Below are positions 1-64,000 of a stretch of DNA of 64,000 nucleotides, one piece after another. The stretch spans positions 2,615,501 to 2,679,500 of the forward strand of contig NZ_CP048030.1 in the NCBI RefSeq assembly GCF_010092425.1. Reading direction: 5' to 3'. Position 1 is the first letter of the stretch. Each line of letters opens with the position of its first letter. The position numbers and the translations under genes are program-made. The notes beneath the pieces are model-generated. The model was not told where the DNA came from. It made no database searches and saw only the letters and a list, made by a program, of their open reading frames with translations. Source of the stretch: Sinimarinibacterium sp. NLF-5-8 (GTDB lineage Bacteria; Pseudomonadota; Gammaproteobacteria; Nevskiales; Nevskiaceae).

Positions 1-473
1 ACCGTCACTGACTCGCGACCGATGCGGGCGAACGGGTCGTTGGTGCGGGCGTAGTCGTTGAGCACCGCCGCACCGCGATCGGTGGTGTAGTCGTAGGCAT
101 CGAGCCAGTTCTGTCGCACCACGATCGGGTCGATGGACAGCGAGCGCACCATCGTGATGAAGCGGGCAACGTGGTGTGCCTGCTGCGCGTCGTCGGGCTG
201 GTAGCGCGTGGCGGCTTCGCCGACCGTGCGTACCTGGCCGGCCTGATCGACCTCGACCACATAGGGCGTGACGATGGACTGCGCCGAACGCCACACCAGG
301 CCAGCGGCCATCAGCAGGGCCAGCACCAGGCAGCCGAACGCCATCAGGCGCCAGTTCTTCGCCTGTACACGGGCCGAGCCGATGCGCTCGTCCCACACCT
401 GGGCAGCGGATTGGTAAGGGGTCGCAGGCTGCGGTGTGTCGGTATAGCGCACCTGCGGTCGTTTGAATCGCAT
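1..473 (-). CDS. trbF: TrbF/VirB8-like conjugal transfer protein (partial, C-terminus outside)
   Basis: An open frame runs on the minus strand from an ATG at 473 off the window edge, giving about 157 N-terminal residues. After a polar cytoplasmic start there is one membrane segment (around residues 43-60, LMAFGCLVLALLMAAGLVW), then a periplasmic part beginning VTPYVVEVDQAG. That is the layout of VirB8-class inner-membrane proteins, which bridge the inner and outer parts of the mating channel. It lies 12 bp downstream of trbL in the trb operon, where Tn4371-type elements carry trbF. Family identity rests on topology, motif and synteny; the C-terminal domain cannot be checked. Confidence 0.85.
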   Translation of the reverse strand, partial: MRFKRPQVRYTDTPQPATPYQSAAQVWDERIGSARVQAKNWRLMAFGCLVLALLMAAGLVWRSAQSIVTPYVVEVDQAGQVRTVGEAATRYQPDDAQQAHHVARFITMVRSLSIDPIVVRQNWLDAYDYTTDRGAAVLNDYARTNDPFARIGRESVT

Positions 474-485
474 GGCTTGTCCTCC

Positions 486-1853
486 TTATGAATCTGAATC
501 CCGCAGGCTCGGGGCGCTGCCCGATCCACCGCTATCGCCCCCGCGCAGCGTGTGCGCGGTGGTCGTGGCGGCTTGGGTGATCTGTTGGCGGCGATGCAGG
601 CGCTTGGCCCATGCGGGCTGCTGTTGTGGCGACGACGCGGTGGCAGGGTCGGAAGCGGCAGCACCGGTCCCCGATCCGCCTTCGGCCGCAGGGCCGTTCC
701 AGCCGGTGCGGAAAGGCGCCGCCATGCGCTGCCCAACGGTGGAAGCACGGGAGGCCGCGCCTCGCCCGGCGGCTTGCACGCCGGTCTTGGCGACGTTGCC
801 CAGGCCCGCCGCCGCGCCCTTGAGGCCGCCACCAACCGCGGACGAACCTGCCTGGAACGCCGACCGGGCACCACTGGCCGCGGACGTCGCGGCACGCGCG
901 CCGCTGCCGGCCAGCTTGGCGGCAGCCGGCGCCATGCGTGCCCCGGCGGCCACCGCCCCACCTACGCCAGTCGCGGCAGCACCGACGGCAACGGCGGTTC
1001 CGGCAGCGCCGACAGCGGCGCCGGCCATCGCCCCGGCACCCAACTGCGGCCCGCCGGAAATCAGCCCGGTGGCGATGCCCGGCCCGAAGATGCCCAGTGC
1101 CAGCAAGGCGAGCGAGGCCAGCATGATGACCAGCGCATGGTCGATGGACGGCTCGGTCGGATGCACCTGAAATTCGGCAAACAGCCCGGTGCCAATACCG
1201 ACGATCACTGCTAGCACCAGTACCTTGACACCCGAGGACACCACGTTGCCCAGCACCTTCTCGGCCAGGAAGCTGGTCTTGTTCCACAATGCGAATGGCA
1301 CCAGTACGAAGCCCGCCAGCGTGGTCAGCTTGAACTCGATCAGCGTGATGAAGAGCTGGATCGCCAGCACGAAGAACGTGACGATCACCACCAGCCAGGC
1401 CAGGAACATCACCATGATGGGCGTCACGTTCACGAACACTTCCGGGAAGCCCGACAGATCGCTGACCTGCTCCAGAATCGGCATGCCCGCGTCGATGCCG
1501 GTCTTGGCCAGCCGCCCTGGTTGCAGAAACTCGTCCATGCTCAGGGTCGAGCCGGTGGCCGTCAGGCCCAGGCCGGTAAAGGAGCGGAAGACGATGCCGG
1601 CCAGCCAGTTGAAGTTGTTGATGATGTAGGCGAAGGCCCCGACGTAGAGCACCTTGCGCAGCAACTTGGCGATCACGTCATCGCCCTGGCCGGTGGCGTG
1701 ACTCATGGCCCAGTACAGCCCGGCGATGGTCATGTCGATGACGATCAGCGTGGCGGTCAGGAACGCCACTTCGCCTTGCAGCAGTCCGAAGCCCGAGTCG
1801 ATGTAGGTGGAAAAGGTGTTGAGGAAGCGGTCGATGACGGTGACGTCGTTCAT
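486..1853 (-). CDS. trbL: TrbL/VirB6-like inner-membrane channel protein
   Basis: The 455-aa protein has several hydrophobic helices in its first 280 residues (for example around LTATLIVIDMTIAGLYWAM and LVVIVTFFVLAIQLFITLI), as expected of the polytopic TrbL/VirB6 component of the conjugation channel. Residues about 285 to 455 are a low-complexity Ala/Gly/Ser-rich tail, common in TrbL proteins of Tn4371 and IncP elements. The start codon overlaps the stop of the upstream lipoprotein gene by 4 bp, so the two are probably translationally coupled. The compositional bias of the tail creates long antisense open frames here, which are not real genes. Confidence 0.93.
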   Translation of the reverse strand: MNDVTVIDRFLNTFSTYIDSGFGLLQGEVAFLTATLIVIDMTIAGLYWAMSHATGQGDDVIAKLLRKVLYVGAFAYIINNFNWLAGIVFRSFTGLGLTATGSTLSMDEFLQPGRLAKTGIDAGMPILEQVSDLSGFPEVFVNVTPIMVMFLAWLVVIVTFFVLAIQLFITLIEFKLTTLAGFVLVPFALWNKTSFLAEKVLGNVVSSGVKVLVLAVIVGIGTGLFAEFQVHPTEPSIDHALVIMLASLALLALGIFGPGIATGLISGGPQLGAGAMAGAAVGAAGTAVAVGAAATGVGGAVAAGARMAPAAAKLAGSGARAATSAASGARSAFQAGSSAVGGGLKGAAAGLGNVAKTGVQAAGRGAASRASTVGQRMAAPFRTGWNGPAAEGGSGTGAAASDPATASSPQQQPAWAKRLHRRQQITQAATTTAHTLRGGDSGGSGSAPSLRDSDS

Positions 1854-2182
1854 GGCACGTCCTCCGTCGCGGCGTTCGCCGTCTCGCCGCTCTCATCGTC
1901 GGGCGTATCGAAGCTCGGCGGAATCGGCGGCAGTTCGGTCAGAGCGTCGTACTCGTCCGGCCCGGTCTGGCCGGCGAAAAAACGGCGCCGGAAGGCTTCG
2001 GCGGCGGCCAGGCAAGCGTCCTTGCCCGCCGCCTGCCGGTCTTGCGCGCACTGCGCACGCAGCGCCTTGAGCCGCGCGGGATCGGCGGCCAAGACATCGG
2101 CCAGATCGTCGGCAGGCTGCTGGCCGCAAGCGGTCAGCAGCACGGCCAGCAGATACAGCGGCAAGGTGGGAACGCATCGCAT
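1850..2182 (-). CDS. TrbK/EexN-like entry-exclusion lipoprotein
   Basis: This 110-aa protein starts with a short signal peptide ending in a lipobox (LLTAC, Cys at about 19), so it should be a membrane lipoprotein. The mature part has an acidic helix (LAADPARLKALRAQCAQD) and a second conserved block (EAFRRRFF, later PPSF). Small lipoproteins between trbJ and trbL are entry-exclusion proteins (TrbK/EexN) that block redundant mating between cells with the same element. A clear paralogue sits at 9778-10056, sharing the LAADP-RL-LR-QC and RRFF blocks. The exclusion role is inferred from family and position. Confidence 0.8.
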   Translation of the reverse strand: MRCVPTLPLYLLAVLLTACGQQPADDLADVLAADPARLKALRAQCAQDRQAAGKDACLAAAEAFRRRFFAGQTGPDEYDALTELPPIPPSFDTPDDESGETANAATEDVP

Positions 2183-2194
2183 GGCCGTCTCCCG

Positions 2195-2923
2195 TCAGTT
2201 GCCGTAGAAATCCACGCGCTGCGGCGTGTAGGGCGTGCCGTCGCCCAGGAAGCGGCGCGTTACCTCGCGGCCGCGTTCGATGGCGGCGGCCTGCCGCGCC
2301 AGTTCCAGCGCGGCGGCCCGCTCCTGGGTGATCTGGAGTTGCTGCGCCTGGATCGACTGCTTGGCCTGCAAGGCCAGAAGCTGGTTGGTCGCCTGCATGG
2401 CCTGCAAGGCGCCTTGCGCCGACTGGCTCTGGCTCACCAGATCGGCCAGTGCGCTTTCGTCTTCGCGCAGGTTCTGCGATACCTGCGCCTGCATCCGCAT
2501 CGCGGTGTGCAGGCCGTCGAGCGTGTGCTTCCAGCGTTCCTGCGCATCCTGGTACATCTGATCACCGCTGACGGTCGCGGCGTACTGCTCGGGATACAGC
2601 CGTGCGAACTCGCGGTCGAGGTTCTGCACGTCATAGGCCAGCCCCTGCGCCTCGGCGATCAGCCGTTCGGTGGTCGCCAGGGTCGAGCGCAGGCGATTGA
2701 CGATGTTGAAATCCAGCGTCGCCAGATTGCGCGCCTGGTTCATCAGCATCTGCGCTTCGTTCTGAAGCTGGTTGATCTGGTTGTTGATCTGCTGGAGCGT
2801 ACGGACGGCCGTCAGCGTGTTCTGCACGAGGTTCGTGGGATCGATCACGACCCATTGCGCCTGAACGGTGGAGACGGTGCAGAGCATGGCCGCGATGGCG
2901 GCGGCGAGAAGACGCTTTTTCAT
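2195..2923 (-). CDS. trbJ: TrbJ/VirB5-like mating-pair protein
   Basis: The 242-aa product has a Sec signal peptide (MKKRLLAAAIAAMLCTVSTVQA, cleavage after about residue 22) and a long alpha-helical, Gln/Asn-rich mature part (repeated QQINNQINQLQNEAQ-type heptads), typical of TrbJ/VirB5 periplasmic or pilus-tip proteins. It starts by overlapping the 3' end of trbE by 4 bp. The position between trbE and the exclusion lipoprotein is the normal IncP/Tn4371 order. Confidence 0.92.
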   Translation of the reverse strand: MKKRLLAAAIAAMLCTVSTVQAQWVVIDPTNLVQNTLTAVRTLQQINNQINQLQNEAQMLMNQARNLATLDFNIVNRLRSTLATTERLIAEAQGLAYDVQNLDREFARLYPEQYAATVSGDQMYQDAQERWKHTLDGLHTAMRMQAQVSQNLREDESALADLVSQSQSAQGALQAMQATNQLLALQAKQSIQAQQLQITQERAAALELARQAAAIERGREVTRRFLGDGTPYTPQRVDFYGN

Positions 2924-5379
2924 GGCAGGTTCTCCTGTGGGTGGTCAGCGATACGAGGGAAAACTGGCGCAAGGCCGGGGAACGCGGGCAGCAGATCGGC
3001 CGCCCAGTCGAGGCCGCGATGGCGCAGCCAGGCGCCGGTGAATCCCGGCGTGCCTGCGTTGAGCAGCACGCGGTCGATGTCGCGCTGGTCCTGCGGCGTG
3101 GAAGCGCCCGCGAAGGCCAGTGTTGCCGGCCCCAGGTCGAGGTCGAACAAGCGATTGCCCAGGCGCGACTGGTAGTAGTAGTCGCGCTTGGGTTCGGCGG
3201 TGGCGACGATCTCGATCTGCCGGGCGTTCAGCCCGAAGCCTTCGTAGATCGTGCGAATCTGCGGCTCGGTGGCCTGTGGGTTGGGCAGGAAGATGCGGCT
3301 GGCGCAGCTTTCGATGATCGCCGGGGCGATGCTCGAATCCTTGATGTCGGCCAGCGACTGCGTGGCGAAGATGACGCTGACGTTCTTCTTGCGCAGCGTC
3401 TTGAGCCACTGGCGGATGCGCGCGGCGAACACCGGATCGTCCAGAAACAGCCAGGACTCGTCGAGAATCAACAGTGTCGGTGCGCCGTCGAAGCGTTCAT
3501 CGAAGCGCGCGAACAGGTAGCCCAGCACGGCCAGCACCGCCGCCTTGCTGTGCATCAGCTCCTCCATCTCGAAGCCCTGCACGTCGGCGCTGCCGAGCCG
3601 GTCATGATCGGCATCGAGCAGCTTGCCGTGGGCACCGCCGAGCACATAGGGCGCCAGCGCCTGACGCAAGGCGTTAGATTGCAGCAGCACGGAAAACCCG
3701 GTCATCGTGCGCTGCTGCACCGGCGCGCCGGCGAGACTGCCCAGCGCCGACCAGATGGCGGCCTTCTCGTCGGGGCCGACGGCCACGCCTTCGTGCAGCA
3801 GGCGGCCTTCAATCCATTCCGCCGCCCAGGTTCGGTAGCCCTCGGCGTCGATGCGGGCCAGCGGCTGGAAAGCGATCTCGCCATCATTGCCCAGGTCGTA
3901 GTGCTCGCCACCCAGGCCCAAAATGGTGGCGCGCATGGAGCGGCCCATGTCGAAGGCGAAGATGCGCGAACCGGCGTAACGGCGGAACTGCATCGCCAGC
4001 GTGGCCAGCAGCACGGATTTGCCCATGCCGGTCGGTCCCACGACCAGGGTGTGGCCCACGTCGCCGATGTGCGTCACCAGCCGGAACGGTGTCGCGCCAT
4101 CGGTGCGGGTGACGATCAGCGGCGGGCCATCGAGATGCCGGTTCTTCTCCGGCCCGGCCCACACCGCCGATACCGGCATCATGTGCGCTAGGTTCAGCGT
4201 CGAGACGATGGGCTGGCGCACGTTGGCGTAGGCGTTGCCGGGAACGGACGACAGCCAGGCATCCACGGCGTTGAGCGTTTCGGGAATGGTGACGAAGCCC
4301 CGGCCCTGGATGACGCGCTCCACTAAGCGCTGCTTCTCGTCGGCCAGGGCCGGGTCGGCATCAAGTACCGTCACCGTGGCGGTGAGGTAGCCGAAGGCGA
4401 CCTGATCGCTGCCCAGCTCCTGCAAGGCGGCATCGGCGTCCGCCGCCTTGTTGCTGGCATCGGTATCCACCAGCGGGCTTTCCTGCTGGAAAATAGTTTC
4501 GCGCAGCAGCGCCACCACGTTCTTGCGCTTGGCGAACCACTGGCGACGCAGGCGGCCCAGCTCCTTTTCCGCCTCGGCCTTGTCCATGCACAGAAAGCGC
4601 GTGCTCCAGCGATAGGCAAAACCCAGCCGGTTGAGGTCGTCCAGCAGACCGGGCCAGGTCGAGGTCGGAAAGCCCCGCACCGACACCACGCGCAGGTGTT
4701 GATCGTGCAGCACGGGCGCGAGGCCACCGATCAACGCGACATCGGCCAACAGCGCATCCAGATAGAACGGCACGTCCGGCACGCCGATGCGGTACTGCCG
4801 CGTCGAGATGGTCGAGTGCAGGTAGGTCAGCGTCTGGCTGTCATCCAGCCAGGCGATTTCCGGCATCACGCCATCGAGCAGGTCGAACACGCGATCGGTT
4901 TCCGCCACGAAAGCATCCAGCCGTCCCTGCCAATCCACTCCCTCGCCGGGCGCGTTTTCGTAGAGCACCTTGGCCGCGCGGGCGCGGGATTCCTCCGGCG
5001 GCAGGAAAACCAACGTCAGGTAATAGCCACTCTCGAAGTGCTGGCTCGCTTCCTCGAACGCGGCGCGGCGCTCCTCATCCACCAGCCAGGACAGAGCCTC
5101 GGGAAAGTCGGCTTGCGGATAATCCGCCGCTGGCTGGCGTTGGGCCTCGATGAACAGCGCCCAGCCCGAACCCAGCCGGCGCAGCGCGTTGTTGAGCCGC
5201 GCCGTGGTGGCGATCATTTCGCCCTGCGTGGCACTGTCCAGGTCCGGCCCACGAAAACGTGCCGCTCTCTGGAACGAACCATCCTTGTTGAGCACCACGC
5301 CCGGCGCGACCAACCCGGCCCAGGGCAGCCAGTCGGCCAGCAGCGCGGGACGCTGGCGGTATTCGGCGAGGTTCAGCAT
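2920..5379 (-). CDS. trbE: TrbE/VirB4 conjugation ATPase
   Basis: At 819 aa this matches full-length TrbE/VirB4 ATPases, which power pilus biogenesis and substrate transfer at the inner membrane. A Walker A loop (GPTGMGKS) lies near residues 446-453 and a Walker B strand (LLILDESWLFLDDP) about 200 residues later, followed by the VirB4 signature region FATQSLADIKDSSIA. The N-terminal half (MLNLAEYRQRPALLADWLPW...) is the usual CagE/TrbE domain. Downstream trbJ overlaps by 4 bp; trbD ends 12 bp upstream. Confidence 0.96.
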   Translation of the reverse strand: MLNLAEYRQRPALLADWLPWAGLVAPGVVLNKDGSFQRAARFRGPDLDSATQGEMIATTARLNNALRRLGSGWALFIEAQRQPAADYPQADFPEALSWLVDEERRAAFEEASQHFESGYYLTLVFLPPEESRARAAKVLYENAPGEGVDWQGRLDAFVAETDRVFDLLDGVMPEIAWLDDSQTLTYLHSTISTRQYRIGVPDVPFYLDALLADVALIGGLAPVLHDQHLRVVSVRGFPTSTWPGLLDDLNRLGFAYRWSTRFLCMDKAEAEKELGRLRRQWFAKRKNVVALLRETIFQQESPLVDTDASNKAADADAALQELGSDQVAFGYLTATVTVLDADPALADEKQRLVERVIQGRGFVTIPETLNAVDAWLSSVPGNAYANVRQPIVSTLNLAHMMPVSAVWAGPEKNRHLDGPPLIVTRTDGATPFRLVTHIGDVGHTLVVGPTGMGKSVLLATLAMQFRRYAGSRIFAFDMGRSMRATILGLGGEHYDLGNDGEIAFQPLARIDAEGYRTWAAEWIEGRLLHEGVAVGPDEKAAIWSALGSLAGAPVQQRTMTGFSVLLQSNALRQALAPYVLGGAHGKLLDADHDRLGSADVQGFEMEELMHSKAAVLAVLGYLFARFDERFDGAPTLLILDESWLFLDDPVFAARIRQWLKTLRKKNVSVIFATQSLADIKDSSIAPAIIESCASRIFLPNPQATEPQIRTIYEGFGLNARQIEIVATAEPKRDYYYQSRLGNRLFDLDLGPATLAFAGASTPQDQRDIDRVLLNAGTPGFTGAWLRHRGLDWAADLLPAFPGLAPVFPRIADHPQENLP

Positions 5380-5391
5380 GGCGGCATCCCC

Positions 5392-5676
5392 CTACACGTC
5401 CAGCAGCGGCTTGTGCTTGATGTGCCGGGCGAAGACCTGCATGAACTGCGGGTCGAGGCGCGCGCCCCAGACCGCCAGCGAATGGCCGACGATCCACAAC
5501 ACCAGGCCCGGAATCCACAGTTGCAGGCCCAGCCCGACGGCGGCGGCCAGGGTGCCGTTGGCGATGGCGACCGTGCGCGGCGCGCCGCCCAGCAGGATCG
5601 GCTCGGTCAGCGAGCGATGCAGCGGAATCTCGAAGCCGGGCGCAAAGCCCGGCGTTGCTTCGTTGGCGGCGCTCAT
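5392..5676 (-). CDS. trbD: TrbD/VirB3-like protein
   Basis: A 94-aa protein with two closely spaced membrane segments in the middle (from TVAIANGTLAAAVGLGLQLW to LVLWIVGHSLAVWG) and the motif IPLHRSLTEPILLGGAPR ahead of them, as in TrbD/VirB3 family members. These act with the VirB4-type ATPase at the inner membrane. The start overlaps the end of trbC by 4 bp and the gene precedes trbE, the conserved order. Confidence 0.93.
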   Translation of the reverse strand: MSAANEATPGFAPGFEIPLHRSLTEPILLGGAPRTVAIANGTLAAAVGLGLQLWIPGLVLWIVGHSLAVWGARLDPQFMQVFARHIKHKPLLDV

Positions 5677-6050
5677 ACGACGGCCCCGCCGGAGAAGCTG
5701 AAGAACGACAGGAAGAACGAGGACGCGGCGAAGGCGATGCTCAGCCCGAACACGATCTGGATCAGCTTGCGGAAGCCTCCGGACGTGTCGCCAAAGGCCA
5801 GCGCCAGGCCCGTGGCGATGATGATGATCACCGCGACGATGCGCGCCACCGGCCCCTGGATGGATTCGAGGATGGCTTGCAGCGGCCCTTCCCAGGGCAT
5901 CGAGGAACCGGCCGCGTGCGCCGTGCCGGCCATCAGCAGGAACACGAGCGCCAGCAGCAGCCCCTGTTGCGCCGGCTCGGCCAGGCTGCGCAGGCGGGCA
6001 AGACGGAAAGGCGGATTGTCAGAAACGCGCAAAGCATGAGAAGGCGTCAT
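5673..6050 (-). CDS. trbC: TrbC/VirB2-like conjugative pilin
   Basis: The 125-aa product has a long leader ending near AGTAHAAGSS and two hydrophobic helices in the mature part (IVAVIIIIATGLALAFG and IVFGLSIAFAASSFFLSFF), the pattern of VirB2/TrbC prepilins that are processed and often cyclised by the TraF peptidase. A candidate traF is present at 25,650-26,237. It sits between trbB and trbD with 4-bp overlaps on both sides. Confidence 0.94.
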   Translation of the reverse strand: MTPSHALRVSDNPPFRLARLRSLAEPAQQGLLLALVFLLMAGTAHAAGSSMPWEGPLQAILESIQGPVARIVAVIIIIATGLALAFGDTSGGFRKLIQIVFGLSIAFAASSFFLSFFSFSGGAVV

Positions 6051-7075
6051 GTCAGTTCTCCAGTGGGGTCAGGGGACGGGGAGGCAGCCGGCGACAGCTC
6101 GGGAAACGGCGTTTCCAGCGCGTCCGCCAGTTGGTAGCCCGTGGCGTCGAAGCCGACGACACGGGTGATGCTTTCGACGTGGCGATTGCGGCCACGCCCG
6201 GCGATGCGCACCACGACGTTGATGGCGTCGGCGATCAACGCACGCGGCGCGTTCGCGGCGACTTCGAGAATCAGTTGCTCCAGGCGCAGCAGCGCGCCTT
6301 GCGCGGAACCGGCGTGGATGGTGGCGATGCCGCCCGGATGGTCGGTGCCCCACAGCTTGACGAGATCCAGTGCCTCGCCGCCACGCACCTCGCCGACTAC
6401 CACGCGGTCGGGGCGCAGCCGCATCGTGGCCCGCGCCAAATCCCGCATGGAGGCCACGTTGCTGTGCGTGCGCAGCGGCACATGGTCGCGGGCCACGCAT
6501 TGCAGCTCCACCGTGTCTTCGAGCACCAGAATGCGGTCGCCCGTGGTGGCGATTTCGGCCAGCAGCGCATTGGCCAGCGTCGTCTTGCCGGTGCTGGTGC
6601 CGCCCGCGATCAGGATGTTCTGCCGTTCGCGCGTGGCGCGGCGCAGGAACTCGGCCTGCGCCGTGGTCAGGATGCCGTCGGCCACATAGCGATCCAGGCT
6701 GATGACGTTGATGGCGCGCTTGCGCAGCGCGAAGGCCGGCCCCGGCGCCACCGGCGGCAGGACGCCCTCGAACCGCTCGCCCGTCTCGGGCAGTTCGGCG
6801 GACAGCAGCGGCTGGCCGCGATGCACTTCCGCCCCGACATGGGCGGCCACCAGCCGGATGATGCGTTCGCCATCGGCCTCGGACAGTTCCACGCCCAGGG
6901 GCGCGCGGCCGGACGACAGGCGATCCACCCATAGCGTCCGGTCGGGGTTGAGCATGATCTCCACCACGTCCGGGTCTTCGAGCGCGGCGGCGATCACCGG
7001 CCCCATCGCCGTGCGCAGCATCTGGATGCGGCGATCCAGAGAGGCTGCGGTGGATGTCTGTGGAACGGCGCTCAT
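6047..7075 (-). CDS. trbB: TrbB/VirB11-type ATPase
   Basis: The 342-aa protein is a traffic ATPase of the VirB11/PulE superfamily. It has Walker A (GGTSTGKTTLANALL, near residue 160), an Asp box (ILVLEDTVELQC), Walker B (MRLRPDRVVVGEVRGGEALD) and a His box (GTDHPGGIATIHAGSA). VirB11 hexamers switch the secretion channel between pilus assembly and DNA transfer. It overlaps the upstream RHH gene and downstream trbC by 4 bp each. Confidence 0.96.
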   Translation of the reverse strand: MSAVPQTSTAASLDRRIQMLRTAMGPVIAAALEDPDVVEIMLNPDRTLWVDRLSSGRAPLGVELSEADGERIIRLVAAHVGAEVHRGQPLLSAELPETGERFEGVLPPVAPGPAFALRKRAINVISLDRYVADGILTTAQAEFLRRATRERQNILIAGGTSTGKTTLANALLAEIATTGDRILVLEDTVELQCVARDHVPLRTHSNVASMRDLARATMRLRPDRVVVGEVRGGEALDLVKLWGTDHPGGIATIHAGSAQGALLRLEQLILEVAANAPRALIADAINVVVRIAGRGRNRHVESITRVVGFDATGYQLADALETPFPELSPAASPSPDPTGELT

Positions 7076-7548
7076 GAGGCACGCTCCCGCGCCTCGGCCA
7101 GTGCCACCGCATCCTCCATGCGCACCCCGAACTCATGATCCTGGGGGTGCAGTTCCTCCACCACGTCACGCACCAGGCTGCGGCCGCGCAGCAAGTGGCG
7201 GCCGAGCTGTTCGACGAACTGCTCGAAACGCGCCTTGCCCTGGGCGCGGGCGGCGTCCTGATGCGCTTCGGGCACCGGCGGGCTGACGGTCAGGAAGTAG
7301 CGCACGAACAGCGCCAGCGTCTCGATCTCGATGTTCTGGTCACGCTCCAGCTTCTCGAACTGGCGCGACAGACGATCGAGGCGCTTGGCGATGGCGGCCT
7401 CGCGCTGGTCGGCCGCGTCCGGCGACAGCCAGGACGCCAGCGCCGCCGCGACGATGCTGGATTTCGAGACGCCTTTCTTGGCGGCCAGCTCGTCCAGGCG
7501 CTTGGCGTGCTCGGGGTGGATAAAGAGGTTCAGGCGGTATCGACTCAT
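7072..7548 (-). CDS. CopG-like ribbon-helix-helix protein of the trb operon
   Basis: The 158-aa protein begins with a short strand and two helices (MSRYRLNLFIHPEHAKRLDE, then KKGVSKSSIVAAALASWL), the pattern of CopG/Arc ribbon-helix-helix DNA-binding domains. A helical C-terminal extension follows. It overlaps traG and trbB by 4 bp each, which is its fixed place in Tn4371-type ICEs. It may control the transfer operon or contact the coupling protein; neither is shown here. Confidence 0.85.
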   Translation of the reverse strand: MSRYRLNLFIHPEHAKRLDELAAKKGVSKSSIVAAALASWLSPDAADQREAAIAKRLDRLSRQFEKLERDQNIEIETLALFVRYFLTVSPPVPEAHQDAARAQGKARFEQFVEQLGRHLLRGRSLVRDVVEELHPQDHEFGVRMEDAVALAEARERAS

Positions 7549-9542
7549 AGCTGGATTCCGTCATCGGGATTGAGGGAAGCCAGCCGTGCGACGCGCTGCA
7601 TGGCAGGGTCGAGCTGGCCGGGAAGAACCGGCGGCAGGTCGTCGTCATCGAGCAGCGACAAGTCGCTGACCGGGTGTTCCGGCTCAGGGCTGTAGGCGAC
7701 GGTCTCGGGCAATTCGGGCTGGCGGCGCGGACCGCCGTCATCCGTGCCGCCCAGGCCATCGGCGGATGCCGCAGCCGATGTGGCGGGCACAGCCGGAATC
7801 GCCAACTCGCTCCAGTCGTCAGTGCGGGCCGGCGGCGCATCGGCGTAGCGTCCGGCCGCGAGCACGGGCGCCGGCAGCACACGCTGCTTGAAATTGGCGT
7901 CAAGGTAGTAGCGCAGCTTCCTGGCCTTGATCGGCGCCACGCTGGAGACCATCACCACGGCTTCATCGGGCGGAAGCTGCATCACTTCGCCGGGCGTCAG
8001 CAGTGGCCGCGCCGTTTCCTGGCGCGACACCATCAGGTGCCCGAGCCAGGGCGCGAGCCGATGGCCGGCGTAGTTGCGCTGCGCGCGAAGTTCGGTGGCC
8101 GTGCCCAGCGTCTCGGAGATGCGCTTGGCGGTGCGTTCGTCGTTGGTGGCGAACGTCACCCGCACATGGCAGTTGTCCAGAATCGAATGGTTCTGGCCGT
8201 AGGCTTTGTCGATCTGATTGAGGGACTGCGCGATCAGGAAGCTGCGGATGCCGTAGCCCGCCATGAAGGCCAACGCCGTCTCGAAGAAATCCAGGCGCCC
8301 CAGCGCCGGGAACTCGTCGAGCATCAGCAGCAGCTTGTGGCGACGCTCGATGCCGTCGGAGCCATCGAGCGATTCCGTGAGCCGTCGTCCGATCTGGTTG
8401 AGGATCAGCCGGATCAGCGGCTTGGTGCGGCTGATGTCCGAAGGCGGCACCACCAGATACAGCGAGACTGGATGTTCTGCGGCGATCAGATCAGCGATGC
8501 GCCAGTCGCAGCGTGACGTGACTTCCGCCACCGTGGGGTCGCGGTACAGGCCCAGGAACGACATGGCGGTGGAGAGCACACCCGAGCGCTCGTTGTCTGC
8601 CTTGTTGAGCACTTCACGCGCGGCGGATGCCACCACCGGATGCGGCGCATTGCCTAGGTGCCGCGTCGTCATCATCCGATGCAGGGTCAGCTCGAACGGG
8701 CACGCCGGGTCGGACAGGAAATTGGCGACGCCGCGCAGCGTCTTGTCCTCGCCGGCGTAGAGCACATGCAGGATGGCGCCGACCAGCAACGCGTGGCTGG
8801 TCTTCTCCCAGTGATTGCGCCGTTCCAGCGCGCCTTCGGGATCGACCAGAATGTCCGCGATGTTCTGCACGTCGCGCACTTCATGCGCGCCGCGCCGCAC
8901 TTCCAGCAGCGGGTTGTAGCCAGCCGACTGCGCATCGGTCGGGTTGAACAGCAGGCAGTGGCTGAACCGCGAGCGCCAGCCGGCGGTGATCTGCCAGTTC
9001 TCGCCCTTGATGTCGTGGATGACAGCCGATGCGGGCCAGCTCAACAAGGTGGGCACCACCAGGCCGACACCCTTGCCCGAGCGCGTGGGCGCGAAGGCCA
9101 GGACGTGCTCCGGGCCTTCGTGGCGCAGGTACTGCCGCTCATGCTGGCCGAGAAAGACACCGACGGGCTGGGTCAGTCCGGCCTTGTGGATGTCACCGGT
9201 ATCGGCCCAGCGGGCCGAACCGTAGGTCGTGACTCTGCGCGCCTGGCGTGAACGCCAGATGGACATGCCGATGGCGACCAGCACGGCGACAAGACCGCTG
9301 CCGCCCGCGATGGCGCCGCCGATGTCGAAGACCTCCGGCGCATAGGCGCCGAAGAAGAACCACCACTCGAACAGTTTCCAGGGGTGATAGACCGGCGTGC
9401 CGAAGAAGTCGAACCAGGGCGAGCCAAGGCGTAGCTGATAGCCCAGGGCGGCGGCTGTCCATTGTGTGGCGCTCCACACACCGGCAATCACGATGCCGAA
9501 TACAACGGCGATCTGCCCGAACAGCACGTTCGTCCCTTGCAT
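7545..9542 (-). CDS. traG: TraG/VirD4 type IV coupling protein
   Basis: This 665-aa protein is the coupling ATPase that delivers the relaxase-bound strand to the channel. Two or three N-terminal membrane segments lie within the first 110 residues. Walker A (APTRSGKGVGLVVPTLL) is near residue 150, and Walker B (KLLLMLDEFPALGRLDF) and a downstream QSLNQID motif mark the RecA-like domain. The C-terminal 100 residues are acidic, as often in TraG. A strong Shine-Dalgarno (GGAGG) precedes the ATG. It is the first gene of the transfer operon. Confidence 0.96.
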   Translation of the reverse strand: MQGTNVLFGQIAVVFGIVIAGVWSATQWTAAALGYQLRLGSPWFDFFGTPVYHPWKLFEWWFFFGAYAPEVFDIGGAIAGGSGLVAVLVAIGMSIWRSRQARRVTTYGSARWADTGDIHKAGLTQPVGVFLGQHERQYLRHEGPEHVLAFAPTRSGKGVGLVVPTLLSWPASAVIHDIKGENWQITAGWRSRFSHCLLFNPTDAQSAGYNPLLEVRRGAHEVRDVQNIADILVDPEGALERRNHWEKTSHALLVGAILHVLYAGEDKTLRGVANFLSDPACPFELTLHRMMTTRHLGNAPHPVVASAAREVLNKADNERSGVLSTAMSFLGLYRDPTVAEVTSRCDWRIADLIAAEHPVSLYLVVPPSDISRTKPLIRLILNQIGRRLTESLDGSDGIERRHKLLLMLDEFPALGRLDFFETALAFMAGYGIRSFLIAQSLNQIDKAYGQNHSILDNCHVRVTFATNDERTAKRISETLGTATELRAQRNYAGHRLAPWLGHLMVSRQETARPLLTPGEVMQLPPDEAVVMVSSVAPIKARKLRYYLDANFKQRVLPAPVLAAGRYADAPPARTDDWSELAIPAVPATSAAASADGLGGTDDGGPRRQPELPETVAYSPEPEHPVSDLSLLDDDDLPPVLPGQLDPAMQRVARLASLNPDDGIQL

Positions 9543-9702
9543 GACTTGGCCTCCGACTTTTCCTGCTCTGATTCCCCATGAAAAAGCGGCACTTGGATGT
9601 GCCTGTCATGCGAGGATCGGTGCCGGGCCAGTGCCGGTCAAAGACCGTTATCGGAACCTAGGTGATGCAAAAAACATCGTTTCAGGCAGGGGCGAACACG
9701 AC

Positions 9703-9734
9703 AAAAACGCCGCCAGCGCGGGCGCGCTGCGGCG
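9703..9734 (-). terminator. Intrinsic terminator after the lysR-lipoprotein unit
   Basis: An imperfect hairpin at 9708-9734 (CGCCGC and AGCGC arms with one unpaired C, loop about 4 nt) is followed on the minus strand by five Ts (9703-9707). It lies between the stop of the lipoprotein gene (9778) and traG (9542), so traG probably has its own promoter. Confidence 0.7.
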
Positions 9735-9777
9735 TGTCAGCAGAGAAAAGCGGAATTTGTTGCGAGTGGCCGACGAA

Positions 9778-10056
9778 TCAGAACGACGGTGGCGTCTCCG
9801 GCGGCGTATAGGGCACGTTGCCGTCACCGAAGAAGCGCCGATTCGTCGCCTCGGCCACGCGGTTGCACAGTACGTCGCCCAGTCGTGGCCGGTCGGTCTT
9901 GCACTGCTCACGCAGCTCCCTCAATCGCTCGGGATCGGCGGCCAGTTCCTCCACGGTCGGCACGTCGGCCTGGTTGGGTGCCTCCTGCCTCGGTGCCTCC
10001 GATTGGCCGCAGGCGGCCAGCGCCGCGACCAACAGTAGCGGAATGAGTTGTTTCAT
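9778..10056 (-). CDS. EexN-like lipoprotein, paralogue of the 1850-2182 gene
   Basis: The 92-aa product has a signal peptide with lipobox (LAAC, Cys about 16) and a mature part with LAADPERLRELREQCKTD, NRRFFGDG and a final PPSF. These blocks match the lipoprotein encoded between trbJ and trbL, so the two are paralogues. Such proteins mediate entry exclusion in EexN/TrbK systems. The gene overlaps the end of lysR by 4 bp, so the two are co-transcribed and the protein may be under LysR control. The function is inferred. Confidence 0.75.
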   Translation of the reverse strand: MKQLIPLLLVAALAACGQSEAPRQEAPNQADVPTVEELAADPERLRELREQCKTDRPRLGDVLCNRVAEATNRRFFGDGNVPYTPPETPPSF

Positions 10057-10994
10057 GGCTCGATTTCCTCCTGGTCAGGTTCGGGCGGCAGCACAGGTTT
10101 GACGCCTTTGGCCGATTCGATGGCTTGCACCCGCTCGATAAAACGGGCCAGGACTTCCGATGTCTCCGCTTCCCGATGCAGCAGATACGTCGTCAGCATC
10201 GGCGAACGTCCCGCCAGTGGCCGGGCCACCACACCGGATTCGCGGCTGGAAACGATATGCGGCGCGCCAGCCAGGCCGAGGGCGAAACCCGCCGACACCA
10301 GCGCCATCATCAGATCGCAGGAAGCCACGCGCTCGGCGATCATGGGTTCCTGTTCCGCTCGCCGTAACACCCGCTCGACCTGGCGGGCATGACCTTCGCA
10401 GACCTGTGGGTCGCACAGCACCAGCGGATAGCGCAGCACTTCATCCAGCGGGATGCGTTTGTGCTTGAGCAATGGGTGCCGTGCGGGAACAGCAACCATG
10501 AGCGGATCGCTCCAGATCGGCTCGACAGCGATACCGTCGCCTACCTCGTCTGACTGGGCGAATCCCACATCGTACAGATCGTCATGCAGCCCCTTGATCT
10601 GCTGCGACAGGGGCACCTCGAACAGACGGATTTCGACCTCGGGCTCCTCCTGCCGGCACAGCGCCAGCAAGGTCGGCAGGCGCGAAGGCGTGATGCCATC
10701 GGACAGCGCGATGCGCAACTGGCCGTGAAAACCGTTTGCTGCCGCCTTAACGCTGTCGCGGGCCTGTTCCAGTGCGGTGAAGATTCGTGGGACGTGCTCC
10801 AGAAACAGCTTGCCTGCCCGCGTCAGCCGCGTGCTGCGGCTGGTACGGACGAACAACTGCTCGCCCAAGTCTTCTTCCAGTTCTTTGATGGTGCGCGACA
10901 GCGGCGACTGCTCGATGTGCAGCCGCTCGGCGGCGCGCGCGAAGTGGAGTTCTTCGGCGACGGCGACGAAGCACCGAAGATGGCGCAGCTCCAT
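10053..10994 (-). CDS. LysR-family transcriptional regulator
   Basis: The 313-aa protein opens with a canonical LysR winged HTH (MELRHLRCFVAVAEELHFAR, then RLHIEQSPLSRTIKELEEDL) and has a periplasmic-binding-like effector domain from about residue 90. A LysR gene upstream of traG is a standard member of Tn4371-type ICE backbones. It is divergent from the TetR efflux cargo and forms an operon with the downstream lipoprotein gene. The inducer and targets are unknown; transfer-gene control is a reasonable guess. Confidence 0.93.
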   Translation of the reverse strand: MELRHLRCFVAVAEELHFARAAERLHIEQSPLSRTIKELEEDLGEQLFVRTSRSTRLTRAGKLFLEHVPRIFTALEQARDSVKAAANGFHGQLRIALSDGITPSRLPTLLALCRQEEPEVEIRLFEVPLSQQIKGLHDDLYDVGFAQSDEVGDGIAVEPIWSDPLMVAVPARHPLLKHKRIPLDEVLRYPLVLCDPQVCEGHARQVERVLRRAEQEPMIAERVASCDLMMALVSAGFALGLAGAPHIVSSRESGVVARPLAGRSPMLTTYLLHREAETSEVLARFIERVQAIESAKGVKPVLPPEPDQEEIEP

Positions 10995-11144
10995 TTACAC
11001 CCCGCCGGACTTGTGATGAACCGGCTCCCCTCCGCCAATGAGGCGCGGAGAGCGACGTTTGCGTCTGCCCGAAATCGACCGTTGCCCGTCGTCTGAGATC
11101 ACGGTTCTGTTGTCCATTGCGGCCTCCTTTTCGCGCTTCCCCTC

Positions 11145-11186
11145 TTGCGGCAAGCTTGCATCGTGCTAAGATAGTAATAGATTACT
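11145..11186 (+). promoter_or_regulatory. Promoter with overlapping palindromic operator for tetR/efflux operon
   Basis: A -35-like TTGCGG (11145-11150) and -10-like TAAGAT (11167-11172) are 16 bp apart. A perfect 6-2-6 palindrome AGTAATAGATTACT (11173-11186) lies directly after the -10, over the expected start of transcription, 20 bp before the tetR start codon. This is a typical TetR autorepression layout. Binding itself is inferred. Confidence 0.65.
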
Positions 11187-11206
11187 CACTTTCGAAGGCG
11201 CAAGCA

Positions 11207-11815
11207 ATGAGTGGACACTCCAAGCATCTACCGGCCGATGAGCGGCGCGCGGCCACAGTCGAGGCGGTGGTCGACTTGGCCGCCGAGCAGAACCCCAGCG
11301 ACATCACGACCACAGCCATCGCACAGCGTATGGGGCTGACCCAGGGGGCGCTGTTTCGTCACTTCCCGACCAAGGACGCCATCCTGCAGGCGGTGATGTC
11401 CTGGGTCACGGAACGCCTGCTGGCTCGGGTGGACAAGGCAGCAGAAGGCACTACGTCTCCGGTCGCAGCCCTTGAGGCGGTCTTCATGACGCATATCGAC
11501 TTCGTGTCCGAGCACCCGGGTGTGCCGAGGATGCTCTTCGGCGAATTGCAGCGACCTGGAGAGACCCTGCCCAAGCGAATGGTGCAGACCTTGATTCAGC
11601 ACTACGGCGAGCGGTTGCATCGCCTGCTCGAAGCCGGCAAGGCGCAGGGCGAACTGGATGCGGGACTGGATGTGGATGCCGCCGCCGTGTTGTTCATCGG
11701 CACGATCCAGGGACTGGTCATGCAGTCGCTGTTGGCGGGCAAGGTCTGTCGCATCCGCCGTGACGCACCAGCCGTGTTTGCCATCTATCGCCGTGGCATC
11801 GAAAGCAACACATGA
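11207..11815 (+). CDS. TetR-family repressor of the efflux cassette
   Basis: From the ATG at 11,207 the protein is 202 aa. The N-terminal HTH is clear (SDITTTAIAQRMGLTQGALF, then RHFPTKDAILQAV), followed by a helical ligand-binding domain of normal length. It leads a plus-strand series of membrane protein, HlyD, ABC ATPase, two ABC-2 permeases and NodT. That resembles the E. coli cecR-ybhGFSR operon, where the TetR protein represses the exporter. The later ATG was preferred to an upstream in-frame one because the operator palindrome lies between them. The ligand is unknown. Confidence 0.93.
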   Translation: MSGHSKHLPADERRAATVEAVVDLAAEQNPSDITTTAIAQRMGLTQGALFRHFPTKDAILQAVMSWVTERLLARVDKAAEGTTSPVAALEAVFMTHIDFVSEHPGVPRMLFGELQRPGETLPKRMVQTLIQHYGERLHRLLEAGKAQGELDAGLDVDAAAVLFIGTIQGLVMQSLLAGKVCRIRRDAPAVFAIYRRGIESNT

Positions 11816-11882
11816 AACACCTGTCTTCTCCGCAAGCGCGACTGCGACCTCCAAACCCTTCCACAAATCGGGAGCAACGAAC

Positions 11883-12302
11883 ATGACGGCACACAGCGAA
11901 CGCGCGATCTGGATGCGCGTGGTCTCCTTGATTGCGATCGGTTTTGGCCTGATGACCATCAGGGAAGGCGGCGCAGTCCTGTTTGTCGACGGCGCCGCGC
12001 GCCAAGCCGCCGGCCACTATGTGCCTTTCGTGCTCTGGTTCAATTTTCTTGCCGGGTTCGCCTACATCGTCGCCGGCGTCGGCTTGTGGATGCGCCGGCG
12101 CTGGGCCGCGTGGTTGGCGATTGTCATCACGGTGGCGACCGCACTCGTGTTCCTGGTTTTCGGAGTGCATGTGGCTCTGGGTGGCGCCTGGGAGCGGCGC
12201 ACGGTGGTCGCCATGACGCTGCGCACGTTGGTGTGGGCTGGCATAGCGGCCATAGCCTGGCGCCGGTCAGCGGCGAATGCGCCGGTCGCACGCGAGCACT
12301 GA
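11883..12302 (+). CDS. Small integral membrane protein in the efflux operon
   Basis: A 139-aa protein with four predicted membrane segments (MRVVSLIAIGFGLMTI, VPFVLWFNFLAGFAYIVAGV, AWLAIVITVATALVFLVFGV and a C-terminal LRTLVWAGIAAIAWR). I do not recognise a functional family. It lies between tetR and the HlyD gene, all on one strand with short gaps, so it is likely co-expressed with the exporter. Confidence 0.75.
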   Translation: MTAHSERAIWMRVVSLIAIGFGLMTIREGGAVLFVDGAARQAAGHYVPFVLWFNFLAGFAYIVAGVGLWMRRRWAAWLAIVITVATALVFLVFGVHVALGGAWERRTVVAMTLRTLVWAGIAAIAWRRSAANAPVAREH

Positions 12303-12329
12303 GCACCTTTATCCAGCGGAAACCCATCG

Positions 12330-13370
12330 ATGAAAACTCCAAACCTCCTTTCCAGAAAAACCCGTTGGGTCGTGATCGCCGTTGTCGTGCTCGCTCTTGG
12401 CGGCGCACTGGCGTTCTGGCTGTCGCGCGACCATGGACAACAAGATGCATTGCGCCTCTACGGCAACGTCGACATCCGCGAGGTGCAACTGGCCTTCCGT
12501 CAGCCCGGGCGCGTGATGCAAATGGCTTTCGATGAGGGCGATGCCGTCAGTGCCGGTGCGCGGCTGGCGACGCTCGACGCGCAGCCGTATCGGGAAGCCC
12601 TTGCGGCAGCGCAGGCCCAGGTGCAAGTGGCGCAGGCGGAACTGGCCAAGCTGCGCCGCGGCCTGCGACCGCAGGAAATCACCCAGGCGCGCGAAGCCCT
12701 CAGGCAGGCCCAGGCGCTCGCCACCGAGACCGAGCGCAATTTCCAGCGCCAGAGTGGCCTGCTGGCATCGGGCGCCAGCAGCCAGCGCACGGTCGATGCA
12801 GCCCGCACGGCGCGCGACCAGGCAGCCGCTGGCGTCGAAGCGGCCAAGGCGGCCCTGTCGCAAGCATCCGAAGGTTTTCGCAAGGAAGACATCGCCGCGG
12901 CAGAAGCTCGCCTTGCGGCCGCACAGGCTGCCGCAGCGCAAGCCACGACAGCCTTGGCGGACACCGAGTTGATGGCGCCCAGTAGCGGCACCGTCATCGC
13001 ACGAGTGCGGGAGCCCGGCAGCATGGTCACAAGCCAGAGCGCGGTCTACAGCCTGAGCCTGGACAAGCCGGTTTACGTGCGCGCCTACGTGGGCGAGTCG
13101 GACTTGGGGCGCATCGCGCCCGGTACTGTGGTGCGCGTCAAAAGCGATTCATCAGAGAAGGTCTATCGCGGCCAGATCGGCTTCATCTCGCCGCGCGCCG
13201 AGTTCACCCCCAAGACGGTGGAGACGACGGATTTGCGCACGGATCTGGTCTACCGCCTGCGCATCGTCATCGACGAAGCCGACAGCGACAGTGCCTTGCG
13301 CCAGGGCATGCCGGTGACGATCGAGGTCGATGCGAAAGCCGGCACCCGTATCCCGGCGGGGGAGCGTTGA
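12330..13370 (+). CDS. HlyD/YbhG-family periplasmic adaptor
   Basis: The 346-aa protein has one N-terminal membrane anchor (WVVIAVVVLALGGALAFWL), a biotinyl-lipoyl half-motif (GNVDIREVQLAFRQPGRV), a long Ala/Gln-rich coiled-coil hairpin from about 75 to 205, and the returning lipoyl strand (LMAPSSGTVIARVREPGSMV). This is the membrane-fusion adaptor of a tripartite pump, joining the inner-membrane ABC transporter to the NodT channel. The stop codon is one base before the ATPase start. Confidence 0.94.
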   Translation: MKTPNLLSRKTRWVVIAVVVLALGGALAFWLSRDHGQQDALRLYGNVDIREVQLAFRQPGRVMQMAFDEGDAVSAGARLATLDAQPYREALAAAQAQVQVAQAELAKLRRGLRPQEITQAREALRQAQALATETERNFQRQSGLLASGASSQRTVDAARTARDQAAAGVEAAKAALSQASEGFRKEDIAAAEARLAAAQAAAAQATTALADTELMAPSSGTVIARVREPGSMVTSQSAVYSLSLDKPVYVRAYVGESDLGRIAPGTVVRVKSDSSEKVYRGQIGFISPRAEFTPKTVETTDLRTDLVYRLRIVIDEADSDSALRQGMPVTIEVDAKAGTRIPAGER

Positions 13371-13371
13371 A

Positions 13372-15147
13372 ATGCAGGCAAGCCCTGCTATCGCCGCCGT
13401 GCCTGCGGGTGCGGGCGAAGACGCTGCCGTCGTCATCGAGGGCGTGGACAAGCATTTCGGCGACATAAAGGCGCTGCGGGGCTTGAGCGCGCGCATCCAC
13501 TATGGGCGGCTGACCGGTCTGGTCGGCCCCGACGGCGCTGGCAAGACGACGCTGATGCGGATTCTGACCGGCCTCCTGGTGCCGAACGCCGGCCACGTCA
13601 CCTTGGCAGGCTATGACGTGGTCAAGGACAACGACGCCATTCACGTCGCCAGCGGCTACATGCCGCAACGCTTTGGACTGTACGAAGACCTGTCGGTGAT
13701 GGAGAACATGCGCCTGTATGCGCAGTTGCGCGGCATGGATGCGGACCGCAACGCCGATCTGTTTGCCGAGCTGCTGGACTTCACGCGGCTCGGACCCTTC
13801 ACCAAACGCCTGGCCGGCAAGCTCTCCGGCGGCATGAAGCAGAAGCTGGGCCTTGCCTGTGCGCTCATGGCGCGGCCGAAGGTGCTGCTGCTGGACGAGC
13901 CGGGCGTGGGTGTCGACCCGGTCAGCCGCCAGGACTTGTGGCGCATGGTGCAGGCGCTGACCGATGAAGGCATGGCCGTGGTCTGGTCCACCGCCTATCT
14001 CGACGAAGCCGAGCGCTGCGAGAGCGTGCTGCTGCTGAACCAAGGGCAGCTCCTGTTCGATGGCCCGCCGCAGGAGCTGACCGCACAGCTCGAAGGCCGC
14101 AGTTTCCGTCTGGAAGACGTCGGTGCCGAGCGCCGAGCGGTCCTGACCCAGGCACTCGACCTGCCCAGCGTGAGCGATGGCGTGATCCAGGGCGCCGGCG
14201 TGCGCGTGGTGTTGCGCGAGGGCGCTCAAGCGGAGCAGCTCCAGGCCCTGTCCGATCAGGCGCGAGTGGAGCTGGCGCAGGTGCCCGCGCGCTTCGAAGA
14301 CGCCTTCATCGATCTGCTCGGTGGCGGCCCCGGCGGCACTTCGACGCTGGCCGAGCGTCTGCCGCCGGTTGAGCTGGGTTCCGACATTGCCGTCGTGTCG
14401 TGCCGAAACCTCACCAAGCGCTTCGGCGAGTTCACCGCCACCGACAACGTCAGCTTCGAGGTGCAAAAGGGCGAAATCTTCGGCCTGCTCGGCCCTAACG
14501 GCGCCGGCAAGTCCACCACCTTCAAGATGTTGTGCGGCCTGTTGAAACCAACTGCTGGCGAAGCGCATGTGGTGGGCCATGATCTGCGCCGCGCCACCGG
14601 CGCAGCCAAGAGCCGGCTCGGCTACATGGCGCAGAAGTTTTCGCTCTACGGCCTGCTCTCGGTGCAGCAGAACCTGGAATTCTCGGCCGGCGTCTACGGA
14701 CTGGAAGGCAACACCCGGCGCGAGCGCATTGCCGAGATGATCGAAACCTTCGATCTGGGCGACTGGCTGTCCGCCACGCCCGATTCCCTGCCGCTGGGCC
14801 ACAAGCAGCGCCTGGCATTGGCTTGTTCGCTGATGCACCGGCCGCCCGTGCTGTTTCTGGATGAACCCACTTCGGGCGTGGACCCGATCACCCGACGCGA
14901 ATTCTGGACCCACATCAACGGACTGGCCCGCAAGGGCGTGACCATCATGGTCACCACCCACTTCATGGACGAGGCCGAATACTGCGACCGCGTGGCCATG
15001 CTCTCGCGTGCGCAACTGATTGCGCTGGATACGCCCGACGCGCTCAAACGTTCGGCGGTCAGCCCCGAACGACCCGACCCGACGATGGAGGACGCCTTCA
15101 TTCACCTGGTGGAGTCGGCGGACCGCGAGCTGGAGGCCGCCACATGA
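13372..15147 (+). CDS. Fused double ABC ATPase, YbhF-like
   Basis: The 591-aa protein has two tandem ATP-binding cassettes. The first has Walker A GPDGAGKTT, signature LSGGMKQK and Walker B VLLLDEPGVGVDP; the second has GPNGAGKST, a degenerate signature LPLGHKQR and LFLDEPTSGVDP. A linker of about 60 residues separates them. Fusion of both ATPases in one chain is typical of YbhF. It overlaps the first permease gene by 4 bp. The start at 13,372 was chosen because an upstream in-frame ATG lies inside the adaptor gene. A 638-codon antisense open frame here is a shadow. Confidence 0.95.
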   Translation: MQASPAIAAVPAGAGEDAAVVIEGVDKHFGDIKALRGLSARIHYGRLTGLVGPDGAGKTTLMRILTGLLVPNAGHVTLAGYDVVKDNDAIHVASGYMPQRFGLYEDLSVMENMRLYAQLRGMDADRNADLFAELLDFTRLGPFTKRLAGKLSGGMKQKLGLACALMARPKVLLLDEPGVGVDPVSRQDLWRMVQALTDEGMAVVWSTAYLDEAERCESVLLLNQGQLLFDGPPQELTAQLEGRSFRLEDVGAERRAVLTQALDLPSVSDGVIQGAGVRVVLREGAQAEQLQALSDQARVELAQVPARFEDAFIDLLGGGPGGTSTLAERLPPVELGSDIAVVSCRNLTKRFGEFTATDNVSFEVQKGEIFGLLGPNGAGKSTTFKMLCGLLKPTAGEAHVVGHDLRRATGAAKSRLGYMAQKFSLYGLLSVQQNLEFSAGVYGLEGNTRRERIAEMIETFDLGDWLSATPDSLPLGHKQRLALACSLMHRPPVLFLDEPTSGVDPITRREFWTHINGLARKGVTIMVTTHFMDEAEYCDRVAMLSRAQLIALDTPDALKRSAVSPERPDPTMEDAFIHLVESADRELEAAT

Positions 15148-16313
15148 ACGGCACCACAAAGCACAAGGACGGGAATGGACCACAGCAGACCGACCTGCGC
15201 CATTTTGATCTGCGGCGCTTGATCGCCCTGGTCACCAAGGAAAGCTACCAGGCGCTGCGCGACCCCTCGACGCTGCTGATCGCGTTCGTGCTGCCGGTGG
15301 TGTTGCTGCTGCTGTTCGCCTATGCGGTGTCGCTGGATGCGAAGGATGTCCGCGTCGGCGTGGTGCTGGAGTCGCCCGGCGCTGCAGCGCAGGAGCTTGC
15401 GGCGGCCTTTGCCGGCACAAAGTTCCTGGATGCCCACTTCGCCCATGACCGGCGCGAAGTGGCCGACCAGCTGGTCTCAGGCGACCTGCGCGGCTACGTG
15501 GTGATCCCGCAGGATTTCGAGCAGCGGCTGGCCCAGCGTGGCAGCGAGCCGCTGGTGCAGATCGTCACCGACGGCTCCTACCCCAATACCGCCAACTACG
15601 TCGAGAACTACGCCCGCGGCGTGGTCCAGTCCTGGCGTGCCGGACTGGACGTCGGAGCACCAGCGCAGGCCGTCATGCTGGAACCGCGCTACTGGTTCAA
15701 CCCCGAGCTGGAAAGCCGCCGCGCACTGATTCCCGGTGCCATCGCCATCGTCATGACCATCATCGGCACCATGCTGACTGCACTGGTGGTGGCGCGTGAA
15801 TGGGAGCGCGGCACCATGGAGGCGGTGCTGTCCACGCCGGCCTCGGTGGCCGAAATCCTGATCGGCAAGCTGCTGCCGTACTTCGTGCTCGGCATGCTGT
15901 CCACGCTGGGTGCGGCGGCGCTGGCGGTGTTCGTGTTCGGGGTCCCGATGCGGGGCTCGCTGGCGGCGCTGCTGCTGCTGTCGGCGGTGTTCATGGTGCC
16001 GGCGCTGGGTCAGGGTCTGCTGATTTCCTCCTTGGCACGCAACCAGTTCCTGGCAGCGCAGATTGCGCTGTTCACGGGCTTCCTGCCGGCCTTCATGTTG
16101 TCGGGCTTTCTGTACGAGATCGACGCCATGCCGGCACCGATCCGCGCCATCACCTTGGTGGTTCCGGCGCGCTACTTCGTCGATTCGCTGAAGACGGTGT
16201 TCCTGGCCGGCGACATCTGGGCCGTGTTCCTGCCCAACCTGGCGGCCATGGCGGCGATCGGGGGGCTGTTCTTCGTGATCGCCAAGCGCGCCACGCGCAA
16301 GAACCTGGAGTGA
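15144..16313 (+). CDS. ABC-2 permease, YbhS-like
   Basis: The 389-aa permease has one N-terminal membrane helix (LLIAFVLPVVLLLLFAYAV), a periplasmic domain of about 150 residues, then five C-terminal helices. The ABC-2 motif region VVAREWERGTMEAVLSTPAS sits between the second and third helices. It pairs with the following permease to form the transmembrane part of the exporter. Confidence 0.94.
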   Translation: MNGTTKHKDGNGPQQTDLRHFDLRRLIALVTKESYQALRDPSTLLIAFVLPVVLLLLFAYAVSLDAKDVRVGVVLESPGAAAQELAAAFAGTKFLDAHFAHDRREVADQLVSGDLRGYVVIPQDFEQRLAQRGSEPLVQIVTDGSYPNTANYVENYARGVVQSWRAGLDVGAPAQAVMLEPRYWFNPELESRRALIPGAIAIVMTIIGTMLTALVVAREWERGTMEAVLSTPASVAEILIGKLLPYFVLGMLSTLGAAALAVFVFGVPMRGSLAALLLLSAVFMVPALGQGLLISSLARNQFLAAQIALFTGFLPAFMLSGFLYEIDAMPAPIRAITLVVPARYFVDSLKTVFLAGDIWAVFLPNLAAMAAIGGLFFVIAKRATRKNLE

Positions 16314-16317
16314 CGCG

Positions 16318-17436
16318 ATGTTGACTTCCGCATTCTCGTTCACCCGCCTGCGCGCCCAGTTCATCAAGGAAGTGCTCAGCGTCCTGCGCGACCCGCGCAG
16401 CCGCATGGTGGTGTTCGTGCCGCCGATCCTGCAGTTGCTGGTGTTCGCCTTTGCCGCGACGCTGGAAGTGCGCAACGTCGATATCGCCGTCTACGATCAG
16501 GATGCGGGGCGCTGGTCGCACGAGTTGGTACAGCGCCTGGACAGCGCCCGCTTCATCACCCACGTCCGGCATGTCGACAGCCAACAGCAGCTCCACGAGC
16601 TGATCGACCGTGGCGAGGTGATCGCCGCGCTCGCCATCCCGGTGGATTTCTCGCGCTCCATCGCCGCCGGCGAAAGTGGCCGCGCGCAGGTACTGGTCGA
16701 TGGCCGGCGCAGCAACTCCGGGCAGATCACCGTGGCCTATCTGTCCACCATCGCCGCCGATGTCGGCGCCGAGGTCGTGCCCGACGCCCAGGTACCAACG
16801 CCCGTGGTCGTGCGCCACTGGTTCAACCCGAATCTGGTCTACCGCTGGTTCATCGTGCCCGGCCTGACGGGCATCCTGGCGCTGTTCAGCGCGCTGCTCA
16901 TCACCTCGCTGTCGATTGCGCGCGAACGTGAACTCGGAACCTTCGACCAGTTGCTGGTGTCGCCCACCTCGACGCCAGAGATCATCATTTCCAAATCACT
17001 GCCGGCACTCGCAATTGGCACTGCGCTGGGCCTGTTCATGATCAGCGCGGGCGTCTTCCTGTTCGGCATCCCGTTTACGGGCTCGTTTGCGCTCCTGCTC
17101 GCCAGTCTGGTGCTGTTCATCCTGTCGGTGGTCGGCATCGGTCTGATGATTTCCGCGGTCAGCATGACGCAGCAGCAGGCCATCCTGGGGGCGTTCGCCG
17201 TCGGCGTGCCGGCGGTGCTGATGTCCGGCTTTGCGACGCCTGTGGAAAACATGCCTGTCGTCCTGCAATGGCTGGCTCAGGCCATTCCACTGACCCATTT
17301 CCTCATCATCGTCGAAGGCAGCTTTCTCAAGGCCATGCCGCCCGGTGACATTCTCGCCAGCCTGTGGCCGCTGGCGGTCATCGCCCTGGCCACGCTGACG
17401 ATGGCCACCGTATTCGTCCGAGGACGCCTGCAATGA
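16318..17436 (+). CDS. ABC-2 permease, YbhR-like
   Basis: A 372-aa paralogue of the preceding permease: one N-terminal helix (VFVPPILQLLVFAFAATLE), a periplasmic domain, then five helices with the ABC-2 signature SIARERELGTFDQLLVSPTS. It starts 4 bp after the preceding gene and overlaps the NodT gene by 4 bp, so the three are coupled. Confidence 0.94.
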   Translation: MLTSAFSFTRLRAQFIKEVLSVLRDPRSRMVVFVPPILQLLVFAFAATLEVRNVDIAVYDQDAGRWSHELVQRLDSARFITHVRHVDSQQQLHELIDRGEVIAALAIPVDFSRSIAAGESGRAQVLVDGRRSNSGQITVAYLSTIAADVGAEVVPDAQVPTPVVVRHWFNPNLVYRWFIVPGLTGILALFSALLITSLSIARERELGTFDQLLVSPTSTPEIIISKSLPALAIGTALGLFMISAGVFLFGIPFTGSFALLLASLVLFILSVVGIGLMISAVSMTQQQAILGAFAVGVPAVLMSGFATPVENMPVVLQWLAQAIPLTHFLIIVEGSFLKAMPPGDILASLWPLAVIALATLTMATVFVRGRLQ

Positions 17437-18971
17437 AATCCAAGCCCCGCACTCCCTTTCTTCGCGCAACCGTCACCGGCCTGACCCCTGGGCGCGCGCG
17501 TCCGCTCGCGCTGGCCCTGTCCTGCGTGCTGCTGACTGCCTGCGCAAGCGTGGGCCCCGACTACCGCGAGCCGCCGCCGGTCGACGTCGGCAGCGGCTGG
17601 AGCTTGCCGTTGGCAAGCGAATCCCAGTCCGCAGACTTGAGCCAATGGTGGTCTGCACTGGACGATCCCATCCTCGATCGCCTGATGGCCACGGCGCTGG
17701 CACAGAACCTGGATCTGCGCCAGGCTGCGGCACGCATCGATGAGGCACGCGCCCTGCGCGATCGTGTGGCCGGCGAGGCATTGCCCACCGCCGCCGCTGG
17801 CGCGAGCGTCAACCGGCGCCGTCAAAGCGAGAACGGACCCCTGCCCGTAGGCTCGATCCCCGGCCTTGACGCCACGCAGACCATCTACGACGCGGGCTTC
17901 GACGCGGCCTGGGAGGCTGACTTGTTCGGGGCCAAGCGGCGCGCGCTGGAAGGCGCCAGCGCCCGCCTGCAGGCGACCGAAGCCGAGGCACAGGGCGTAC
18001 GCATGCGCGTCGTGGCCGAGGTCGCGCGCACCTGGTTCACCGCCGTCGGCGCCCGCTACGAGTTGCACGCACAACAGGCCACACTGGATACGCTGCAGCA
18101 GACCTTGGAATTGGTGCGCCTGCGGCATGCGCTGGGCGACGCGTCGGCCGCCGACGTGGACGCGGCGTACGCCCAATGGACAGCAGTCAACGCGCTCATC
18201 CCGGATATCCAGGCGCGACAGCGCGCCGCGATACTCAGCCTGGGCGTGCTGCTGGGCGCGCCGCCGGAGCGGGAGCTGGCACTACTGGATGGCCCCTTGA
18301 CGCCGAGCACGCTGCGGGCGCTGCCGGTGGGCGAGCGCGCAGAGATGCTGCGCCGGCGCCCGGACGTGCTGGCTGCGGAACGTCGCCTGGCAGCGAGTTC
18401 CGCCGACATCGGCGTGGCCACGGCCGAGTTGTTCCCCAAACTCTCCATCGGTGTCGGCGGCGGGTTCCAAGCGCTCAGTACGGGCGATTGGTTCGATGCA
18501 TCCAGCTCGCGTTTTTCCATCCTGCCGCTGATTTCCTGGCGCCTGTTCGACGGCGGCCGTGTGCGCGCCGAAATTCGGGCACGCGAGGCGGCCGAGCGGC
18601 AGGCCGCGCTGGCCTATGAGCAGGCGGTGCTGACGGCGCTGGGCGACGCCGAGCGCGCGCTGGGCGACTACCACGGCGGGCTAGACACGCTTGAGCGCCG
18701 CGGTATGGCACTGGATGCCGCGCGCACCAGCTACGGCCACGCCAAGGCGCGCTATGCGGCAGGCGACATTGCGCTGGTCGAACTGCTGGCCGCCCAGCGC
18801 AGCCTGCACGAAGCCGAAACCGCAGCCGCGCGCGCACATACCAACGCCGCCGTGCAACTGGTGGCGCTGTACAAGGCCCTTGGTGGCGGCTGGGACGTAT
18901 CCACGACGGCATCGACCGCAACCCATCCGCTGCGGGGCGCTGCCGCCCCCGTCGCGTTTTCAAGCCGTTGA
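17433..18971 (+). CDS. NodT-family outer-membrane efflux lipoprotein
   Basis: From the ATG at 17,433 the protein is 512 aa. It has a lipoprotein signal (LSCVLLTACASVGPDYREPP, Cys about 34) and two outer-membrane efflux repeats rich in coiled-coil helices (LRQAAARIDEARALRDRVAG and AEIRAREAAERQAALAYEQA). TolC/NodT trimers form the outer-membrane exit duct of tripartite pumps. It ends the exporter cassette and supplies the duct that the E. coli ybh operon itself lacks. Confidence 0.94.
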   Translation: MKSKPRTPFLRATVTGLTPGRARPLALALSCVLLTACASVGPDYREPPPVDVGSGWSLPLASESQSADLSQWWSALDDPILDRLMATALAQNLDLRQAAARIDEARALRDRVAGEALPTAAAGASVNRRRQSENGPLPVGSIPGLDATQTIYDAGFDAAWEADLFGAKRRALEGASARLQATEAEAQGVRMRVVAEVARTWFTAVGARYELHAQQATLDTLQQTLELVRLRHALGDASAADVDAAYAQWTAVNALIPDIQARQRAAILSLGVLLGAPPERELALLDGPLTPSTLRALPVGERAEMLRRRPDVLAAERRLAASSADIGVATAELFPKLSIGVGGGFQALSTGDWFDASSSRFSILPLISWRLFDGGRVRAEIRAREAAERQAALAYEQAVLTALGDAERALGDYHGGLDTLERRGMALDAARTSYGHAKARYAAGDIALVELLAAQRSLHEAETAAARAHTNAAVQLVALYKALGGGWDVSTTASTATHPLRGAAAPVAFSSR

Positions 18972-18991
18972 CTCAACACAAGGAGACCGTC

Positions 18992-19201
18992 ATGCAAATC
19001 AACGTTGGAAGTCTCGACCGCATTGTCCGCATCGTCGTCGGACTGGTTCTGCTCAGCCTCCCGCTGTGGCTGGATTCATCCTGGCGTTGGCTGGGACTCA
19101 TTGGATTCATGCCGCTCATCACCGGCCTGGCTGGCCGCTGTCCGGGCTACCGTCTGCTTGGCCTGAGCACTTGCCCGATACAAAAGAAAAAACCGGAGTG
19201 A
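18992..19201 (+). CDS. DUF2892 small inner-membrane protein
   Basis: A 69-aa protein, MQINVGSLDRIVRIVVGLVL then two hydrophobic stretches and the closing motif GRCPGYRLLGLSTCP. This is the DUF2892 fold, also found as the C-terminal membrane domain of YgaP-type rhodanese proteins. It is preceded by a good Shine-Dalgarno (AAGGAG) 20 bp after the NodT stop. Its function is unknown. Confidence 0.85.
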   Translation: MQINVGSLDRIVRIVVGLVLLSLPLWLDSSWRWLGLIGFMPLITGLAGRCPGYRLLGLSTCPIQKKKPE

Positions 19202-19208
19202 GCATCCC

Positions 19209-20618
19209 ATGAAACTGCATTTTCTGGGCGCTGCGCGCGAAGTCACCGGGTCGTGTTTCTTGGTGGAAGCGCTCAACGTACGCTTCCTGGTGGATTGTGG
19301 CATGGTTCAGGGCGGCCGCACGGCGGCGGCGCGCAACCATGAGCCATTCCCGTTCGACCCGGCGTCGATTGATTTCGTGCTCCTGACCCATGCCCATATC
19401 GACCATAGTGGGCTATTGCCCAAACTCACGCGCGCCGGGTTCAAGGGGGCCATCTACGCCACTCCCGCCACGGTTGATCTGCTGGGCGTGATGCTGCCCG
19501 ACAGTGCCCACATCCAGGAGAGCGATGCAAAACGCAATGCGCAGCGACTCCGCGGAAAGGACGCACTGCCGCCGCTGTATACGCTGCAGGATGCCAGCGA
19601 CTGCTTGCAGCAGGTGCGAGGCATCGAATACGACCGGGAGTTCGCGCCCCGCGTCGGGGTGCGCGCCCGATTCCGCGATGCCGGGCACATTCTTGGGTCG
19701 GCCATCATCGAGGTCTGGGTCACCGAACATGGCGACCCGACAAAGCTCGTTTTCAGTGGCGACCTCGGCCAGCCGGGGCGCCCGATACTGCGCGACCCGA
19801 CAACCATCGAGGACGCCGACATCCTCGTCATCGAGTCCACCTACGGCAACCGCCAGCACAAGGATTTCTCGGCGACCGAAGAGGAAATGATCGGCATCGT
19901 CGAAAAGACATTGTTCGAACGCGGCGGCAATGTCATCGTGCCGGCCTTCGCGGTCGGCCGAACCCAGGAAATCCTTTATCACCTGCACCGACTCACCTGC
20001 GAGGGGCGGCTGCGGCAACCGAAGGTATTTGTCGATTCGCCGATGGCCACGCAGGCCACGCGCATCACGCGCGAGCATCTCGAATTGTTCGACGAACAGG
20101 CGAAGCGGTTGGCCGGCTGGCACGCGCGCGGCGAGAACCTCCCATACCTGAGTTTCACAGCGAGCGCTGAGGAGTCCATGGCGCTGAACCGGATTCGCTC
20201 CGGGGCCATCATTATTTCTGCCAGCGGCATGTGCGATGCGGGACGCATCCGGCACCACCTGCGGCACAACTTGCCACGCCGCGAATGCAGCATCTTGTTT
20301 CCCGGTTTCCAGGCGCAGGGGACGCTTGGCCGGCGCCTGATCGAGGGGGCCGAACGCGTGCGCATCTTCGGTGAGGACATTCCGGTACGTGCTGCGATCC
20401 ACAGCGTGGATGGCCTCTCGGAGCATGCCGACCAAAAGGCGTTGCTGGATTGGGCTCGGGGTTTTATTCACCCCCCGGCGCAAACCTTCGTGGTGCATGG
20501 GGAACTGTCCGCCGCCCAGACCTTCGCCGAACTCTTGCAACAGCAACTCGGCTGGCAGGTCACGGTGCCCGAGCATGGTCATGCGCTGCGCTGGCCGGAC
20601 TTTCTGGCGCACGAGTGA
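19209..20618 (+). CDS. Beta-CASP metallo-beta-lactamase RNase-like protein
   Basis: The 469-aa protein has the metallo-beta-lactamase zinc motif THAHIDHSG, a later GDLG strand, the beta-CASP insert, and C-terminal motifs SASGMCDAGRIRHHL and SEHADQKALLDW. This places it with CPSF73-like RNA-processing exonucleases rather than antibiotic-degrading lactamases. It begins 7 bp after the DUF2892 gene and overlaps the LOG-family gene by one base, so the two are probably co-translated. The RNA substrate is unknown. Confidence 0.9.
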   Translation: MKLHFLGAAREVTGSCFLVEALNVRFLVDCGMVQGGRTAAARNHEPFPFDPASIDFVLLTHAHIDHSGLLPKLTRAGFKGAIYATPATVDLLGVMLPDSAHIQESDAKRNAQRLRGKDALPPLYTLQDASDCLQQVRGIEYDREFAPRVGVRARFRDAGHILGSAIIEVWVTEHGDPTKLVFSGDLGQPGRPILRDPTTIEDADILVIESTYGNRQHKDFSATEEEMIGIVEKTLFERGGNVIVPAFAVGRTQEILYHLHRLTCEGRLRQPKVFVDSPMATQATRITREHLELFDEQAKRLAGWHARGENLPYLSFTASAEESMALNRIRSGAIIISASGMCDAGRIRHHLRHNLPRRECSILFPGFQAQGTLGRRLIEGAERVRIFGEDIPVRAAIHSVDGLSEHADQKALLDWARGFIHPPAQTFVVHGELSAAQTFAELLQQQLGWQVTVPEHGHALRWPDFLAHE

Positions 20619-21484
20619 TGAAGCCCGCCGAAGATCTCGATGAACGCCTGCGCGCCATCCGCGAGTCGCCAACGTACCGTCTTGCGTACGAAGACATCGA
20701 GCTGCTTGGCCAGGAAGAACTGCGGCCGCTGCGACTGCAGCTCGAACTGCTCAAGCCTGACCGCATCCTGCACGAGCAAGGCATTCGCTCGACGGTAGTG
20801 GTCTTCGGCAGCGCACGCGTGAGCGATGCCGAGACGGCAGAAGCCCGTCTTGGCGCGCTGGAGCGTCAGGCGCGCGTCACTCCGGAGGATGTCGGGCTGA
20901 GGCAAGAGCTTGCCCGAGCCAATCTCCGGGTCGAACAGGCACGCCACTACGAGCAAGCGCGGCGTTTCTCGGGCCTTATTTCGGCGCGTTTCCAGCAGCA
21001 AAACCGCCGTGATTTCGTCGTCGTCACCGGGGGTGGGCCCGGCATCATGGAGGCCGCCAACCGCGGTGCTTTCGAGGTCGGCGCACGTTCGATTGGCCTC
21101 AACATCACGCTGCCCCACGAACAGGCACCCAACCCCTACATGTGCCCAAATTTGGCGTTCCGATTCCACTATTTCGCGCTGCGCAAGATGCACTTCTTGT
21201 TGCACGCCAAGGGCTTGGTGGCCTTCCCCGGTGGCTATGGAACGCTCGATGAGCTGTTCGAGGTGCTCACCTTGATCCAGACCGAAAAGATGCAGCGTAT
21301 TCCGGTGGTGCTGGTCGGCCGTGCATTCTGGCGTCGCGTAGTTGATTTCGATCTTCTGCTCGACGAAGGCTATGTCTCTCCATCCGATCTGGACTTGTTC
21401 ACCTGCGTAGACGAAGCCGAGGAAATCGTTAGTGCCCTCGAACGCTTTTACGTCAACAGGGCAGCAGGCGATGGGGCGACATGA
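20618..21484 (+). CDS. LOG-family (TIGR00730-type) nucleotide hydrolase-like protein
   Basis: The 288-aa protein has the Rossmann-fold signatures of the LOG/lysine decarboxylase-like family: VVVFGSARVSD, VTGGGPGIMEAANRGA and the phosphoribohydrolase motif PGGYGTLDELFE. Family members cleave nucleoside 5'-monophosphates. The N-terminal 100 residues form a helical extension not present in the shortest LOG enzymes. The ATG overlaps the TGA of the preceding RNase-like gene. A second LOG-type enzyme, ppnN, is encoded in the chromosome at 56,144. Confidence 0.88.
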   Translation: MKPAEDLDERLRAIRESPTYRLAYEDIELLGQEELRPLRLQLELLKPDRILHEQGIRSTVVVFGSARVSDAETAEARLGALERQARVTPEDVGLRQELARANLRVEQARHYEQARRFSGLISARFQQQNRRDFVVVTGGGPGIMEAANRGAFEVGARSIGLNITLPHEQAPNPYMCPNLAFRFHYFALRKMHFLLHAKGLVAFPGGYGTLDELFEVLTLIQTEKMQRIPVVLVGRAFWRRVVDFDLLLDEGYVSPSDLDLFTCVDEAEEIVSALERFYVNRAAGDGAT

Positions 21485-22680
21485 TCGGCGTCGACGGGTA
21501 TTGCCGGAGCCTGTGCGGCACCAAGGTGCAGCAGTCGATGCAGTGCGCCACCTTGTTGATTGCCTGTGCATTGTTCAGCCCGATTTCTGCTTTCGGTTCC
21601 GACTTCTCGCTCTCTGCAAATCCTACCTCCTGCTCGCCAGGGCAATCCCTGCGCTTGCGGGGCGGCACCCTGCGTCTGGAGAACGATTTGTTCACCGGCT
21701 CCGATCGCAACTACACCAACGGTGTCGCGCTAACAGCAGTCTCACGCGATCTGCAAGGCGGGCTCCGTCCGGAGTGCCTGCCCCAGCCGATTGGTTTGTA
21801 TGCCCGCTTCATCGGCTGGGCTGATCCAGGCTTCTGGCACGACGCCGGCGCCCACTCGTCGTCGCAAAACCTCGTTGTGCGCTTTGGCCAAGCCATGTAC
21901 ACGCCCGAGAACAAGACGCGCACCGATGTGATTCCAGATGACCGACCGTACGCTGGTTTGCTCTACCTGGGTTTGGCGTGGAATCGCCGCATCCACCCAC
22001 AAGCCGCCAGCTACGAAATGCTTGACGTGCGTGAGCTGACCCTGGGCGTGATCGGCCCCTGGTCGCTGGCCGAGCAATCTCAGGATCTGGTGCATCGGGC
22101 ACGCGGCATTGAGCGCTTTCGCGGCTGGGACAACCAGTTGCGCAACGAGCCGGCATTTCAGATGGCCATGGAACGCAAGTTCAAGCCGTACACGGAGGGT
22201 GCGGTCCGCCCTGGATGGGGCAGCGACGTGATCGGCAGTTATGCCCTGCGGGTCGGAAACATCGAAACCGCCGCCAGTACCGGCGTGGAGTTTCGCGCGG
22301 GCTGGAACATACCGAACGACTTCGGCAGCTATCCGATCCGCCCTGGCGCGGAGAACCGCCCGCCCTCTGGTGTTGCCGATCTGCGCACGACAACGCCGCA
22401 ATCGGTCCTGGCGCCCAAACCTGGGGCACATGTCTTCCTGAACCTGGAGGGTAAAGCCGTCGCCTGGGACTTCTCACTCGACGGAAACATGTTCCGGAAT
22501 AGCCACCATGTCAGCCGGCGGCCTTGGGTCGCGCAAGCAGCTCTCGGCATCAGCAGCCAATGGATCGTTGCTGGACGTGGCGTGCGGCTTGCCGTGATGC
22601 GCGTTTGGAGAACCCGCGAGTTCGACCAGCAGGCGGGCTATCACGCATTCGGATCGATCGCGCTGAGCTTGGAATTTTGA
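21481..22680 (+). CDS. LpxR-family outer-membrane lipid A deacylase
   Basis: The 399-aa protein resembles LpxR/DUF2219: LRLENDLFTGSDRNYTNGVA near the mature N-terminus, DDRPYAGLLYLGL, and QLRNEPAFQMAMERK. Known members are outer-membrane barrels that remove the 3'-acyloxyacyl chain of lipid A. A signal peptide is best explained by the second ATG (21,538; MQCATLLIACALFSPISAFG), although the first ATG overlaps the preceding stop by 4 bp. Carriage on an ICE suggests host surface remodelling. Confidence 0.82.
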   Translation: MIGVDGYCRSLCGTKVQQSMQCATLLIACALFSPISAFGSDFSLSANPTSCSPGQSLRLRGGTLRLENDLFTGSDRNYTNGVALTAVSRDLQGGLRPECLPQPIGLYARFIGWADPGFWHDAGAHSSSQNLVVRFGQAMYTPENKTRTDVIPDDRPYAGLLYLGLAWNRRIHPQAASYEMLDVRELTLGVIGPWSLAEQSQDLVHRARGIERFRGWDNQLRNEPAFQMAMERKFKPYTEGAVRPGWGSDVIGSYALRVGNIETAASTGVEFRAGWNIPNDFGSYPIRPGAENRPPSGVADLRTTTPQSVLAPKPGAHVFLNLEGKAVAWDFSLDGNMFRNSHHVSRRPWVAQAALGISSQWIVAGRGVRLAVMRVWRTREFDQQAGYHAFGSIALSLEF

Positions 22681-22728
22681 GGACACCTGCAACCATTCGT
22701 TAGACCCAAAGCATTCGTCACAACATCA

Positions 22729-23202
22729 ATGGAGAAATTCGTGAACCAGCCCTTGAAACCCAGATCGTTCTTCACAGTCTCGCTGTCCGTGCTCTTGGCA
22801 ACCTTCGCCACGGCACTCGGTGCGCAGTCCGTAGAGGCGGCAAAGCCAATGGCGCTTCGTACCATAATGGAAAGACTCGGGCGCGACATGCAAGTCGTCA
22901 CGGGCGCGATCTCCAAAGAAGACTGGCCACTGGTCGCCGAGCTAGCACCACGAATTGCCAAGCATGCCGAGCCGCCCATGTCGGAAAAGATGCGCATCCT
23001 TGCCTGGCTTGGGGCAGACGCTGGAAAGTTTCGGGGTCTTGATGGACAGGTTCATGACGCCGCGACCGCCATGGGCGAGGCTGCACAGCGGAATGACGGC
23101 CAAGCAGTCATCGCGGCTTTCTCCAAAACCCAGCAAAGCTGCCTAGCCTGCCACCAGAGTTACCGTCGCTCGTTCGTGGAAAAGTTCTATGGAAGCCGCT
23201 AG
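22729..23202 (+). CDS. Cytochrome c'/c556-like heme protein
   Basis: The 157-aa protein has a signal peptide ending near QSVEAA and a single heme-binding CLACH motif close to the C-terminus, preceded by a four-helix-type sequence. A C-terminal CxxCH after a helical bundle is the hallmark of cytochrome c' and c556. It should be periplasmic. It follows the LpxR gene by about 50 bp and ends the cargo block before the convergent relaxase gene. Confidence 0.82.
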   Translation: MEKFVNQPLKPRSFFTVSLSVLLATFATALGAQSVEAAKPMALRTIMERLGRDMQVVTGAISKEDWPLVAELAPRIAKHAEPPMSEKMRILAWLGADAGKFRGLDGQVHDAATAMGEAAQRNDGQAVIAAFSKTQQSCLACHQSYRRSFVEKFYGSR

Positions 23203-23239
23203 CAAGGGATGGCTACACCTGTTGACGAAAGACTAACTT

Positions 23240-25213
23240 CTATCCAATCGATATACCTCGACGAATTCCGAGTTCCCAGGAAGCCGATCCTTTATGAATG
23301 GTCGCAGCGAGTTGTTGTCCCAATCGCTGCTCGATCACCGGCTTCCACGGCACCAGGCTGAACCCCATGCCGTCATCGAGCATCGCGTAGCGCCCGCTAG
23401 CGAGCATGACGGAGCGCCTGTAGATGCCCGCCACGCGCTGCCCGTCAGTCACGGGCCGATGCTCCAGGCCAGTGTCGGTGGCAATGTCCTTGGCGGCCTG
23501 GGCCAGCTCCCGATTGCGCAGGGTCGCCAGCAGGTTGCGCGCCAGGATCACGCGCGGGCCGCGCTTCTCGGCTAGCCCCTGTTCGATGAGGAAGTCGGCG
23601 CGCTGTTGCAGCGCCTGTCGGGCTTCGCCGCCGAAGCCCAGTTCGCCCAGGCCCTTGCCGCCTCCGATCAACTGCTGATCCAGCCAGGTCGCGCCGATGA
23701 CGCGGGCCTGCCGCTCGATGGGTAGGTGCGATTTCAGTTCCACGGCTACGCCGCCCAGGCGCTGCGCGTCGTAGCGGCGGCCCTGCTCAGGCAGGTCGTC
23801 CGGCACCTTCCATAGCCCCTCGGCCACGCGCTCCACGATGCCGGCCCGGCGCAGGGCTTCGAGGCGGCGAACGTGAGCCGCGACGACTTCCTGCGGATCG
23901 CGACCCGGCACGGCCTGACCCTGTGCGATGGCGAGGTGGTGGTCGGCGCGGTACAGGCCATCGCTCGCCAGCGTGGCGATGTTCTTGTCGGCCGCACGCA
24001 CGTCGGCCGATCCCTTCACCTCCACTACGGCGCCGGTCGGGTAGTTCGTTAGTTCGTCGCGGGCGTTGAGCGCGACGTAGTGGGCCTTGCCATCCACGCC
24101 GTCGATGACCAGATAGCCCCGGTCGCGCAACTCGTCGGCCAGCCCCTTCGCGGCCACGCGGCCGAGGATGGTTCGGCCGTCGTCGCTTGGCTCGAACACC
24201 GCCAGCTCACGCGGATCGCCGCGCATGGCGCGCTGCATGGTGCGGATGATGTCGCCACGCTCGCCCAGGGCGCGCAGGGTCTTTTCGGCGTCGGCATGGA
24301 CGGCCCAGGTGCCCGGCTGCATCTCGTCGGCCAGGCCCAGGCGCTGCAAGCGTTGCAGGCGGCCGATCAGCAGCAGGCGCTGGCGTTGCAAGCGGGGTTC
24401 GTTGAGCCGTTCGGCATGCACCAGGCCATCGTCGCCGGCCTCGCGCTTCAAGGTGCGATCCAGGCTCGTCCACCGCTCTTGCTCCACCTCGCGCTGCAAG
24501 GTCTGCTGGATCTCCAGCTCGGTGCGCGGCCCCAGCCATTCGGTCGCCAGTTCGGCGGCGCGATGGCGGAAGCCATCGGCGATGTAGTCGCCAGCGATGA
24601 TGAGGTCTTTGCCGGTGTCGTCGCGCCCGCGCACGACGATGTGCGTGTGCGGGTTGTCGGTGTTCCAGTGGTTGACGGCCACCCAATCGAGACCCGTGCC
24701 CAGGTCGGCCTCCATGCGGCCCATCAGGTGCCGCGTGTAGGTGCGCAGGTCTTCTAGCTCCGCGCCATCCTCGGGCGAGAGGATGAAGCGGAAATGGTGC
24801 CGGTCGTCGGCGCAGCGTTCCTTGAAGGCGTCGAGCTCGGCGGCATCGGTCTGCGGGCCGTAGGCTTGGCCCGGCTCGCCGTCGCGGCCCACGCCGTCGC
24901 GCTCGATGTAGCGCAGGTGCTTGGCGAGCGACTGCGGGCTGGCCTGGCGCTGGTTGAACAGCAGCGTCTTGATGGTCACGCGCCGCGACATGGGCGTCAG
25001 CTTCGCGCCCGCGAAGCGCGCCGCCGTGTGGCCGCGTCCCAGGCGCGAACCGGGCCGCTGGCCGGTGCCACGCGCCGATGTCGGATGGCGCACCGAGGAC
25101 TTGCCGCCGCTGGCCTTGCCTGCCTGCTTGAGCACCTTGGAGACGAAGCCCTGGCCCCGGTTCTTCGGGGCGCTGGGGCGGATGCGGAAATCGTCGTCGC
25201 GGTGATCGGTCAT
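23240..25213 (-). CDS. traI: MobP-type relaxase with DUF3363 domain
   Basis: From the ATG at 25,213 the protein is 657 aa. A candidate nicking tyrosine lies in LRYIERDG (about residue 103) and the metal-binding histidine motif is HWNTDNPHTHIVVRG (about 188), as in VirD2/TraI relaxases. The rest fits the DUF3363 C-terminal region common to Tn4371-type elements. The relaxase nicks oriT and pilots the strand into the recipient. The basic N-terminus before residue 75 is normal for this family. The oriT should be close, probably in the upstream non-coding stretch. Confidence 0.93.
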   Translation of the reverse strand: MTDHRDDDFRIRPSAPKNRGQGFVSKVLKQAGKASGGKSSVRHPTSARGTGQRPGSRLGRGHTAARFAGAKLTPMSRRVTIKTLLFNQRQASPQSLAKHLRYIERDGVGRDGEPGQAYGPQTDAAELDAFKERCADDRHHFRFILSPEDGAELEDLRTYTRHLMGRMEADLGTGLDWVAVNHWNTDNPHTHIVVRGRDDTGKDLIIAGDYIADGFRHRAAELATEWLGPRTELEIQQTLQREVEQERWTSLDRTLKREAGDDGLVHAERLNEPRLQRQRLLLIGRLQRLQRLGLADEMQPGTWAVHADAEKTLRALGERGDIIRTMQRAMRGDPRELAVFEPSDDGRTILGRVAAKGLADELRDRGYLVIDGVDGKAHYVALNARDELTNYPTGAVVEVKGSADVRAADKNIATLASDGLYRADHHLAIAQGQAVPGRDPQEVVAAHVRRLEALRRAGIVERVAEGLWKVPDDLPEQGRRYDAQRLGGVAVELKSHLPIERQARVIGATWLDQQLIGGGKGLGELGFGGEARQALQQRADFLIEQGLAEKRGPRVILARNLLATLRNRELAQAAKDIATDTGLEHRPVTDGQRVAGIYRRSVMLASGRYAMLDDGMGFSLVPWKPVIEQRLGQQLAATIHKGSASWELGIRRGISIG

Positions 25214-25649
25214 GGTTATGCCCTCTGCAAGCTCTGGCGTGTCCGGTCGTGCGAAGCACGCGGACATGCCCGTATCGGCGCGGGCCTCGCGCCACAAGCG
25301 GCACGGCGGCGAAGCCGCTGCGTGCCGCGCAACCCCCATGTGCAGACGGGCTTTCGACGCGGCCCGGTGCCGCGTCCTTTTGTCTTGCCTTCCGCCTTTG
25401 CCCCTCGCTGACGCTCCGGGCAGCGGCGGCCCGGCGGCGCTGCTGCGCGAGCAGCCAGCGCGCCGGCGAACGCGGCGACGGCCACAGGCCGCGCGCATTC
25501 GAGGCAAGACGCCTGCACGTGGGACGGCTGCGACGGAGGCAGCGCGACGTGCGGCGTGGATACGCCCGCACTGCACGCACGACAACACGGCGACGGACAA
25601 TGGAAGAACACCCCGGATGGCACGATGAAGCTCAGCGAGTCGGCAGCCA
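25214..25649. other. Non-coding stretch between traF and relaxase, possible oriT region
   Basis: No convincing gene is seen in 436 bp: open frames here lack start signals and family motifs. The sequence has short GC-rich hairpins, for example CGTGC-GAA-GCACG and GCGGC-GAA-GCCGC at about 25,250-25,320. Its position beside the relaxase gene makes it the best oriT candidate, but no nic consensus was recognised. Confidence 0.4.
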
Positions 25650-26237
25650 TCATGGGCGTGTCTCCAGCCGGACCGGGCGCGCGGTGCCGATCACGGCAGA
25701 AGCTCTGACCGGTCCGAAATACCGGCTGTCGAACGACGCCGGATTGGTCATGCTGAGCAGGAACAGTTCACCAGGCCGAAGCTGCCGACACTGCGGCCAG
25801 GCTGGCAACGGTCGGCCCAGTCGGTCGGCGGGCAGCACGGAGGCCACCGGCACGCCGTCGATGCGTACGATCCCGCCGACGATGCACACCTCCTGCGGTG
25901 CGATCGCACCCACGCGCTTGAGCAGTGGAACGTGCGTCGGCAGGTAACCGCGCTGCGCAGCGAGCATGGCTGCTGCTGGCGGCAACGTGGTCAGGATGAT
26001 GCTACCAACCGGAAGTGAACCAGCCCGATGGTCGAGCGGTTCGACGAGATACCAGCCGACCGGCACGCTGTCGGACGGGTTGTAGATCAGGCGCGGCAGC
26101 GGCTGCACGAAGGATGCCCAGGCCAGCGCAGCGAGGCCGCAGACGGACAGGGCCGCCAGCACGAGGCGAGCGCGCAGGGGCGAGCGAGGATGCGGCGGGA
26201 TGCCAGCCGCGCCGATCATGGCGGATTGGTGCGTCAT
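25650..26237 (-). CDS. traF: TraF-like conjugative transfer signal peptidase (S26)
   Basis: From an ATG overlapping the DUF2840 stop the protein is 195 aa. It has one N-terminal membrane segment (LVLAALSVCGLAALAWASF), then the S26 serine motif IYNPSDSVPVGWY and the lysine region LLKRVGAIAPQEV. TraF peptidases mature and cyclise TrbC pilin, matching the trbC at 5673-6050. Confidence 0.93.
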   Translation of the reverse strand: MTHQSAMIGAAGIPPHPRSPLRARLVLAALSVCGLAALAWASFVQPLPRLIYNPSDSVPVGWYLVEPLDHRAGSLPVGSIILTTLPPAAAMLAAQRGYLPTHVPLLKRVGAIAPQEVCIVGGIVRIDGVPVASVLPADRLGRPLPAWPQCRQLRPGELFLLSMTNPASFDSRYFGPVRASAVIGTARPVRLETRP

Positions 26238-26779
26238 GGCAGCGCCCTCCCGGTCAGCCAGGCGGCGTGCCGTTCGGCAGTGTAGTCGGGCAGTGGCAAG
26301 CGCGCCGCTAGGCGGTTGCCCAGCGTAAGCCAGTACGCGGGCGAGGCGCTGTCCGGTGCGATGTGCAGCGCTTCGATGGCGTCGATGCATTCCAGCACGG
26401 CGCGCACAGCTTTGTCGCCCTCGGCGCACAGCAACAGGCGTGCGCCCGGCCACACGCCTGGGATGCGCTGCACGGCATCGAGCGGCGTGGCGGCTTGCAT
26501 CACCATGAGCTGCCATCGGATCGTGCCGTAATCGTTGGCCTGCCAGCGGATGCGGCAGAGCATCGCGCCTGGCAGGAACACCGCGCAGCGCCGCCAGCGG
26601 TCGAGCTGGAGTGCGCGCGCCGGTTCTCCAAAGCGCAGGTAGAGCTTGAAACGGGCCTCGATGTAAGCCAGCGAAACGCGCGTCAACGGCACGTTGCCGG
26701 CCTGTCCGGCGAGTGCCGAAAGCGCAGGCAACGGCGTAGCCGGTGCCGCGTTCGCGGCAGGCAAAGCGGATGCGGTCAT
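26234..26779 (-). CDS. DUF2840 ICE backbone protein
   Basis: The 181-aa protein contains the DUF2840 pattern (VSLAYIEARFKLYLRFGEPA, YGTIRWQLMV). It has no predicted membrane segment and its role is unknown. It overlaps both neighbours by 4 bp in the parA-RHH-DUF2840-traF transcription unit conserved in Tn4371-type ICEs. Confidence 0.85.
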   Translation of the reverse strand: MTASALPAANAAPATPLPALSALAGQAGNVPLTRVSLAYIEARFKLYLRFGEPARALQLDRWRRCAVFLPGAMLCRIRWQANDYGTIRWQLMVMQAATPLDAVQRIPGVWPGARLLLCAEGDKAVRAVLECIDAIEALHIAPDSASPAYWLTLGNRLAARLPLPDYTAERHAAWLTGRALP

Positions 26780-27030
26780 GGTGTGTTCTCCGGGGGAAAC
26801 TCCCGCTCCAGCAGGCCGCGCAGCAGGTCGGCCACGGTCACGCCTTGCGTGAAGGCCGACACCTTGATGCGCGCCCGCATCGCGGGCGTGATGTCCAGGG
26901 TCAGGCGCGCGGTGTAACGGTCGCCTTTGCCCAGCGCATCGGCATCGCCTTGACGAATCCACGCTTCCGCGTGCGGATTCGCTGGCGGACGAGCGCCGAT
27001 GCCGACGCGCTTGCTGCGTGGGCCGCTCAT
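26776..27030 (-). CDS. Small RHH-like partition-associated protein
   Basis: An 84-aa basic protein ending with TARLTLDITPAMRARIKVSA followed by TQGVTVADLLRGLLER, which fits a strand-helix-helix DNA-binding fold. It directly follows parA with a 4-bp overlap. Small centromere-binding proteins often occupy this place, although the ICE also encodes a large ParB-like protein at 43,073. Confidence 0.75.
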   Translation of the reverse strand: MSGPRSKRVGIGARPPANPHAEAWIRQGDADALGKGDRYTARLTLDITPAMRARIKVSAFTQGVTVADLLRGLLEREFPPENTP

Positions 27031-27665
27031 GTCGGCCACCGCAGCAGTTCGTCCACCAGGGCGGTGATTTCGCGGGCGGCGGCGCTGTCGGGCGTTGTCT
27101 CGCGGGCGAGCCTGCCAGCGGCCACGCTGTCGGCAAAGACGATGCGCTGGCGCACCTCGGCGCGCAGCGCAGGAAGCGGCTGGTCGGCGAGCGCCTGGCG
27201 CGCTTCGCGCCCGATCACGGTGGTACTGACGCGCCGGTTGATGACGAAGGCCGCGCGCAGCGCAGGCCGAAAGACTTGCGCCTCGCGGATCAGCGCCAGC
27301 ATCTCGGCGCTGGCCCACAGGTCGTAGGGGCTGGGCTGCACCGGGATCAGCACGCGCTCGGCCGCCAGCAGCGCGGAGCGCGCCAAGGCGGCGATCCTGG
27401 GTGGTCCGTCGATGATGACGTGATCGGCCCGCCTGGCGAGTTCCGGCGCTTCCTGATGCAGTGTTTCCCTTGCCAGGCCCACGGCGCTGAACAGCCTTGG
27501 CAAGCCTTGCTGGCTTCTGCGCTGCGCCCAGTCCAACGATGAACCCTGCGGGTCGGCGTCCAGCAGGATGACGTTTTGACCGCGCAGCGCGAGTTCGCCG
27601 GCGATGTGGGTGGCGAGCGTGGTCTTGCCAACGCCGCCTTTCTGGTTGAGCAGTGCGACGATCAT
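27027..27665 (-). CDS. parA: ParA-family partition ATPase
   Basis: A 212-aa ParA/MinD-type ATPase with deviant Walker A (KGGVGKTT, residues 9-16), the A' motif VILLDADPQGSS and the Walker B strand HVIIDGPPR. It lacks an N-terminal HTH, so it belongs to the short ParA class. It should support stable inheritance of the excised, replicating form of the ICE, together with repA and the iteron region just upstream. Confidence 0.93.
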   Translation of the reverse strand: MIVALLNQKGGVGKTTLATHIAGELALRGQNVILLDADPQGSSLDWAQRRSQQGLPRLFSAVGLARETLHQEAPELARRADHVIIDGPPRIAALARSALLAAERVLIPVQPSPYDLWASAEMLALIREAQVFRPALRAAFVINRRVSTTVIGREARQALADQPLPALRAEVRQRIVFADSVAAGRLARETTPDSAAAREITALVDELLRWPT

Positions 27666-27738
27666 GGCGCAGCCCTCCATGGTGGAAAGCGACGCCATAA
27701 ACGACTTGAAAAACGCTTTTGCGGTTGGTGGTCGGCGG

Positions 27739-27915
27739 TTATCCACCGGCCCAATAACAGGGTTTTATCATTCGTTAGAAAGATGTTTAAGTTAGATATA
27801 AAGTTAAGGGCCGGAAAAATCCTTGCGGTTATTGGACTTACGCGCGATTTGCGCGCCTGATAGCACGATACCGGTGCGCCTGATAGCACGAGTCCTGGCG
27901 CGCCCGATAGCACGA
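27739..27915. other. Plasmid-like replication origin: DnaA-box-like site, AT-rich stretch and three iterons
   Basis: Between repA and parA there are three direct repeats of the 16-mer GCGCCTGATAGCACGA: exact at 27,853-27,868 and 27,876-27,891, with one change at 27,900-27,915. Their spacing is about 23-24 bp, roughly two helical turns. To the left is an AT-rich run (27,760-27,810) and a DnaA-box-like TTATCCACC (27,739-27,747). This is the layout of an iteron origin. Origin function is inferred; the iterons could also serve autoregulation. Confidence 0.65.
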
Positions 27916-27951
27916 GCCCATTCACAGCTTGTTCCGTTTTCATCCCCAGGC

Positions 27952-28809
27952 TTATCCCCGTGCCGTTTGCGGCACGGGCCGGAATGCGAGGATTTCCGGC
28001 GCGCCGGGCCAGCGTTCGATGGATAGCTCGTAACCGGGCAGCGACTGCCGCGCCACCAGGGCGCGCAGATCGCGGGCAAAATCGCGGGGCTGCGCCAGGC
28101 TGCCCGACTTGCGATACAGGTAGGGAACGTCGAATTGCCAGCCGCCTTCCTGCCGGCCGCCATGCTTGCGCACCAGCCGGTACAGCCAGCGCTCGATGCC
28201 GCCGGTCAGGCGGAAATACGCCGGGTCGATGGTCAGCACCAAAACGGCATCGAGCACGCCCGCGTAGAACCAGTCCGGCAGGATCAGTTCGATGCCCAGC
28301 GGTTTGCCGCTGGCATCGGCCAGTTCCTTCCACTCGTTGATCCACGAAAAACGATGCAGGCGCCGCCCGGTGGTCTCGCGGATGGACGTGGCCACCGTGG
28401 TCGATTGCAGCCGATCGAGCGCAGCTTTGAGGCGCTGATAGTCGCGCAGTGACGTACCCCGCCCGATGAAGCGCAGGATCTCGTAGGGCGTGGCCTGCAT
28501 CCGGCGCGACGGCTGGATGCCTGCATCGCGGGCTTCCACGATCTGGCTGGCGGCCCAGATCAGGATGTCGGCGTCCCAGATGGTGGCAATGCCGTGTTCC
28601 TGTGTGCCCTCCACGCGCAGGGTGACGTTGCCGCTGCGAAAGTCGATCGGCGCGGTGCGCCGCGACTTGGCCAGCGAGAAGAACGGATAGGCCATCAGGT
28701 CCTGGGCATCGCGCGGTGCCATGTCCTCGCCCGGCAGTGCGCGGAACAGGTCGAGTTGTTCCCGCTGCTGCGCTGGCCGCTGCCGGGGCGGCAGCGACGG
28801 GCTGGACAT
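27952..28809 (-). CDS. repA: RepA-type replication initiator
   Basis: The protein is 285 aa from the ATG at 28,809 (a GTG at 28,821 is possible). It resembles replication initiator protein A: MAYPFFSLAKSRRT, TIWDADILIWAASQI, LRFIGRGTSLRDYQRLKAAL and INEWKELADASGKPLG. These winged-helix initiators bind iterons, and three iteron-like repeats lie immediately 3' of the gene. Presence of repA and parA supports transient autonomous replication of the ICE. Confidence 0.9.
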   Translation of the reverse strand: MSSPSLPPRQRPAQQREQLDLFRALPGEDMAPRDAQDLMAYPFFSLAKSRRTAPIDFRSGNVTLRVEGTQEHGIATIWDADILIWAASQIVEARDAGIQPSRRMQATPYEILRFIGRGTSLRDYQRLKAALDRLQSTTVATSIRETTGRRLHRFSWINEWKELADASGKPLGIELILPDWFYAGVLDAVLVLTIDPAYFRLTGGIERWLYRLVRKHGGRQEGGWQFDVPYLYRKSGSLAQPRDFARDLRALVARQSLPGYELSIERWPGAPEILAFRPVPQTARG

Positions 28810-28835
28810 GACGATGGCCACCGGCGCGCCGACGA

Positions 28836-29120
28836 TCAGCGGCCATCACGGTAGTCGCCCGCGTGGCGTTCGGCGTATTCGGGATCGGACGTGGCCTCGT
28901 AGCTGCGCGCATCGGCCCAGGCATCGAGGTCGGCCACGGCGTACATGACGCGGCGGCCGAACTTGCGGAACTTCGGGCCACCGCCGATCACGCGCTGTTT
29001 CTCCAGCGTGCGCGGCGACAGGCGCAGGTACTCGGCGGCTTCGTCGTTGGTCAGGTAGCGTTGGGGCTGCGCAGGCGCAGCGGCAGTAGCGGCGGCAGGC
29101 CGCAAGGGAGCGGGTCGCAT
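28836..29120 (-). CDS. AlpA/MerR-like HTH protein
   Basis: A 94-aa protein with an excisionase-type winged helix: RYLTNDEAAEYLRLSPRTLE, then RKFGRRVMYAVADLDAWADA. Such proteins act as excision factors or small activators in ICEs. The ATG at 29,120 has a perfect GGAGG 8 bp upstream, which decides the start over an in-frame ATG at 29,135. It is the first gene of the repA-parA-traF run. Confidence 0.88.
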   Translation of the reverse strand: MRPAPLRPAAATAAAPAQPQRYLTNDEAAEYLRLSPRTLEKQRVIGGGPKFRKFGRRVMYAVADLDAWADARSYEATSDPEYAERHAGDYRDGR

Positions 29121-29200
29121 GGGATGAGCCTCCATCGGTTGAAAACGCCCCGGCCACACAACGCGGCCGGATGGAGGCAGTCTGAAAAAAGCAGTGCGTT

Positions 29201-29245
29201 CCGCAGAGGGTCGTTTTGCAGAGAAAGCAAAACGACCCTCTGCGG
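29201..29245 (-). terminator. Perfect 19-bp inverted repeat downstream of the DUF2285 gene
   Basis: Arms 29,201-29,219 and 29,227-29,245 are perfect complements with a 7-nt loop, starting one base after the DUF2285 stop codon. On the minus strand the stem is followed 12 nt later by six Ts. It most likely ends the DUF2285 transcript or separates it from the alpA-repA unit. Its length is unusual for a simple terminator. Confidence 0.6.
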
Positions 29246-29246
29246 A

Positions 29247-30002
29247 TCATTCGAGCTGCACCAAGCGGCGGTAGCCACCGTGCATCAGCGACCGGCCGCG
29301 CCGCACCAGGCGGCGTACGCGCGAGCGCAGGCCGCCGTCGGCATACCAGCCATCGGCAACGGCATCACCGCCGAACAGTCCTTCGGCCACTTCGCGCAAG
29401 GACGCGCCCGCCAGGGTCGCGTCGAGCGCCTGCAAGGTGTGTAGTTCGAGCAAGGCCGTCAGGGATGGCCGCGGCCTTGTCCGCGCCACGGGGGTGATGC
29501 CAATGGTGGCGGCCAGCTCGTTCAGCGAGACCGCCAGTGCCTGACAGCGTGCCTGGGGCCTGTCGCAAGCCCGGATGGCATAGGCGTAGGCCATGCCATC
29601 GGCCAAGTCTGGCGCCAACGCAAAGCGCAGACAGCCACCCGGCCAACGGGTCATCAGCAGCAGGCGCCGGCCGTCGTGAATCAAGTGCTTGCGGCCCGGA
29701 AGGCGCCAGAGCGTGAAAGCCACCGCGTCGGGCAGCGGGTCGGCATCTGGATAGAGCTGGAGCACGGCATCATGGTCGGGAAACCACGCCGGATGCGCGT
29801 CGCGCGCATCCAGAGTCGGGTCTTCCAGCAGGCGCAGCCCCCAACGCTGCGCCGCGTCCGACCGACGGCGACGGCGCAGCCAGTCGCGGCGGTAGTCGGG
29901 ATGGCGGCGCAGGTATTCCCAGGCCAGCGCCGGACCATCCAGGTGCAGAACGTAGAGATAGGCCGCCGTCGGATACCAGGACTCGGCGCTGCGATCAGCC
30001 AT
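29247..30002 (-). CDS. DUF2285 domain protein of the ICE backbone
   Basis: A 251-aa protein with an N-terminal block (SAESWYPTAAYLYVLHLDGP, LAWEYLRRHPDYRRDW) found in transcriptional-regulator-like ICE proteins and a C-terminal DUF2285 region (AATLAG-type LREVAEGLFGGDAV, SRVRRLVRRGRSLM) that resembles a helix-turn-helix. A GGGAGG Shine-Dalgarno supports the ATG at 30,002. It is probably a DNA-binding regulator of the element; its targets are unknown. Confidence 0.85.
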   Translation of the reverse strand: MADRSAESWYPTAAYLYVLHLDGPALAWEYLRRHPDYRRDWLRRRRRSDAAQRWGLRLLEDPTLDARDAHPAWFPDHDAVLQLYPDADPLPDAVAFTLWRLPGRKHLIHDGRRLLLMTRWPGGCLRFALAPDLADGMAYAYAIRACDRPQARCQALAVSLNELAATIGITPVARTRPRPSLTALLELHTLQALDATLAGASLREVAEGLFGGDAVADGWYADGGLRSRVRRLVRRGRSLMHGGYRRLVQLE

Positions 30003-30325
30003 GACGCAACCTCCCTCGGCTTGAGGTACGTCGCCACGGCGCAAAGGCGCGCTATGAAGCCATCATCGAAACGTCATGGGTGGGACGATAAACTGTTAGC
30101 GTCAAGACCGATTGGCTCCGATGCGTTGCTGGTTTCGTCCGAATGCGACGGCGACAATGCACCGAAATGGCATGCCGCATCGGCCAGCCTGCCAAAAGCC
30201 GCGCCGGGCATCATGACTGTTTCGATCAGGCACGCACTACTTGAGTGCAAGATTGCCCATCGAGACCGGAACGGTCTGGGGCCAGACCCAAAAAGACACA
30301 ACGCGTTGCCGCTGGCTGTGGTTGT
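30003..30325. other. Intergenic stretch between DUF2958 and DUF2285
   Basis: No gene is seen in these 323 bp. A short GGTCTGG/CCAGACC hairpin lies at 30,273-30,288 without a T-run on either strand. The region presumably carries the promoter of the DUF2285 gene, but no clear -35/-10 pair was found. Confidence 0.5.
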
Positions 30326-30673
30326 TCAGTCGATGATCGAGCCGTTTTCCTCGGCCAGCCACAGGTATTCCGACAGTCTCCGCACCGGCTGGAAGTAGCG
30401 GTCGCGCATCACGGGCCGCTGATGCGGCCCGACGATGGACGCCAGATCGGAGAGCTTCACCGTTCCCAGCTCAGGCATCCCGATTCCCAGGTCGATCAGG
30501 CCGTGGGCCGTATCGCCATCCGCGGGATCGAGCGAAGCCAGCAGCCAAGTGGCGTGGGCGTCCGGGGTGAAGAGGCGTACCACCGGCACCGGGTCGGTGT
30601 CCTGGCCGGCAGTACGCGCCTCGCCGTTGGCGAGTAGCCGCGCACGTTGTTCGTCAGTAATAAGCGGGTTCAT
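30326..30673 (-). CDS. DUF2958 protein
   Basis: A 115-aa protein, MNPLITDEQRARLLANGEAR, with VVRLFTPDAHATWLLASLDP and ARLIDLG-type repeats (GLIDLGIGMPELGTVKLSDL) typical of DUF2958. It is cytoplasmic and of unknown function, common on conjugative elements. It is divergent from the XRE regulator that leads the defence island. Confidence 0.88.
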   Translation of the reverse strand: MNPLITDEQRARLLANGEARTAGQDTDPVPVVRLFTPDAHATWLLASLDPADGDTAHGLIDLGIGMPELGTVKLSDLASIVGPHQRPVMRDRYFQPVRRLSEYLWLAEENGSIID

Positions 30674-30874
30674 GGCCACACTTCCTTTCCGATGCACGGA
30701 GCCGCCATATCGCATCTGCGCTTGCACGTGAAAGCACAAAAGCGCAACCACACGAATTCACCGAAACGTAGAAGCGTGCAAGCGCATTGGCGTAAGTCAG
30801 GAAAGACACGGATACGATTCCTCGGATTTCCGTAAAGGCACGGATGCGTAGAACAGCACCAAATGAACACTATA

Positions 30875-30899
30875 GATTGTAGCCCTATAGGGTGCAATC
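30875..30899. promoter_or_regulatory. Inverted-repeat operator upstream of the XRE gene
   Basis: A perfect CCCTATAGGG (30,883-30,892) is bracketed by GATTG and CAATC arms (30,875-30,899). It lies 34-58 bp before the XRE start codon in the divergent region, a natural site for autoregulation. Binding is inferred. Confidence 0.55.
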
Positions 30900-30932
30900 G
30901 GTTGTCATTCTGGATTTTAGGGGTAGTCCAGC

Positions 30933-31223
30933 ATGACAACGGTCAAGCCATCTTTGCCAGACGCGCTACGGCGTATCAGGAAGGCCCGTGGTCTGAGCCA
31001 AGAAGCGTTCTCGGATGTATCGAGCCGTACTTACTTGAGCACTCTGGAGCGCGACCTGAAAAGCCCAACCCTCAGTAAACTAGCCGAGCTGTGTGAGGTG
31101 ATGGAGGTGCATCCGCTCACCCTGCTGACGCTGGCCTATGCCGGCAACAGCGAGACGCAGGCTGACCAACTCCTAGCACAAATACGAGAGGAGCTGAAAG
31201 AGATTGCCGGCGATGGTTTATGA
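30933..31223 (+). CDS. XRE-family transcriptional regulator
   Basis: A 96-aa HTH_XRE protein (DALRRIRKARGLSQEAFSDV, RTYLSTLERDLKSPTLSKLA) with a short C-terminal helix ending AQIREELKEIAGDGL. It precedes the Gabija genes by 110 bp. A diverged, stop-interrupted copy of its 3' end lies on the far side of Gabija (34,925-35,026), which suggests the defence genes arrived by insertion or exchange next to an XRE gene. Confidence 0.92.
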   Translation: MTTVKPSLPDALRRIRKARGLSQEAFSDVSSRTYLSTLERDLKSPTLSKLAELCEVMEVHPLTLLTLAYAGNSETQADQLLAQIREELKEIAGDGL

Positions 31224-31332
31224 GGAGCTACAGTCGGCCACAAACGAGCGATGACCCATAGCTGGTTGCGTGTAGTTCAGTAAACGCGCATTCAAAAAAT
31301 ACCGCGTCAAAACAAAGGAACTAGCGCGTCAC

Positions 31333-33237
31333 ATGAAACTACACAGTATCCGACTGTTCAGCTTTCAGTCGTTTGGGCCAGAACCCACCGAACTGACCCT
31401 CAATGACATCACCTATCTGATCGGCCCGAACGGTTCAGGCAAGACGGCAGCACTTCAGGCGCTGTGTCGCTTGTTTGCCTTCGATCCCTCACTACGGCGC
31501 ATCCGGCGGTCGGACTTCCACGTTCCCCATGATGAAGAGGAAGTTCCTGAGGAAAGGCAGCTCTGGATCGAAGCCGACTTTATCTTTCCCGAACTTGAAG
31601 ATGACGATGATGTCGCGACGATAGCTCCCCACTTCGGCCATATGCGGTTGGATTCCGCCGATGACCCGCCTCGTGTCCGGTATCGCCTGGATGCCACGAT
31701 GGGCGTGAATGGCGACATCGAGGAAACCCTGATCCATGTACTGGACCTCGATGCCGATGGTTCTCCCCTCACGACTGCACAGGTTACGCGAGCGGAACGC
31801 AACCATGTGCAGGTTCACTATCTACCTGCACGACGAGATCCCGCCGAGCACATCGCTTACAGTGCCAATGCTTTGCTCGGCCGCATGCTGCGAGCTGTAA
31901 ATTGGGAGGACGAGCGAGAAGAAATCAAAGGTTTCACGGACAAAATCAGCGAAAGCCTTGCTGGCAATCCATCGATCGCGACTCTGAGCGAGAGTCTGAA
32001 GACAACCTGGAGCACCTTGCACAAAGGCAGTTTCTTCGCCGACCCCCAAATCACCTTCGTCGCATCCGAGATCGAAGCCCTATTGCGACATCTGTCCGTC
32101 TCATTTTCTCCTGGGCATGACGAGGAATTGGTAGATTTCTCCAGGCTAAGTGATGGCCAGAAGTCCATGCTCTATCTGTCACTGGTGCTTTCGGCGCAAT
32201 CAATCGGGCGTGCGGTCCTTGCGGGTGACGACGATACCTTCGACCCGGACAAGCTACGCCCCCCGGTGTTCACGATCGTCGCCCTTGAGGAGCCTGAGAA
32301 CAGCCTCTCGCCCCACTATCTGGGACGAATCGTGAATGCTCTGGTCACCATGGCGGGTAACGAGGATGCCCAAGCCCTGATCGCCACCCATGCACCCTCC
32401 ATGCTGCGGCGAGTAGACCCTAGGCACATTCGCTACTTACGGCTTACCAGCGAGCGAACCACCAAGACCACGCGCATTCGCTTGCCAAAAAGGTCCGATG
32501 AAGCCCACAAGTTCGTCCGCGAAGCCGTGCAGGCATATCCTGAAATCTACTTCTCCCGGCTGGTCATCCTTGGAGAAGGTGATAGCGAGGAAATCGTTCT
32601 ACCCCGTATCCTACGTGCCAAAGGTATTCCAGTCGATGAGTCTGCTGTGACCGTCGCGCCCTTGGGCGGTCGCCATGTCAATCACTTCTGGCGCCTGCTC
32701 TCGGCCCTTGAAATCCCCTATCTCACTTTGCTCGATTTGGATGTCGCCCGACATCAAGGAGGCTGGGGCCGGATCAAGTACGTCAACGATCAGTTAGGCG
32801 AATACGCTCCTGCCAACAAGCTCCCGCCGGACCACGGAATTCCCGCCTGGAACGATGCGAAAGAGAAGGTTCGTAACTATCTCAACTACCTTGAAAAATT
32901 GGAGAATCGAGACGTTTTTTTCTCCTATCCGCTGGACCTCGACTTCGCGATGTTGCTCTCGTTTCCCGATGAGTACGGTGTCGAGTCTAATCCGCCGAGT
33001 GAGGCCACGGTCAAAGCTGTCCTCGGCGACAGCCATTTCGACGCGGCACAGTACGATGACGATGAGCGCGCACTTTTCAAGACCTATCACAAGCGTTTCA
33101 AGCTAGGCAGCAAGCCAGCGGCCCATATCGATGCACTGGCCCAGTTGAGTGACGAAGAACTTCTCGACGACATGCCTGAATCACTGGCGCGACTGGCGGA
33201 CGCGGTGATCGCCAAGCTGGAGGAACTACCCGAATGA
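31333..33237 (+). CDS. gajA: Gabija protein GajA: OLD-type ATPase with TOPRIM nuclease
   Basis: The 634-aa protein has an SMC/OLD-like ATPase domain with Walker A GPNGSGKT (31-38) and Walker B-like VALEEPENSLSP (Glu 319/320). A TOPRIM domain follows, with VILGEGDSEE (Glu 415) and LLDLDVARH (Asp 468, Asp 470). An OLD-type nuclease followed by an overlapping UvrD-like helicase defines Gabija, an anti-phage system in which GajA cuts DNA and is released when nucleotides are depleted. It is somewhat longer than the best-known GajA (578 aa). The stop overlaps gajB by 4 bp. GC content is visibly lower than in the ICE backbone. Confidence 0.9.
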   Translation: MKLHSIRLFSFQSFGPEPTELTLNDITYLIGPNGSGKTAALQALCRLFAFDPSLRRIRRSDFHVPHDEEEVPEERQLWIEADFIFPELEDDDDVATIAPHFGHMRLDSADDPPRVRYRLDATMGVNGDIEETLIHVLDLDADGSPLTTAQVTRAERNHVQVHYLPARRDPAEHIAYSANALLGRMLRAVNWEDEREEIKGFTDKISESLAGNPSIATLSESLKTTWSTLHKGSFFADPQITFVASEIEALLRHLSVSFSPGHDEELVDFSRLSDGQKSMLYLSLVLSAQSIGRAVLAGDDDTFDPDKLRPPVFTIVALEEPENSLSPHYLGRIVNALVTMAGNEDAQALIATHAPSMLRRVDPRHIRYLRLTSERTTKTTRIRLPKRSDEAHKFVREAVQAYPEIYFSRLVILGEGDSEEIVLPRILRAKGIPVDESAVTVAPLGGRHVNHFWRLLSALEIPYLTLLDLDVARHQGGWGRIKYVNDQLGEYAPANKLPPDHGIPAWNDAKEKVRNYLNYLEKLENRDVFFSYPLDLDFAMLLSFPDEYGVESNPPSEATVKAVLGDSHFDAAQYDDDERALFKTYHKRFKLGSKPAAHIDALAQLSDEELLDDMPESLARLADAVIAKLEELPE

Positions 33238-34904
33238 TCGCCGCAGGCGATTGGCAACCGGCGGACGGGCTGATGCTTGAACCCAATGCCTTGCGTGCCG
33301 CACGGGAGACAGAGTGCTGTCTTGCGCTGACAGCCGGGCCGGGGGCAGGCAAAACGGAAATGCTTGCACAGCGCGCCGACTTCCTGCTGCGTACAGGGAC
33401 CTGCCGTTACCCGAAACGAATACTAGCCATCTCGTTCAAGGTTGATGCCAGCAAAAACCTGAAGGAGCGTGTGCAACGCCGTTGTGGTTCCGACTTGGCA
33501 GCACGTTTCGACAGCTACACCTTCCATGCTTTTGCCAAGCGGGTCATCGACCGTTTCCGACCGGTGCTGACCGGACAGGATGCCCTCGACGTCGACTACC
33601 AGATCGGCGACCGGAGAGTAACGCAACGGCAGATCGAATTCAGCGATCTGGTGCCCCTAGCCATCCAGATCCTCAATACATCCGTTGTGGCCCGCAACGC
33701 CGTCCGTCAGACCTACAGCGATGTCTTTCTGGACGAATTTCAGGATTGTACTGACCACCAGTACGCGCTGGTGAAGCTAGCGTTCCAAGGCACGGGTATC
33801 CGCCTGACAGCAGTCGGCGACACCAAGCAAAAGATCATGGGATGGGCAGGCGCCCTCGACGGCATCTTCCAAACCTTCGCAGCGGACTTTGCTGCTGAAC
33901 CGCTCAACATGTATCGCAACTTTCGCTCAAAGCCTCGCCTATTGCGTATGCAGAACGAGATCATCAAGGTGATGGACCCGACCTCAGTCATGCCCGATGA
34001 ACAACTCGCAGGGGAGGAAGGCCAGATTTTCGCATGGCGATTTTCGAGTAGTCAGGAAGAGGCCGAGTACCTGGCCGACTCAATCAATACATGGGTTAAC
34101 CATGAGCAGCTTCCTCCCTCGGAAATTGCGGTCCTGATCGTCCGGCAACCTGACCTCTATGGTGACCACCTGATCCAGGCATTGGAACGGCGGCGCATCC
34201 CCTTTCGCAACGAGCAGCAGATCCAGGACATCTCTGTCGAACCGGCCGCAAGGCTTATCGTCGACTATCTGTCCAGTCTTTATGGACAGCGTGAACCCAA
34301 AGCCTGGATTCGGTTGATGGCACAGCTCATTCCTTTCGCCGACGACGATGTACAGTCCAGCCTGCGACAGGACTTCCAGCGCTTTATTGCTGGGCAGCGG
34401 AAAAGTGCAGCACAGGTCGCATTACTGGGCGAACCATTTATAGGCTGGTGGGATTTTGTCCGCGCTTTTCTGAACAAAGTGGGTATCAATACCCTGTCTG
34501 CGCTTTCCCATGATTACGAGTCAAAAACGCGACTAGTCCAAGTCGTCAACGACACCAAGACCCGCATAGATGAACTACTAAAGTCGGAACCCAATTTGCC
34601 CAAGGCATTAGAGCTTTTTTCCGACGATCAGGCTGTGCGTCTTTTGACTATCCACAAGAGCAAGGGACTCGAATTCGATACGGTTGTCATTCTCGGTGTT
34701 GAAGATCAGTCCTTCTGGGGGGAGGAGGATGCGGAGCGTTGTGCTTTTTTTGTCGGCATTTCCCGGGCAAAGAAACGGCTGATGTTGACCGTCAGTGATC
34801 GCCGAGACACCCCACCATCCAATCCTCGCAGGTGGAAGGAAAACAGAACGCCTCACTCGGAGTTTTTAGGCTATGCCATGCCTTTTCTCAACCCTGATCG
34901 GTAG
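33234..34904 (+). CDS. gajB: Gabija protein GajB: UvrD-like helicase
   Basis: A 556-aa superfamily 1 helicase with Walker A AGPGAGKT (34-41), Walker B DEFQD (167-171), the motif III-like GDTKQKIMGWAGA, motif V TIHKSKGLEFDTVVILG and motif VI FVGISRAKKRLMLT. In Gabija, GajB senses DNA ends made by GajA. It starts inside the gajA stop codon, so both are made together in a fixed ratio. Confidence 0.9.
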   Translation: MIAAGDWQPADGLMLEPNALRAARETECCLALTAGPGAGKTEMLAQRADFLLRTGTCRYPKRILAISFKVDASKNLKERVQRRCGSDLAARFDSYTFHAFAKRVIDRFRPVLTGQDALDVDYQIGDRRVTQRQIEFSDLVPLAIQILNTSVVARNAVRQTYSDVFLDEFQDCTDHQYALVKLAFQGTGIRLTAVGDTKQKIMGWAGALDGIFQTFAADFAAEPLNMYRNFRSKPRLLRMQNEIIKVMDPTSVMPDEQLAGEEGQIFAWRFSSSQEEAEYLADSINTWVNHEQLPPSEIAVLIVRQPDLYGDHLIQALERRRIPFRNEQQIQDISVEPAARLIVDYLSSLYGQREPKAWIRLMAQLIPFADDDVQSSLRQDFQRFIAGQRKSAAQVALLGEPFIGWWDFVRAFLNKVGINTLSALSHDYESKTRLVQVVNDTKTRIDELLKSEPNLPKALELFSDDQAVRLLTIHKSKGLEFDTVVILGVEDQSFWGEEDAERCAFFVGISRAKKRLMLTVSDRRDTPPSNPRRWKENRTPHSEFLGYAMPFLNPDR

Positions 34905-34924
34905 TCTCGCAATACTACAGTACG

Positions 34925-35026
34925 CTGCTGACGCTGGCGTATGCCGGCAAGAGCGAACGCAAGGCAGATCAATTACTGGAGCAGGTGCGGCAGTAGCTGA
35001 AACTACTCGCAGAATGTGGCATGTAA
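34925..35026 (+). pseudogene. 3' remnant of a second XRE regulator gene
   Basis: This stretch reads LLTLAYAGKSERKADQLLEQ then VRQ-stop-LKLLAECGM. It matches the end of the intact XRE protein (LLTLAYAGNSETQADQLLAQ then IREELKEIAGDGL) in about 20 of 33 positions, with a premature TAG. There is no 5' part. It is a decayed paralogue fragment directly downstream of gajB. Confidence 0.8.
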
Positions 35027-35062
35027 TTCCCTCAGAATAACCATTGAACAGGGCTTTTATTG

Positions 35063-35785
35063 GTGAAACTTCCGCTTGTAGATACGTTCTCTCCCCCCTG
35101 TGAGATTTGGGAAACAAGAGATCCTACGTTTGATGAAATGCTCGCAGCAGGAAATGTTCACCTGCGTATCCCAATCAGGTTGGAAGCATCTATCTCCAAC
35201 GCCTACGATGCTGCCACTCACATGGCAAAAGTCAGCGCCGATAATAGGCTTGGTAATTTTATTGACGATGCCTTGGACAGCAGTGTCGCATACAAGTCTT
35301 GGAGGCAATCGATGCCATCCAAGACGCCAGACGAACTTTCGCGGTATCAGAAGCGCTATCCACATTGCAATTTCGAGCAGGTTTCCGCGGAGATAGAAGC
35401 GGTTGGCCATGTGCTCAGTGAAGGGCAATGTCTTTTCCATGCAGGGCTATGGCCCACCAATGGCAATCGTTTGTTAACAGATCGTCCGCTTTCCACCTCA
35501 TTCTGTCCTCAGGTTGCCTTGCGTAACGCAGACCATAAAGGCAAGGGGTATGACGCTGGCCGGATTGACTTGTTCGTACTAAGAGTAACCAATCCGAAGA
35601 CCAAGGCTTTCGCTTACAGGCGGAAAGGTACGAATCTAGGCCATGAAAATGAAGTTGTGTTTGCCGCTGGTGCAGAGTTGTTTCTGAGATCAGCCGTTCC
35701 GGTTAATACCAACTATCCGGCTGGAAAGTATGGGTTCCCGGATAAGCGAATATTGGTTCGCATTCTGGAAATTGATATTTCGTAA
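35063..35785 (+). CDS. Orphan ADP-ribosyltransferase-like protein
   Basis: The 240-aa protein (GTG start likely; a weak TTG just upstream is possible) has a C-terminal half resembling ADP-ribosyltransferases: LFHAGLWPT where R-S-E enzymes have Y-R-G, then LSTSF (the STS motif), and HENEVVFAAGAELFL like the E-x-E and following strand. The Arg of the R-S-E triad is replaced by His, so either a variant active site or loss of activity is possible. No signal peptide or immunity gene is seen. It lies alone between Gabija and DUF736 and has lower GC than the backbone. Assignment is by motif only. Confidence 0.5.
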   Translation: MKLPLVDTFSPPCEIWETRDPTFDEMLAAGNVHLRIPIRLEASISNAYDAATHMAKVSADNRLGNFIDDALDSSVAYKSWRQSMPSKTPDELSRYQKRYPHCNFEQVSAEIEAVGHVLSEGQCLFHAGLWPTNGNRLLTDRPLSTSFCPQVALRNADHKGKGYDAGRIDLFVLRVTNPKTKAFAYRRKGTNLGHENEVVFAAGAELFLRSAVPVNTNYPAGKYGFPDKRILVRILEIDIS

Positions 35786-35870
35786 TCAGCTTTAGCTGAT
35801 AAACACATGGAGACAAGCAAGATGGCAATGCTGGCCGGTTTGCGCGTGACGTGCTGCGTTAGCGGTACAA

Positions 35871-35894
35871 CGCCCCGCCCCAATGTGCGGGGCG
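35871..35894 (-). terminator. Hairpin downstream of the DUF736 gene
   Basis: Arms CGCCCCGC and GCGGGGCG (35,871-35,878 and 35,887-35,894) form a perfect 8-bp stem 14 bp past the DUF736 stop. There is no strong T-run, so it is a probable rather than certain terminator. Confidence 0.5.
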
Positions 35895-35907
35895 CTGCGG
35901 GCAGCGG

Positions 35908-36222
35908 TCAGGCCGCCTGTGGCTTGCTGCGCGACCAGATCAGGTCGTGCGTGCCGTCCTCGTTCTCGATCAGCCGGGCATAGACCGTTGCCGGGAACGA
36001 AGGATCGTCGAGGGTCACGGACAGGTAGTCCCGCCCGGCCTCGCTGGTCTTCTTCCACGCCGCGCCGATGTCGTGGCCGGTCGCCTGGAGGCGGAAGTCG
36101 GGGGCGTTCTCGCTGCTGCCCTTGTCGTTGGGAACCAGCTTGACCTTGACGTTGAGCGTCAGGGTGCGAAGCGAGCCGGTGAAGCCGTCTTTCTCTGCGG
36201 TGAAGGTGCCGATGTTGGCCAT
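35908..36222 (-). CDS. DUF736 family protein
   Basis: From the ATG at 36,222 (AAAGGAG 10 bp upstream) the protein is 104 aa: [40 protein letters not shown] and [20 protein letters not shown]. This is DUF736, a single-strand-binding-like small protein of unknown role that is nearly universal on ICEs of this type. It marks the resumption of backbone between the two halves of the defence island. Confidence 0.9.
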
Positions 36223-36819
36223 GATGTTTGCTCCTTTCGGTTGAACAAGGTTCGCGCCCATCGCGTCCTTGTTGTGATCCGGCCGGCGGGGGACGGGCTG
36301 GCTGCACCGCCTGCGGTCGAAACGCAGTGGAGAACCGGGAGGCGAAAAGAATTTGCTGCGCGAGGAAGCCGCGCAGCGGCGGGGAAATTGTTCTCGCCGG
36401 ACGGTTGCAGTCACAAAGCCCGAGGCGCAGCCGCGCCACCGCCAGGATTCACAACGAACCAAGGACGTCTTGGGCCGAACCGCACCGAAAGGAGCCGTGG
36501 CCGGCTCGGCATCCCCGCACGAAGACTGCTCCGGCTCGCACCCTGACGCGGGCAGGTCAACCACCCGACGACTGGCGGGAACGCCCCAGCCGTACCTTGT
36601 GGTGCCGGTCTTGAGGCGTGGTGTGGAAGCTCCATAGCGATGCCGGGCGGGTTGTCCGTGAACCGTCCTTCGTGACGTTATGGGCAAGAACCACCAGCGT
36701 TGAGGACGGCACGCTTCTGCACAACCTGCCGCAGCAAGTCAAGGCGCGCTTGGCTCACAGGCCTGGCCCTTATTGTTGTGGTGGAGCGCCGAGCACCAGC
36801 GGGTCATGGCTAGAACAGT
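36223..36819. other. Non-coding stretch before the R-M/Argonaute operon
   Basis: About 600 bp without a supportable gene. The open frames present have no start signal or recognisable product. It separates the backbone DUF736 gene from the plus-strand defence operon and probably includes the DUF736 promoter and the left junction of the insertion. Confidence 0.5.
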
Positions 36820-36844
36820 GCATCACTTTGGTGTAAAGTGGTGC
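36820..36844. promoter_or_regulatory. Inverted-repeat operator for the RHH-led defence operon
   Basis: GCATCACTTT (36,820-36,829) and AAAGTGGTGC (36,835-36,844) are inverted repeats with 9 of 10 positions matching and a 5-nt spacer. They end 25 bp before the RHH start codon. The site is well placed for autorepression of the whole operon by the RHH protein. Confidence 0.6.
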
Positions 36845-36869
36845 AAACATGATTTGAGAGTAGTAGGCC

Positions 36870-37070
36870 ATGCCTGCAACAAAACACACTTCAACCTCAA
36901 AACCCACGCGTGATCCGGCCCCGAGGGCGTCCGTGACCTTCCCGCCCGAGACCTACAAGATGCTGGAAGCCATAGCCCGGAGCAAAAAAGTCTCCGTAGC
37001 ATGGGTTGTGCGCGACGCGGCGGAGAAATATGTCGCTGAACAGTGGCCCCTTCTGGAGAAGCCGCAATGA
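36870..37070 (+). CDS. Small ribbon-helix-helix regulator
   Basis: A 66-aa protein with a basic N-terminal tail, then [20 protein letters not shown] and [20 protein letters not shown], a clear CopG/Arc-type strand-helix-helix. Its stop overlaps the methyltransferase start (ATGA). It sits where controller genes of restriction-modification systems sit, and an inverted repeat lies just upstream. It is a likely regulator of methyltransferase, endonuclease and Argonaute expression. Confidence 0.85.
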
Positions 37071-38824
37071 GCGCCGTATCCGCCATAGGAAGGCCAGTCA
37101 AGGAACAGATGTCTTTGCCGACCGGGCAGCAATCCCTTCCCGGTTTGTGCGCGATCACGCAGGCAGTCGAGATACTTGCGACGAAGGGAGGAATCGAGGC
37201 ACGCGGCGCGATTTTCACCCGGCGTGAAGTGGTCGAATTCCTCCTTGATCTGTGCGGATACTCATCGGATCGACCGCTGCACACGCTTAAGCTCCTTGAA
37301 CCGTCCTTCGGCGGCGGGGACTTTCTCTTACCAGCGGTTGAACGGCTCTTGACGGCCTGGAAAGCGGCGGGTAAGGCGCAAGCGCCGGTTAAGGCTTTGT
37401 CCGGCTGCATTTGCGCAGTGGAGTTGCATCGCTCAACCTTTGAACAGACAAGAGCCGAAGTCATAACACTTCTCTCACAGAACGGTATTGAGGCGAGTCA
37501 TGCCGTAGAACTGACCGATACCTGGCTCATCAATCAGGATTTTCTACTGGCCGATCTTCCAAACGTGTTTGATGTCGTGATCGGCAATCCTCCCTATGTC
37601 CGGCAGGAACGGGTTCCCGATGTCCTGCTGGCGGAATACCGCTCGCGATATACAACAATCTACGACCGCGCCGATTTGTACATTCCGTTTATCGAGCGGT
37701 CCTTGCGATCGCTTACGGATGGCGGCGTTCTCGGCTTCATCTGCGCGGATCGGTGGATGAAGAACCGCTATGGTGGGCCGCTCAGGAACCTCGTTTCCGA
37801 ACAGTTTCATCTGAAAGTCTACGTCGATATGGTCGATACGCCGGCCTTTCATTCGGAGGTGATCGCCTATCCTGCCATTACCGTCATTGCGCGGGAGCGC
37901 GGCAAGCGCACGCGGATCGCGCATCGCCCGCCTGTAGAGGGCAAGGCATTGCGCTCGCTCGCCTTGGAGCTGAGTTCACCGCACCTCCCTAGCAAGGGCA
38001 GCGCTGTGCAGGTCATTGATGGTGTAGCGAGCGGCGCTGAACCGTGGATTCTGGACTCCTCCGATCAGTTAGCGGTGATCAGGCGGCTTGAGGCGGCACT
38101 TCCACTTCTCGAGGAAACTGGCTGCAAGGTCGGAATCGGCGTTGCGACCGGAGCGGACAAAGCCTTTATCGGTCCAATGGATGAGTTGGCGGTGGAAGAG
38201 GACCGCAAGCTTCCGCTCGTCATGACAAAGGACATTGCGGACGGCACTGTGAAGTGGCGCGGCCTGGGTGTGATCAACCCGTTCGCCGATGAAGGCGGAC
38301 TCGTCGATCTTGCGTGCTATCCGATGCTCAAGCTCTACCTGGAGGTCCGGAAGGATCAGATCGCCGAACGGCATTGCGCAAAAAAAACGCCTGCAAACTG
38401 GTATCGCACCATAGACCGGATCACGCCGTCCATAGCCAGAACGCCGAAGCTTCTGATTCCCGACATCAAGGGGCAGGCTCACATCGTGTACGAGGAAGGG
38501 AAGCTCTACCCTCATCACAATCTTTACTACATCACGTCGGATCAGTGGGACTTGAAGGCTTTGCAGGCCGTTCTTCTCTCGTCCGTTACGCGCCTGTTCA
38601 TCGCCACATACTCGACCAAGATGCACGGGGGATTCTTGCGCTTTCAGGCGCAATATCTGCGCCGTCTGCGTCTACCGCGTTGGAGCGACGTGCCGCAGAC
38701 CATCAGGAGTGCGCTTGTAAGCGCAGCCGATACGCGTGACCTCGCGGCCTGCAATGCAGCGACCTTCGCGCTCTACGGATTAAGCCGCCAAGAAAAAGCG
38801 GCACTCGGCGGAAACGGGGACTAA
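37067..38824 (+). CDS. N6-adenine DNA methyltransferase of an XhoI/PaeR7I-type R-M system
   Basis: The 585-aa protein has the S-adenosylmethionine motif I ([11 protein letters not shown], about residue 78) and catalytic motif IV NPPYV (174-178), in the order of gamma-class N6-adenine methyltransferases. A long C-terminal target-recognition region follows, containing [10 protein letters not shown] and [10 protein letters not shown]. The partner endonuclease, 3 bp downstream, is PaeR7I-like, so the predicted target is CTCGAG. One CTCGAG lies in this gene at 38,108-38,113. The start at 37,067 overlaps the RHH stop. Confidence 0.88.
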
Positions 38825-38827
38825 GAC

Positions 38828-39565
38828 ATGGCGCTTGATCTGGCAGACTATGAAACGAAAGCGCGGGACGCCGTCATGGCGTTCTGGGGCAATCGCGAGA
38901 AGGCGCGGCAAAAGCAGATCGAGGCCGGAAAAGTCGATCAGGGCGAACGCGCCGGTGTGACTGGCGGCAAAAATATGGACGGGTTCGTCGCGCTGGTGAA
39001 GGACATCGTGCATGCCAACGGCCTTGCGCACGCCGATATATATCAAGAACGCCGCGTCCTGACGTTGCCCGGATACTTCCGGCCGACCAAGCTTTGGGAT
39101 TTACTTGTGATGAATGAGGGGCGCCTGATCGCGGCCTTCGAGTTCAAGAGCCAGGTCGGGCCGTCCTTCGGCAACAACTTTAACAACCGCACCGAAGAGG
39201 CTATTGGCACGGCACATGATTTGTGGACGGCGTTCCGCGAAGGTGCGTTCGGCGAGCAGACCAAGCCCTTCGTCGGCTGGCTCATGCTTCTGGAAGATTG
39301 CCCAAAATCCAGCGCACCGGTAAGGGACGCTTCGCCGCACTTTCCAGTATTCGCAGAGTTTAAGAATGCGTCCTACGCGCAGCGCTACAACGTTCTCTGC
39401 CGAAAGCTCATGCAGGAACAGCTCTACACCGTGGCTTCGATTCTCACTTCTCCGCGCGCTGCCGTGAGCTCAGGTGATTACGCGCAGCTCTCCGACATGA
39501 CCGGCCTGCGAACCTTCGTCAGCGAACTTGCGGGACATGTCGCGGCGGAAGCGTCACGGACATAA
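38828..39565 (+). CDS. PaeR7I/XhoI-family type II restriction endonuclease
   Basis: The 245-aa length is essentially that of PaeR7I. A PD-(D/E)XK core is visible: Asp 91 in [12 protein letters not shown], then Glu 105 and Lys 107 in [20 protein letters not shown], a family-specific stretch. Such enzymes cut CTCGAG. It begins 3 bp after the methyltransferase and its stop codon is embedded in the Shine-Dalgarno of the Argonaute gene. Confidence 0.87.
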
Positions 39566-39577
39566 GAGGACCAAGCC

Positions 39578-41770
39578 TTGCCGATTGTCCTGAACGCGTT
39601 CCCGCTGAAAGTCCCGGACCTGGAGATTGATGCCCGCCAAATTCCTTATGATAAGGAAGCGCTGGATGGCCTTCGCGCCGGGCATAGAGCAACACACTCC
39701 TTCCGTCGGCAGGCCGACAACATCCTGATCTTCTCGGGGGATGGCACGTTCCCGGTATCCGGTACGCCTCACACAATCGCGCTCAAGGATAACTTTGGCA
39801 TCTTCTGTTCCCTGGTCAAGGACGGGCTGACACGGCATCTCGTCGGTTTAGGGCGCAATCCCTCCGGTTTCAATCCTATCGAGCTGGTGAGCACCAAGCC
39901 GGAAGACAATCTTCTGGCCCCGATTCTTGGCGACGCATACCCTTTTCAGATCTGTGCCAAATACACAATCGACACCCGAACCGTTCAGGGGCGCCCGTGC
40001 CTCATCATAGATTGCAGAACGCGACGCGTACTCAAGGAGAACAGCCTCTTCTTCCTCCGCGCTGGGTTCGATGTCATGGGCCGCTATGTCGTCACCGAAC
40101 AGGAGGACGGGTACAGAAAGCTTCTTGGATCGGTCAGCGCGATTGAGGGTGAGACATTGCACGTCACGCAGCCTGACGGGCAGGTCGAGCAGGTCAATGC
40201 AAAAGACATCTACCTGGAGGCCAGCCGGACAAACTTCGACGACTACATCCTGCATACCCACGGCGCGCAGAAAGATGCGATCGTCGAGTGCATCCGGCAA
40301 TCCATTTCCATATTTAATGGAGGCGAAAACAAGAAAGCCCGCATCGACACGCTCAAGAAGTACATCCAGTCAAAGACTATTTCGCTGATCGACGGAACGC
40401 GCATCGAGATCGAGGATTCACCGGACATCCAGAGGGATTGCGGACAGATGCAGAAGCCGGTGTTCGTCTTCAACGACAACGGCGAGGCCAATTGGGCCGA
40501 GAAGGGTCTGACGCAGAGCGGCCCCTATACGAAGCGCACCTTCGATAGGAACGATCCGTCGATCTGCGTGATCTGCGCCCAGCACGACAAGGGGCGCGTC
40601 GAGCAGTTCGTCCGCAAGTTTCTGAAAGGTATTTCCTCCAGCAAGTATTTTAGCAACGGGCTTGAGGGAAAGTTCACCCTCGGAACCAGCCGCGTTGAAG
40701 TGTTCGCGACGGCCACGGATAGCGTGGAGGCATACAAAACCGCCATCGAGGCCGCGATCCGCAAGAAAGCCGATGACGGGGGACGCTGGGACCTGGCCCT
40801 CGTGCAGGTGCGGCAGTCTTTCAAGAAGCTCAAGGTGACGGAGAATCCGTACTATCTTGGAAAGAGCCTATTCTTCCTGCATCAGGTCCCAGTTCAGGAT
40901 TTTACGATTGAGCTTCTTGCGCAGTCCGACTATTCGCTCGGGTATTCGCTCAACAATATGGCGCTGGCCTGCTACGCGAAGATGGGCGGCGTCCCGTGGC
41001 TTCTCAAATCCTCGCCGACGCTTTCGCACGAACTCGTAATCGGCATCGGTAGCGCGAATATAGGAGAGGAGCGCAGCGCCGACAATCAGCGGATCATGGG
41101 AATCACCACCGTCTTCTCCGGGGACGGTAGTTATATCGTCTCGAACACGTCAAAGGCCGTCGTGCCGGAAGCCTACTGCGAGGCGTTGACTTCGGTTCTC
41201 GGTGAAACCATTGAGAAAATTCAGAAGCGCATGAACTGGCAGAAAGGTGACACGATTCGCCTGATCTTTCATGCGCAGGTCAAGAAGTTCAACAGGGAAG
41301 AGATCGAGGCTGTCCGCGCCGTGATCAACAAGTACCGCGAATATCAGATCGAGTACGCCTTCCTGAAAATCTCGGAAGAGCACGGGTTACATATGTTCGA
41401 TTCCGCGACGGCCGAGGAGCAGAAAGGACGGCTCGCTCCGCCACGTGGAAAGACGTTCAAGCTTTCCAAGCATGAAATGCTCATTTATCTGATCGGCCAG
41501 CGGGAGTTGCGGCAGGATACGGACGGGCATCCGCGCGGCATCATCCTCGATGTCCACAAGGACTCGACGTTCAAGGACATCAAGTATCTGAGCGCCCAGC
41601 TCTACAGCTTCGCATCGCATTCCTGGCGCAGCTACTTCCCCAATCCAATGCCGGTCACAATCAGCTATTCCGACCTGATCGCCCGGAATCTCGGATGGCT
41701 GAACCAGCTTCCGGGCTGGAATGACTCGGTGATGATCGGGAAGATCGGGCAATCCCAATGGTTCCTATAG
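39578..41770 (+). CDS. Long prokaryotic Argonaute, catalytically inactive (long-B type)
   Basis: The 730-aa protein starts at TTG (39,578) with AGAGGA just upstream. The MID domain keeps the guide 5'-phosphate pocket: Tyr 426-x-x-Lys 429 (YYLGKSLFFL), Gln 440 (VPVQ) and Lys 468 (YAKMGGVPW). The PIWI domain (about 480-730) starts LVIGIGSANIGEE, with Gly 491 where active Argonautes have the first catalytic Asp, so slicing is unlikely. HAQVKKFNREEIEAV and the closing PVTISYSDLIARNLGWLNQL are PIWI-like. Long-B Argonautes act with associated effectors; a nuclease gene overlaps by 13 bp. Confidence 0.87.
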   Translation: MPIVLNAFPLKVPDLEIDARQIPYDKEALDGLRAGHRATHSFRRQADNILIFSGDGTFPVSGTPHTIALKDNFGIFCSLVKDGLTRHLVGLGRNPSGFNPIELVSTKPEDNLLAPILGDAYPFQICAKYTIDTRTVQGRPCLIIDCRTRRVLKENSLFFLRAGFDVMGRYVVTEQEDGYRKLLGSVSAIEGETLHVTQPDGQVEQVNAKDIYLEASRTNFDDYILHTHGAQKDAIVECIRQSISIFNGGENKKARIDTLKKYIQSKTISLIDGTRIEIEDSPDIQRDCGQMQKPVFVFNDNGEANWAEKGLTQSGPYTKRTFDRNDPSICVICAQHDKGRVEQFVRKFLKGISSSKYFSNGLEGKFTLGTSRVEVFATATDSVEAYKTAIEAAIRKKADDGGRWDLALVQVRQSFKKLKVTENPYYLGKSLFFLHQVPVQDFTIELLAQSDYSLGYSLNNMALACYAKMGGVPWLLKSSPTLSHELVIGIGSANIGEERSADNQRIMGITTVFSGDGSYIVSNTSKAVVPEAYCEALTSVLGETIEKIQKRMNWQKGDTIRLIFHAQVKKFNREEIEAVRAVINKYREYQIEYAFLKISEEHGLHMFDSATAEEQKGRLAPPRGKTFKLSKHEMLIYLIGQRELRQDTDGHPRGIILDVHKDSTFKDIKYLSAQLYSFASHSWRSYFPNPMPVTISYSDLIARNLGWLNQLPGWNDSVMIGKIGQSQWFL

Positions 41771-42915
41771 AGAAGGAAAATGCGTATCAGTTGCGCGAGT
41801 ATCTGCACCGCAAGGTGATCGAGAGCGCGCACGCCGATCCCTTCAAATCCTCCTTTCTGCATTTCCTGGGATTGTCGAAGGACGGCGTTCTGACCTTCGA
41901 CTTTGCGACGCTCTCCTTGTATCAGCGGTGCGCGATTGCGGGCCTCGGCATTCTGGACGAAACCGTTTCAAGCCAGGATGTCTCGCGCCTTCTCGGTCAG
42001 GCCGCGAAGATCGACTCCACACCCCGGCCTTGGGTATCCGACATGTTCGGCGTGATGGCGGTGCAGTGGCTTGTCGGGCAGATGAACGACGCGCGCATCG
42101 CCCGTGAGTTCGAGAACTGGATTTCAGGATTCTTGGCGCAGCAGGTCAGCAGCGACCATCTCAATCCCTTTGAGAAGGATATCGCGGCGTATGTTCGCAG
42201 TAACGAGCCCGCCGTCTATGCAAGCGCCTGCGTGCCGCTCTTTCTTCATTATCGGAAGATGCGGCGGATCGACGATCACCAGATTCGCCTTTCCCTGATC
42301 AGCCGCTTCATGGCTGAGTTCCGGGCGCAGGCGCAAGGAGACGCTTCGACGGCGCTCTTGAGTCTGATGGTCTACGTCTTCGATCAGGTCAATCAGGACG
42401 TGGCTGTGGTGCCGCCGAAAGGCTGGAGCCTCGACGATCTTCTTGGATTCCTAGAGCATATTCCCGTCGGCCTCAAGCGGTGGACATTGGAAGACGCGGG
42501 GCGCACGAGAGGTGCGGAACCCGTCAAGTGGCAGGTTGAAAACGAATACCACGTCCAGAATCTGCTCTATGTCCTGCTCGCGCCGATCTTCAACGACATC
42601 GCGGACGAAGTGAATCTCCAGCCTGTCGGGCAGAAGAATCCGCGTATTGATCTCTATCTGCCGTCGCTGCATACGATCATCGAGGTCAAATACCGGAAAG
42701 ACGTGAAAAAGTCCTTCCCGGCGCTCATTGGTGAGATCGCCGAAGATGCGTCTCTCTATCGCGTCGACACGAGATACAAGGATGCGCGGATCATCAGCTT
42801 CCTGTGGGACCGCACTCGCGCGACGCAGGAACATGCGAAATTCCAAGAAGGTGTCTTAAAGATCGACGGAATTGATGGATGTGTCGTAATTAGTGCCCCA
42901 TCAACAATGAGCTAG
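41758..42915 (+). CDS. Argonaute-associated PD-(D/E)XK nuclease (BPAN-like effector)
   Basis: The 385-aa protein has a mainly helical N-terminal part of about 280 residues and a C-terminal nuclease core: Asp 298 in RIDLYLPSLH, Glu 309 and Lys 311 in TIIEVKYRKD. It starts 13 bp inside the Argonaute gene, so the two are translationally coupled. In BPAN systems a long-B Argonaute that finds target DNA with an RNA guide switches on such a nuclease, which degrades DNA and kills the infected cell. I infer the same role; the N-terminal domain was not recognised. Confidence 0.8.
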   Translation: MVPIEKENAYQLREYLHRKVIESAHADPFKSSFLHFLGLSKDGVLTFDFATLSLYQRCAIAGLGILDETVSSQDVSRLLGQAAKIDSTPRPWVSDMFGVMAVQWLVGQMNDARIAREFENWISGFLAQQVSSDHLNPFEKDIAAYVRSNEPAVYASACVPLFLHYRKMRRIDDHQIRLSLISRFMAEFRAQAQGDASTALLSLMVYVFDQVNQDVAVVPPKGWSLDDLLGFLEHIPVGLKRWTLEDAGRTRGAEPVKWQVENEYHVQNLLYVLLAPIFNDIADEVNLQPVGQKNPRIDLYLPSLHTIIEVKYRKDVKKSFPALIGEIAEDASLYRVDTRYKDARIISFLWDRTRATQEHAKFQEGVLKIDGIDGCVVISAPSTMS

Positions 42916-42981
42916 CGAGATTCAGATTTTTGATGATACGTGTTGTGGTCTATGGCACGTTCTGCTTTGGCCGTTAAGAAC

Positions 42982-43007
42982 CGGGCGCGGCAGACCTGCC
43001 GCGCCCG
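42982..43007 (+). terminator. Terminator of the R-M/Argonaute operon
   Basis: A 12-bp perfect stem (CGGGCGCGGCAG and its complement) is followed by AATTTT. It lies 67 bp after the nuclease stop. A single terminator at the end supports one transcript for all five genes. Confidence 0.75.
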
Positions 43008-43028
43008 AATTTTGAAGTGTAGGGAATG

Positions 43029-43053
43029 GCCCCGGCGCGATCTGCGCCGGGGC
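43029..43053 (-). terminator. Hairpin downstream of the parB-like gene
   Basis: GCCCCGGCGC and GCGCCGGGGC form a perfect 10-bp stem with a 5-nt loop, 20 bp past the parB stop. It faces the Argonaute operon terminator, so the two units are convergent. There is no strong T-run. Confidence 0.55.
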
Positions 43054-43072
43054 GATGTGCCATGCGGTTACA

Positions 43073-45091
43073 TCATGCGGCCAGCGCCTCGGTATCCTCG
43101 GGTGCGTCCCGCGCCTGCGTCTCCTCCCGTGCAGCCTCCGGGCCTTCAGCCTTGAAGATGGCGGGCATCCAGCCGGTGCCGTCCGCCAGCCGTTCCGCTT
43201 CGCTGGCAATGTCGGCCTTCTTCAACTTCGCCAACCGTGTGACGTGCTCCGGCGCGAACTGCTGCACGGCATCCAGAATCGCGGCCTTGGGGATGTGCTT
43301 GAAGTAGCCTTCGGCGGTCGGCTGCCACCATGCGGCCATGTCCAGCCCGACCGCCTGCGCCAGTTCCGCGCCGGGCTGGTGCGGCGTGGCGCGAGGCGTC
43401 ACCACGTCCACGCTGGCGGCTACGCACACGGCCAGCAGCCGCACCAGTTCGCCTTGCTCCATTGCCAGCAGCGCGGCGAACAGTTCGGCGCTGTCCTGCG
43501 GCAACCGCTCGCCCCATGCCTGTTGCAGTTCGCGCAGGGCGACGGCGGCGGACGACTCCGGCCAGTCCGGGGCCATGCCTTCCAGCCGGTCTTGTACTTT
43601 CAGGCTCACGCCCAGCGGCAGGTCGTGGCCGTAGTGGCCTTCCTGTAAGACGGTCTGCACCATGCCATGCACCAGCGCGGCCAGCGCCACCTGCGGATGC
43701 CGGGCTACTTCGATTTGCAGCGCGGCGGTGCGGTGCGCGCTCAGGCGCTGCGCCAGCCGGTCGGACAGGTTGGCGACCTTGGGCGGCTCGGCTTCTTCGC
43801 CCGCGTCGTTGTCCGCGCCTTCGGTGCCGGTGAAGCCTTGGCGCAGCTTTTCCAGCGTGCGCAACGCCTTGGCCTCGGCCTCGCGCAGCAGCCCGCGATG
43901 AATCGTGGCCTCGCCCTCGCGGTCGATAGTGACGATGGCACCGGCCACGGCGCGCACGTCCGGGGTGTAGTGCTGCAAACCGGCCTGCAAGGTGTGCAGT
44001 TCCTGCGCCAGCCGTTCGCGCTGTTCGTGCAGGGCTTCGGCCTTGTCTTCGTCCTCGGCCTCGTAGGCGTCTTCCAGCGCGGCATCGGTCCTGTCGAGGC
44101 GGTCTTGCAGCGAGGCGATGCGCCGGGCTTCGCGGGCGTTCGGTTCGCGCTGCTGGCGCGGGGCGTTCTGGAACGCCTGCCGGTCGGCGTGGCTCAGGTG
44201 CGGCACGGCCTCCACCCATGCCCAGCCCTCGGCGCGCACGTCCTCGGCCAGCGCCGCCAGCTTCTCGCGCACCAGCCGTTCCAGCAGCGCCGCATCGTTC
44301 AGGTAGATGCCGCTGTCGTCCTCCGCGAACAGGTCGCGGCGGGTGCCGCCGCCTGCTTCGGTGTAGGCGTCCATCCCGACGAAGCGGGCCAGCGGGTGCT
44401 GTGCGTCAATCTCGCGCTCGGTCAGGTGCTCGCGCAGCGCGGACGGGCTACGCTGCCACTGCGGCGCGCTGTAGAACGCGGCTTCCTGCGCGGCGTGGTC
44501 GTCGGTGATGGCAAGGGCCATCAACTGTTCCAGGGTGACGGCTCCGGCGCGGTAGTCGGTCATCAGGCGCGGCGAGACGTTCGCCAGCTTCAAGCGGCGC
44601 TGCACCACCAGCGGGGTGACGCTGAAATCGGCGGCAATGTCCTTGATGGGGCGGCCTTCGGCCACCAGCGCGGCGAATGCCTCGAACTGGTCGGCGGGGT
44701 GCATGGCTTCGCGCTGCACGTTCTCGGTGAGGCTCACGGTGCGGGCGGACGCATCGGCAACCAGCAGGCAAGGCACGTCCCAATCCTTGGCGATGCGCTT
44801 CTTCTTCGCCAGCAGCTTCAACGCGGTCAGCCTGCGGCCTCCGGCCACCACTTCGTAATGCTCGCCATCGGGGGCAAGGATGACGATCAGGTTTTGCAGC
44901 AGGCCGACGCGCGCAATGCTCGCGGCGAGTTCGGGAATGGACATGCGCGGGGTCTTGCGCACGTTGCGCTTGGACTGTCGCGGCAGCAACTGCGACAGCG
45001 GGACAAAAAGCAGGTTCTTGGTCGGGTCGGCCACTTCCAGCGCGGCAGCGGTGTGGATGGCGCGGGTTTCGGTTTGGGTAATCGCGTTCAT
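43073..45091 (-). CDS. parB: ParB-like nuclease-domain protein of the ICE
   Basis: The 672-aa protein opens with a ParB N-terminal domain: LFVPLSQLLPRQSKRNVRKT, VGLLQNLIVI, YEVVAGGRRLTALKLL and TENVQREAMHPADQFEAF. An HTH region follows (IKDIAADFSVTPLVVQRRLK). It is far larger than chromosomal ParB, with a coiled-coil middle (RIASLQDRLDRTDAALEDAY) and an alpha-helical C-terminus, as in the ParB-like proteins of Tn4371-type ICEs. AGGAG precedes the ATG. It may bind a centromere for the replicating ICE; its partner ParA is at 27,027. Confidence 0.9.
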   Translation of the reverse strand: MNAITQTETRAIHTAAALEVADPTKNLLFVPLSQLLPRQSKRNVRKTPRMSIPELAASIARVGLLQNLIVILAPDGEHYEVVAGGRRLTALKLLAKKKRIAKDWDVPCLLVADASARTVSLTENVQREAMHPADQFEAFAALVAEGRPIKDIAADFSVTPLVVQRRLKLANVSPRLMTDYRAGAVTLEQLMALAITDDHAAQEAAFYSAPQWQRSPSALREHLTEREIDAQHPLARFVGMDAYTEAGGGTRRDLFAEDDSGIYLNDAALLERLVREKLAALAEDVRAEGWAWVEAVPHLSHADRQAFQNAPRQQREPNAREARRIASLQDRLDRTDAALEDAYEAEDEDKAEALHEQRERLAQELHTLQAGLQHYTPDVRAVAGAIVTIDREGEATIHRGLLREAEAKALRTLEKLRQGFTGTEGADNDAGEEAEPPKVANLSDRLAQRLSAHRTAALQIEVARHPQVALAALVHGMVQTVLQEGHYGHDLPLGVSLKVQDRLEGMAPDWPESSAAVALRELQQAWGERLPQDSAELFAALLAMEQGELVRLLAVCVAASVDVVTPRATPHQPGAELAQAVGLDMAAWWQPTAEGYFKHIPKAAILDAVQQFAPEHVTRLAKLKKADIASEAERLADGTGWMPAIFKAEGPEAAREETQARDAPEDTEALAA

Positions 45092-45591
45092 GGTGTTACT
45101 CCTGACATAAGGGTTTGCTGTTGAAACCGCACACCGGATTCCTAGATTCGGAGCCCGCCTTTCGGCTTTCCGGTGGGGTCGGCGCGGAGACCTGGGCCGG
45201 CCTCGTTGCCACCGTCTTTCCTGAGTTCATCGCCCGCGACGGAAGGGAGTCCGTGAACGGGGGCGGTCAAGGGAACAAGCGCCGGGTTGGTGCGGCCCGC
45301 AGCGCAGCGAGGACACGGCCCGGCGCGCCTTGACGGCACACGGGCACGGGCTACAGTCGCGGATGAGGTGATGAGCGAGGGAAGACGGCGTTTGTGGCAA
45401 CGGCCGCAGATGGCGCCGCCCCCACGCAAGCGAAGCGCGCAGCGCCGCAGGCGCGAAGGCCGATCAGGTGCAACCTGTTCGGCGGCTGTCAGGGGCGCCA
45501 AGCAACGCGCGGCGGGGATCGGCTGCAAGCCGTTCCCCTGGAGTGCAAGCGCAGCCCGCAGGGCCGAAGAACTCGACACCAGGCGCAGCAG
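45092..45591. other. Non-coding leader between parB and the small zinc-finger-like gene
   Basis: About 500 bp of GC-rich sequence with no supportable gene. It probably holds the parB promoter and leader. No clear -35/-10 was found. Confidence 0.5.
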
Positions 45592-45626
45592 AAAAAAAGG
45601 CGCGCCGCCCCGCAGGACGGCGCGCC
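45592..45626 (-). terminator. Intrinsic terminator of the 45,644-46,039 gene
   Basis: Arms GGCGCGCCG (45,599-45,607) and CGGCGCGCC (45,618-45,626) are followed on the minus strand by seven Ts (45,592-45,598), 17 bp past the stop codon. Confidence 0.8.
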
Positions 45627-45643
45627 GGTTGTTTGCCGTGCGC

Positions 45644-46039
45644 TCAGCTCGTCGCCGGTGCCACCATCGTCTGGATGCGCTCGATGATGCCGGGTTCGAC
45701 GAAGACGCAAACTTGATCGGCCGCGATCTGGACGTTGAATATCTCGGTGAACACCTGGCGCTTCAGGTGGGCCAAGTGGCCCGTGCGATACGCCTGTTCG
45801 GGCTTCAAGCGATCAGCGCCCGACGGCTTGCCGCTGCGCTCAGGGTCGCATTCGACCAGCGCGACGAAACCCTCGTCGAACAGCTTCTGGTGTTCGGCGC
45901 ACAGGCCCCAGCCCGTCGTCGTGTAGCGCTCCAGGCTCTGGCGCAGGCGCTTGTCGAGCAGGATGCTGCCTGTGTCGTAAGCCACGCCGCAAACCAGGCA
46001 AACGTGACGTTCCAGCGAAACATGCGATTTGTCGTTCAT
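45644..46039 (-). CDS. Small zinc-finger-like ICE protein, unknown function
   Basis: The 131-aa product has a possible zinc site: HVCLVCGVAYDTG (Cys-x2-Cys) and GLCAEHQKLFDEG (Cys-x2-His) about 30 residues later. No family name was recognised, but proteins of this type occur next to parB in related ICEs. It lies behind one copy of a 310-bp leader that is repeated in front of radC. Confidence 0.7.
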   Translation of the reverse strand: MNDKSHVSLERHVCLVCGVAYDTGSILLDKRLRQSLERYTTTGWGLCAEHQKLFDEGFVALVECDPERSGKPSGADRLKPEQAYRTGHLAHLKRQVFTEIFNVQIAADQVCVFVEPGIIERIQTMVAPATS

Positions 46040-46048
46040 GATGACGAT

Positions 46049-46362
46049 CTCCGGTTACTCGGGCGGAATTGCCCGGAACCGTCGCCAGCACGGCGCAGCG
46101 CAAGCAGTCAGGGGTCGCAGACGGCCACGGGCCGCAAGCGCCATCGGCGCGCAGCCCTTGACGGCGAGAACGCCGTGATACGGTGAAGGGAACAGCAAGA
46201 CTGCCCATACCTCACCCCACTGCATACCTCCGGCTTTCGGCAAGCGGAGCGCGCAGGCCCTCAAGGGCCGAAGGCGTCAGGGATCAAAGCCGGATGGGCG
46301 CGATTCGGCACGAAGCGCGGGGCGCAGCCCGCGAGCCCGACGGCGGCACGCCGGGACGCACA
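46049..46362. repeat. Direct repeat, copy 1 (about 310 bp)
   Basis: This stretch is nearly the same, over its whole length, as 49,362-49,673. Both begin GGGCGGAATTGCCCGGAACC and end near GCCGGGACGCAC. Both are immediately upstream of a minus-strand gene start, so the copies look like duplicated leaders. Each holds an ACGGCG-AGAA-CGCCGT hairpin. Confidence 0.88.
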
Positions 46363-46447
46363 GGGTTATGTCTCGGTGGCAGAAACCAAGCGGAGGGAAA
46401 CCAGGACGGATTGCCTCTTGGTCACAGACACGCACATGGGACGCACT

Positions 46448-46500
46448 AAATTCACTGACAGTGAATTTTTGTTGACGAATGGCGCTGCTTGTGCTGTAAT
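46448..46500 (+). promoter_or_regulatory. Perfect palindromic operator plus consensus promoter of the retron-like unit
   Basis: A perfect palindrome with 10-bp arms around one central base (AAATTCACTG-A-CAGTGAATTT, 46,448-46,468) is followed by TTGACG (46,472-46,477), a 17-bp spacer and TGTAAT (46,495-46,500). This is the best sigma-70 promoter in the element. The HTH protein encoded downstream is the obvious candidate repressor. Confidence 0.8.
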
Positions 46501-46506
46501 GACTGT

Positions 46507-46860
46507 GGCTAGGCGAACCGCCTAGGTAGTTGTTCTTTGAAGTGGTGCTCTTACCGTAAAAGCGAAAGGTCAGCGTGTATTGCCTGAAGCGATTCAGGCC
46601 GCTCCTTCATCCAGTGTTGGAGATTTTGAGGTGAGGCAGGCCGGCAGCATCGGTCAGCCGCGAAGGTCCGCTCTCTCGCCGCCGTGTGTCCGCCATTAGC
46701 GACGTGCAGTCAGCTAATCGGTAGCTGCAGCAGGTGGTCACAGAGACGGGGCTTCAAAAGCCGCGAAGACTGGTGTTGGGCTTGCGCATCGAGTTGGCTC
46801 CTTTCGGCCAATCGCCTTGTTACGGGGCTTCGGCGTTTTTGCCGAGTTTAAAAGGAGCAC
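46507..46860 (+). ncRNA. Structured leader RNA, candidate retron msr-msd
   Basis: Starting just after the promoter, 350 nt without an open frame carry a series of strong hairpins: CTAGGCG-AAC-CGCCTAG, GCCTGAA-GCGA-TTCAGGC (GNRA-type loop), CAGCTA-ATCGG-TAGCTG, GGCTT-CAAA-AGCC and CGGC-GTTTTT-GCCG. GTGCTC (46,545-46,550) can pair with GAGCAC (46,855-46,860) to close the structure, as a1/a2 arms do in retrons. A retron-type reverse transcriptase is encoded 570 bp further on. Exact ends and the branching G were not identified. Confidence 0.5.
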
Positions 46861-46864
46861 TCCA

Positions 46865-47104
46865 ATGAAGTACGAAACTTTGAGGAACACCATCGCAACG
46901 CTACAAAAGCTGCGCGATGTGCATTACAGCCAACTCGATGCTGGCGCTCTGGCAGAACTGGATGATGTGTTGCAGCAACTGCGCAACATGCTTGACGGTT
47001 CGGAAAGGCGGGAGCTTGAACACGGTGAACTCGTGTTCCGGGCTCTGCGCATCACCGACATCGTCATCCGCGCAGTGAGTAATCTCACTGACTGGATGAA
47101 GTGA
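46865..47104 (+). CDS. 79-aa helical protein of the retron-like unit
   Basis: A small, charged, all-helical protein (TLRNTIATLQKLRDVHYSQL, LAELDDVLQQLRNMLDGSER). No family was recognised. A strong Shine-Dalgarno (AAAAGGAG) overlaps the end of the structured leader. It lies between the leader and the HTH gene, so it is co-transcribed with the reverse transcriptase and may be a partner or antitoxin. Confidence 0.65.
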   Translation: MKYETLRNTIATLQKLRDVHYSQLDAGALAELDDVLQQLRNMLDGSERRELEHGELVFRALRITDIVIRAVSNLTDWMK

Positions 47105-47157
47105 TGAGAGTGAGCCAAGACGCAGCAAGCCCAATATTTGATTTATCGGAGTAGCTC

Positions 47158-47463
47158 ATGAACCTTGGACAAGCAATCAAGCTGTGCCGCACTCGGCGGG
47201 GAGTCTCCCAGGCTGACCTCGCACGTCAGGCTGAGTGCTCTGTCTCCTACCTGTCCATGCTGGAAAACAACAAGCGTGACCCAACGCTTTCCACCATGAC
47301 CAAGATCGCACACGCATTGCGCGTGCCCGTGGGTATCCTCTTTTTCCTGGGCGCAGAAGGCGGCGACCTGGACGGCATTGACAAAACGCTGCAAGGAGAG
47401 CTTGCACGTACCGCACTGGAATTGCTCAATGAGCCCGCCAGCAACCAGCGCGCCCTCATATAG
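47158..47463 (+). CDS. Cro/C1-type HTH protein of the retron-like unit
   Basis: The 101-aa protein has an XRE domain (AIKLCRTRRGVSQADLARQA, YLSMLENNKRDPTLSTMTKI) and a short C-terminal tail. The reverse transcriptase gene begins 35 bp before its stop, so translation is coupled. An HTH protein paired with a retron reverse transcriptase is the layout of type VI retrons. It may also repress the palindromic operator upstream. Confidence 0.88.
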   Translation: MNLGQAIKLCRTRRGVSQADLARQAECSVSYLSMLENNKRDPTLSTMTKIAHALRVPVGILFFLGAEGGDLDGIDKTLQGELARTALELLNEPASNQRALI

Positions 47464-48388
47464 CCAACGCCGTATCGGTACGCTAAACGCCCTGCGTTTG
47501 CCGTTAGGTCTGTCTGTCGATGAACTGCTATCGCTTGCCCAGCGGGCCGATGGTCTATACCGCGTCGCAAAGTCCATTACCAAGCCGGACGGCAGTATCC
47601 GCAACACCTACGATGCCCTGGCGCCGCTGAAGGCAGTCCACCGAAGGATCAAAAGCCAGATTTTGGATCATGTGGTCTACCCAGCCTATTTGACTGGAAG
47701 CATCAAAGGCAGCGACTACAAAGTAAACGCCTCACTTCATACGAGCGCCAGAATTGTCATCAACGAAGACATCAGCGGATTTTTCCCCTCTACTTCCGCA
47801 GAGCATGTATTCAATATCTGGCACGGACTTTTCGGCTTCAGTCAGGAGGTTTCGCAATGCCTGACCCAGCTAACTACTCGGCAAGGTGAGCTGCCACAAG
47901 GCGCTATCACCAGCTCGTTCCTGGCGAATCTTGTATTTTGGCAGGACGAACCGACGCTACATGCAAGGTTCGCAGCCGAAGGACTTGTCTACTCTCGCTA
48001 TGTCGATGACATCGCCGTGTCATCAAAAACCTTCCTGAGCAATCAGGAAAAATCGGAAGTGATGCGGAAGATATACGGCATGTTGCTCAAGCATGGGTAT
48101 CAGCCCAAGCGAGCCAAGCATGAGATTTCTACCTCCGGCACTCGAATGGAAGTCACAAAGCTTTCCGTGAATGCCAAGCCTGGCTTGGGGAAAGCGGTGT
48201 ACAGCAAGACTCGTGCTGCCGTACGTGACATAGAGGAGCGCATAGCGCTCGGTGAGGTGCTGTCGTTTGAACGTGGCCCTTATGCCCAAGCAATGGGGCG
48301 GGTGCTACATCTGGAGCGATTTCACCCAGGAAAAGCCGCGCCACTGAAGAGGCGATTGCTTGCGTTAAAAGAAGGCGCCAAGACCTAA
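47429..48388 (+). CDS. Retron-type reverse transcriptase
   Basis: From the ATG at 47,429 the protein is 319 aa, a normal retron size. The retron hallmark NAxxH is present (NASLH, 100-104), followed by the first catalytic-Asp block INEDISGFFPS, then QGAITSSFLANLVF and the YVDD box (191-194). Where retrons usually have VTG, this protein has VTKLSVN. It should copy part of the upstream RNA into multicopy single-stranded DNA. An earlier in-frame ATG (47,378) was rejected because it lies deep in the HTH gene. Confidence 0.87.
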   Translation: MSPPATSAPSYSQRRIGTLNALRLPLGLSVDELLSLAQRADGLYRVAKSITKPDGSIRNTYDALAPLKAVHRRIKSQILDHVVYPAYLTGSIKGSDYKVNASLHTSARIVINEDISGFFPSTSAEHVFNIWHGLFGFSQEVSQCLTQLTTRQGELPQGAITSSFLANLVFWQDEPTLHARFAAEGLVYSRYVDDIAVSSKTFLSNQEKSEVMRKIYGMLLKHGYQPKRAKHEISTSGTRMEVTKLSVNAKPGLGKAVYSKTRAAVRDIEERIALGEVLSFERGPYAQAMGRVLHLERFHPGKAAPLKRRLLALKEGAKT

Positions 48389-48425
48389 TTGAATAGTCAC
48401 ACCCAGTTGGCTGCATGGAGACCAT

Positions 48426-48788
48426 ATGAAAAGAGATTGGGACGTTATTCGTGATGTACTGATCGAAGTCGAAGCGTTGGACAGTGCACAGGGGCAGACC
48501 ATTGAATACGGTCCAGCCAGTGAGAGCGACGAGCCCGAGAAAGATGCGCATAGCATTCTTCTATGGAAGGCTGGATTTATTGAGGGCATTGACGCAAGTG
48601 ACATGGATGGCGATGCCATCCACGCACAAGGGTTAACATGGGCTGGTCATGACCTGCTGGAAACGATTCGAAGCAAAGTCGTGTGGGAGCGCATCAAGGC
48701 TACGGCAAACGATAAAGGCATTGAATTAACATTTGATGCGGTTAAGGCGTTGGGTAAAGCTGCACTGGCTGCGATCATCGGCAGCTAA
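48426..48788 (+). CDS. DUF2513-like protein, last gene of the retron-like unit
   Basis: The 120-aa protein starts MKRDWDVIRDVLIEVEALDS and has LLWKAGFIEGID and LTWAGHDLLETIRSKVVWER, which match the DUF2513 pattern and suggest a winged-helix fold. A GGAG Shine-Dalgarno precedes the ATG 37 bp after the reverse transcriptase. It is probably in the same transcript. Whether it is an effector or regulator is unknown. Confidence 0.72.
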   Translation: MKRDWDVIRDVLIEVEALDSAQGQTIEYGPASESDEPEKDAHSILLWKAGFIEGIDASDMDGDAIHAQGLTWAGHDLLETIRSKVVWERIKATANDKGIELTFDAVKALGKAALAAIIGS

Positions 48789-48816
48789 CCCAGGCAGTCA
48801 CGACCGAAGGCGCAGC

Positions 48817-48835
48817 AAAAAGGGGCCGAAGCCCC
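48817..48835 (-). terminator. Intrinsic terminator of radC
   Basis: GGGGC-CGAA-GCCCC followed on the minus strand by a run of five Ts (48,817-48,821), 5 bp past the radC stop. It may also end the converging retron transcript. Confidence 0.8.
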
Positions 48836-48840
48836 CAGGC

Positions 48841-49350
48841 TCAGATCAGGCCACGTTCGGCAAAGGACGTGGTGTCGCTACCGGCGACAATGACATGATC
48901 CAGCGTGCGCACGTCCATCAGTGCCAGCGCGTCCTTGAGCCGCTTGGTGATGGCTTCATCAGCACGGCTCGGCTCGGGATTTCCGCTGGGGTGGTTGTGC
49001 GAGAAGATCACCGCCGCCGCATTGAGCCGCAGTGCTTCCTTGACCACCTCGCGTGGATACACCGAAGCACCGTCGATGGTGCCCCGGAACATCTCGATGT
49101 ATTCGATCAGGCGATGCTGCGTATCGAGGAACAGCACCGCGAAGACTTCGTGCTCGAAGCCAGCCAGCTTGGTGCGCAGGTACTCCTTGACGACAGTCGG
49201 TGAGGTGAAGGACATGCCCCGCTGCATTTTCTGGTCGATGACCTGGCGCGCGGCATCAAGAATCTGATCCACCGATGCCGGCAGGTAGCGCCCCTGCGCG
49301 TCACGTACCAGCAAAGAGGAATCAAACGAGGAAAAGGACAGTTGCGTCAT
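48841..49350 (-). CDS. radC: RadC-like JAB-domain protein
   Basis: From the ATG at 49,350 the protein is 169 aa and contains the RadC metal motif FSHNHPSGNPEPSRAD. The N-terminal helix-hairpin-helix of chromosomal RadC is missing, as usual in ICE and phage versions. The biochemical role is not settled; it is a Tn4371 backbone gene. The second 310-bp repeat copy is its leader. Confidence 0.93.
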   Translation of the reverse strand: MTQLSFSSFDSSLLVRDAQGRYLPASVDQILDAARQVIDQKMQRGMSFTSPTVVKEYLRTKLAGFEHEVFAVLFLDTQHRLIEYIEMFRGTIDGASVYPREVVKEALRLNAAAVIFSHNHPSGNPEPSRADEAITKRLKDALALMDVRTLDHVIVAGSDTTSFAERGLI

Positions 49351-49361
49351 GATCGTGCTCC

Positions 49362-49673
49362 GGTTGCATCGGGCGGAATTGCCCGGAACCGGCGCCAGCA
49401 CGGCGCAGCGCAAGCCGTCACAGGGTCATGGACGGCCACGGCCGCCAGCGTGCAAGGCACGCGCAGCCCTTGACGGCGAGAACGCCGTGATACGGTGAAG
49501 GGAACAGCAAGACCGCCCACACCCCGCCCACTGCCCACACCCGGCTTTCGGCAAGCGGAGCGCGCAGGCCCTCAAGGGCCGAAGGCGTCAGGGATCAAAG
49601 CCGGATGGCCGCGATTCGGCACGAAGCGCGGGGCGCAGCCCGCGAGCCCGGCGGTGGAACGCCGGGACGCACG
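49362..49673. repeat. Direct repeat, copy 2 (about 310 bp)
   Basis: Matches 46,049-46,362 almost throughout. It sits between radC and the DUF1016 nuclease gene. Together the two copies bracket the whole retron-like unit and radC, a 3-kb segment that homologous recombination could remove. Confidence 0.88.
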
Positions 49674-49683
49674 GATGTTGCGG

Positions 49684-50751
49684 TTAGGATTTTTCGTCAG
49701 ACTGCCGCTGTTCGATCTGCAACTTCGCCCGCTGGGTCGCCTGCTGCAACCGCTCCACTAACACTGCACGCGGCGGCAAGGTGGTCAGGTATTCGGCGAC
49801 ATGGATGCCGGACTTGTCCAACTCCAGCAACTCGATCTGCTCGCGCTTCTTGCCGGTGCAAAGAATGATGCCCAGCGGCGAGGCTTCCTCCGGCTCCCGT
49901 TCGTGCTTGTCCAGCCAGCGAAGGTAAAGCTCCATCTGACCCTTGTAGGCCGCCTTGAACTCGCCGACTTTCAGCTCGATCGCCACCAACCGCCGCAGCT
50001 TGCGGTTGTAGAACAGTAGGTCTAGGTGGAAATCCTCATCGTCGATCTGGATGCGCTTCTGCCGGGCGACGAAGGAAAAGCCCGCTCCCAGCTCCACCAG
50101 GAAGGATTCCATTTCCCGGATGATCGCCGCCTCCAGGTCGCCTTCCTGCCAAGTGTCCTGCATTCCCAGGAAGTCGAGGATGTACGGATCACGCATCACC
50201 AGTGATGGCGACATGCGTTGCGTATCGCGCAGGCTCGCCAGTTCCTGCGCGATCGTTTCATCCGGCTTTTGGGACAGCGCCGTGCGCTCGTATAGCATTG
50301 AGTCGATGCGCTCGCGTAGCGTCCGCACGCTCCAGCGTTCAGCGCCTGCCATCTGCGCGTAGTAGTCCCGCTGTATGGGCTCCTTGAGGGCCAGCAGTAG
50401 GACGAAATGCGACCAGCTCAATTGTCGCGACACTGTCGCGACAATTGACTCGTCCGGGAAGGTGACGGCGAACTTGACCATCCGGCGCAGGTTTTTTTCC
50501 CCGAAACCCCGCCCGTAGTCGCGGGCAAGCTGCTCGGCCAGGGTCGGCAGGATTTCCTCGCCGTAGCCAGCCCGCTGGCCGGCCAGCACTTCCGTATGGA
50601 TGCGCTGGCCGATACGCCAGAACAGCAGGGTCAGTTCCGCATTGACCGCCGAGGCGGCGCGTTGCCGCGACGCCTCGATCAGTCCCCGGATGTCGCCCAG
50701 CAGCGCCGAAGGCGCTGCGGACGACGCAAAGGATGTTTTGCGCTTGCTCAT
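49684..50751 (-). CDS. DUF1016/YhcG-family PD-(D/E)XK nuclease
   Basis: The 355-aa protein has the N-terminal DUF1016 domain (LLFWRIGQRIHTEVLAGQRA, YGRGFGEKNLRRMVKFA, QLSWSHFVLLLALKEPIQRD) and a C-terminal PDDEXK nuclease core (FHLDLLFYNRKLRRLVAIEL, then KVGEFKAAYKGQMELYLRWL). Family members are co-found with restriction and defence genes. It overlaps the integrase gene by 4 bp, so it is probably expressed with it. Confidence 0.92.
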   Translation of the reverse strand: MSKRKTSFASSAAPSALLGDIRGLIEASRQRAASAVNAELTLLFWRIGQRIHTEVLAGQRAGYGEEILPTLAEQLARDYGRGFGEKNLRRMVKFAVTFPDESIVATVSRQLSWSHFVLLLALKEPIQRDYYAQMAGAERWSVRTLRERIDSMLYERTALSQKPDETIAQELASLRDTQRMSPSLVMRDPYILDFLGMQDTWQEGDLEAAIIREMESFLVELGAGFSFVARQKRIQIDDEDFHLDLLFYNRKLRRLVAIELKVGEFKAAYKGQMELYLRWLDKHEREPEEASPLGIILCTGKKREQIELLELDKSGIHVAEYLTTLPPRAVLVERLQQATQRAKLQIEQRQSDEKS

Positions 50752-51947
50752 GTTGTGGCCTCCGCAGGCTTCCGGGCACCAGTGATGGTCTGCCGCCGGT
50801 TTGCTACCAGCTCAGCCGCCTGGCGCACCGGGTCATCCTCGGTGTGGATGTAGCGCATAAACATGGTTACGGTCTTGTGCGCCGTCAGCACCATGCCAAC
50901 CTTCACCGGGATGCCCGAGTTGGCGATGTCGGTGGCCGAGCGGTGGCGGATGCCGTGCGTGCCGACGTGCGGCACGCCGACCGCCTTGAGGGTGCGGCTC
51001 CAACCGTTGTAATACTCGCCGGTGGTTAGGTGCTCTCCCGGATGACGCGGAGACGGCAGCACGTAGGGGTTGCCTTCCTGCCGGGGAGCCGTCGAGAGCA
51101 ACCGGTAGGCTTCCTCGCTCATAGGCTTGGACATGCCGCCGGTTTTGCTGTCCGGCCAGACCACCCTCCGGTTTTCCAAGTCGATCCACTCCCATTCGAG
51201 CAGCACGATTTCGGAGCGCCGGGCCGCGAACTCGAATTGCAGGCGGATCGCCAACGGGATGACATAGGGGACAAGACCCTCGGCCTCGATCTGCTCAAGG
51301 TGCTTGAACAGCTTGGCCATCTCGTCGTCGGTGATGAGACGGGTTGTCTTGCCGCCGGTGTACAGCGGGATATGCCGGCACGGGTTAGAGCCGTCCGGGC
51401 GATAGCCCCAAACTTCGGCTAGGTTGAACATCTTGCGCAGGACGGCCAGCGCCTTGTTCGCCTCGCCCGGCTTGTAGTCCAGCTTCTTCATCATCGCCGC
51501 CACGTCGGGGCGCTTCACGTCCTGCACCTTCATGCGGCCCAGGATCGGAATGATGTTGCGGTCGATGTTGCCCTGGTAGCCCTTCTGCGTGCTGGGCTTG
51601 TTGCGGTGCTTGGAGTAGTCCTCCATGAACTTCGCGCACAGTTCCTTGACTGTCGGCGCCTTGCGCGCCTCGGCCTTGGCGGCGCCGGGATCGCCGCCCC
51701 GGCGAACCTCGGCCAGCCAGTTCTGCGCCAGCGAGCGGGCCTGCTCGACGGTCAGTTCTCCGTACAGGCCCAAGGCGGGCTTGCGACGCTCGCCGGCGTT
51801 CGTCCGGTACTGGAGCATGAACACCTTGCGGCCCGCTGGCGTGATCTTGCACAGGAAGCCGGGAACGAGGGTATCGCGCAGCTCGATGGGCTGCGCCTGG
51901 GGTTGTGCCGCATCGACTGCGGACTTGGTGAGTTTGATCTTGGCCAT
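50748..51947 (-). CDS. int: Tyrosine integrase of the ICE
   Basis: From the ATG at 51,947 (AAGGAG 11 bp upstream) the protein is 399 aa. It has an N-terminal arm-binding domain (VPGFLCKITPAGRKVFMLQY), a core-binding SAM-like domain and the catalytic domain with Arg in FAARRSEIVLLEW, His-x-x-Arg in THGIRHRSATDIA and Tyr in MFMRYIHTEDD. P4-type integrases of this kind insert ICEs into a short attB. As the outermost gene it marks the right end of the element. Confidence 0.95.
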   Translation of the reverse strand: MAKIKLTKSAVDAAQPQAQPIELRDTLVPGFLCKITPAGRKVFMLQYRTNAGERRKPALGLYGELTVEQARSLAQNWLAEVRRGGDPGAAKAEARKAPTVKELCAKFMEDYSKHRNKPSTQKGYQGNIDRNIIPILGRMKVQDVKRPDVAAMMKKLDYKPGEANKALAVLRKMFNLAEVWGYRPDGSNPCRHIPLYTGGKTTRLITDDEMAKLFKHLEQIEAEGLVPYVIPLAIRLQFEFAARRSEIVLLEWEWIDLENRRVVWPDSKTGGMSKPMSEEAYRLLSTAPRQEGNPYVLPSPRHPGEHLTTGEYYNGWSRTLKAVGVPHVGTHGIRHRSATDIANSGIPVKVGMVLTAHKTVTMFMRYIHTEDDPVRQAAELVANRRQTITGARKPAEATT

Positions 51948-52045
51948 AGCTGACTCCTTTGGAAGACCCGTTTCCAGGAGCCTGTTGGGAGCCAAGCGGT
52001 CGGAAGCCGGGTCAAGTTTCGGAAAGCACCGGCATATGATGAATT

Positions 52046-52086
52046 CGCCTAAGTTATTGATAAACCTGCTGTAGCGGGCTTAGGCG
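52046..52086. other. Candidate attachment-site region (inverted repeat)
   Basis: CGCCTAAG (52,046-52,053) and CTTAGGCG (52,079-52,086) are perfect inverted repeats 25 nt apart, in the gap between the integrase start and the ompA terminator. This is where the ICE-chromosome junction must lie. Without the left end the core repeat cannot be defined. Confidence 0.35.
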
Positions 52087-52124
52087 TAGTCCAGCGAAGT
52101 TCGGTGCTGGAGTCATGCTGAAAC

Positions 52125-52155
52125 AAAAAAACCCCGGATGCCTGCGCATCCGGGG
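52125..52155 (-). terminator. Terminator of ompA
   Basis: CCCCGGATG (52,132-52,140) and CATCCGGGG (52,147-52,155) form a 9-bp stem followed on the minus strand by seven Ts. It is the first clearly chromosomal feature beyond the ICE. Confidence 0.85.
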
Positions 52156-52192
52156 TTTGCCTGTCTGCAGCACGATCGCTGCGGAGGACGGC

Positions 52193-53377
52193 TCAGCGCG
52201 TCAAAACGTGAAACTCGACGCGGCGGTTTTCGGCACGGCCATCGGCGGTGTCGTTGGAGGCAATCGGCTTGGCCTTGCCGTAACCCTTGGCGGTCAGGCG
52301 TGAGCCGGCAATGCCCTGGCCGATCAGGTATTCACGCACGGCGTTGGCGCGCTGTTGTGAAACCTTCTGGTTGGCGGCGACGCTGCCGATGGCATCCGTG
52401 TGACCGGCAATCTCGACGGTCATCGACTGCTGACCCTTGAGGCCTTCCACCACCCGAGCCAGCGACTGCTTGGCGTCAGCGGTCAGGCGGCTGGAGTTGA
52501 ACTCGAACGAAACGCTGTTGAGCACGGCAACGGTCTGTTTTTCGATCACGCAGCCCTGTTCGTCCACCTTGAAACCGGCGGGCGTATTCGGGCAGCGATC
52601 GAGGCTGTTGGGCACACCGTCACCATCGTCATCGAGCGGGCAACCGTTGGCATCAACCTGGATGCCGGCAGGCGTGCCGGGGCAGCGATCCTGACTGTCG
52701 GGCACGCCATCGCCATCGGTATCCGGCGGCGGCAGCGGGCAGCCCTTGGCATCGACCGGCGTTCCCGGCGCGGTGCCCGGGCATTGGTCGATGGAGTCGC
52801 GCACGCCATCACCATCGCTGTCGCCATCGACGATCACCGGTGCTGGTGCAGGTGCTGTGCCCAGCGCATATTCAAAACCGATGCCCAGACGGGTATCGAA
52901 CTGGGTGCTGTCCTTGAACGAGTCGTTGAAAGTGGCGTATTCGCGCACTTCGAATCGGGTGGACCAGTTCTTGATCAGCGGCACCCGCAGGCCAAGACCC
53001 ACATTGAGGTAAGGCGAGGTGTCGTTTTTGGCTGCGGTGCGGTCAAACATCGCACCCGCACCCCCGATCAGAAAGCCGCTGAGCACAGGCGTACCGGCAA
53101 AGGTGTAACGCAGATCGGCGCCGAGATGGTGTGCACGGTCGGAGCCACTGGCATATTTGCGCTGATAGCGTGCCGTGCCTGCGTTGAATTCGAGATCCAG
53201 CGCCTCGGCAAGCGGCAACCCGTAGAGCAAGGTAAAGCCGGAGCCATCCTTGGTGTTGCGAACCGAATCGGTAAACGTGTAGTCGCCGAGCAGGCCCAGA
53301 TAGCCCGGCTCCAGTGCGTGTGCGGATGACCAGGCCATACTGGCCATCGCTGCCGCAACAAAGATTTTTTTCTTCAT
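52193..53377 (-). CDS. OmpA-family outer-membrane protein with thrombospondin type 3 repeats
   Basis: The 394-aa protein has a signal peptide (AAAMASMAWSSAHA), an eight-stranded barrel-like domain to about 210, three calcium-binding-type repeats (DSDGDGVRDSIDQCPGTAPG and two similar DxDGDGVPxSxDRCP units) and a C-terminal OmpA peptidoglycan-binding domain (ITVEIAGHTDAIG-like TVEIAGHTDAIGS, NQKVSQQRANAVREYLIGQG). It anchors outer membrane to cell wall. Confidence 0.93.
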   Translation of the reverse strand: MKKKIFVAAAMASMAWSSAHALEPGYLGLLGDYTFTDSVRNTKDGSGFTLLYGLPLAEALDLEFNAGTARYQRKYASGSDRAHHLGADLRYTFAGTPVLSGFLIGGAGAMFDRTAAKNDTSPYLNVGLGLRVPLIKNWSTRFEVREYATFNDSFKDSTQFDTRLGIGFEYALGTAPAPAPVIVDGDSDGDGVRDSIDQCPGTAPGTPVDAKGCPLPPPDTDGDGVPDSQDRCPGTPAGIQVDANGCPLDDDGDGVPNSLDRCPNTPAGFKVDEQGCVIEKQTVAVLNSVSFEFNSSRLTADAKQSLARVVEGLKGQQSMTVEIAGHTDAIGSVAANQKVSQQRANAVREYLIGQGIAGSRLTAKGYGKAKPIASNDTADGRAENRRVEFHVLTR

Positions 53378-53613
53378 GTGTTACAGGTCCTTTGTGAAGG
53401 GGTGCAAAGTGGATGAAACATGTCTGGCACAAAAAACGACCGTCATAGTGTAGCGGGGTTGGGCGTCTCACCCAATCCGTGACCGGTGGTGGTGGCCGCG
53501 GATTCGGGGGATAGTCGCCGCGTTTGTGACCCAGGCCACACCCAGGCACCGAGAGGCTTTGCGGTGTTGAATGATTTCATTGTTTAATGTCACGTTCTTC
53601 GAGGGGGAGACTC

Positions 53614-54351
53614 ATGAGCAAGGCACTCGCAGGTGAAAAGGTGTCCGGTTTTGCGTCCAGATTGCTGGATCGCCTGCCAGGACGTGAATACGCACAAGAG
53701 CAGATCGAGCGGGTTGAGCGCCGGGTTTTGACGCAGCTCAAGCAGCGGCTGGATCAGCTTGAATCGCGCGCGGGGCAATCGGTTTCGGTTTCGGTACTGG
53801 CGGTTCAGCAAAACCAGTTTGCCAGCAGCGGCTCGGCCGATCTGATCCATGAATCCCCGGCGCGGCTGCTGATGAATCTGCTGGAGATGTCCAACCAGCA
53901 GGATCGCGCGCGCGCGCAGCAAGGTTTTTTTGCCCTGGTTCTGGGCAGTCTGCTGCCGGATGAGGCGCGCGTTCTGGCTGCGATGGCGGATGGCACTCCG
54001 CATCCGGTGCTGGATTTGATGGTGGGCTCCAAGATCGGACTGGCCACCCAGCCGGCGCTGGAGCTGATCTCCAGTGTGGGACGCGATGCAGGCGTGCAGC
54101 TCAATGAGCTGACGCCGGTTTATCTGCGCCGGCTGATGAACTGGGGGCTGGTCGAGCGGCAGATACAGGAAGCGTCTGATCTGCGAACCAAATACGAAAT
54201 TCTCGAAACCGACTCGGCGTTGCGCGCCACCATTGCCCGCTATACCGCAGCCGGGATGCGCACCCGTATCGTTCGTTCGCAGATTCGCGGCACGGCAATC
54301 GCCCAGACCCTGTGGGACAGTGCGCAATTGAGCGAGATGCCGACGTTTTAA
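53614..54351 (+). CDS. Abi-alpha/DUF4393-like protein
   Basis: From the ATG at 53,614 (GAGGGGGAG upstream) the protein is 245 aa, mainly helical. The core (FFALVLGSLLPDEARVLAAM, YLRRLMNWGLVERQ) resembles the Abi-alpha/DUF4393 family, whose name comes from abortive-infection proteins but whose role in chromosomes is unknown. It lies upstream of the DUF445 gene on the same strand. Confidence 0.6.
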   Translation: MSKALAGEKVSGFASRLLDRLPGREYAQEQIERVERRVLTQLKQRLDQLESRAGQSVSVSVLAVQQNQFASSGSADLIHESPARLLMNLLEMSNQQDRARAQQGFFALVLGSLLPDEARVLAAMADGTPHPVLDLMVGSKIGLATQPALELISSVGRDAGVQLNELTPVYLRRLMNWGLVERQIQEASDLRTKYEILETDSALRATIARYTAAGMRTRIVRSQIRGTAIAQTLWDSAQLSEMPTF

Positions 54352-54413
54352 GGTTGGTCAGGCGCAGTGTCTGATTTTTTGATCATCAAAGTGTGAGTGG
54401 ACAGGAGAGCGGT

Positions 54414-55718
54414 ATGCATATACAGACGTGGGCACAGATCGTTGCCGATGTGCAATTGAACTGGCATCTATATGTGGCGATGCCCTTTGTTGCAGCGGCA
54501 ATCGGCTATGTCACCAAGATCGTGGCGATCCGGATGATGTTCGAGCCGATCGAGTTCATCGGCAAGCCGCCCTATCTTGGCTGGCAGGGCATCGTGCCGC
54601 GCAAGGCCGCGATCATGGCCGGCATCGCCTGCGACACCATGACCACCAAGCTGATCCGTCCCGAGGATGTGTTCGGCAAACTGGATCCGGATCGCATCGC
54701 CCAGGAACTTGAAAAGCCGTTGCTGGGCGCGGTGGACGACATCGTCCGCGAGGTTGCCGAGCAATACTCGCCGGGGCTGTGGGAAGCGGCGCCGGATGCG
54801 ATCAAGCAACTGATCATCCGTCGCATTCAGGAAGAAGCCCCGAATATCGTTCGGGACATCATGATCGACATCAAAAAGAACATCGACTCGGTGTTCAATC
54901 TCAAAGACATGGTGGTCACCAACCTTCTGCGCGACAAACCGCTGCTCAATTCGATTTTTCTGGAAGTCGGACATAAGGAATTTGCCTTCATTCGCAACTC
55001 CGGCCTGTTCTTTGGCTTTCTGATCGGCATTGTCCAGGCCGTGGTATGGGGGCTGACGCAAAACGTCTGGGTGATGCCGCTGTTCGGCGGCTTTACCGGC
55101 TGGTTCACCGACTGGCTGGCATTGAAGATGATCTTCAGCCCCAAGTACCCCACCAAGTACCTTGGCGGGCTGATCCGCTGGCATGGCCTGTTCATGAAGC
55201 ATCGTGAAGATGTTTCGGCGGAATATGGCCGCATGATCGCGCGCCAGATCGTCACGCCGAAGAACATCATCGACGCCATCTTGCGCGGGCCGTTGTCGGA
55301 TCGCCTGTTCACCATGGTGCAGAAGCAGGTGCAGCGTGTGGTGGACGATCAGGCCGGGCTGGCCAAGCCGTTCGTGGTGTTTGCCGTTGGCAGCGCCAAA
55401 TACATCGAACTCAAGCGCACCGTTTCCGACGCCATCATCAAACGCCTGCCGGAAACGCTGGCGCATGTCGAAAACTACGCGGCCGAGGCGATGGATCTGG
55501 AAAACATGCTGGCCGAAAAGATGAAAGAGCTGTCGATCGAGGAGTTCGAAGCCCTGTTGCACCCGGCCTTTGAGCAGGATGAATGGATTCTGATCACCGT
55601 TGGTGCCGTACTCGGGTTTCTCGTCGGTGAACTGCAGGTGCATGTGATGCTGCACTTTGCCAAGCACCCCCCGGAAGCCACGGTTTCGGCGATCCAGCAT
55701 CTGACCGGGCTGGCATGA
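54414..55718 (+). CDS. DUF445 membrane protein
   Basis: The 434-aa protein has an N-terminal membrane helix (YVAMPFVAAAIGYVTKIVAI) followed by RMMFEPIEF, a middle pair (FGFLIGIVQAVVWGL, MPLFGGFTGWFTDWLALKMI) and a C-terminal helix (ILITVGAVLGFLVGELQV). The repeated GGFTGWFTDWLALKMIF-type motif is diagnostic of DUF445. The function is unknown. It overlaps the following small gene by 4 bp. Confidence 0.9.
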   Translation: MHIQTWAQIVADVQLNWHLYVAMPFVAAAIGYVTKIVAIRMMFEPIEFIGKPPYLGWQGIVPRKAAIMAGIACDTMTTKLIRPEDVFGKLDPDRIAQELEKPLLGAVDDIVREVAEQYSPGLWEAAPDAIKQLIIRRIQEEAPNIVRDIMIDIKKNIDSVFNLKDMVVTNLLRDKPLLNSIFLEVGHKEFAFIRNSGLFFGFLIGIVQAVVWGLTQNVWVMPLFGGFTGWFTDWLALKMIFSPKYPTKYLGGLIRWHGLFMKHREDVSAEYGRMIARQIVTPKNIIDAILRGPLSDRLFTMVQKQVQRVVDDQAGLAKPFVVFAVGSAKYIELKRTVSDAIIKRLPETLAHVENYAAEAMDLENMLAEKMKELSIEEFEALLHPAFEQDEWILITVGAVLGFLVGELQVHVMLHFAKHPPEATVSAIQHLTGLA

Positions 55719-55915
55719 GCAGCAACCACTGGATCTTTGCTGTCTTGTTCATCACGCCGATCGTGGTCGGCATGCTGATCCATCGCGTGCGCTATCGTCG
55801 GCTGGTCCGACGCAAGATGGCCGAGGCGTTGCACGCGCAGTTCAAGGAAGAAATCAAGCGGCGGATTCTGCTTCAGCTCAGCGGCCAGGATCCGGGGCAG
55901 CCGCCCAAGCCCTGA
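55715..55915 (+). CDS. Small single-pass membrane protein
   Basis: A 66-aa product with one membrane helix (WIFAVLFITPIVVGMLI) and a basic cytoplasmic tail. It overlaps the DUF445 gene by 4 bp, so it is probably a partner of that protein. No family was recognised. Confidence 0.7.
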   Translation: MSSNHWIFAVLFITPIVVGMLIHRVRYRRLVRRKMAEALHAQFKEEIKRRILLQLSGQDPGQPPKP

Positions 55916-55934
55916 ACCGCGGCCGGACGCACCC

Positions 55935-55977
55935 GACAGGCACCCGCCGCCGATTGCGGCGGGTGCCTGTCTTTTTT
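55935..55977 (+). terminator. Strong intrinsic terminator
   Basis: A 16-bp perfect stem (55,935-55,950 with 55,956-55,971, 5-nt loop) is followed by six Ts. It ends the DUF4393-DUF445 transcript. Confidence 0.93.
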
Positions 55978-56143
55978 GTCCCGGCGCCGTTTCGGCAACT
56001 GCACGCAGGGTTTGGCACGTTTTTTGATCTTCACGGCCTGTCCCCAAGGACTGCGAATCGGCCCTTGCCGCGCGCGTTCGCGGATAATGCGCGCCCTTGT
56101 TTTGGGTTTACCCGTGCGCGCCGCGCACACAGCAGGATTTGCC

Positions 56144-57517
56144 ATGCGCCACCCCGTTGTCGATGCCGTTATTTCCCCCAGTCACAATCTGCCGCTGCTG
56201 TCGCGTACCGAAGTGGCGCGCATGCTCGATGCCAGCCAGGGGCAGTTGCACACCCTGTTTCGCAACTGTTCACTCGCTGTATTGAGCACAGGACACGATA
56301 TTGGCGATGGACAGGAGCTGATTGACCGCTATCCGGATTTTGACGTGCGCGTTTCGCCCCGTGAGCGCGGTCTGCAACTGCACTTGCGCAATGCCCCGGC
56401 ACAGGCGTTTGTGGACGGACACATCATTCAAGGCATCCGCGAGCATCTGTTTGCCGTGCTGCGTGATGTGGTCTACGCCGCCGAACAGATCATCGACCAG
56501 CCTGCGTTCGACCTGTCCTGCTCCGACGGCCTGACCGATGCGGTGTTTCACATCCTGCGTAATGCCGGTGTGCTGAAAATCGGCACCCGGCAGCAGCAAC
56601 TGGTGGTGTGCTGGGGTGGTCACGCCATTTCCCGGCACGAATACGACTACAGCAAATATGTGGGCTACCACCTGGGTTTGCGCGGGCTGGATGTCTGTAC
56701 CGGCTGCGGCATCGGCGCGATGAAAGGGCCGATGAAGGGCGCGGCGGTCGGCCATGCCAAGCAGCGCATCACCCGCGGGCGCTACATCGGCATCAGTGAG
56801 CCGGGGATCATCGCCGCCGAAGCGCCCAATCCCATCGTCAACGCGCTGGTGATCATGCCCGACATCGAAAAGCGCCTGGAAGCGTTTGTGCGCATGGCGC
56901 ACGGCATCATCATCTTCCCCGGCGGGGTCGGCACGGCTGAAGAAATTCTCTATCTGCTCGGCATTTTGTTGCACCCTGACAATGCCGAACTGCCATTTCC
57001 CCTGATTTTTACCGGCCCGGCCTCGGCCGCCGAATACTTTGCGCGCATCGATGACTTCATCGTCAACACACTGGGCGAGGCGGCGCGCGCGCGTTACCGG
57101 ATCATCATCGACGATCCCGAACAGGTCGCGCGCGAAATGCAAGCCGGCGTGGCCGGGGTGCGCGCGTTTCGCGCCGAGCGTGACGACGCCTACTGCTTCA
57201 ACTGGCAGTTGCAGATCGAGGCCGCATTTCAGCAGCCCTTCATTCCCACCCACGCGCACATGGCCGCGCTGGACCTGCGCCGCGAGCAGCCGCCACATCA
57301 ACTGGCGGCACAGTTGCGCCGCGCGTTTTCCGGGGTGGTGGCCGGCAACGTCAAGGCCGATGGCATTGACGCGGTGGCTCGGCATGGGCCATTCGAACTG
57401 CACGGCGACCCCGCCATCATGGTGCGCATGGATGCCCTGCTGACCCGTTTTGCCGAGCAAAAACGCATGAAGCTCCCCGGCAAGCAATACCAGCCCTGCT
57501 ACCGGATTGTCCGCTGA
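56144..57517 (+). CDS. ppnN: PpnN-type pyrimidine/purine nucleotide 5'-monophosphate nucleosidase
   Basis: From the ATG at 56,144 the protein is 457 aa, close to E. coli PpnN. It has the N-terminal PpnN domain (LHTLFRNCSLAVLSTGHDIG), the LOG nucleotide-binding motifs (VCTGCGIGAMKGPMKGAAVG, FPGGVGTAEEILYLLG) and the C-terminal domain with RADGIDAVA-like KADGIDAVARHGPFEL. It cleaves nucleoside monophosphates to base and ribose 5-phosphate; the family is a (p)ppGpp target. Confidence 0.93.
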   Translation: MRHPVVDAVISPSHNLPLLSRTEVARMLDASQGQLHTLFRNCSLAVLSTGHDIGDGQELIDRYPDFDVRVSPRERGLQLHLRNAPAQAFVDGHIIQGIREHLFAVLRDVVYAAEQIIDQPAFDLSCSDGLTDAVFHILRNAGVLKIGTRQQQLVVCWGGHAISRHEYDYSKYVGYHLGLRGLDVCTGCGIGAMKGPMKGAAVGHAKQRITRGRYIGISEPGIIAAEAPNPIVNALVIMPDIEKRLEAFVRMAHGIIIFPGGVGTAEEILYLLGILLHPDNAELPFPLIFTGPASAAEYFARIDDFIVNTLGEAARARYRIIIDDPEQVAREMQAGVAGVRAFRAERDDAYCFNWQLQIEAAFQQPFIPTHAHMAALDLRREQPPHQLAAQLRRAFSGVVAGNVKADGIDAVARHGPFELHGDPAIMVRMDALLTRFAEQKRMKLPGKQYQPCYRIVR

Positions 57518-57553
57518 GCGTGTCCGCCAATCGCATCGATCGAGGCACACGTT

Positions 57554-58078
57554 ATGCTTTTGGGCATGAAAGCGTCGTTGATTGCACTGCTGCTGTGGTT
57601 GCCGGGGGTGGCATGGGCTGCCGATGCGATCTATCGCGTCGTCGGTGCCGACGGCGTGGTGCGCTACACCGACAAGCCGCCGCATCCCAACGCGCGGCCA
57701 TTACAGTTGTACGCCCCCGAAAGTGCGGCGGCGCAAACGGCTCCAGCGCGCGCGCGCGCAGAAGTGGTGCCTGAGGCCCTGCGCAAGGCAGCGCGGTTTG
57801 CGGTCAGTGTCGAATCCCCCACGCCCGGGCAGATCATGGCCGCCGATCAGGTCATCTTGGCCGCCAGCGTCATGCCGGGGCTGGTCAGCGGTTTCACCCT
57901 GACCTATCTCATCGACGGTCAGGCCGCCACGCGCGCGCCGGTGCAGACCCTGAGTCTGCGACTCACCCCTTCGATGATCTCGGTGGGCGAACATCGTCTG
58001 CAGGTCGCTGTGCGTGATGATCGCGGACAAGAACTCGCGCGCTCGGCAGAAGTGCGTTTCAGCGTGGTGGCGCCATGA
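57554..58078 (+). CDS. DUF4124-domain periplasmic protein
   Basis: The 174-aa protein has a signal peptide (ALLLWLPGVAWA) and an N-terminal DUF4124 unit (AIYRVVGADGVVRYTDKPPH). The C-terminal half is a beta-rich region. The function is unknown. It overlaps the phosphoesterase gene by 4 bp. Confidence 0.82.
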   Translation: MLLGMKASLIALLLWLPGVAWAADAIYRVVGADGVVRYTDKPPHPNARPLQLYAPESAAAQTAPARARAEVVPEALRKAARFAVSVESPTPGQIMAADQVILAASVMPGLVSGFTLTYLIDGQAATRAPVQTLSLRLTPSMISVGEHRLQVAVRDDRGQELARSAEVRFSVVAP

Positions 58079-58779
58079 CCGTTGCCCCCGCCTCGGCGCG
58101 CCTGCTGTTTTGCGGCGATACGCACGGCAGTCTGGATCACCTGATCGAACTGGCGCGCGCGCATCCCGCACACCAGCTCATTCACGTGGGCGATCTGGCG
58201 CCGCTGTCGGCCCCGCTGGAGCAGTTGCTGCCCGATGACGTGGCGCAGCGCTTCTGGTTCATTCCCGGCAATCACGACTTTGACGAAGATGCCGACATCG
58301 ACCGTCTGCTGGGCTCGGCGTTGGCGGCGCGCAATCTGCATGGACAGGTGCACGAGATCGCTGGGCTGCGCATTGCCGGACTGGGCGGCCATTTTCTCGG
58401 ACGTGTCTGGTATCCGCGCGGCGAACGGCCTGCGGTTTCGCGCAACCGCGCGCAGGCCTTGCAGCGTCTGTCTGCGCGCGAACGCTGGCGTGGCGGGTTG
58501 TCACGCCGCCTGCGCGCCGCAATCTATCCCGACGAGCTCGAAGCGCTGCGCCAGCAACAGGCCGATGTCCTGGTCTGCCACGAAGCGCCCGGCAGTCACC
58601 GCTTTGGATTTCGCGTGCTCGACGAACTGGCGCTGGCGATGGGATGCCAGCTCGTCGTCCATGGCCACCAGCATGAGGATTACCAGAGTCACCTGCCCGG
58701 CAGCCGCGTGCGCGCTATTGGCGTGGGGCTGCGCGGGGTGACCGACTTCAATGGCCGGGTGCTGCGCCCCGGTGAATGA
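58075..58779 (+). CDS. Calcineurin-like metallophosphoesterase
   Basis: A 234-aa protein with the phosphoesterase metal motifs: FCGDTHGSLDHL, HVGDLAPL, GNHDFDED, CHEAPGSH and VHGHQHEDY. The order fits a single-domain calcineurin-like enzyme. The substrate is unknown. Confidence 0.9.
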   Translation: MTVAPASARLLFCGDTHGSLDHLIELARAHPAHQLIHVGDLAPLSAPLEQLLPDDVAQRFWFIPGNHDFDEDADIDRLLGSALAARNLHGQVHEIAGLRIAGLGGHFLGRVWYPRGERPAVSRNRAQALQRLSARERWRGGLSRRLRAAIYPDELEALRQQQADVLVCHEAPGSHRFGFRVLDELALAMGCQLVVHGHQHEDYQSHLPGSRVRAIGVGLRGVTDFNGRVLRPGE

Positions 58780-58795
58780 CCGCGCGCGGATTTGA

Positions 58796-59653
58796 CTACA
58801 GCACGTCGTACAGCTTCAGCCGGTAATCGCGGGTGCGCTCATCCGCCGAACCCAGCCAATTGAACATATCCACCAGCCGTTTGCGCGCCAGGTCATCTTC
58901 AAACTTGCGATCCAGCCGCACCGACTCGATCAGGGCGTCCATGGCCTGCGTCACGTCAGCGCGCGCCAAGGCCTGCTGCGCGACGATGTACGGCGCGCGC
59001 GCCGGGCTGTCCGCCAGCGTATCGGTGGGCGCATCGAGAAAATCCAGCACCCGCAGCATGGCCCTGGCATCGTCGGCCTCGCGCGCGCCGGGCGGGATTT
59101 GTTGCAGCGCCTGCTGCGCCTGTGCGGGCTGCTCCAGCAGCAGCAAGCGTGCCAGCCGCAGCCACACGCCAACCGGCGCTTCCGGCATTTGCGTGGCCTG
59201 CATCAGCCGTGCCAGCGCCTGTTGACGATGGCCGTCGGCCAGCAGCGCATCGACGTCGGCCAGCACATCGGACGGCGCCGGTGGCAGCAACTGTTCCAGC
59301 CATTGTTCGATGGCCGCCTGCGGCTGCACGCCGGTGAACTCATCGGCCACCCGGCCGCCGATCAGCAGCTTGACGTTGGGCAGGCCGCGCACGCCCGCGC
59401 GCTGCACCCATTGTGAGTGCTGATCGGCGTTGACCTTGGCCAGCACCACGCGCCCGGCAAAGCGCCGCACCGCGGCTTCGATCTGCGGCGCAAGCTGCTT
59501 GCACGGCTCGCACCAATCGGCCCAAAAATCCACCAGCACCGGAATCTGCTGCGAACGCTCCACCACTTCGCGGGCAAAGTCGCTCACCTCAATCACTTCT
59601 GCCGCCGCGCCGCCGCCAGCCGACGCGCCTGCTCCAATCAACAATTCAGCCAT
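58796..59653 (-). CDS. Thioredoxin-domain protein, CnoX/YbbN-like
   Basis: From the ATG at 59,653 the protein is 285 aa. An N-terminal thioredoxin fold has the WCEPCK active site and a conserved cis-proline loop (GLPNVKLL). A C-terminal TPR-like helical domain follows (LADVDALLADGHRQQALARL). This two-part layout is that of CnoX, a chaperone-redox protein. Confidence 0.88.
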   Translation of the reverse strand: MAELLIGAGASAGGGAAAEVIEVSDFAREVVERSQQIPVLVDFWADWCEPCKQLAPQIEAAVRRFAGRVVLAKVNADQHSQWVQRAGVRGLPNVKLLIGGRVADEFTGVQPQAAIEQWLEQLLPPAPSDVLADVDALLADGHRQQALARLMQATQMPEAPVGVWLRLARLLLLEQPAQAQQALQQIPPGAREADDARAMLRVLDFLDAPTDTLADSPARAPYIVAQQALARADVTQAMDALIESVRLDRKFEDDLARKRLVDMFNWLGSADERTRDYRLKLYDVL

Positions 59654-59724
59654 GACACTCAATCAACGATCCATAAAGCCTGTATTGCAGCATGAACTGC
59701 GGATTGATGCAGGGGCATGGCCGG

Positions 59725-60441
59725 CTATTGCGCGCGCGCGGCCTCCAGTGCCGCGCGCGCGATGCCGGGTGCGTCGGTGAAGATGCCGTCGATGCCTTGT
59801 GCCATCAGCGCGCGCATTTGGGCGGGGTCGTTGACGGTATAAACCAGAACCTTGAGTCCGCGCGCGTGGGCGTCGTCGATGAGTTTCTGATCGACGAATT
59901 CATCCGAAATATGCAGTGAATCTGCGCCCATTTCAGTGGCAACCGCCGCCCAGTCCAGCGGCACGCCGCAACTCAACACGCCAATCGACACCTCCGGCAA
60001 TGCCTGCTTGAACGCCCAAAGTTCGGGCAGGTGAAACGACGACACCCGCAGCTGTTGCAGCGGCCAGCCCTGGGCGATGGCCGTGCGCAGATGATCGGCG
60101 ACGGCCTCGGCGCAGCCGTCCCAGCTTTTGAGTTCGATGTTCAGCCCTGCGCGTTGCTCGATCAGCGTCATCGCCTCGGCCAGCGTAGGGATGCGCTGGC
60201 CTTGCCCGGCATCCAGCGCGCGCAGTTCGGCGGCACTGTGCTGGTTTAGATAGCCGCGCCCGTTGGTGGTGCGCTCCAGGGTCAAATCGTGCATCAGCCA
60301 CAGCTCACCGGCGTGATGCTGAACGTCGATTTCCAGCCAGTCGGCGCCCAGGCGGATGCCGGTTTCCAGTCCCAGCAAGGTGTTTTCCGGCGCATGCGCG
60401 CGCGCGCCGCGATGGCCGTAAATGGTCAAAGGCTTGCTCAT
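59725..60441 (-). CDS. ugpQ: Glycerophosphodiester phosphodiesterase
   Basis: The 238-aa protein begins with YGHRGARAHAPENTLLGLE and continues EIDVQHHAGELWLMHDLTLE, the catalytic and metal residues of GDPD enzymes, which release glycerol 3-phosphate from phospholipid headgroups. No signal peptide is present, so it is cytoplasmic (UgpQ-like). It overlaps pyk by 4 bp. Confidence 0.92.
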   Translation of the reverse strand: MSKPLTIYGHRGARAHAPENTLLGLETGIRLGADWLEIDVQHHAGELWLMHDLTLERTTNGRGYLNQHSAAELRALDAGQGQRIPTLAEAMTLIEQRAGLNIELKSWDGCAEAVADHLRTAIAQGWPLQQLRVSSFHLPELWAFKQALPEVSIGVLSCGVPLDWAAVATEMGADSLHISDEFVDQKLIDDAHARGLKVLVYTVNDPAQMRALMAQGIDGIFTDAPGIARAALEAARAQ

Positions 60442-61865
60442 GCCGGAACCTCGATGATTTTCATGGTGTTGGTGCCGCCGCTGCCAGCACCGTCGCCTTT
60501 GGTAATCAGCGCGCGCTCACCGGCGGCCAGGGCGTTGCGGTATTTGAGCGTTTCAACCGCCTCGCGGATTTGCGCCGGGCCGCCGACGTCGCTGGGGTCA
60601 AACGCAACCGCGAACACGTTGGCGCACAGCGCCATGCGGCGGCGGGTTTTGTCATGGCGGGTCATCGCGTAAATCGGGATCGAGGTGCGGCTGCGCGAAG
60701 CCAGCAGCGCAGTGTTGCCGGACTCGGTCAGCGCCACAATCGCGCGCGCGCCCATTTGCTGCGCCGCCCAGGCCGCCGCCATCGCAATCGCCTCATCGGT
60801 GCGCGCAAAGTGCGTGGTGCTGCGGCGCAGCGTGTGCTGCGGCAAATGCTGCATGCTGGATTCGGCGCCGCGACACACCCGCGCCATCGCCTGCACCGTT
60901 TGCACCGGGTACCGACCCACGGCGGTTTCGGCCGACAGCATCACCGCATCGGTGCCGTCCATGACCGCGTTGGCCACGTCCAGAACCTCGGCGCGCGTGG
61001 GGATGGAGTGATTGATCATCGACTCCATCATTTGCGTGGCGGTGATGACCATTTTGTTTTGCTCACGGCTGGCGGCAATGATGCGTTTTTGCCAGCCGGG
61101 CAATTCGGCATCACCAATTTCAACGCCCAAATCACCGCGCGCCACCATCACCACATCGCTGGCGGCGATCAGTGCATCCAGTACCGGCAGCGCCTCGGCG
61201 CGCTCGATCTTGGCCACCAGCGCCGCATCACTGCCCGCCGCGCGCACCAGCGCGCGCGCTTGCTGCATATCGGCGGCGCTGCGCGGAAACGACACGGCGA
61301 TGAAATCCACATCCAGTTCAGCGGCGGTGAGGATGTCTGCGCGGTCTTTGTCGGTGAGCGCGTCTGCCGACAGGCCACCGCCTTGCTTGTTGATGCCCTT
61401 GCGGTTGGACAGCACGCCGCCAACGCGCACGGTGCAGATCACCTGGGTGCCGCGCACCTCGTCCACGCGCAGGCGGATCGCGCCATCGTTGAGCAGCAGC
61501 CGGTCGCCCGCGCGCACGTCCTGCGGCAGCTCGGCGTAGGCGCAGCCAACAATCTCCGCCGTCCCCGCATGGGGCGGGTGCGCGGTATCCAGCACAAAGC
61601 GCGCGCCGTCGGTCAGCGTGACCGCCTCGTTGGCAAACGATTCGATGCGGATTTTCGGCCCCTGCAAATCGGCCAGAATCGCCACATCCACGCCCAGCTC
61701 TTGCGCCACCTGGCGCACCCGGCGCGCGCGCTGGCGGTGATCGTCGGCGCTGCCATGCGAAAAGTTCAGGCGCACGGCATCCAACCCGGCGCTGATCATG
61801 CGCTTGAGGGTGTCGGCGTCATCGGTGGCCGGTCCGAGTGTGGCGAGGATTTTGGTGCGGCGCAT
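60438..61865 (-). CDS. pyk: Pyruvate kinase
   Basis: From the ATG at 61,865 the protein is 475 aa, the usual size. MRRTKILATLGPATDD, LNFSHGSADDHR, VAKIERAEAL, MVARGDLGVEIG and ITATQMMESMINHSIPTRAE are the standard substrate- and metal-binding motifs. The enzyme makes ATP and pyruvate from phosphoenolpyruvate and ADP. A start 27 bp upstream (61,892) is possible but less conserved. Confidence 0.96.
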   Translation of the reverse strand: MRRTKILATLGPATDDADTLKRMISAGLDAVRLNFSHGSADDHRQRARRVRQVAQELGVDVAILADLQGPKIRIESFANEAVTLTDGARFVLDTAHPPHAGTAEIVGCAYAELPQDVRAGDRLLLNDGAIRLRVDEVRGTQVICTVRVGGVLSNRKGINKQGGGLSADALTDKDRADILTAAELDVDFIAVSFPRSAADMQQARALVRAAGSDAALVAKIERAEALPVLDALIAASDVVMVARGDLGVEIGDAELPGWQKRIIAASREQNKMVITATQMMESMINHSIPTRAEVLDVANAVMDGTDAVMLSAETAVGRYPVQTVQAMARVCRGAESSMQHLPQHTLRRSTTHFARTDEAIAMAAAWAAQQMGARAIVALTESGNTALLASRSRTSIPIYAMTRHDKTRRRMALCANVFAVAFDPSDVGGPAQIREAVETLKYRNALAAGERALITKGDGAGSGGTNTMKIIEVPA

Positions 61866-62000
61866 GGCGGTTTTTCTTCGGTGGATAATCAAGCAGTGCG
61901 CCAGCTTAGCCGGGAACGGTGCGCGGGCGTAGACGCTCTTTTTAATCGCACAGAGGGCAAGCGCAGCACGCGCAGCGCCCGCTTATGAAAGGCACCGACC

Positions 62001-62936
62001 ATGGCAGACGATCAAACCCGTTCAGCAGCGCCCCCAGCCCCGCCCAAAACCGCCTGGGTGTTCAGCGGCGGCGGCAGCCTGGGTGCCGTGCAAGTGGGCA
62101 TGATGCAGGCGCTGGCGCGCGCGGGTGTGGTTCCCGATTGCATCGTCGGCGCTTCGGTTGGCGCATTAAACGGTGCGATTTTTGCCCAAGACCCCACGCC
62201 TGCGCGCGCCGATGCGCTGGCCGATCTGTGGATGAGCCTGCGCCGCGAGGACGTGTTTCCGCTGTCATTGTGGGCAGGGTTCAGGGCGCTGGTGCTCAAG
62301 CGCGATCATGTGGTTGCGCCCGAAGCGTTGCAGCGGCTGCTCGACCGCGCGCTGCAAGTGCAACGCTTTGAACAAATGAAAATCCCGCTGCACATCGTTG
62401 CCAGCGATGCCCTAAACGGCGAAGAAGTGGTGCTGTCCTCCGGCGACGTGCGCACCGCACTGCTGGCCAGTGCCGCGATTCCGGTGGTGTTTCCCAGTGT
62501 GCATTACCAGGGGCGGTATCTGGTCGATGGCGGCGTCTCCAGCAACACGCCGATCACCAGTGCCATGCAGCAAGGCGCAACGCGGCTGATCGTGCTGCCC
62601 ACCGGCACCAGCTGCGGCGCGCGCGAACCGCCGCACCATATGGCGGCGCTGGCGCTGCACATGCTGTCGCTGCTGACGATGCGCCAGCTCGATCGTGACA
62701 TCGCCCGCTATCAGCGCGACGTGCAAATCATCATCGTGCCGCCGCTGTGTCCGTTGAATGTGTCGGTGTTTGATTTTTCGCACACCCAATCGCTGATCGA
62801 CCAAGCGCGCGAACAAACGCAAAAGTGGTTGGCTGACGACGGTCTTGCACAAACTGGCGCGCTGCATGTGCCGCTGGCGCACAGCCACCAACCGCACGAC
62901 CCTGATCACGCCTGCGGCCTGCCAGCAGTCGATTAG
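62001..62936 (+). CDS. Patatin-like phospholipase
   Basis: The 311-aa protein has the patatin oxyanion loop (FSGGGSLGAVQVG), the nucleophile elbow GASVG in CIVGASVGALNGAIF, and the catalytic Asp in LVDGGVSSNTPI. It is an intracellular serine acyl hydrolase of the RssA type; its lipid substrate is unknown. Confidence 0.92.
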   Translation: MADDQTRSAAPPAPPKTAWVFSGGGSLGAVQVGMMQALARAGVVPDCIVGASVGALNGAIFAQDPTPARADALADLWMSLRREDVFPLSLWAGFRALVLKRDHVVAPEALQRLLDRALQVQRFEQMKIPLHIVASDALNGEEVVLSSGDVRTALLASAAIPVVFPSVHYQGRYLVDGGVSSNTPITSAMQQGATRLIVLPTGTSCGAREPPHHMAALALHMLSLLTMRQLDRDIARYQRDVQIIIVPPLCPLNVSVFDFSHTQSLIDQAREQTQKWLADDGLAQTGALHVPLAHSHQPHDPDHACGLPAVD

Positions 62937-62990
62937 AATCCGTCCCTTTATTTCGACATTCCCCCGCGCGTTCTCTCACCGGAAAAACCG

Positions 62991-64000
62991 ATGACCTCAC
63001 TCGACCGCCTGTTTGGCACGCCTTTATCCGCCCACGCCACCCGCATCCTGCTGCTGGGCAGCGGTGAAGTGGGTAAGGAAATCATCATCGAAGCCCAGCG
63101 TTACGGCATCGAATGTATTGCCGTAGACCGCTACGCCAACGCCCCGGCGATGCAGGTCGCACACCGCAGCCATGTGATTCCGATGCTCGATGGCGAGCAA
63201 ATCCGCCGCGTCGTCGAGCTGGAAAAACCGGATTTGATCGTCCCCGAAATCGAAGCCATCCACACCCCCACGCTGCAAAAGTTAGAGGCCGAGGGCTACA
63301 CCGTCATCCCCACCGCGCGCGCCGCATGGCTGACGATGGATCGCGAAGGCATCCGCCGCCTCGCCGCCGAAGAACTGAACCTGCCCACCTCGCGCTACCG
63401 CTTTGCCGAAAGCCACGCCGAATACCTCAAAGCCATTGAAGAAGTCGGCATGCCCTGCGTGGTCAAGCCGGTGATGTCCTCCTCCGGCAAAGGCCAATCC
63501 ACCGTCGCCAATGCCGATGATATTCAAGCCGCCTGGGACTACGCCCAATCCGGCGGACGCACCGGCGCCGGTCGCGTGATTGTGGAAGCGTTTGTGGAGT
63601 TCGACTACGAAATCACCCTGCTCACCGTGCGCCACGCCAACGCCGCGCGCGACGGCATCACCACCAGCTTTTGCGCCCCCATCGGCCATTTGCAGGCCGA
63701 AGGCGACTACCGCGAATCCTGGCAACCGCACCCGATGAACGCCGCCGCCCTGGACGACGCCCAGCGCCAGGCACAAAAACTCACCGACGCACTCGGTGGA
63801 CGCGGCATCTTCGGCGTGGAGTTTTTCATCAAAGGCGATCAAGCGATTTTTTCCGAAGTCAGCCCGCGCCCGCACGACACCGGCCTGGTCACGCTGATCT
63901 CACAAGATCAATCCGAATTCGCCCTGCATGTGCGCGCGATTCTGGGGCTACCGATTCCCGCCATCCGCCAAAACGGCGCCGCCGCATCGTGCGCGTTTTT
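62991..64000 (+). CDS. purT: Formate-dependent phosphoribosylglycinamide formyltransferase (partial, C-terminus outside)
   Basis: The first 336 residues are present. [67 protein letters not shown] and [20 protein letters not shown] are PurT signatures of the ATP-grasp superfamily. PurT makes formyl-GAR in purine synthesis using formate and ATP. The reading frame is open to the window edge. Confidence 0.95.

Follow-up and report, generated by a model that had tools for sequence, protein, structure and literature searches.

Five plus-strand genes at 36870-42915 of the window (the whole 64,000-nucleotide stretch of Sinimarinibacterium sp. NLF-5-8 DNA that we analysed) form one tight array behind a conserved palindrome. 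Their order is RHH regulator, methyltransferase, endonuclease, long-B Argonaute and bAgaN nuclease, and the successive junctions are a 4-bp overlap, 3 bp, 12 bp and a 13-bp overlap (Table 1). The tight same-strand order given by the first-pass annotation is thereby borne out, by gene calls and by family matches on all five genes. The explanation that we favour, with moderate confidence, starts from the observed genes, motifs, layout, conservation, exchange and relics, and is that of a modular two-layer defence operon on an integrative conjugative element: exchangeable restriction would act first, Argonaute-triggered suicide second, and one RHH autorepressor would control both. The mechanism of the Argonaute-nuclease pair (BPAN) is already published for Escherichia coli; what is new, within limited literature searches, is its linkage to restriction-modification (R-M) genes.

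Table 1. Features of the array and its surroundings (positions within the window)
Feature	Position	Strand	Evidence
Gabija system, upstream neighbour outside the operon	31333..34904	+	GajA 31333-33237, GajB 33234-34904
DUF736 gene of conjugative element, upstream operon flank	35908..36687	-	PF05284 E 4.5e-35; homologous flank in L007
Operator-like palindrome TGCATCACTTTGGTGTAAAGTGGTGCA, presumed RHH site	36819..36845	+	0 mismatches to pattern; 0/100 shuffles
RHH (CopG-like) regulator, 66 aa	36870..37070	+	PF01402 21.7 bits, cut-off 20.5
PaeR7I/XhoI-type adenine methyltransferase, 585 aa	37067..38824	+	PF07669, TaqI_C; PDLC03313 E 1e-254
XhoI/PaeR7I-family restriction endonuclease, 245 aa	38828..39565	+	PF04555 XhoI E 2e-98; PDLC03540
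Long-B Argonaute, EcAgo homologue, TTG start	39578..41770	+	PADLOC pAgo_II E 3e-294
bAgaN PD-(D/E)XK DNase, 385 aa	41758..42915	+	PADLOC Aga_Helical-REase E 4e-140
Terminator-like hairpin, weak	42938..42960	+	Not clearly above chance
ParB-like gene of conjugative element, downstream flank	43073..45091	-	PF02195; homologous flank in L007

The operator-like repeat that had been noted at the front of the array proved to be real. The palindrome, with the parts TGCATCAC-TTTGGTGTAAA-GTGGTGCA, fits without mismatch a pattern drawn from the window and its relatives, as did none of 100 shuffles, and the core GGTGTARRGTGGTGCA precedes an RHH gene in nine other loci of XhoI, relic or type III arrangement (see below). 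In the window's own genome, this is the sole exact occurrence of the core, with one further place matching at 2 mismatches. An RHH gene in first position with a palindromic site ahead of it is a feature of RHH-autorepressed operons, and the regulator presumably binds the palindrome and represses its own operon. A consensus scan of 36600-43300, which misses other promoter types, detected a single sigma-70-like site, which lies on the minus strand, and therefore none before the RHH gene or the Argonaute; a promoter before the Argonaute, which the first-pass annotation had named as evidence that would count against a joint operon, was thus not seen among sites of this type. The terminator proposed for the end of the array held up only weakly: one weak hairpin lies there, but the region contains 11 terminator-like sites versus 6.0 (sd 2.7) in shuffles. 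Judged from the sequence, a single transcript would be expected to span the five genes.

The second and third genes are a PaeR7I/XhoI type II R-M system, in which an XhoI-family endonuclease stands beside an Eco57I/TaqI_C-type methyltransferase with the motif NPPY at residue 174. For the methyltransferase start, we chose the ATG in the 4-bp ATGA overlap with the RHH gene over a GTG at 37043. Systems of this type recognise CTCGAG. The window copy resembles them in the families of both enzymes and in their order, whereas it differs in having an RHH gene ahead and BPAN behind. Elsewhere, no Argonaute stood beside PaeR7I-type R-M genes in any of seven other loci (two of them on contigs under 9 kb), and none was found in the 2 neighbourhoods examined out of the 110 plasmid records that carry an XhoI-family gene.

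By sequence, the fourth and fifth genes are close homologues of EcAgo and EcbAgaN, which make up the BPAN abortive-infection system of E. coli (PDB 23wq; Song et al. 2023, PMC10620215). The Argonaute is a long-B protein of the EcAgo group and matches the EcAgo chain of PDB 23wq over its full length (1405.6 bits). Directly downstream, the nuclease matches the EcbAgaN chain (E 2e-203) and carries the D-EVK motif, with residues D298, E309 and K311 all present; their counterparts are essential in EcbAgaN (PMC10620215). Gene order and the catalytic D/E/K residues are also as in E. coli. The unusual TTG start of the Argonaute is found in 28 of the 29 loci where residue 1 aligns, and the 13-bp overlap between the two genes in 32 of 33, including the E. 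coli relative L036. Homology predicts that the window Argonaute is catalytically inactive. In the E. coli pair, RNA-guided recognition of single-stranded DNA activates the DNase and kills the cell (PMC10620215), and by analogy the window pair may do the same. Unlike the window array, the E. coli systems were published as simple two- or three-gene operons, with no R-M module described in the excerpts available (PMC10620215).

The carrier of the array is an integrative conjugative element, and the neighbouring Gabija system has library matches of its own (PDLC00097, E 0; PDLC00144, E 3e-276). Since no close Argonaute was found among 60 genomes of the genus, family and order, the operon looks acquired. 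Viral contigs held one XhoI relative and no Argonaute relative. A near DNA search of 5,426 E. coli genomes gave no match, and a distant search gave one genome (L036), where the pair has a type I R-M system at a distance of two genes and on the other strand.

The claim that a BPAN-like pair is joined to an XhoI-type R-M system in one operon-like array is upheld by its recurrence. Of 30 other close loci, five carry the same five-gene array: L005, L007 and L012 have it in full, and in L008 and L009 it is truncated by contig ends. Synonymous sites are strongly diverged and all five genes are under purifying selection, with dN/dS of 0.10-0.11 for the RHH gene (against L005, L007 and L012), 0.10-0.14 for the methyltransferase, 0.04-0.07 for the endonuclease and 0.07-0.08 for the Argonaute. 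More broadly, among 36 long-B loci whose upstream sequence reaches 1 kb or more, 12 have R-M genes in the same-strand array ahead of the pair, and the outcome that the first-pass annotation had named as refuting, pairs that never adjoin R-M genes elsewhere, is clearly not what is seen. The 36 loci leave out L008, L015, L025, L028 and L077 as having under 1 kb upstream, count L083 (G569) and L018 once (identical over 14 kb), and include two partial Argonautes (L079, L091) and one locus without the 5' part (L027). In the other 24, R-M genes were not found in the upstream array, the upstream genes having been scanned partly with the family library and otherwise judged by gene calls or record annotation.

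The R-M genes before the pair are of several types. Specifically, type III systems precede it in L004, L006, L014 and a Fibrella plasmid, type I systems in L018 and L026 (151 and 201 bp, respectively, between the last R-M gene and the pair), and a type IIG system in a Hymenobacter plasmid. In L006 and L014, two further genes separate the R-M genes from the Argonaute. These genes and the gaps in L018 and L026 weigh against the favoured explanation, as does the lack of a sigma-70-like site before the RHH gene of the window. Two arrays also carry an AAA_13/PDC-S06 gene. Altogether, the composite is recurrent, R-M genes having been acquired separately at least five and probably six times in independent lineages.

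Both exchange and loss of the R-M module have left traces. L004 and L005 lie on one contig and are 96.6% identical over 3,340 bp, a stretch that opens with the Argonaute start codon and closes with the stop codon of the nuclease; the R-M genes ahead of it are unrelated (type III versus XhoI). One-clade tests reject a single clade for XhoI-linked pairs (p 2e-86) and for type III-linked pairs (p 4e-5), although these groups had already been seen to be split in the tree and 15 of 27 rows were flagged for base composition. In four further loci (L002, L003, L011 and L013), a relic of the endonuclease 3' end lies before the Argonaute, its score being reached by 0, 0, 1 and 0 of 500 shuffles, respectively. 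RHH gene and operator are kept in three of the four relic loci, with RHH genes present in L002 and L011. For the methyltransferase 5' end, remnants in the spacers of L002, L003 and L011 are no more than suggestive, with 61, 84 and 2 of 500 shuffles, respectively, scoring as high. The relic loci appear as arrays in which the restriction genes were lost and the regulator and pair stayed. The converse, insertion of R-M genes into an older RHH-BPAN operon, is less likely, because all four spacers end, end-aligned, in the endonuclease 3' end. L021 and L036, picked out by eye as possible relics, were rejected by the same shuffle test.

Defence genes cluster anyway, and they are enriched in pAgo neighbourhoods (Makarova et al. 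2009). R-M and BPAN could be independent systems that merely occupy one cargo site of the conjugative element and are conveniently transcribed together, without cooperating in function, an explanation that we consider rather unlikely. It gains from the 24 loci in which no R-M was found, from the Argonaute-free PaeR7I-type loci and the many plasmid XhoI-family genes, and from the Gabija, DRT3, nSTAND-like and other defence genes that also adjoin BPAN. It gains as well from our control of 12 plasmid Gabija loci, one of which (L097, under 1 kb upstream) was left out and another of which (L093) has a gappy gene table. In two of the remaining 11, loci homologous to each other, two restriction genes lie 124-125 bp upstream, and R-M linkage in this small control (2/11) does not differ from the 12/36 of long-B loci (p 0.46); under a tighter limit, chosen afterwards, the figures are 0/11 and 10/36, again without significance (p 0.088). 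An excess of R-M linkage over another defence system is thus not established by the small Gabija control. What argues against mere neighbourhood is the arrangement itself. Order and direction are alike in all of the at least five, probably six, acquisitions, with R-M always upstream of the Argonaute; at an orientation chance of 1/4 each, this gives 0.001 to 0.0002, a rough figure that takes adjacency as given. Moreover, the order survives both replacement and loss of the R-M genes, and the RHH gene and operator persist whether the array is of XhoI, type III or relic form.

If the two modules do cooperate, the products of restriction could set off the Argonaute: cut ends would be turned into single strands and detected by the RNA-loaded protein, R-M serving as the sensor and BPAN as the killer. 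Double-strand breaks, which are what the linked R-M types produce, fit such a route. So does the use of RNA guides and single-stranded DNA targets by EcAgo (PMC10620215). We nevertheless regard it as improbable, since it would kill cells otherwise saved by restriction, and since pairs lacking R-M are common, as are pairs with attC-like integron sites on both sides (L010, L015, L019, L035) or on one (L017, L024); we identified these cassettes by visual inspection of the core sites. The feeding of R-M products to the Argonaute, which the first-pass annotation had raised as a possibility, finds no support as a requirement: in E. coli the pair is functional in the absence of R-M (PMC10620215), R-M was not found in two-thirds of the upstream arrays, and the R-M type varies among I, II, IIG and III. 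We therefore reject R-M as obligatory for BPAN, and, given that BPAN needs no restriction, an obligatory supply of restriction products is unlikely.

Even less probable, in our estimate, is a guard arrangement, in which the R-M enzymes would hold BPAN inactive and release it when a phage inhibits restriction. The precedent is PrrC with its type I enzyme (PMC2610378), likewise a restriction operon with a cell-disabling back-up, and the AAA_13/PDC-S06 gene of two arrays would suit such a role. The back-up in the window differs from PrrC in being a nucleic-acid-guided Argonaute with a DNase, found behind several R-M types. Against a guard, nearly identical Argonaute genes stand behind unrelated R-M systems, and in published experiments EcbAgaN by itself did not bring about cell death (PMC10620215).

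The two-layer operon that we favour would work as follows. In the first layer, the PaeR7I/XhoI-type R-M system would methylate self DNA and cut unmethylated incoming DNA. In the second, the inactive long-B Argonaute, loaded with small RNA guides, would recognise single-stranded invader DNA and switch on bAgaN, leading to sequence-independent DNA degradation and cell death. Restriction would come first, and suicide would follow if the invader became methylated, or escaped and replicated. The RHH autorepressor, acting on the palindrome before its own gene, would hold all five genes to a common level of expression and allow a burst of it on entry of the element into a naive cell. As for the R-M block, it would be an exchangeable cassette (types I, II, IIG and III stand before such pairs) that can also be lost; therefore, the two layers are most probably coupled by joint expression and by timing that is complementary, not by specific contact between R-M and Argonaute. 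Cooperation and layered action of this kind are what we infer, and BPAN as a second layer when restriction fails fits better than R-M feeding the Argonaute.

The pPIWI-RE triads (Burroughs et al. 2013, PMC3702460) likewise combine a PIWI protein and a nuclease of restriction fold in one operon. These differ in having another PIWI family, a DinG helicase and, in the excerpts available, no associated methylase gene; family and defence-profile scans found no helicase among the five window genes. It is possible, though short of probable, that long-B pairs serve R-M systems in general as a plug-in back-up by suicide, with composite operons of types I, II, IIG and III in at least two phyla (Pseudomonadota and Bacteroidota), in which R-M is swapped, the Argonaute is kept and the layers jointly protect better than either. 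If the two-layer explanation is true, the oldest known bacterial defence, which tells self from non-self by methylation, would be joined to nucleic-acid-guided suicide in one regulated unit. Related elements, whose natural alleles have R-M genes, lack them or have them of another type, would then offer a ready-made experiment on the cooperation of layered defences.

In the window (G000:C1:2615501-2679500 of a 3.2-Mb single-contig genome), genes for an RHH regulator, a methyltransferase, an endonuclease, an Argonaute and a nuclease follow one another in that order; the first two overlap by 4 bp, the next two junctions are gaps of 3 and 12 bp, and the last two genes overlap by 13 bp, a spacing that bears out the tightly spaced five-gene run described in the first-pass annotation. 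With its start taken as the ATG at 37067, the methyltransferase has 585 aa and NPPY at 174. The Argonaute and the nuclease match the EcAgo and EcbAgaN chains of PDB 23wq, respectively, over their length, and the nuclease has D298, E309 and K311 (EcbAgaN numbering), at which alanine mutants kill EcbAgaN activity (PMC10620215). The Argonaute starts with TTG at 28 of the 29 loci with residue 1 aligned, including the window (39578), and with ATG at the remaining one; low Argonaute translation may be an object of selection.

The operon is flanked by a DUF736 gene on one side and a ParB-like gene on the other. Since the surrounding region encodes a TraG-type coupling protein, a DUF3363 relaxase-like protein and a tyrosine integrase, its setting is an integrative conjugative element. 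A close Argonaute was absent from all 60 related genomes searched, two of which had distant PIWI matches. A Gabija system lies upstream, and Gabija genes also occur near the long-B Argonaute-bAgaN pair (BPAN) in several other loci.

Scanning a collection with a single genome for each species yielded 30 homologous loci (L-numbers) with a close Argonaute (53-93% identity). Together with the window, L035 (Shewanella plasmid), L036 (E. coli), five plasmid loci and three genomes, these make 41 loci, or 36 once the five with less than 1 kb upstream are set aside. The search for homologues called for in the annotation thus found R-M genes on the Argonaute's strand in the upstream array at 12 of 36 long-B loci (window, L004, L005, L006, L007, L009, L012, L014, L018, L026, L076 and L078); L008 is a thirteenth among the 41. 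On the downstream side, the closest genes on the nuclease's strand were scanned in ten loci (L004, L006, L010, L014, L023, L025, L030, L076, L088 and L090), and none is a type I-III R-M gene; in L006 and L014 this position holds an Orf5/HEC-06 gene, whose L006 copy additionally gives a weak match to a type IV restriction model.

Features of the window and of homologous loci, with distance from upstream array to Argonaute where applicable
Locus	Feature	Coordinates	Strand	Assignment or remark
Window	Five-gene array	36870-42915	+	
Window	RHH		+	RHH_1
Window	Methyltransferase		+	Eco57I/TaqI_C
Window	Endonuclease		+	XhoI, E 2e-98
Window	Argonaute		+	Piwi; PADLOC pAgo_II
Window	Nuclease		+	DpnII-MboI-type; PADLOC Aga_Helical-REase
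Window	Gabija system	31333-34904		Ends ~2 kb upstream of operon
Window	241-aa ORF	35060-35785		Between Gabija and DUF736; no family match found
L004	RHH, type III Res + Mod			26 bp
L006, L014	RHH, Res, Mod, PDC-S06/AAA_13 protein, 173-174-aa protein			11 bp
L006	AAA_13/PDC-S06 and 173-174-aa proteins	6866-9989		Between type III R-M and Argonaute; the latter without family
L014	Same two proteins	6871-9989		As in L006
L018	Type I HsdR (interrupted by contig end), HsdM, HsdS			151 bp
L026	Type I HsdM, HsdS, HsdR			201 bp
Fibrella CP155472 (Bacteroidota)	Type III Mod, small gene, Res, Argonaute, bAgaN			43 bp; Argonaute identity 36.5%
Hymenobacter NZ_CP014303	Type IIG enzyme, Argonaute, PADLOC Aga_Unknown partner			49 bp; Argonaute identity 27.1%
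L023	Gabija genes	6315-9891		Directly upstream of BPAN
L025	Gabija gene	3734-4783		Downstream of BPAN, overlapping
L026	Gabija pair	13334-16901		Near BPAN; by similarity cluster only
L030	1,328-aa protein	13339 onward		Begins 3 bp past nuclease stop
L035	246-aa gene	10852-11592		0.4 kb upstream of Argonaute
L024	Caspase-like Peptidase_C14 gene	8676-9650		Upstream of pair

Between Res and Argonaute in L006 and L014, the widest step is 92 bp (L014), and the R-M/Argonaute gap of L018 holds a 57-aa ORF with a Mrr_cat match below cut-off. L004, L005 and L006 are three R-M/BPAN operons of different make-up on one 1.2-Mb contig (metagenome-assembled genome, PRO23); between L004 and L006, the type III Mods differ by one stretch without similarity, resembling a specificity-domain exchange. 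More distant long-B pairs on plasmids (Fibrella, Hymenobacter) likewise show upstream R-M. No such arrangement was found at the Methylococcus locus, where the record ends 0.9 kb upstream, at two partial Roseomonas copies, or in the distant genomes G389, G280 and G079.

Other neighbours of BPAN were also observed. Because attC-like sites, judged by eye, flank the pair within ~200 bp on both sides in L010, L015, L019 and L035 (upstream only in L017, downstream only in L024), BPAN seems to move as an integron cassette of 3.4 kb. The L030 protein, which matches nSTAND3 weakly and slightly under the cut-off, has a relative in L022 split into two frames. The L035 product aligns with bAgaN models in their C-terminal part (E 2e-33) and so looks like a second, shorter nuclease copy.

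Complete RHH-methyltransferase-endonuclease-Argonaute-nuclease arrays recur in L005, L007 and L012. L008 and L009 are interrupted by contig ends and keep the endonuclease before the Argonaute, L009 also retaining part of the methyltransferase. Since L007, L008 and L009 are nearly identical, there are four diverged XhoI cases (window, L005, the L007 group and L012). When the window was compared with L005, L007 and L012 (dS 0.6-1.5), dN/dS was 0.10-0.11 for RHH, 0.10-0.14 for the methyltransferase, 0.04-0.07 for the endonuclease, 0.07-0.08 for the Argonaute and 0.08-0.09 for the nuclease, indicating that all five genes are maintained.

L004 (type III) and L005 (XhoI) share 96.6% identity in a 3,340-bp block that opens at the Argonaute start codon and closes 2 bp beyond the L004 nuclease stop, and the R-M genes before this block are unrelated. 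A collapsed-repeat artefact is disfavoured by the 3.4% difference, although L005 sits at a contig end. In a tree built from the DNA of 27 Argonaute-nuclease pairs (15 rows flagged for base composition), a single clade was rejected for XhoI-linked pairs (p 2e-86, resting largely on L004/L005) and for type III-linked pairs (p 4e-5), groups that had earlier appeared split in a protein tree; R-M labels change at least 7 times. L003 and L012 have a common element backbone on both flanks and differ in the R-M genes. In L002, L003, L011 and L013, the spacer before the Argonaute ends with the final bases of the endonuclease gene (score reached by 0, 0, 1 and 0 of 500 shuffles, respectively), and L002, L003 and L011 retain RHH and operator. 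Altogether, the shared block, the tree tests, the L003/L012 comparison and these spacers indicate that R-M modules are exchanged and dropped whereas BPAN persists, here together with the regulator.

The operator-like TGCAYCACNTTGGTGTAAAGTGGTGCA sits before RHH in the window. Of 81 loci, 10 contain its core, GGTGTARRGTGGTGCA; in nine it precedes RHH, the arrays being of XhoI, relic (endonuclease 3' end only) and type III kinds, and the tenth is a copy of the window's own site. The source genome holds one exact core and one further copy with 2 mismatches. The regulator may have originated on the R-M side, because L046, a BPAN-free XhoI locus, also has an RHH-like gene before the methyltransferase.

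The proximity of R-M genes to pAgos is already documented: Makarova 2009 (PMC2743648) found R-M genes, like other defence genes, enriched in pAgo neighbourhoods generally; Ryazansky 2018 (PMC6299218) catalogues orthogroups for type III restriction, methyltransferase and HsdS within pAgo operons, for which no consensus could be built; and Song 2023 (PMC10620215) describes simple two- or three-gene operons. For EcAgo/EcbAgaN, a search with few subscription journals found only Song 2023, and none for PDB 23wq. A limited search of titles and abstract starts (few subscription journals, no supplements) found no description of a composite R-M/BPAN operon or its exchange, nor any paper treating an Argonaute together with PaeR7I. 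The idea of layered defence is itself old, since one earlier paper (PMC3506569), by its title, reportedly treats the coupling of immunity and suicide.

The first-pass annotation had proposed that R-M products could feed or trigger the Argonaute. As a requirement this is not supported: unrelated R-M types precede nearly identical Argonaute genes, making a specific R-M/Argonaute contact or product requirement unlikely, and the E. coli pair suffices alone. According to PMC10620215, that pair by itself gives abortive infection, recognizing ssDNA via an RNA guide, whereupon its DNase is activated and the cell killed; BPAN therefore does not need R-M. Coupling through shared expression and complementary timing would then be the simplest option.
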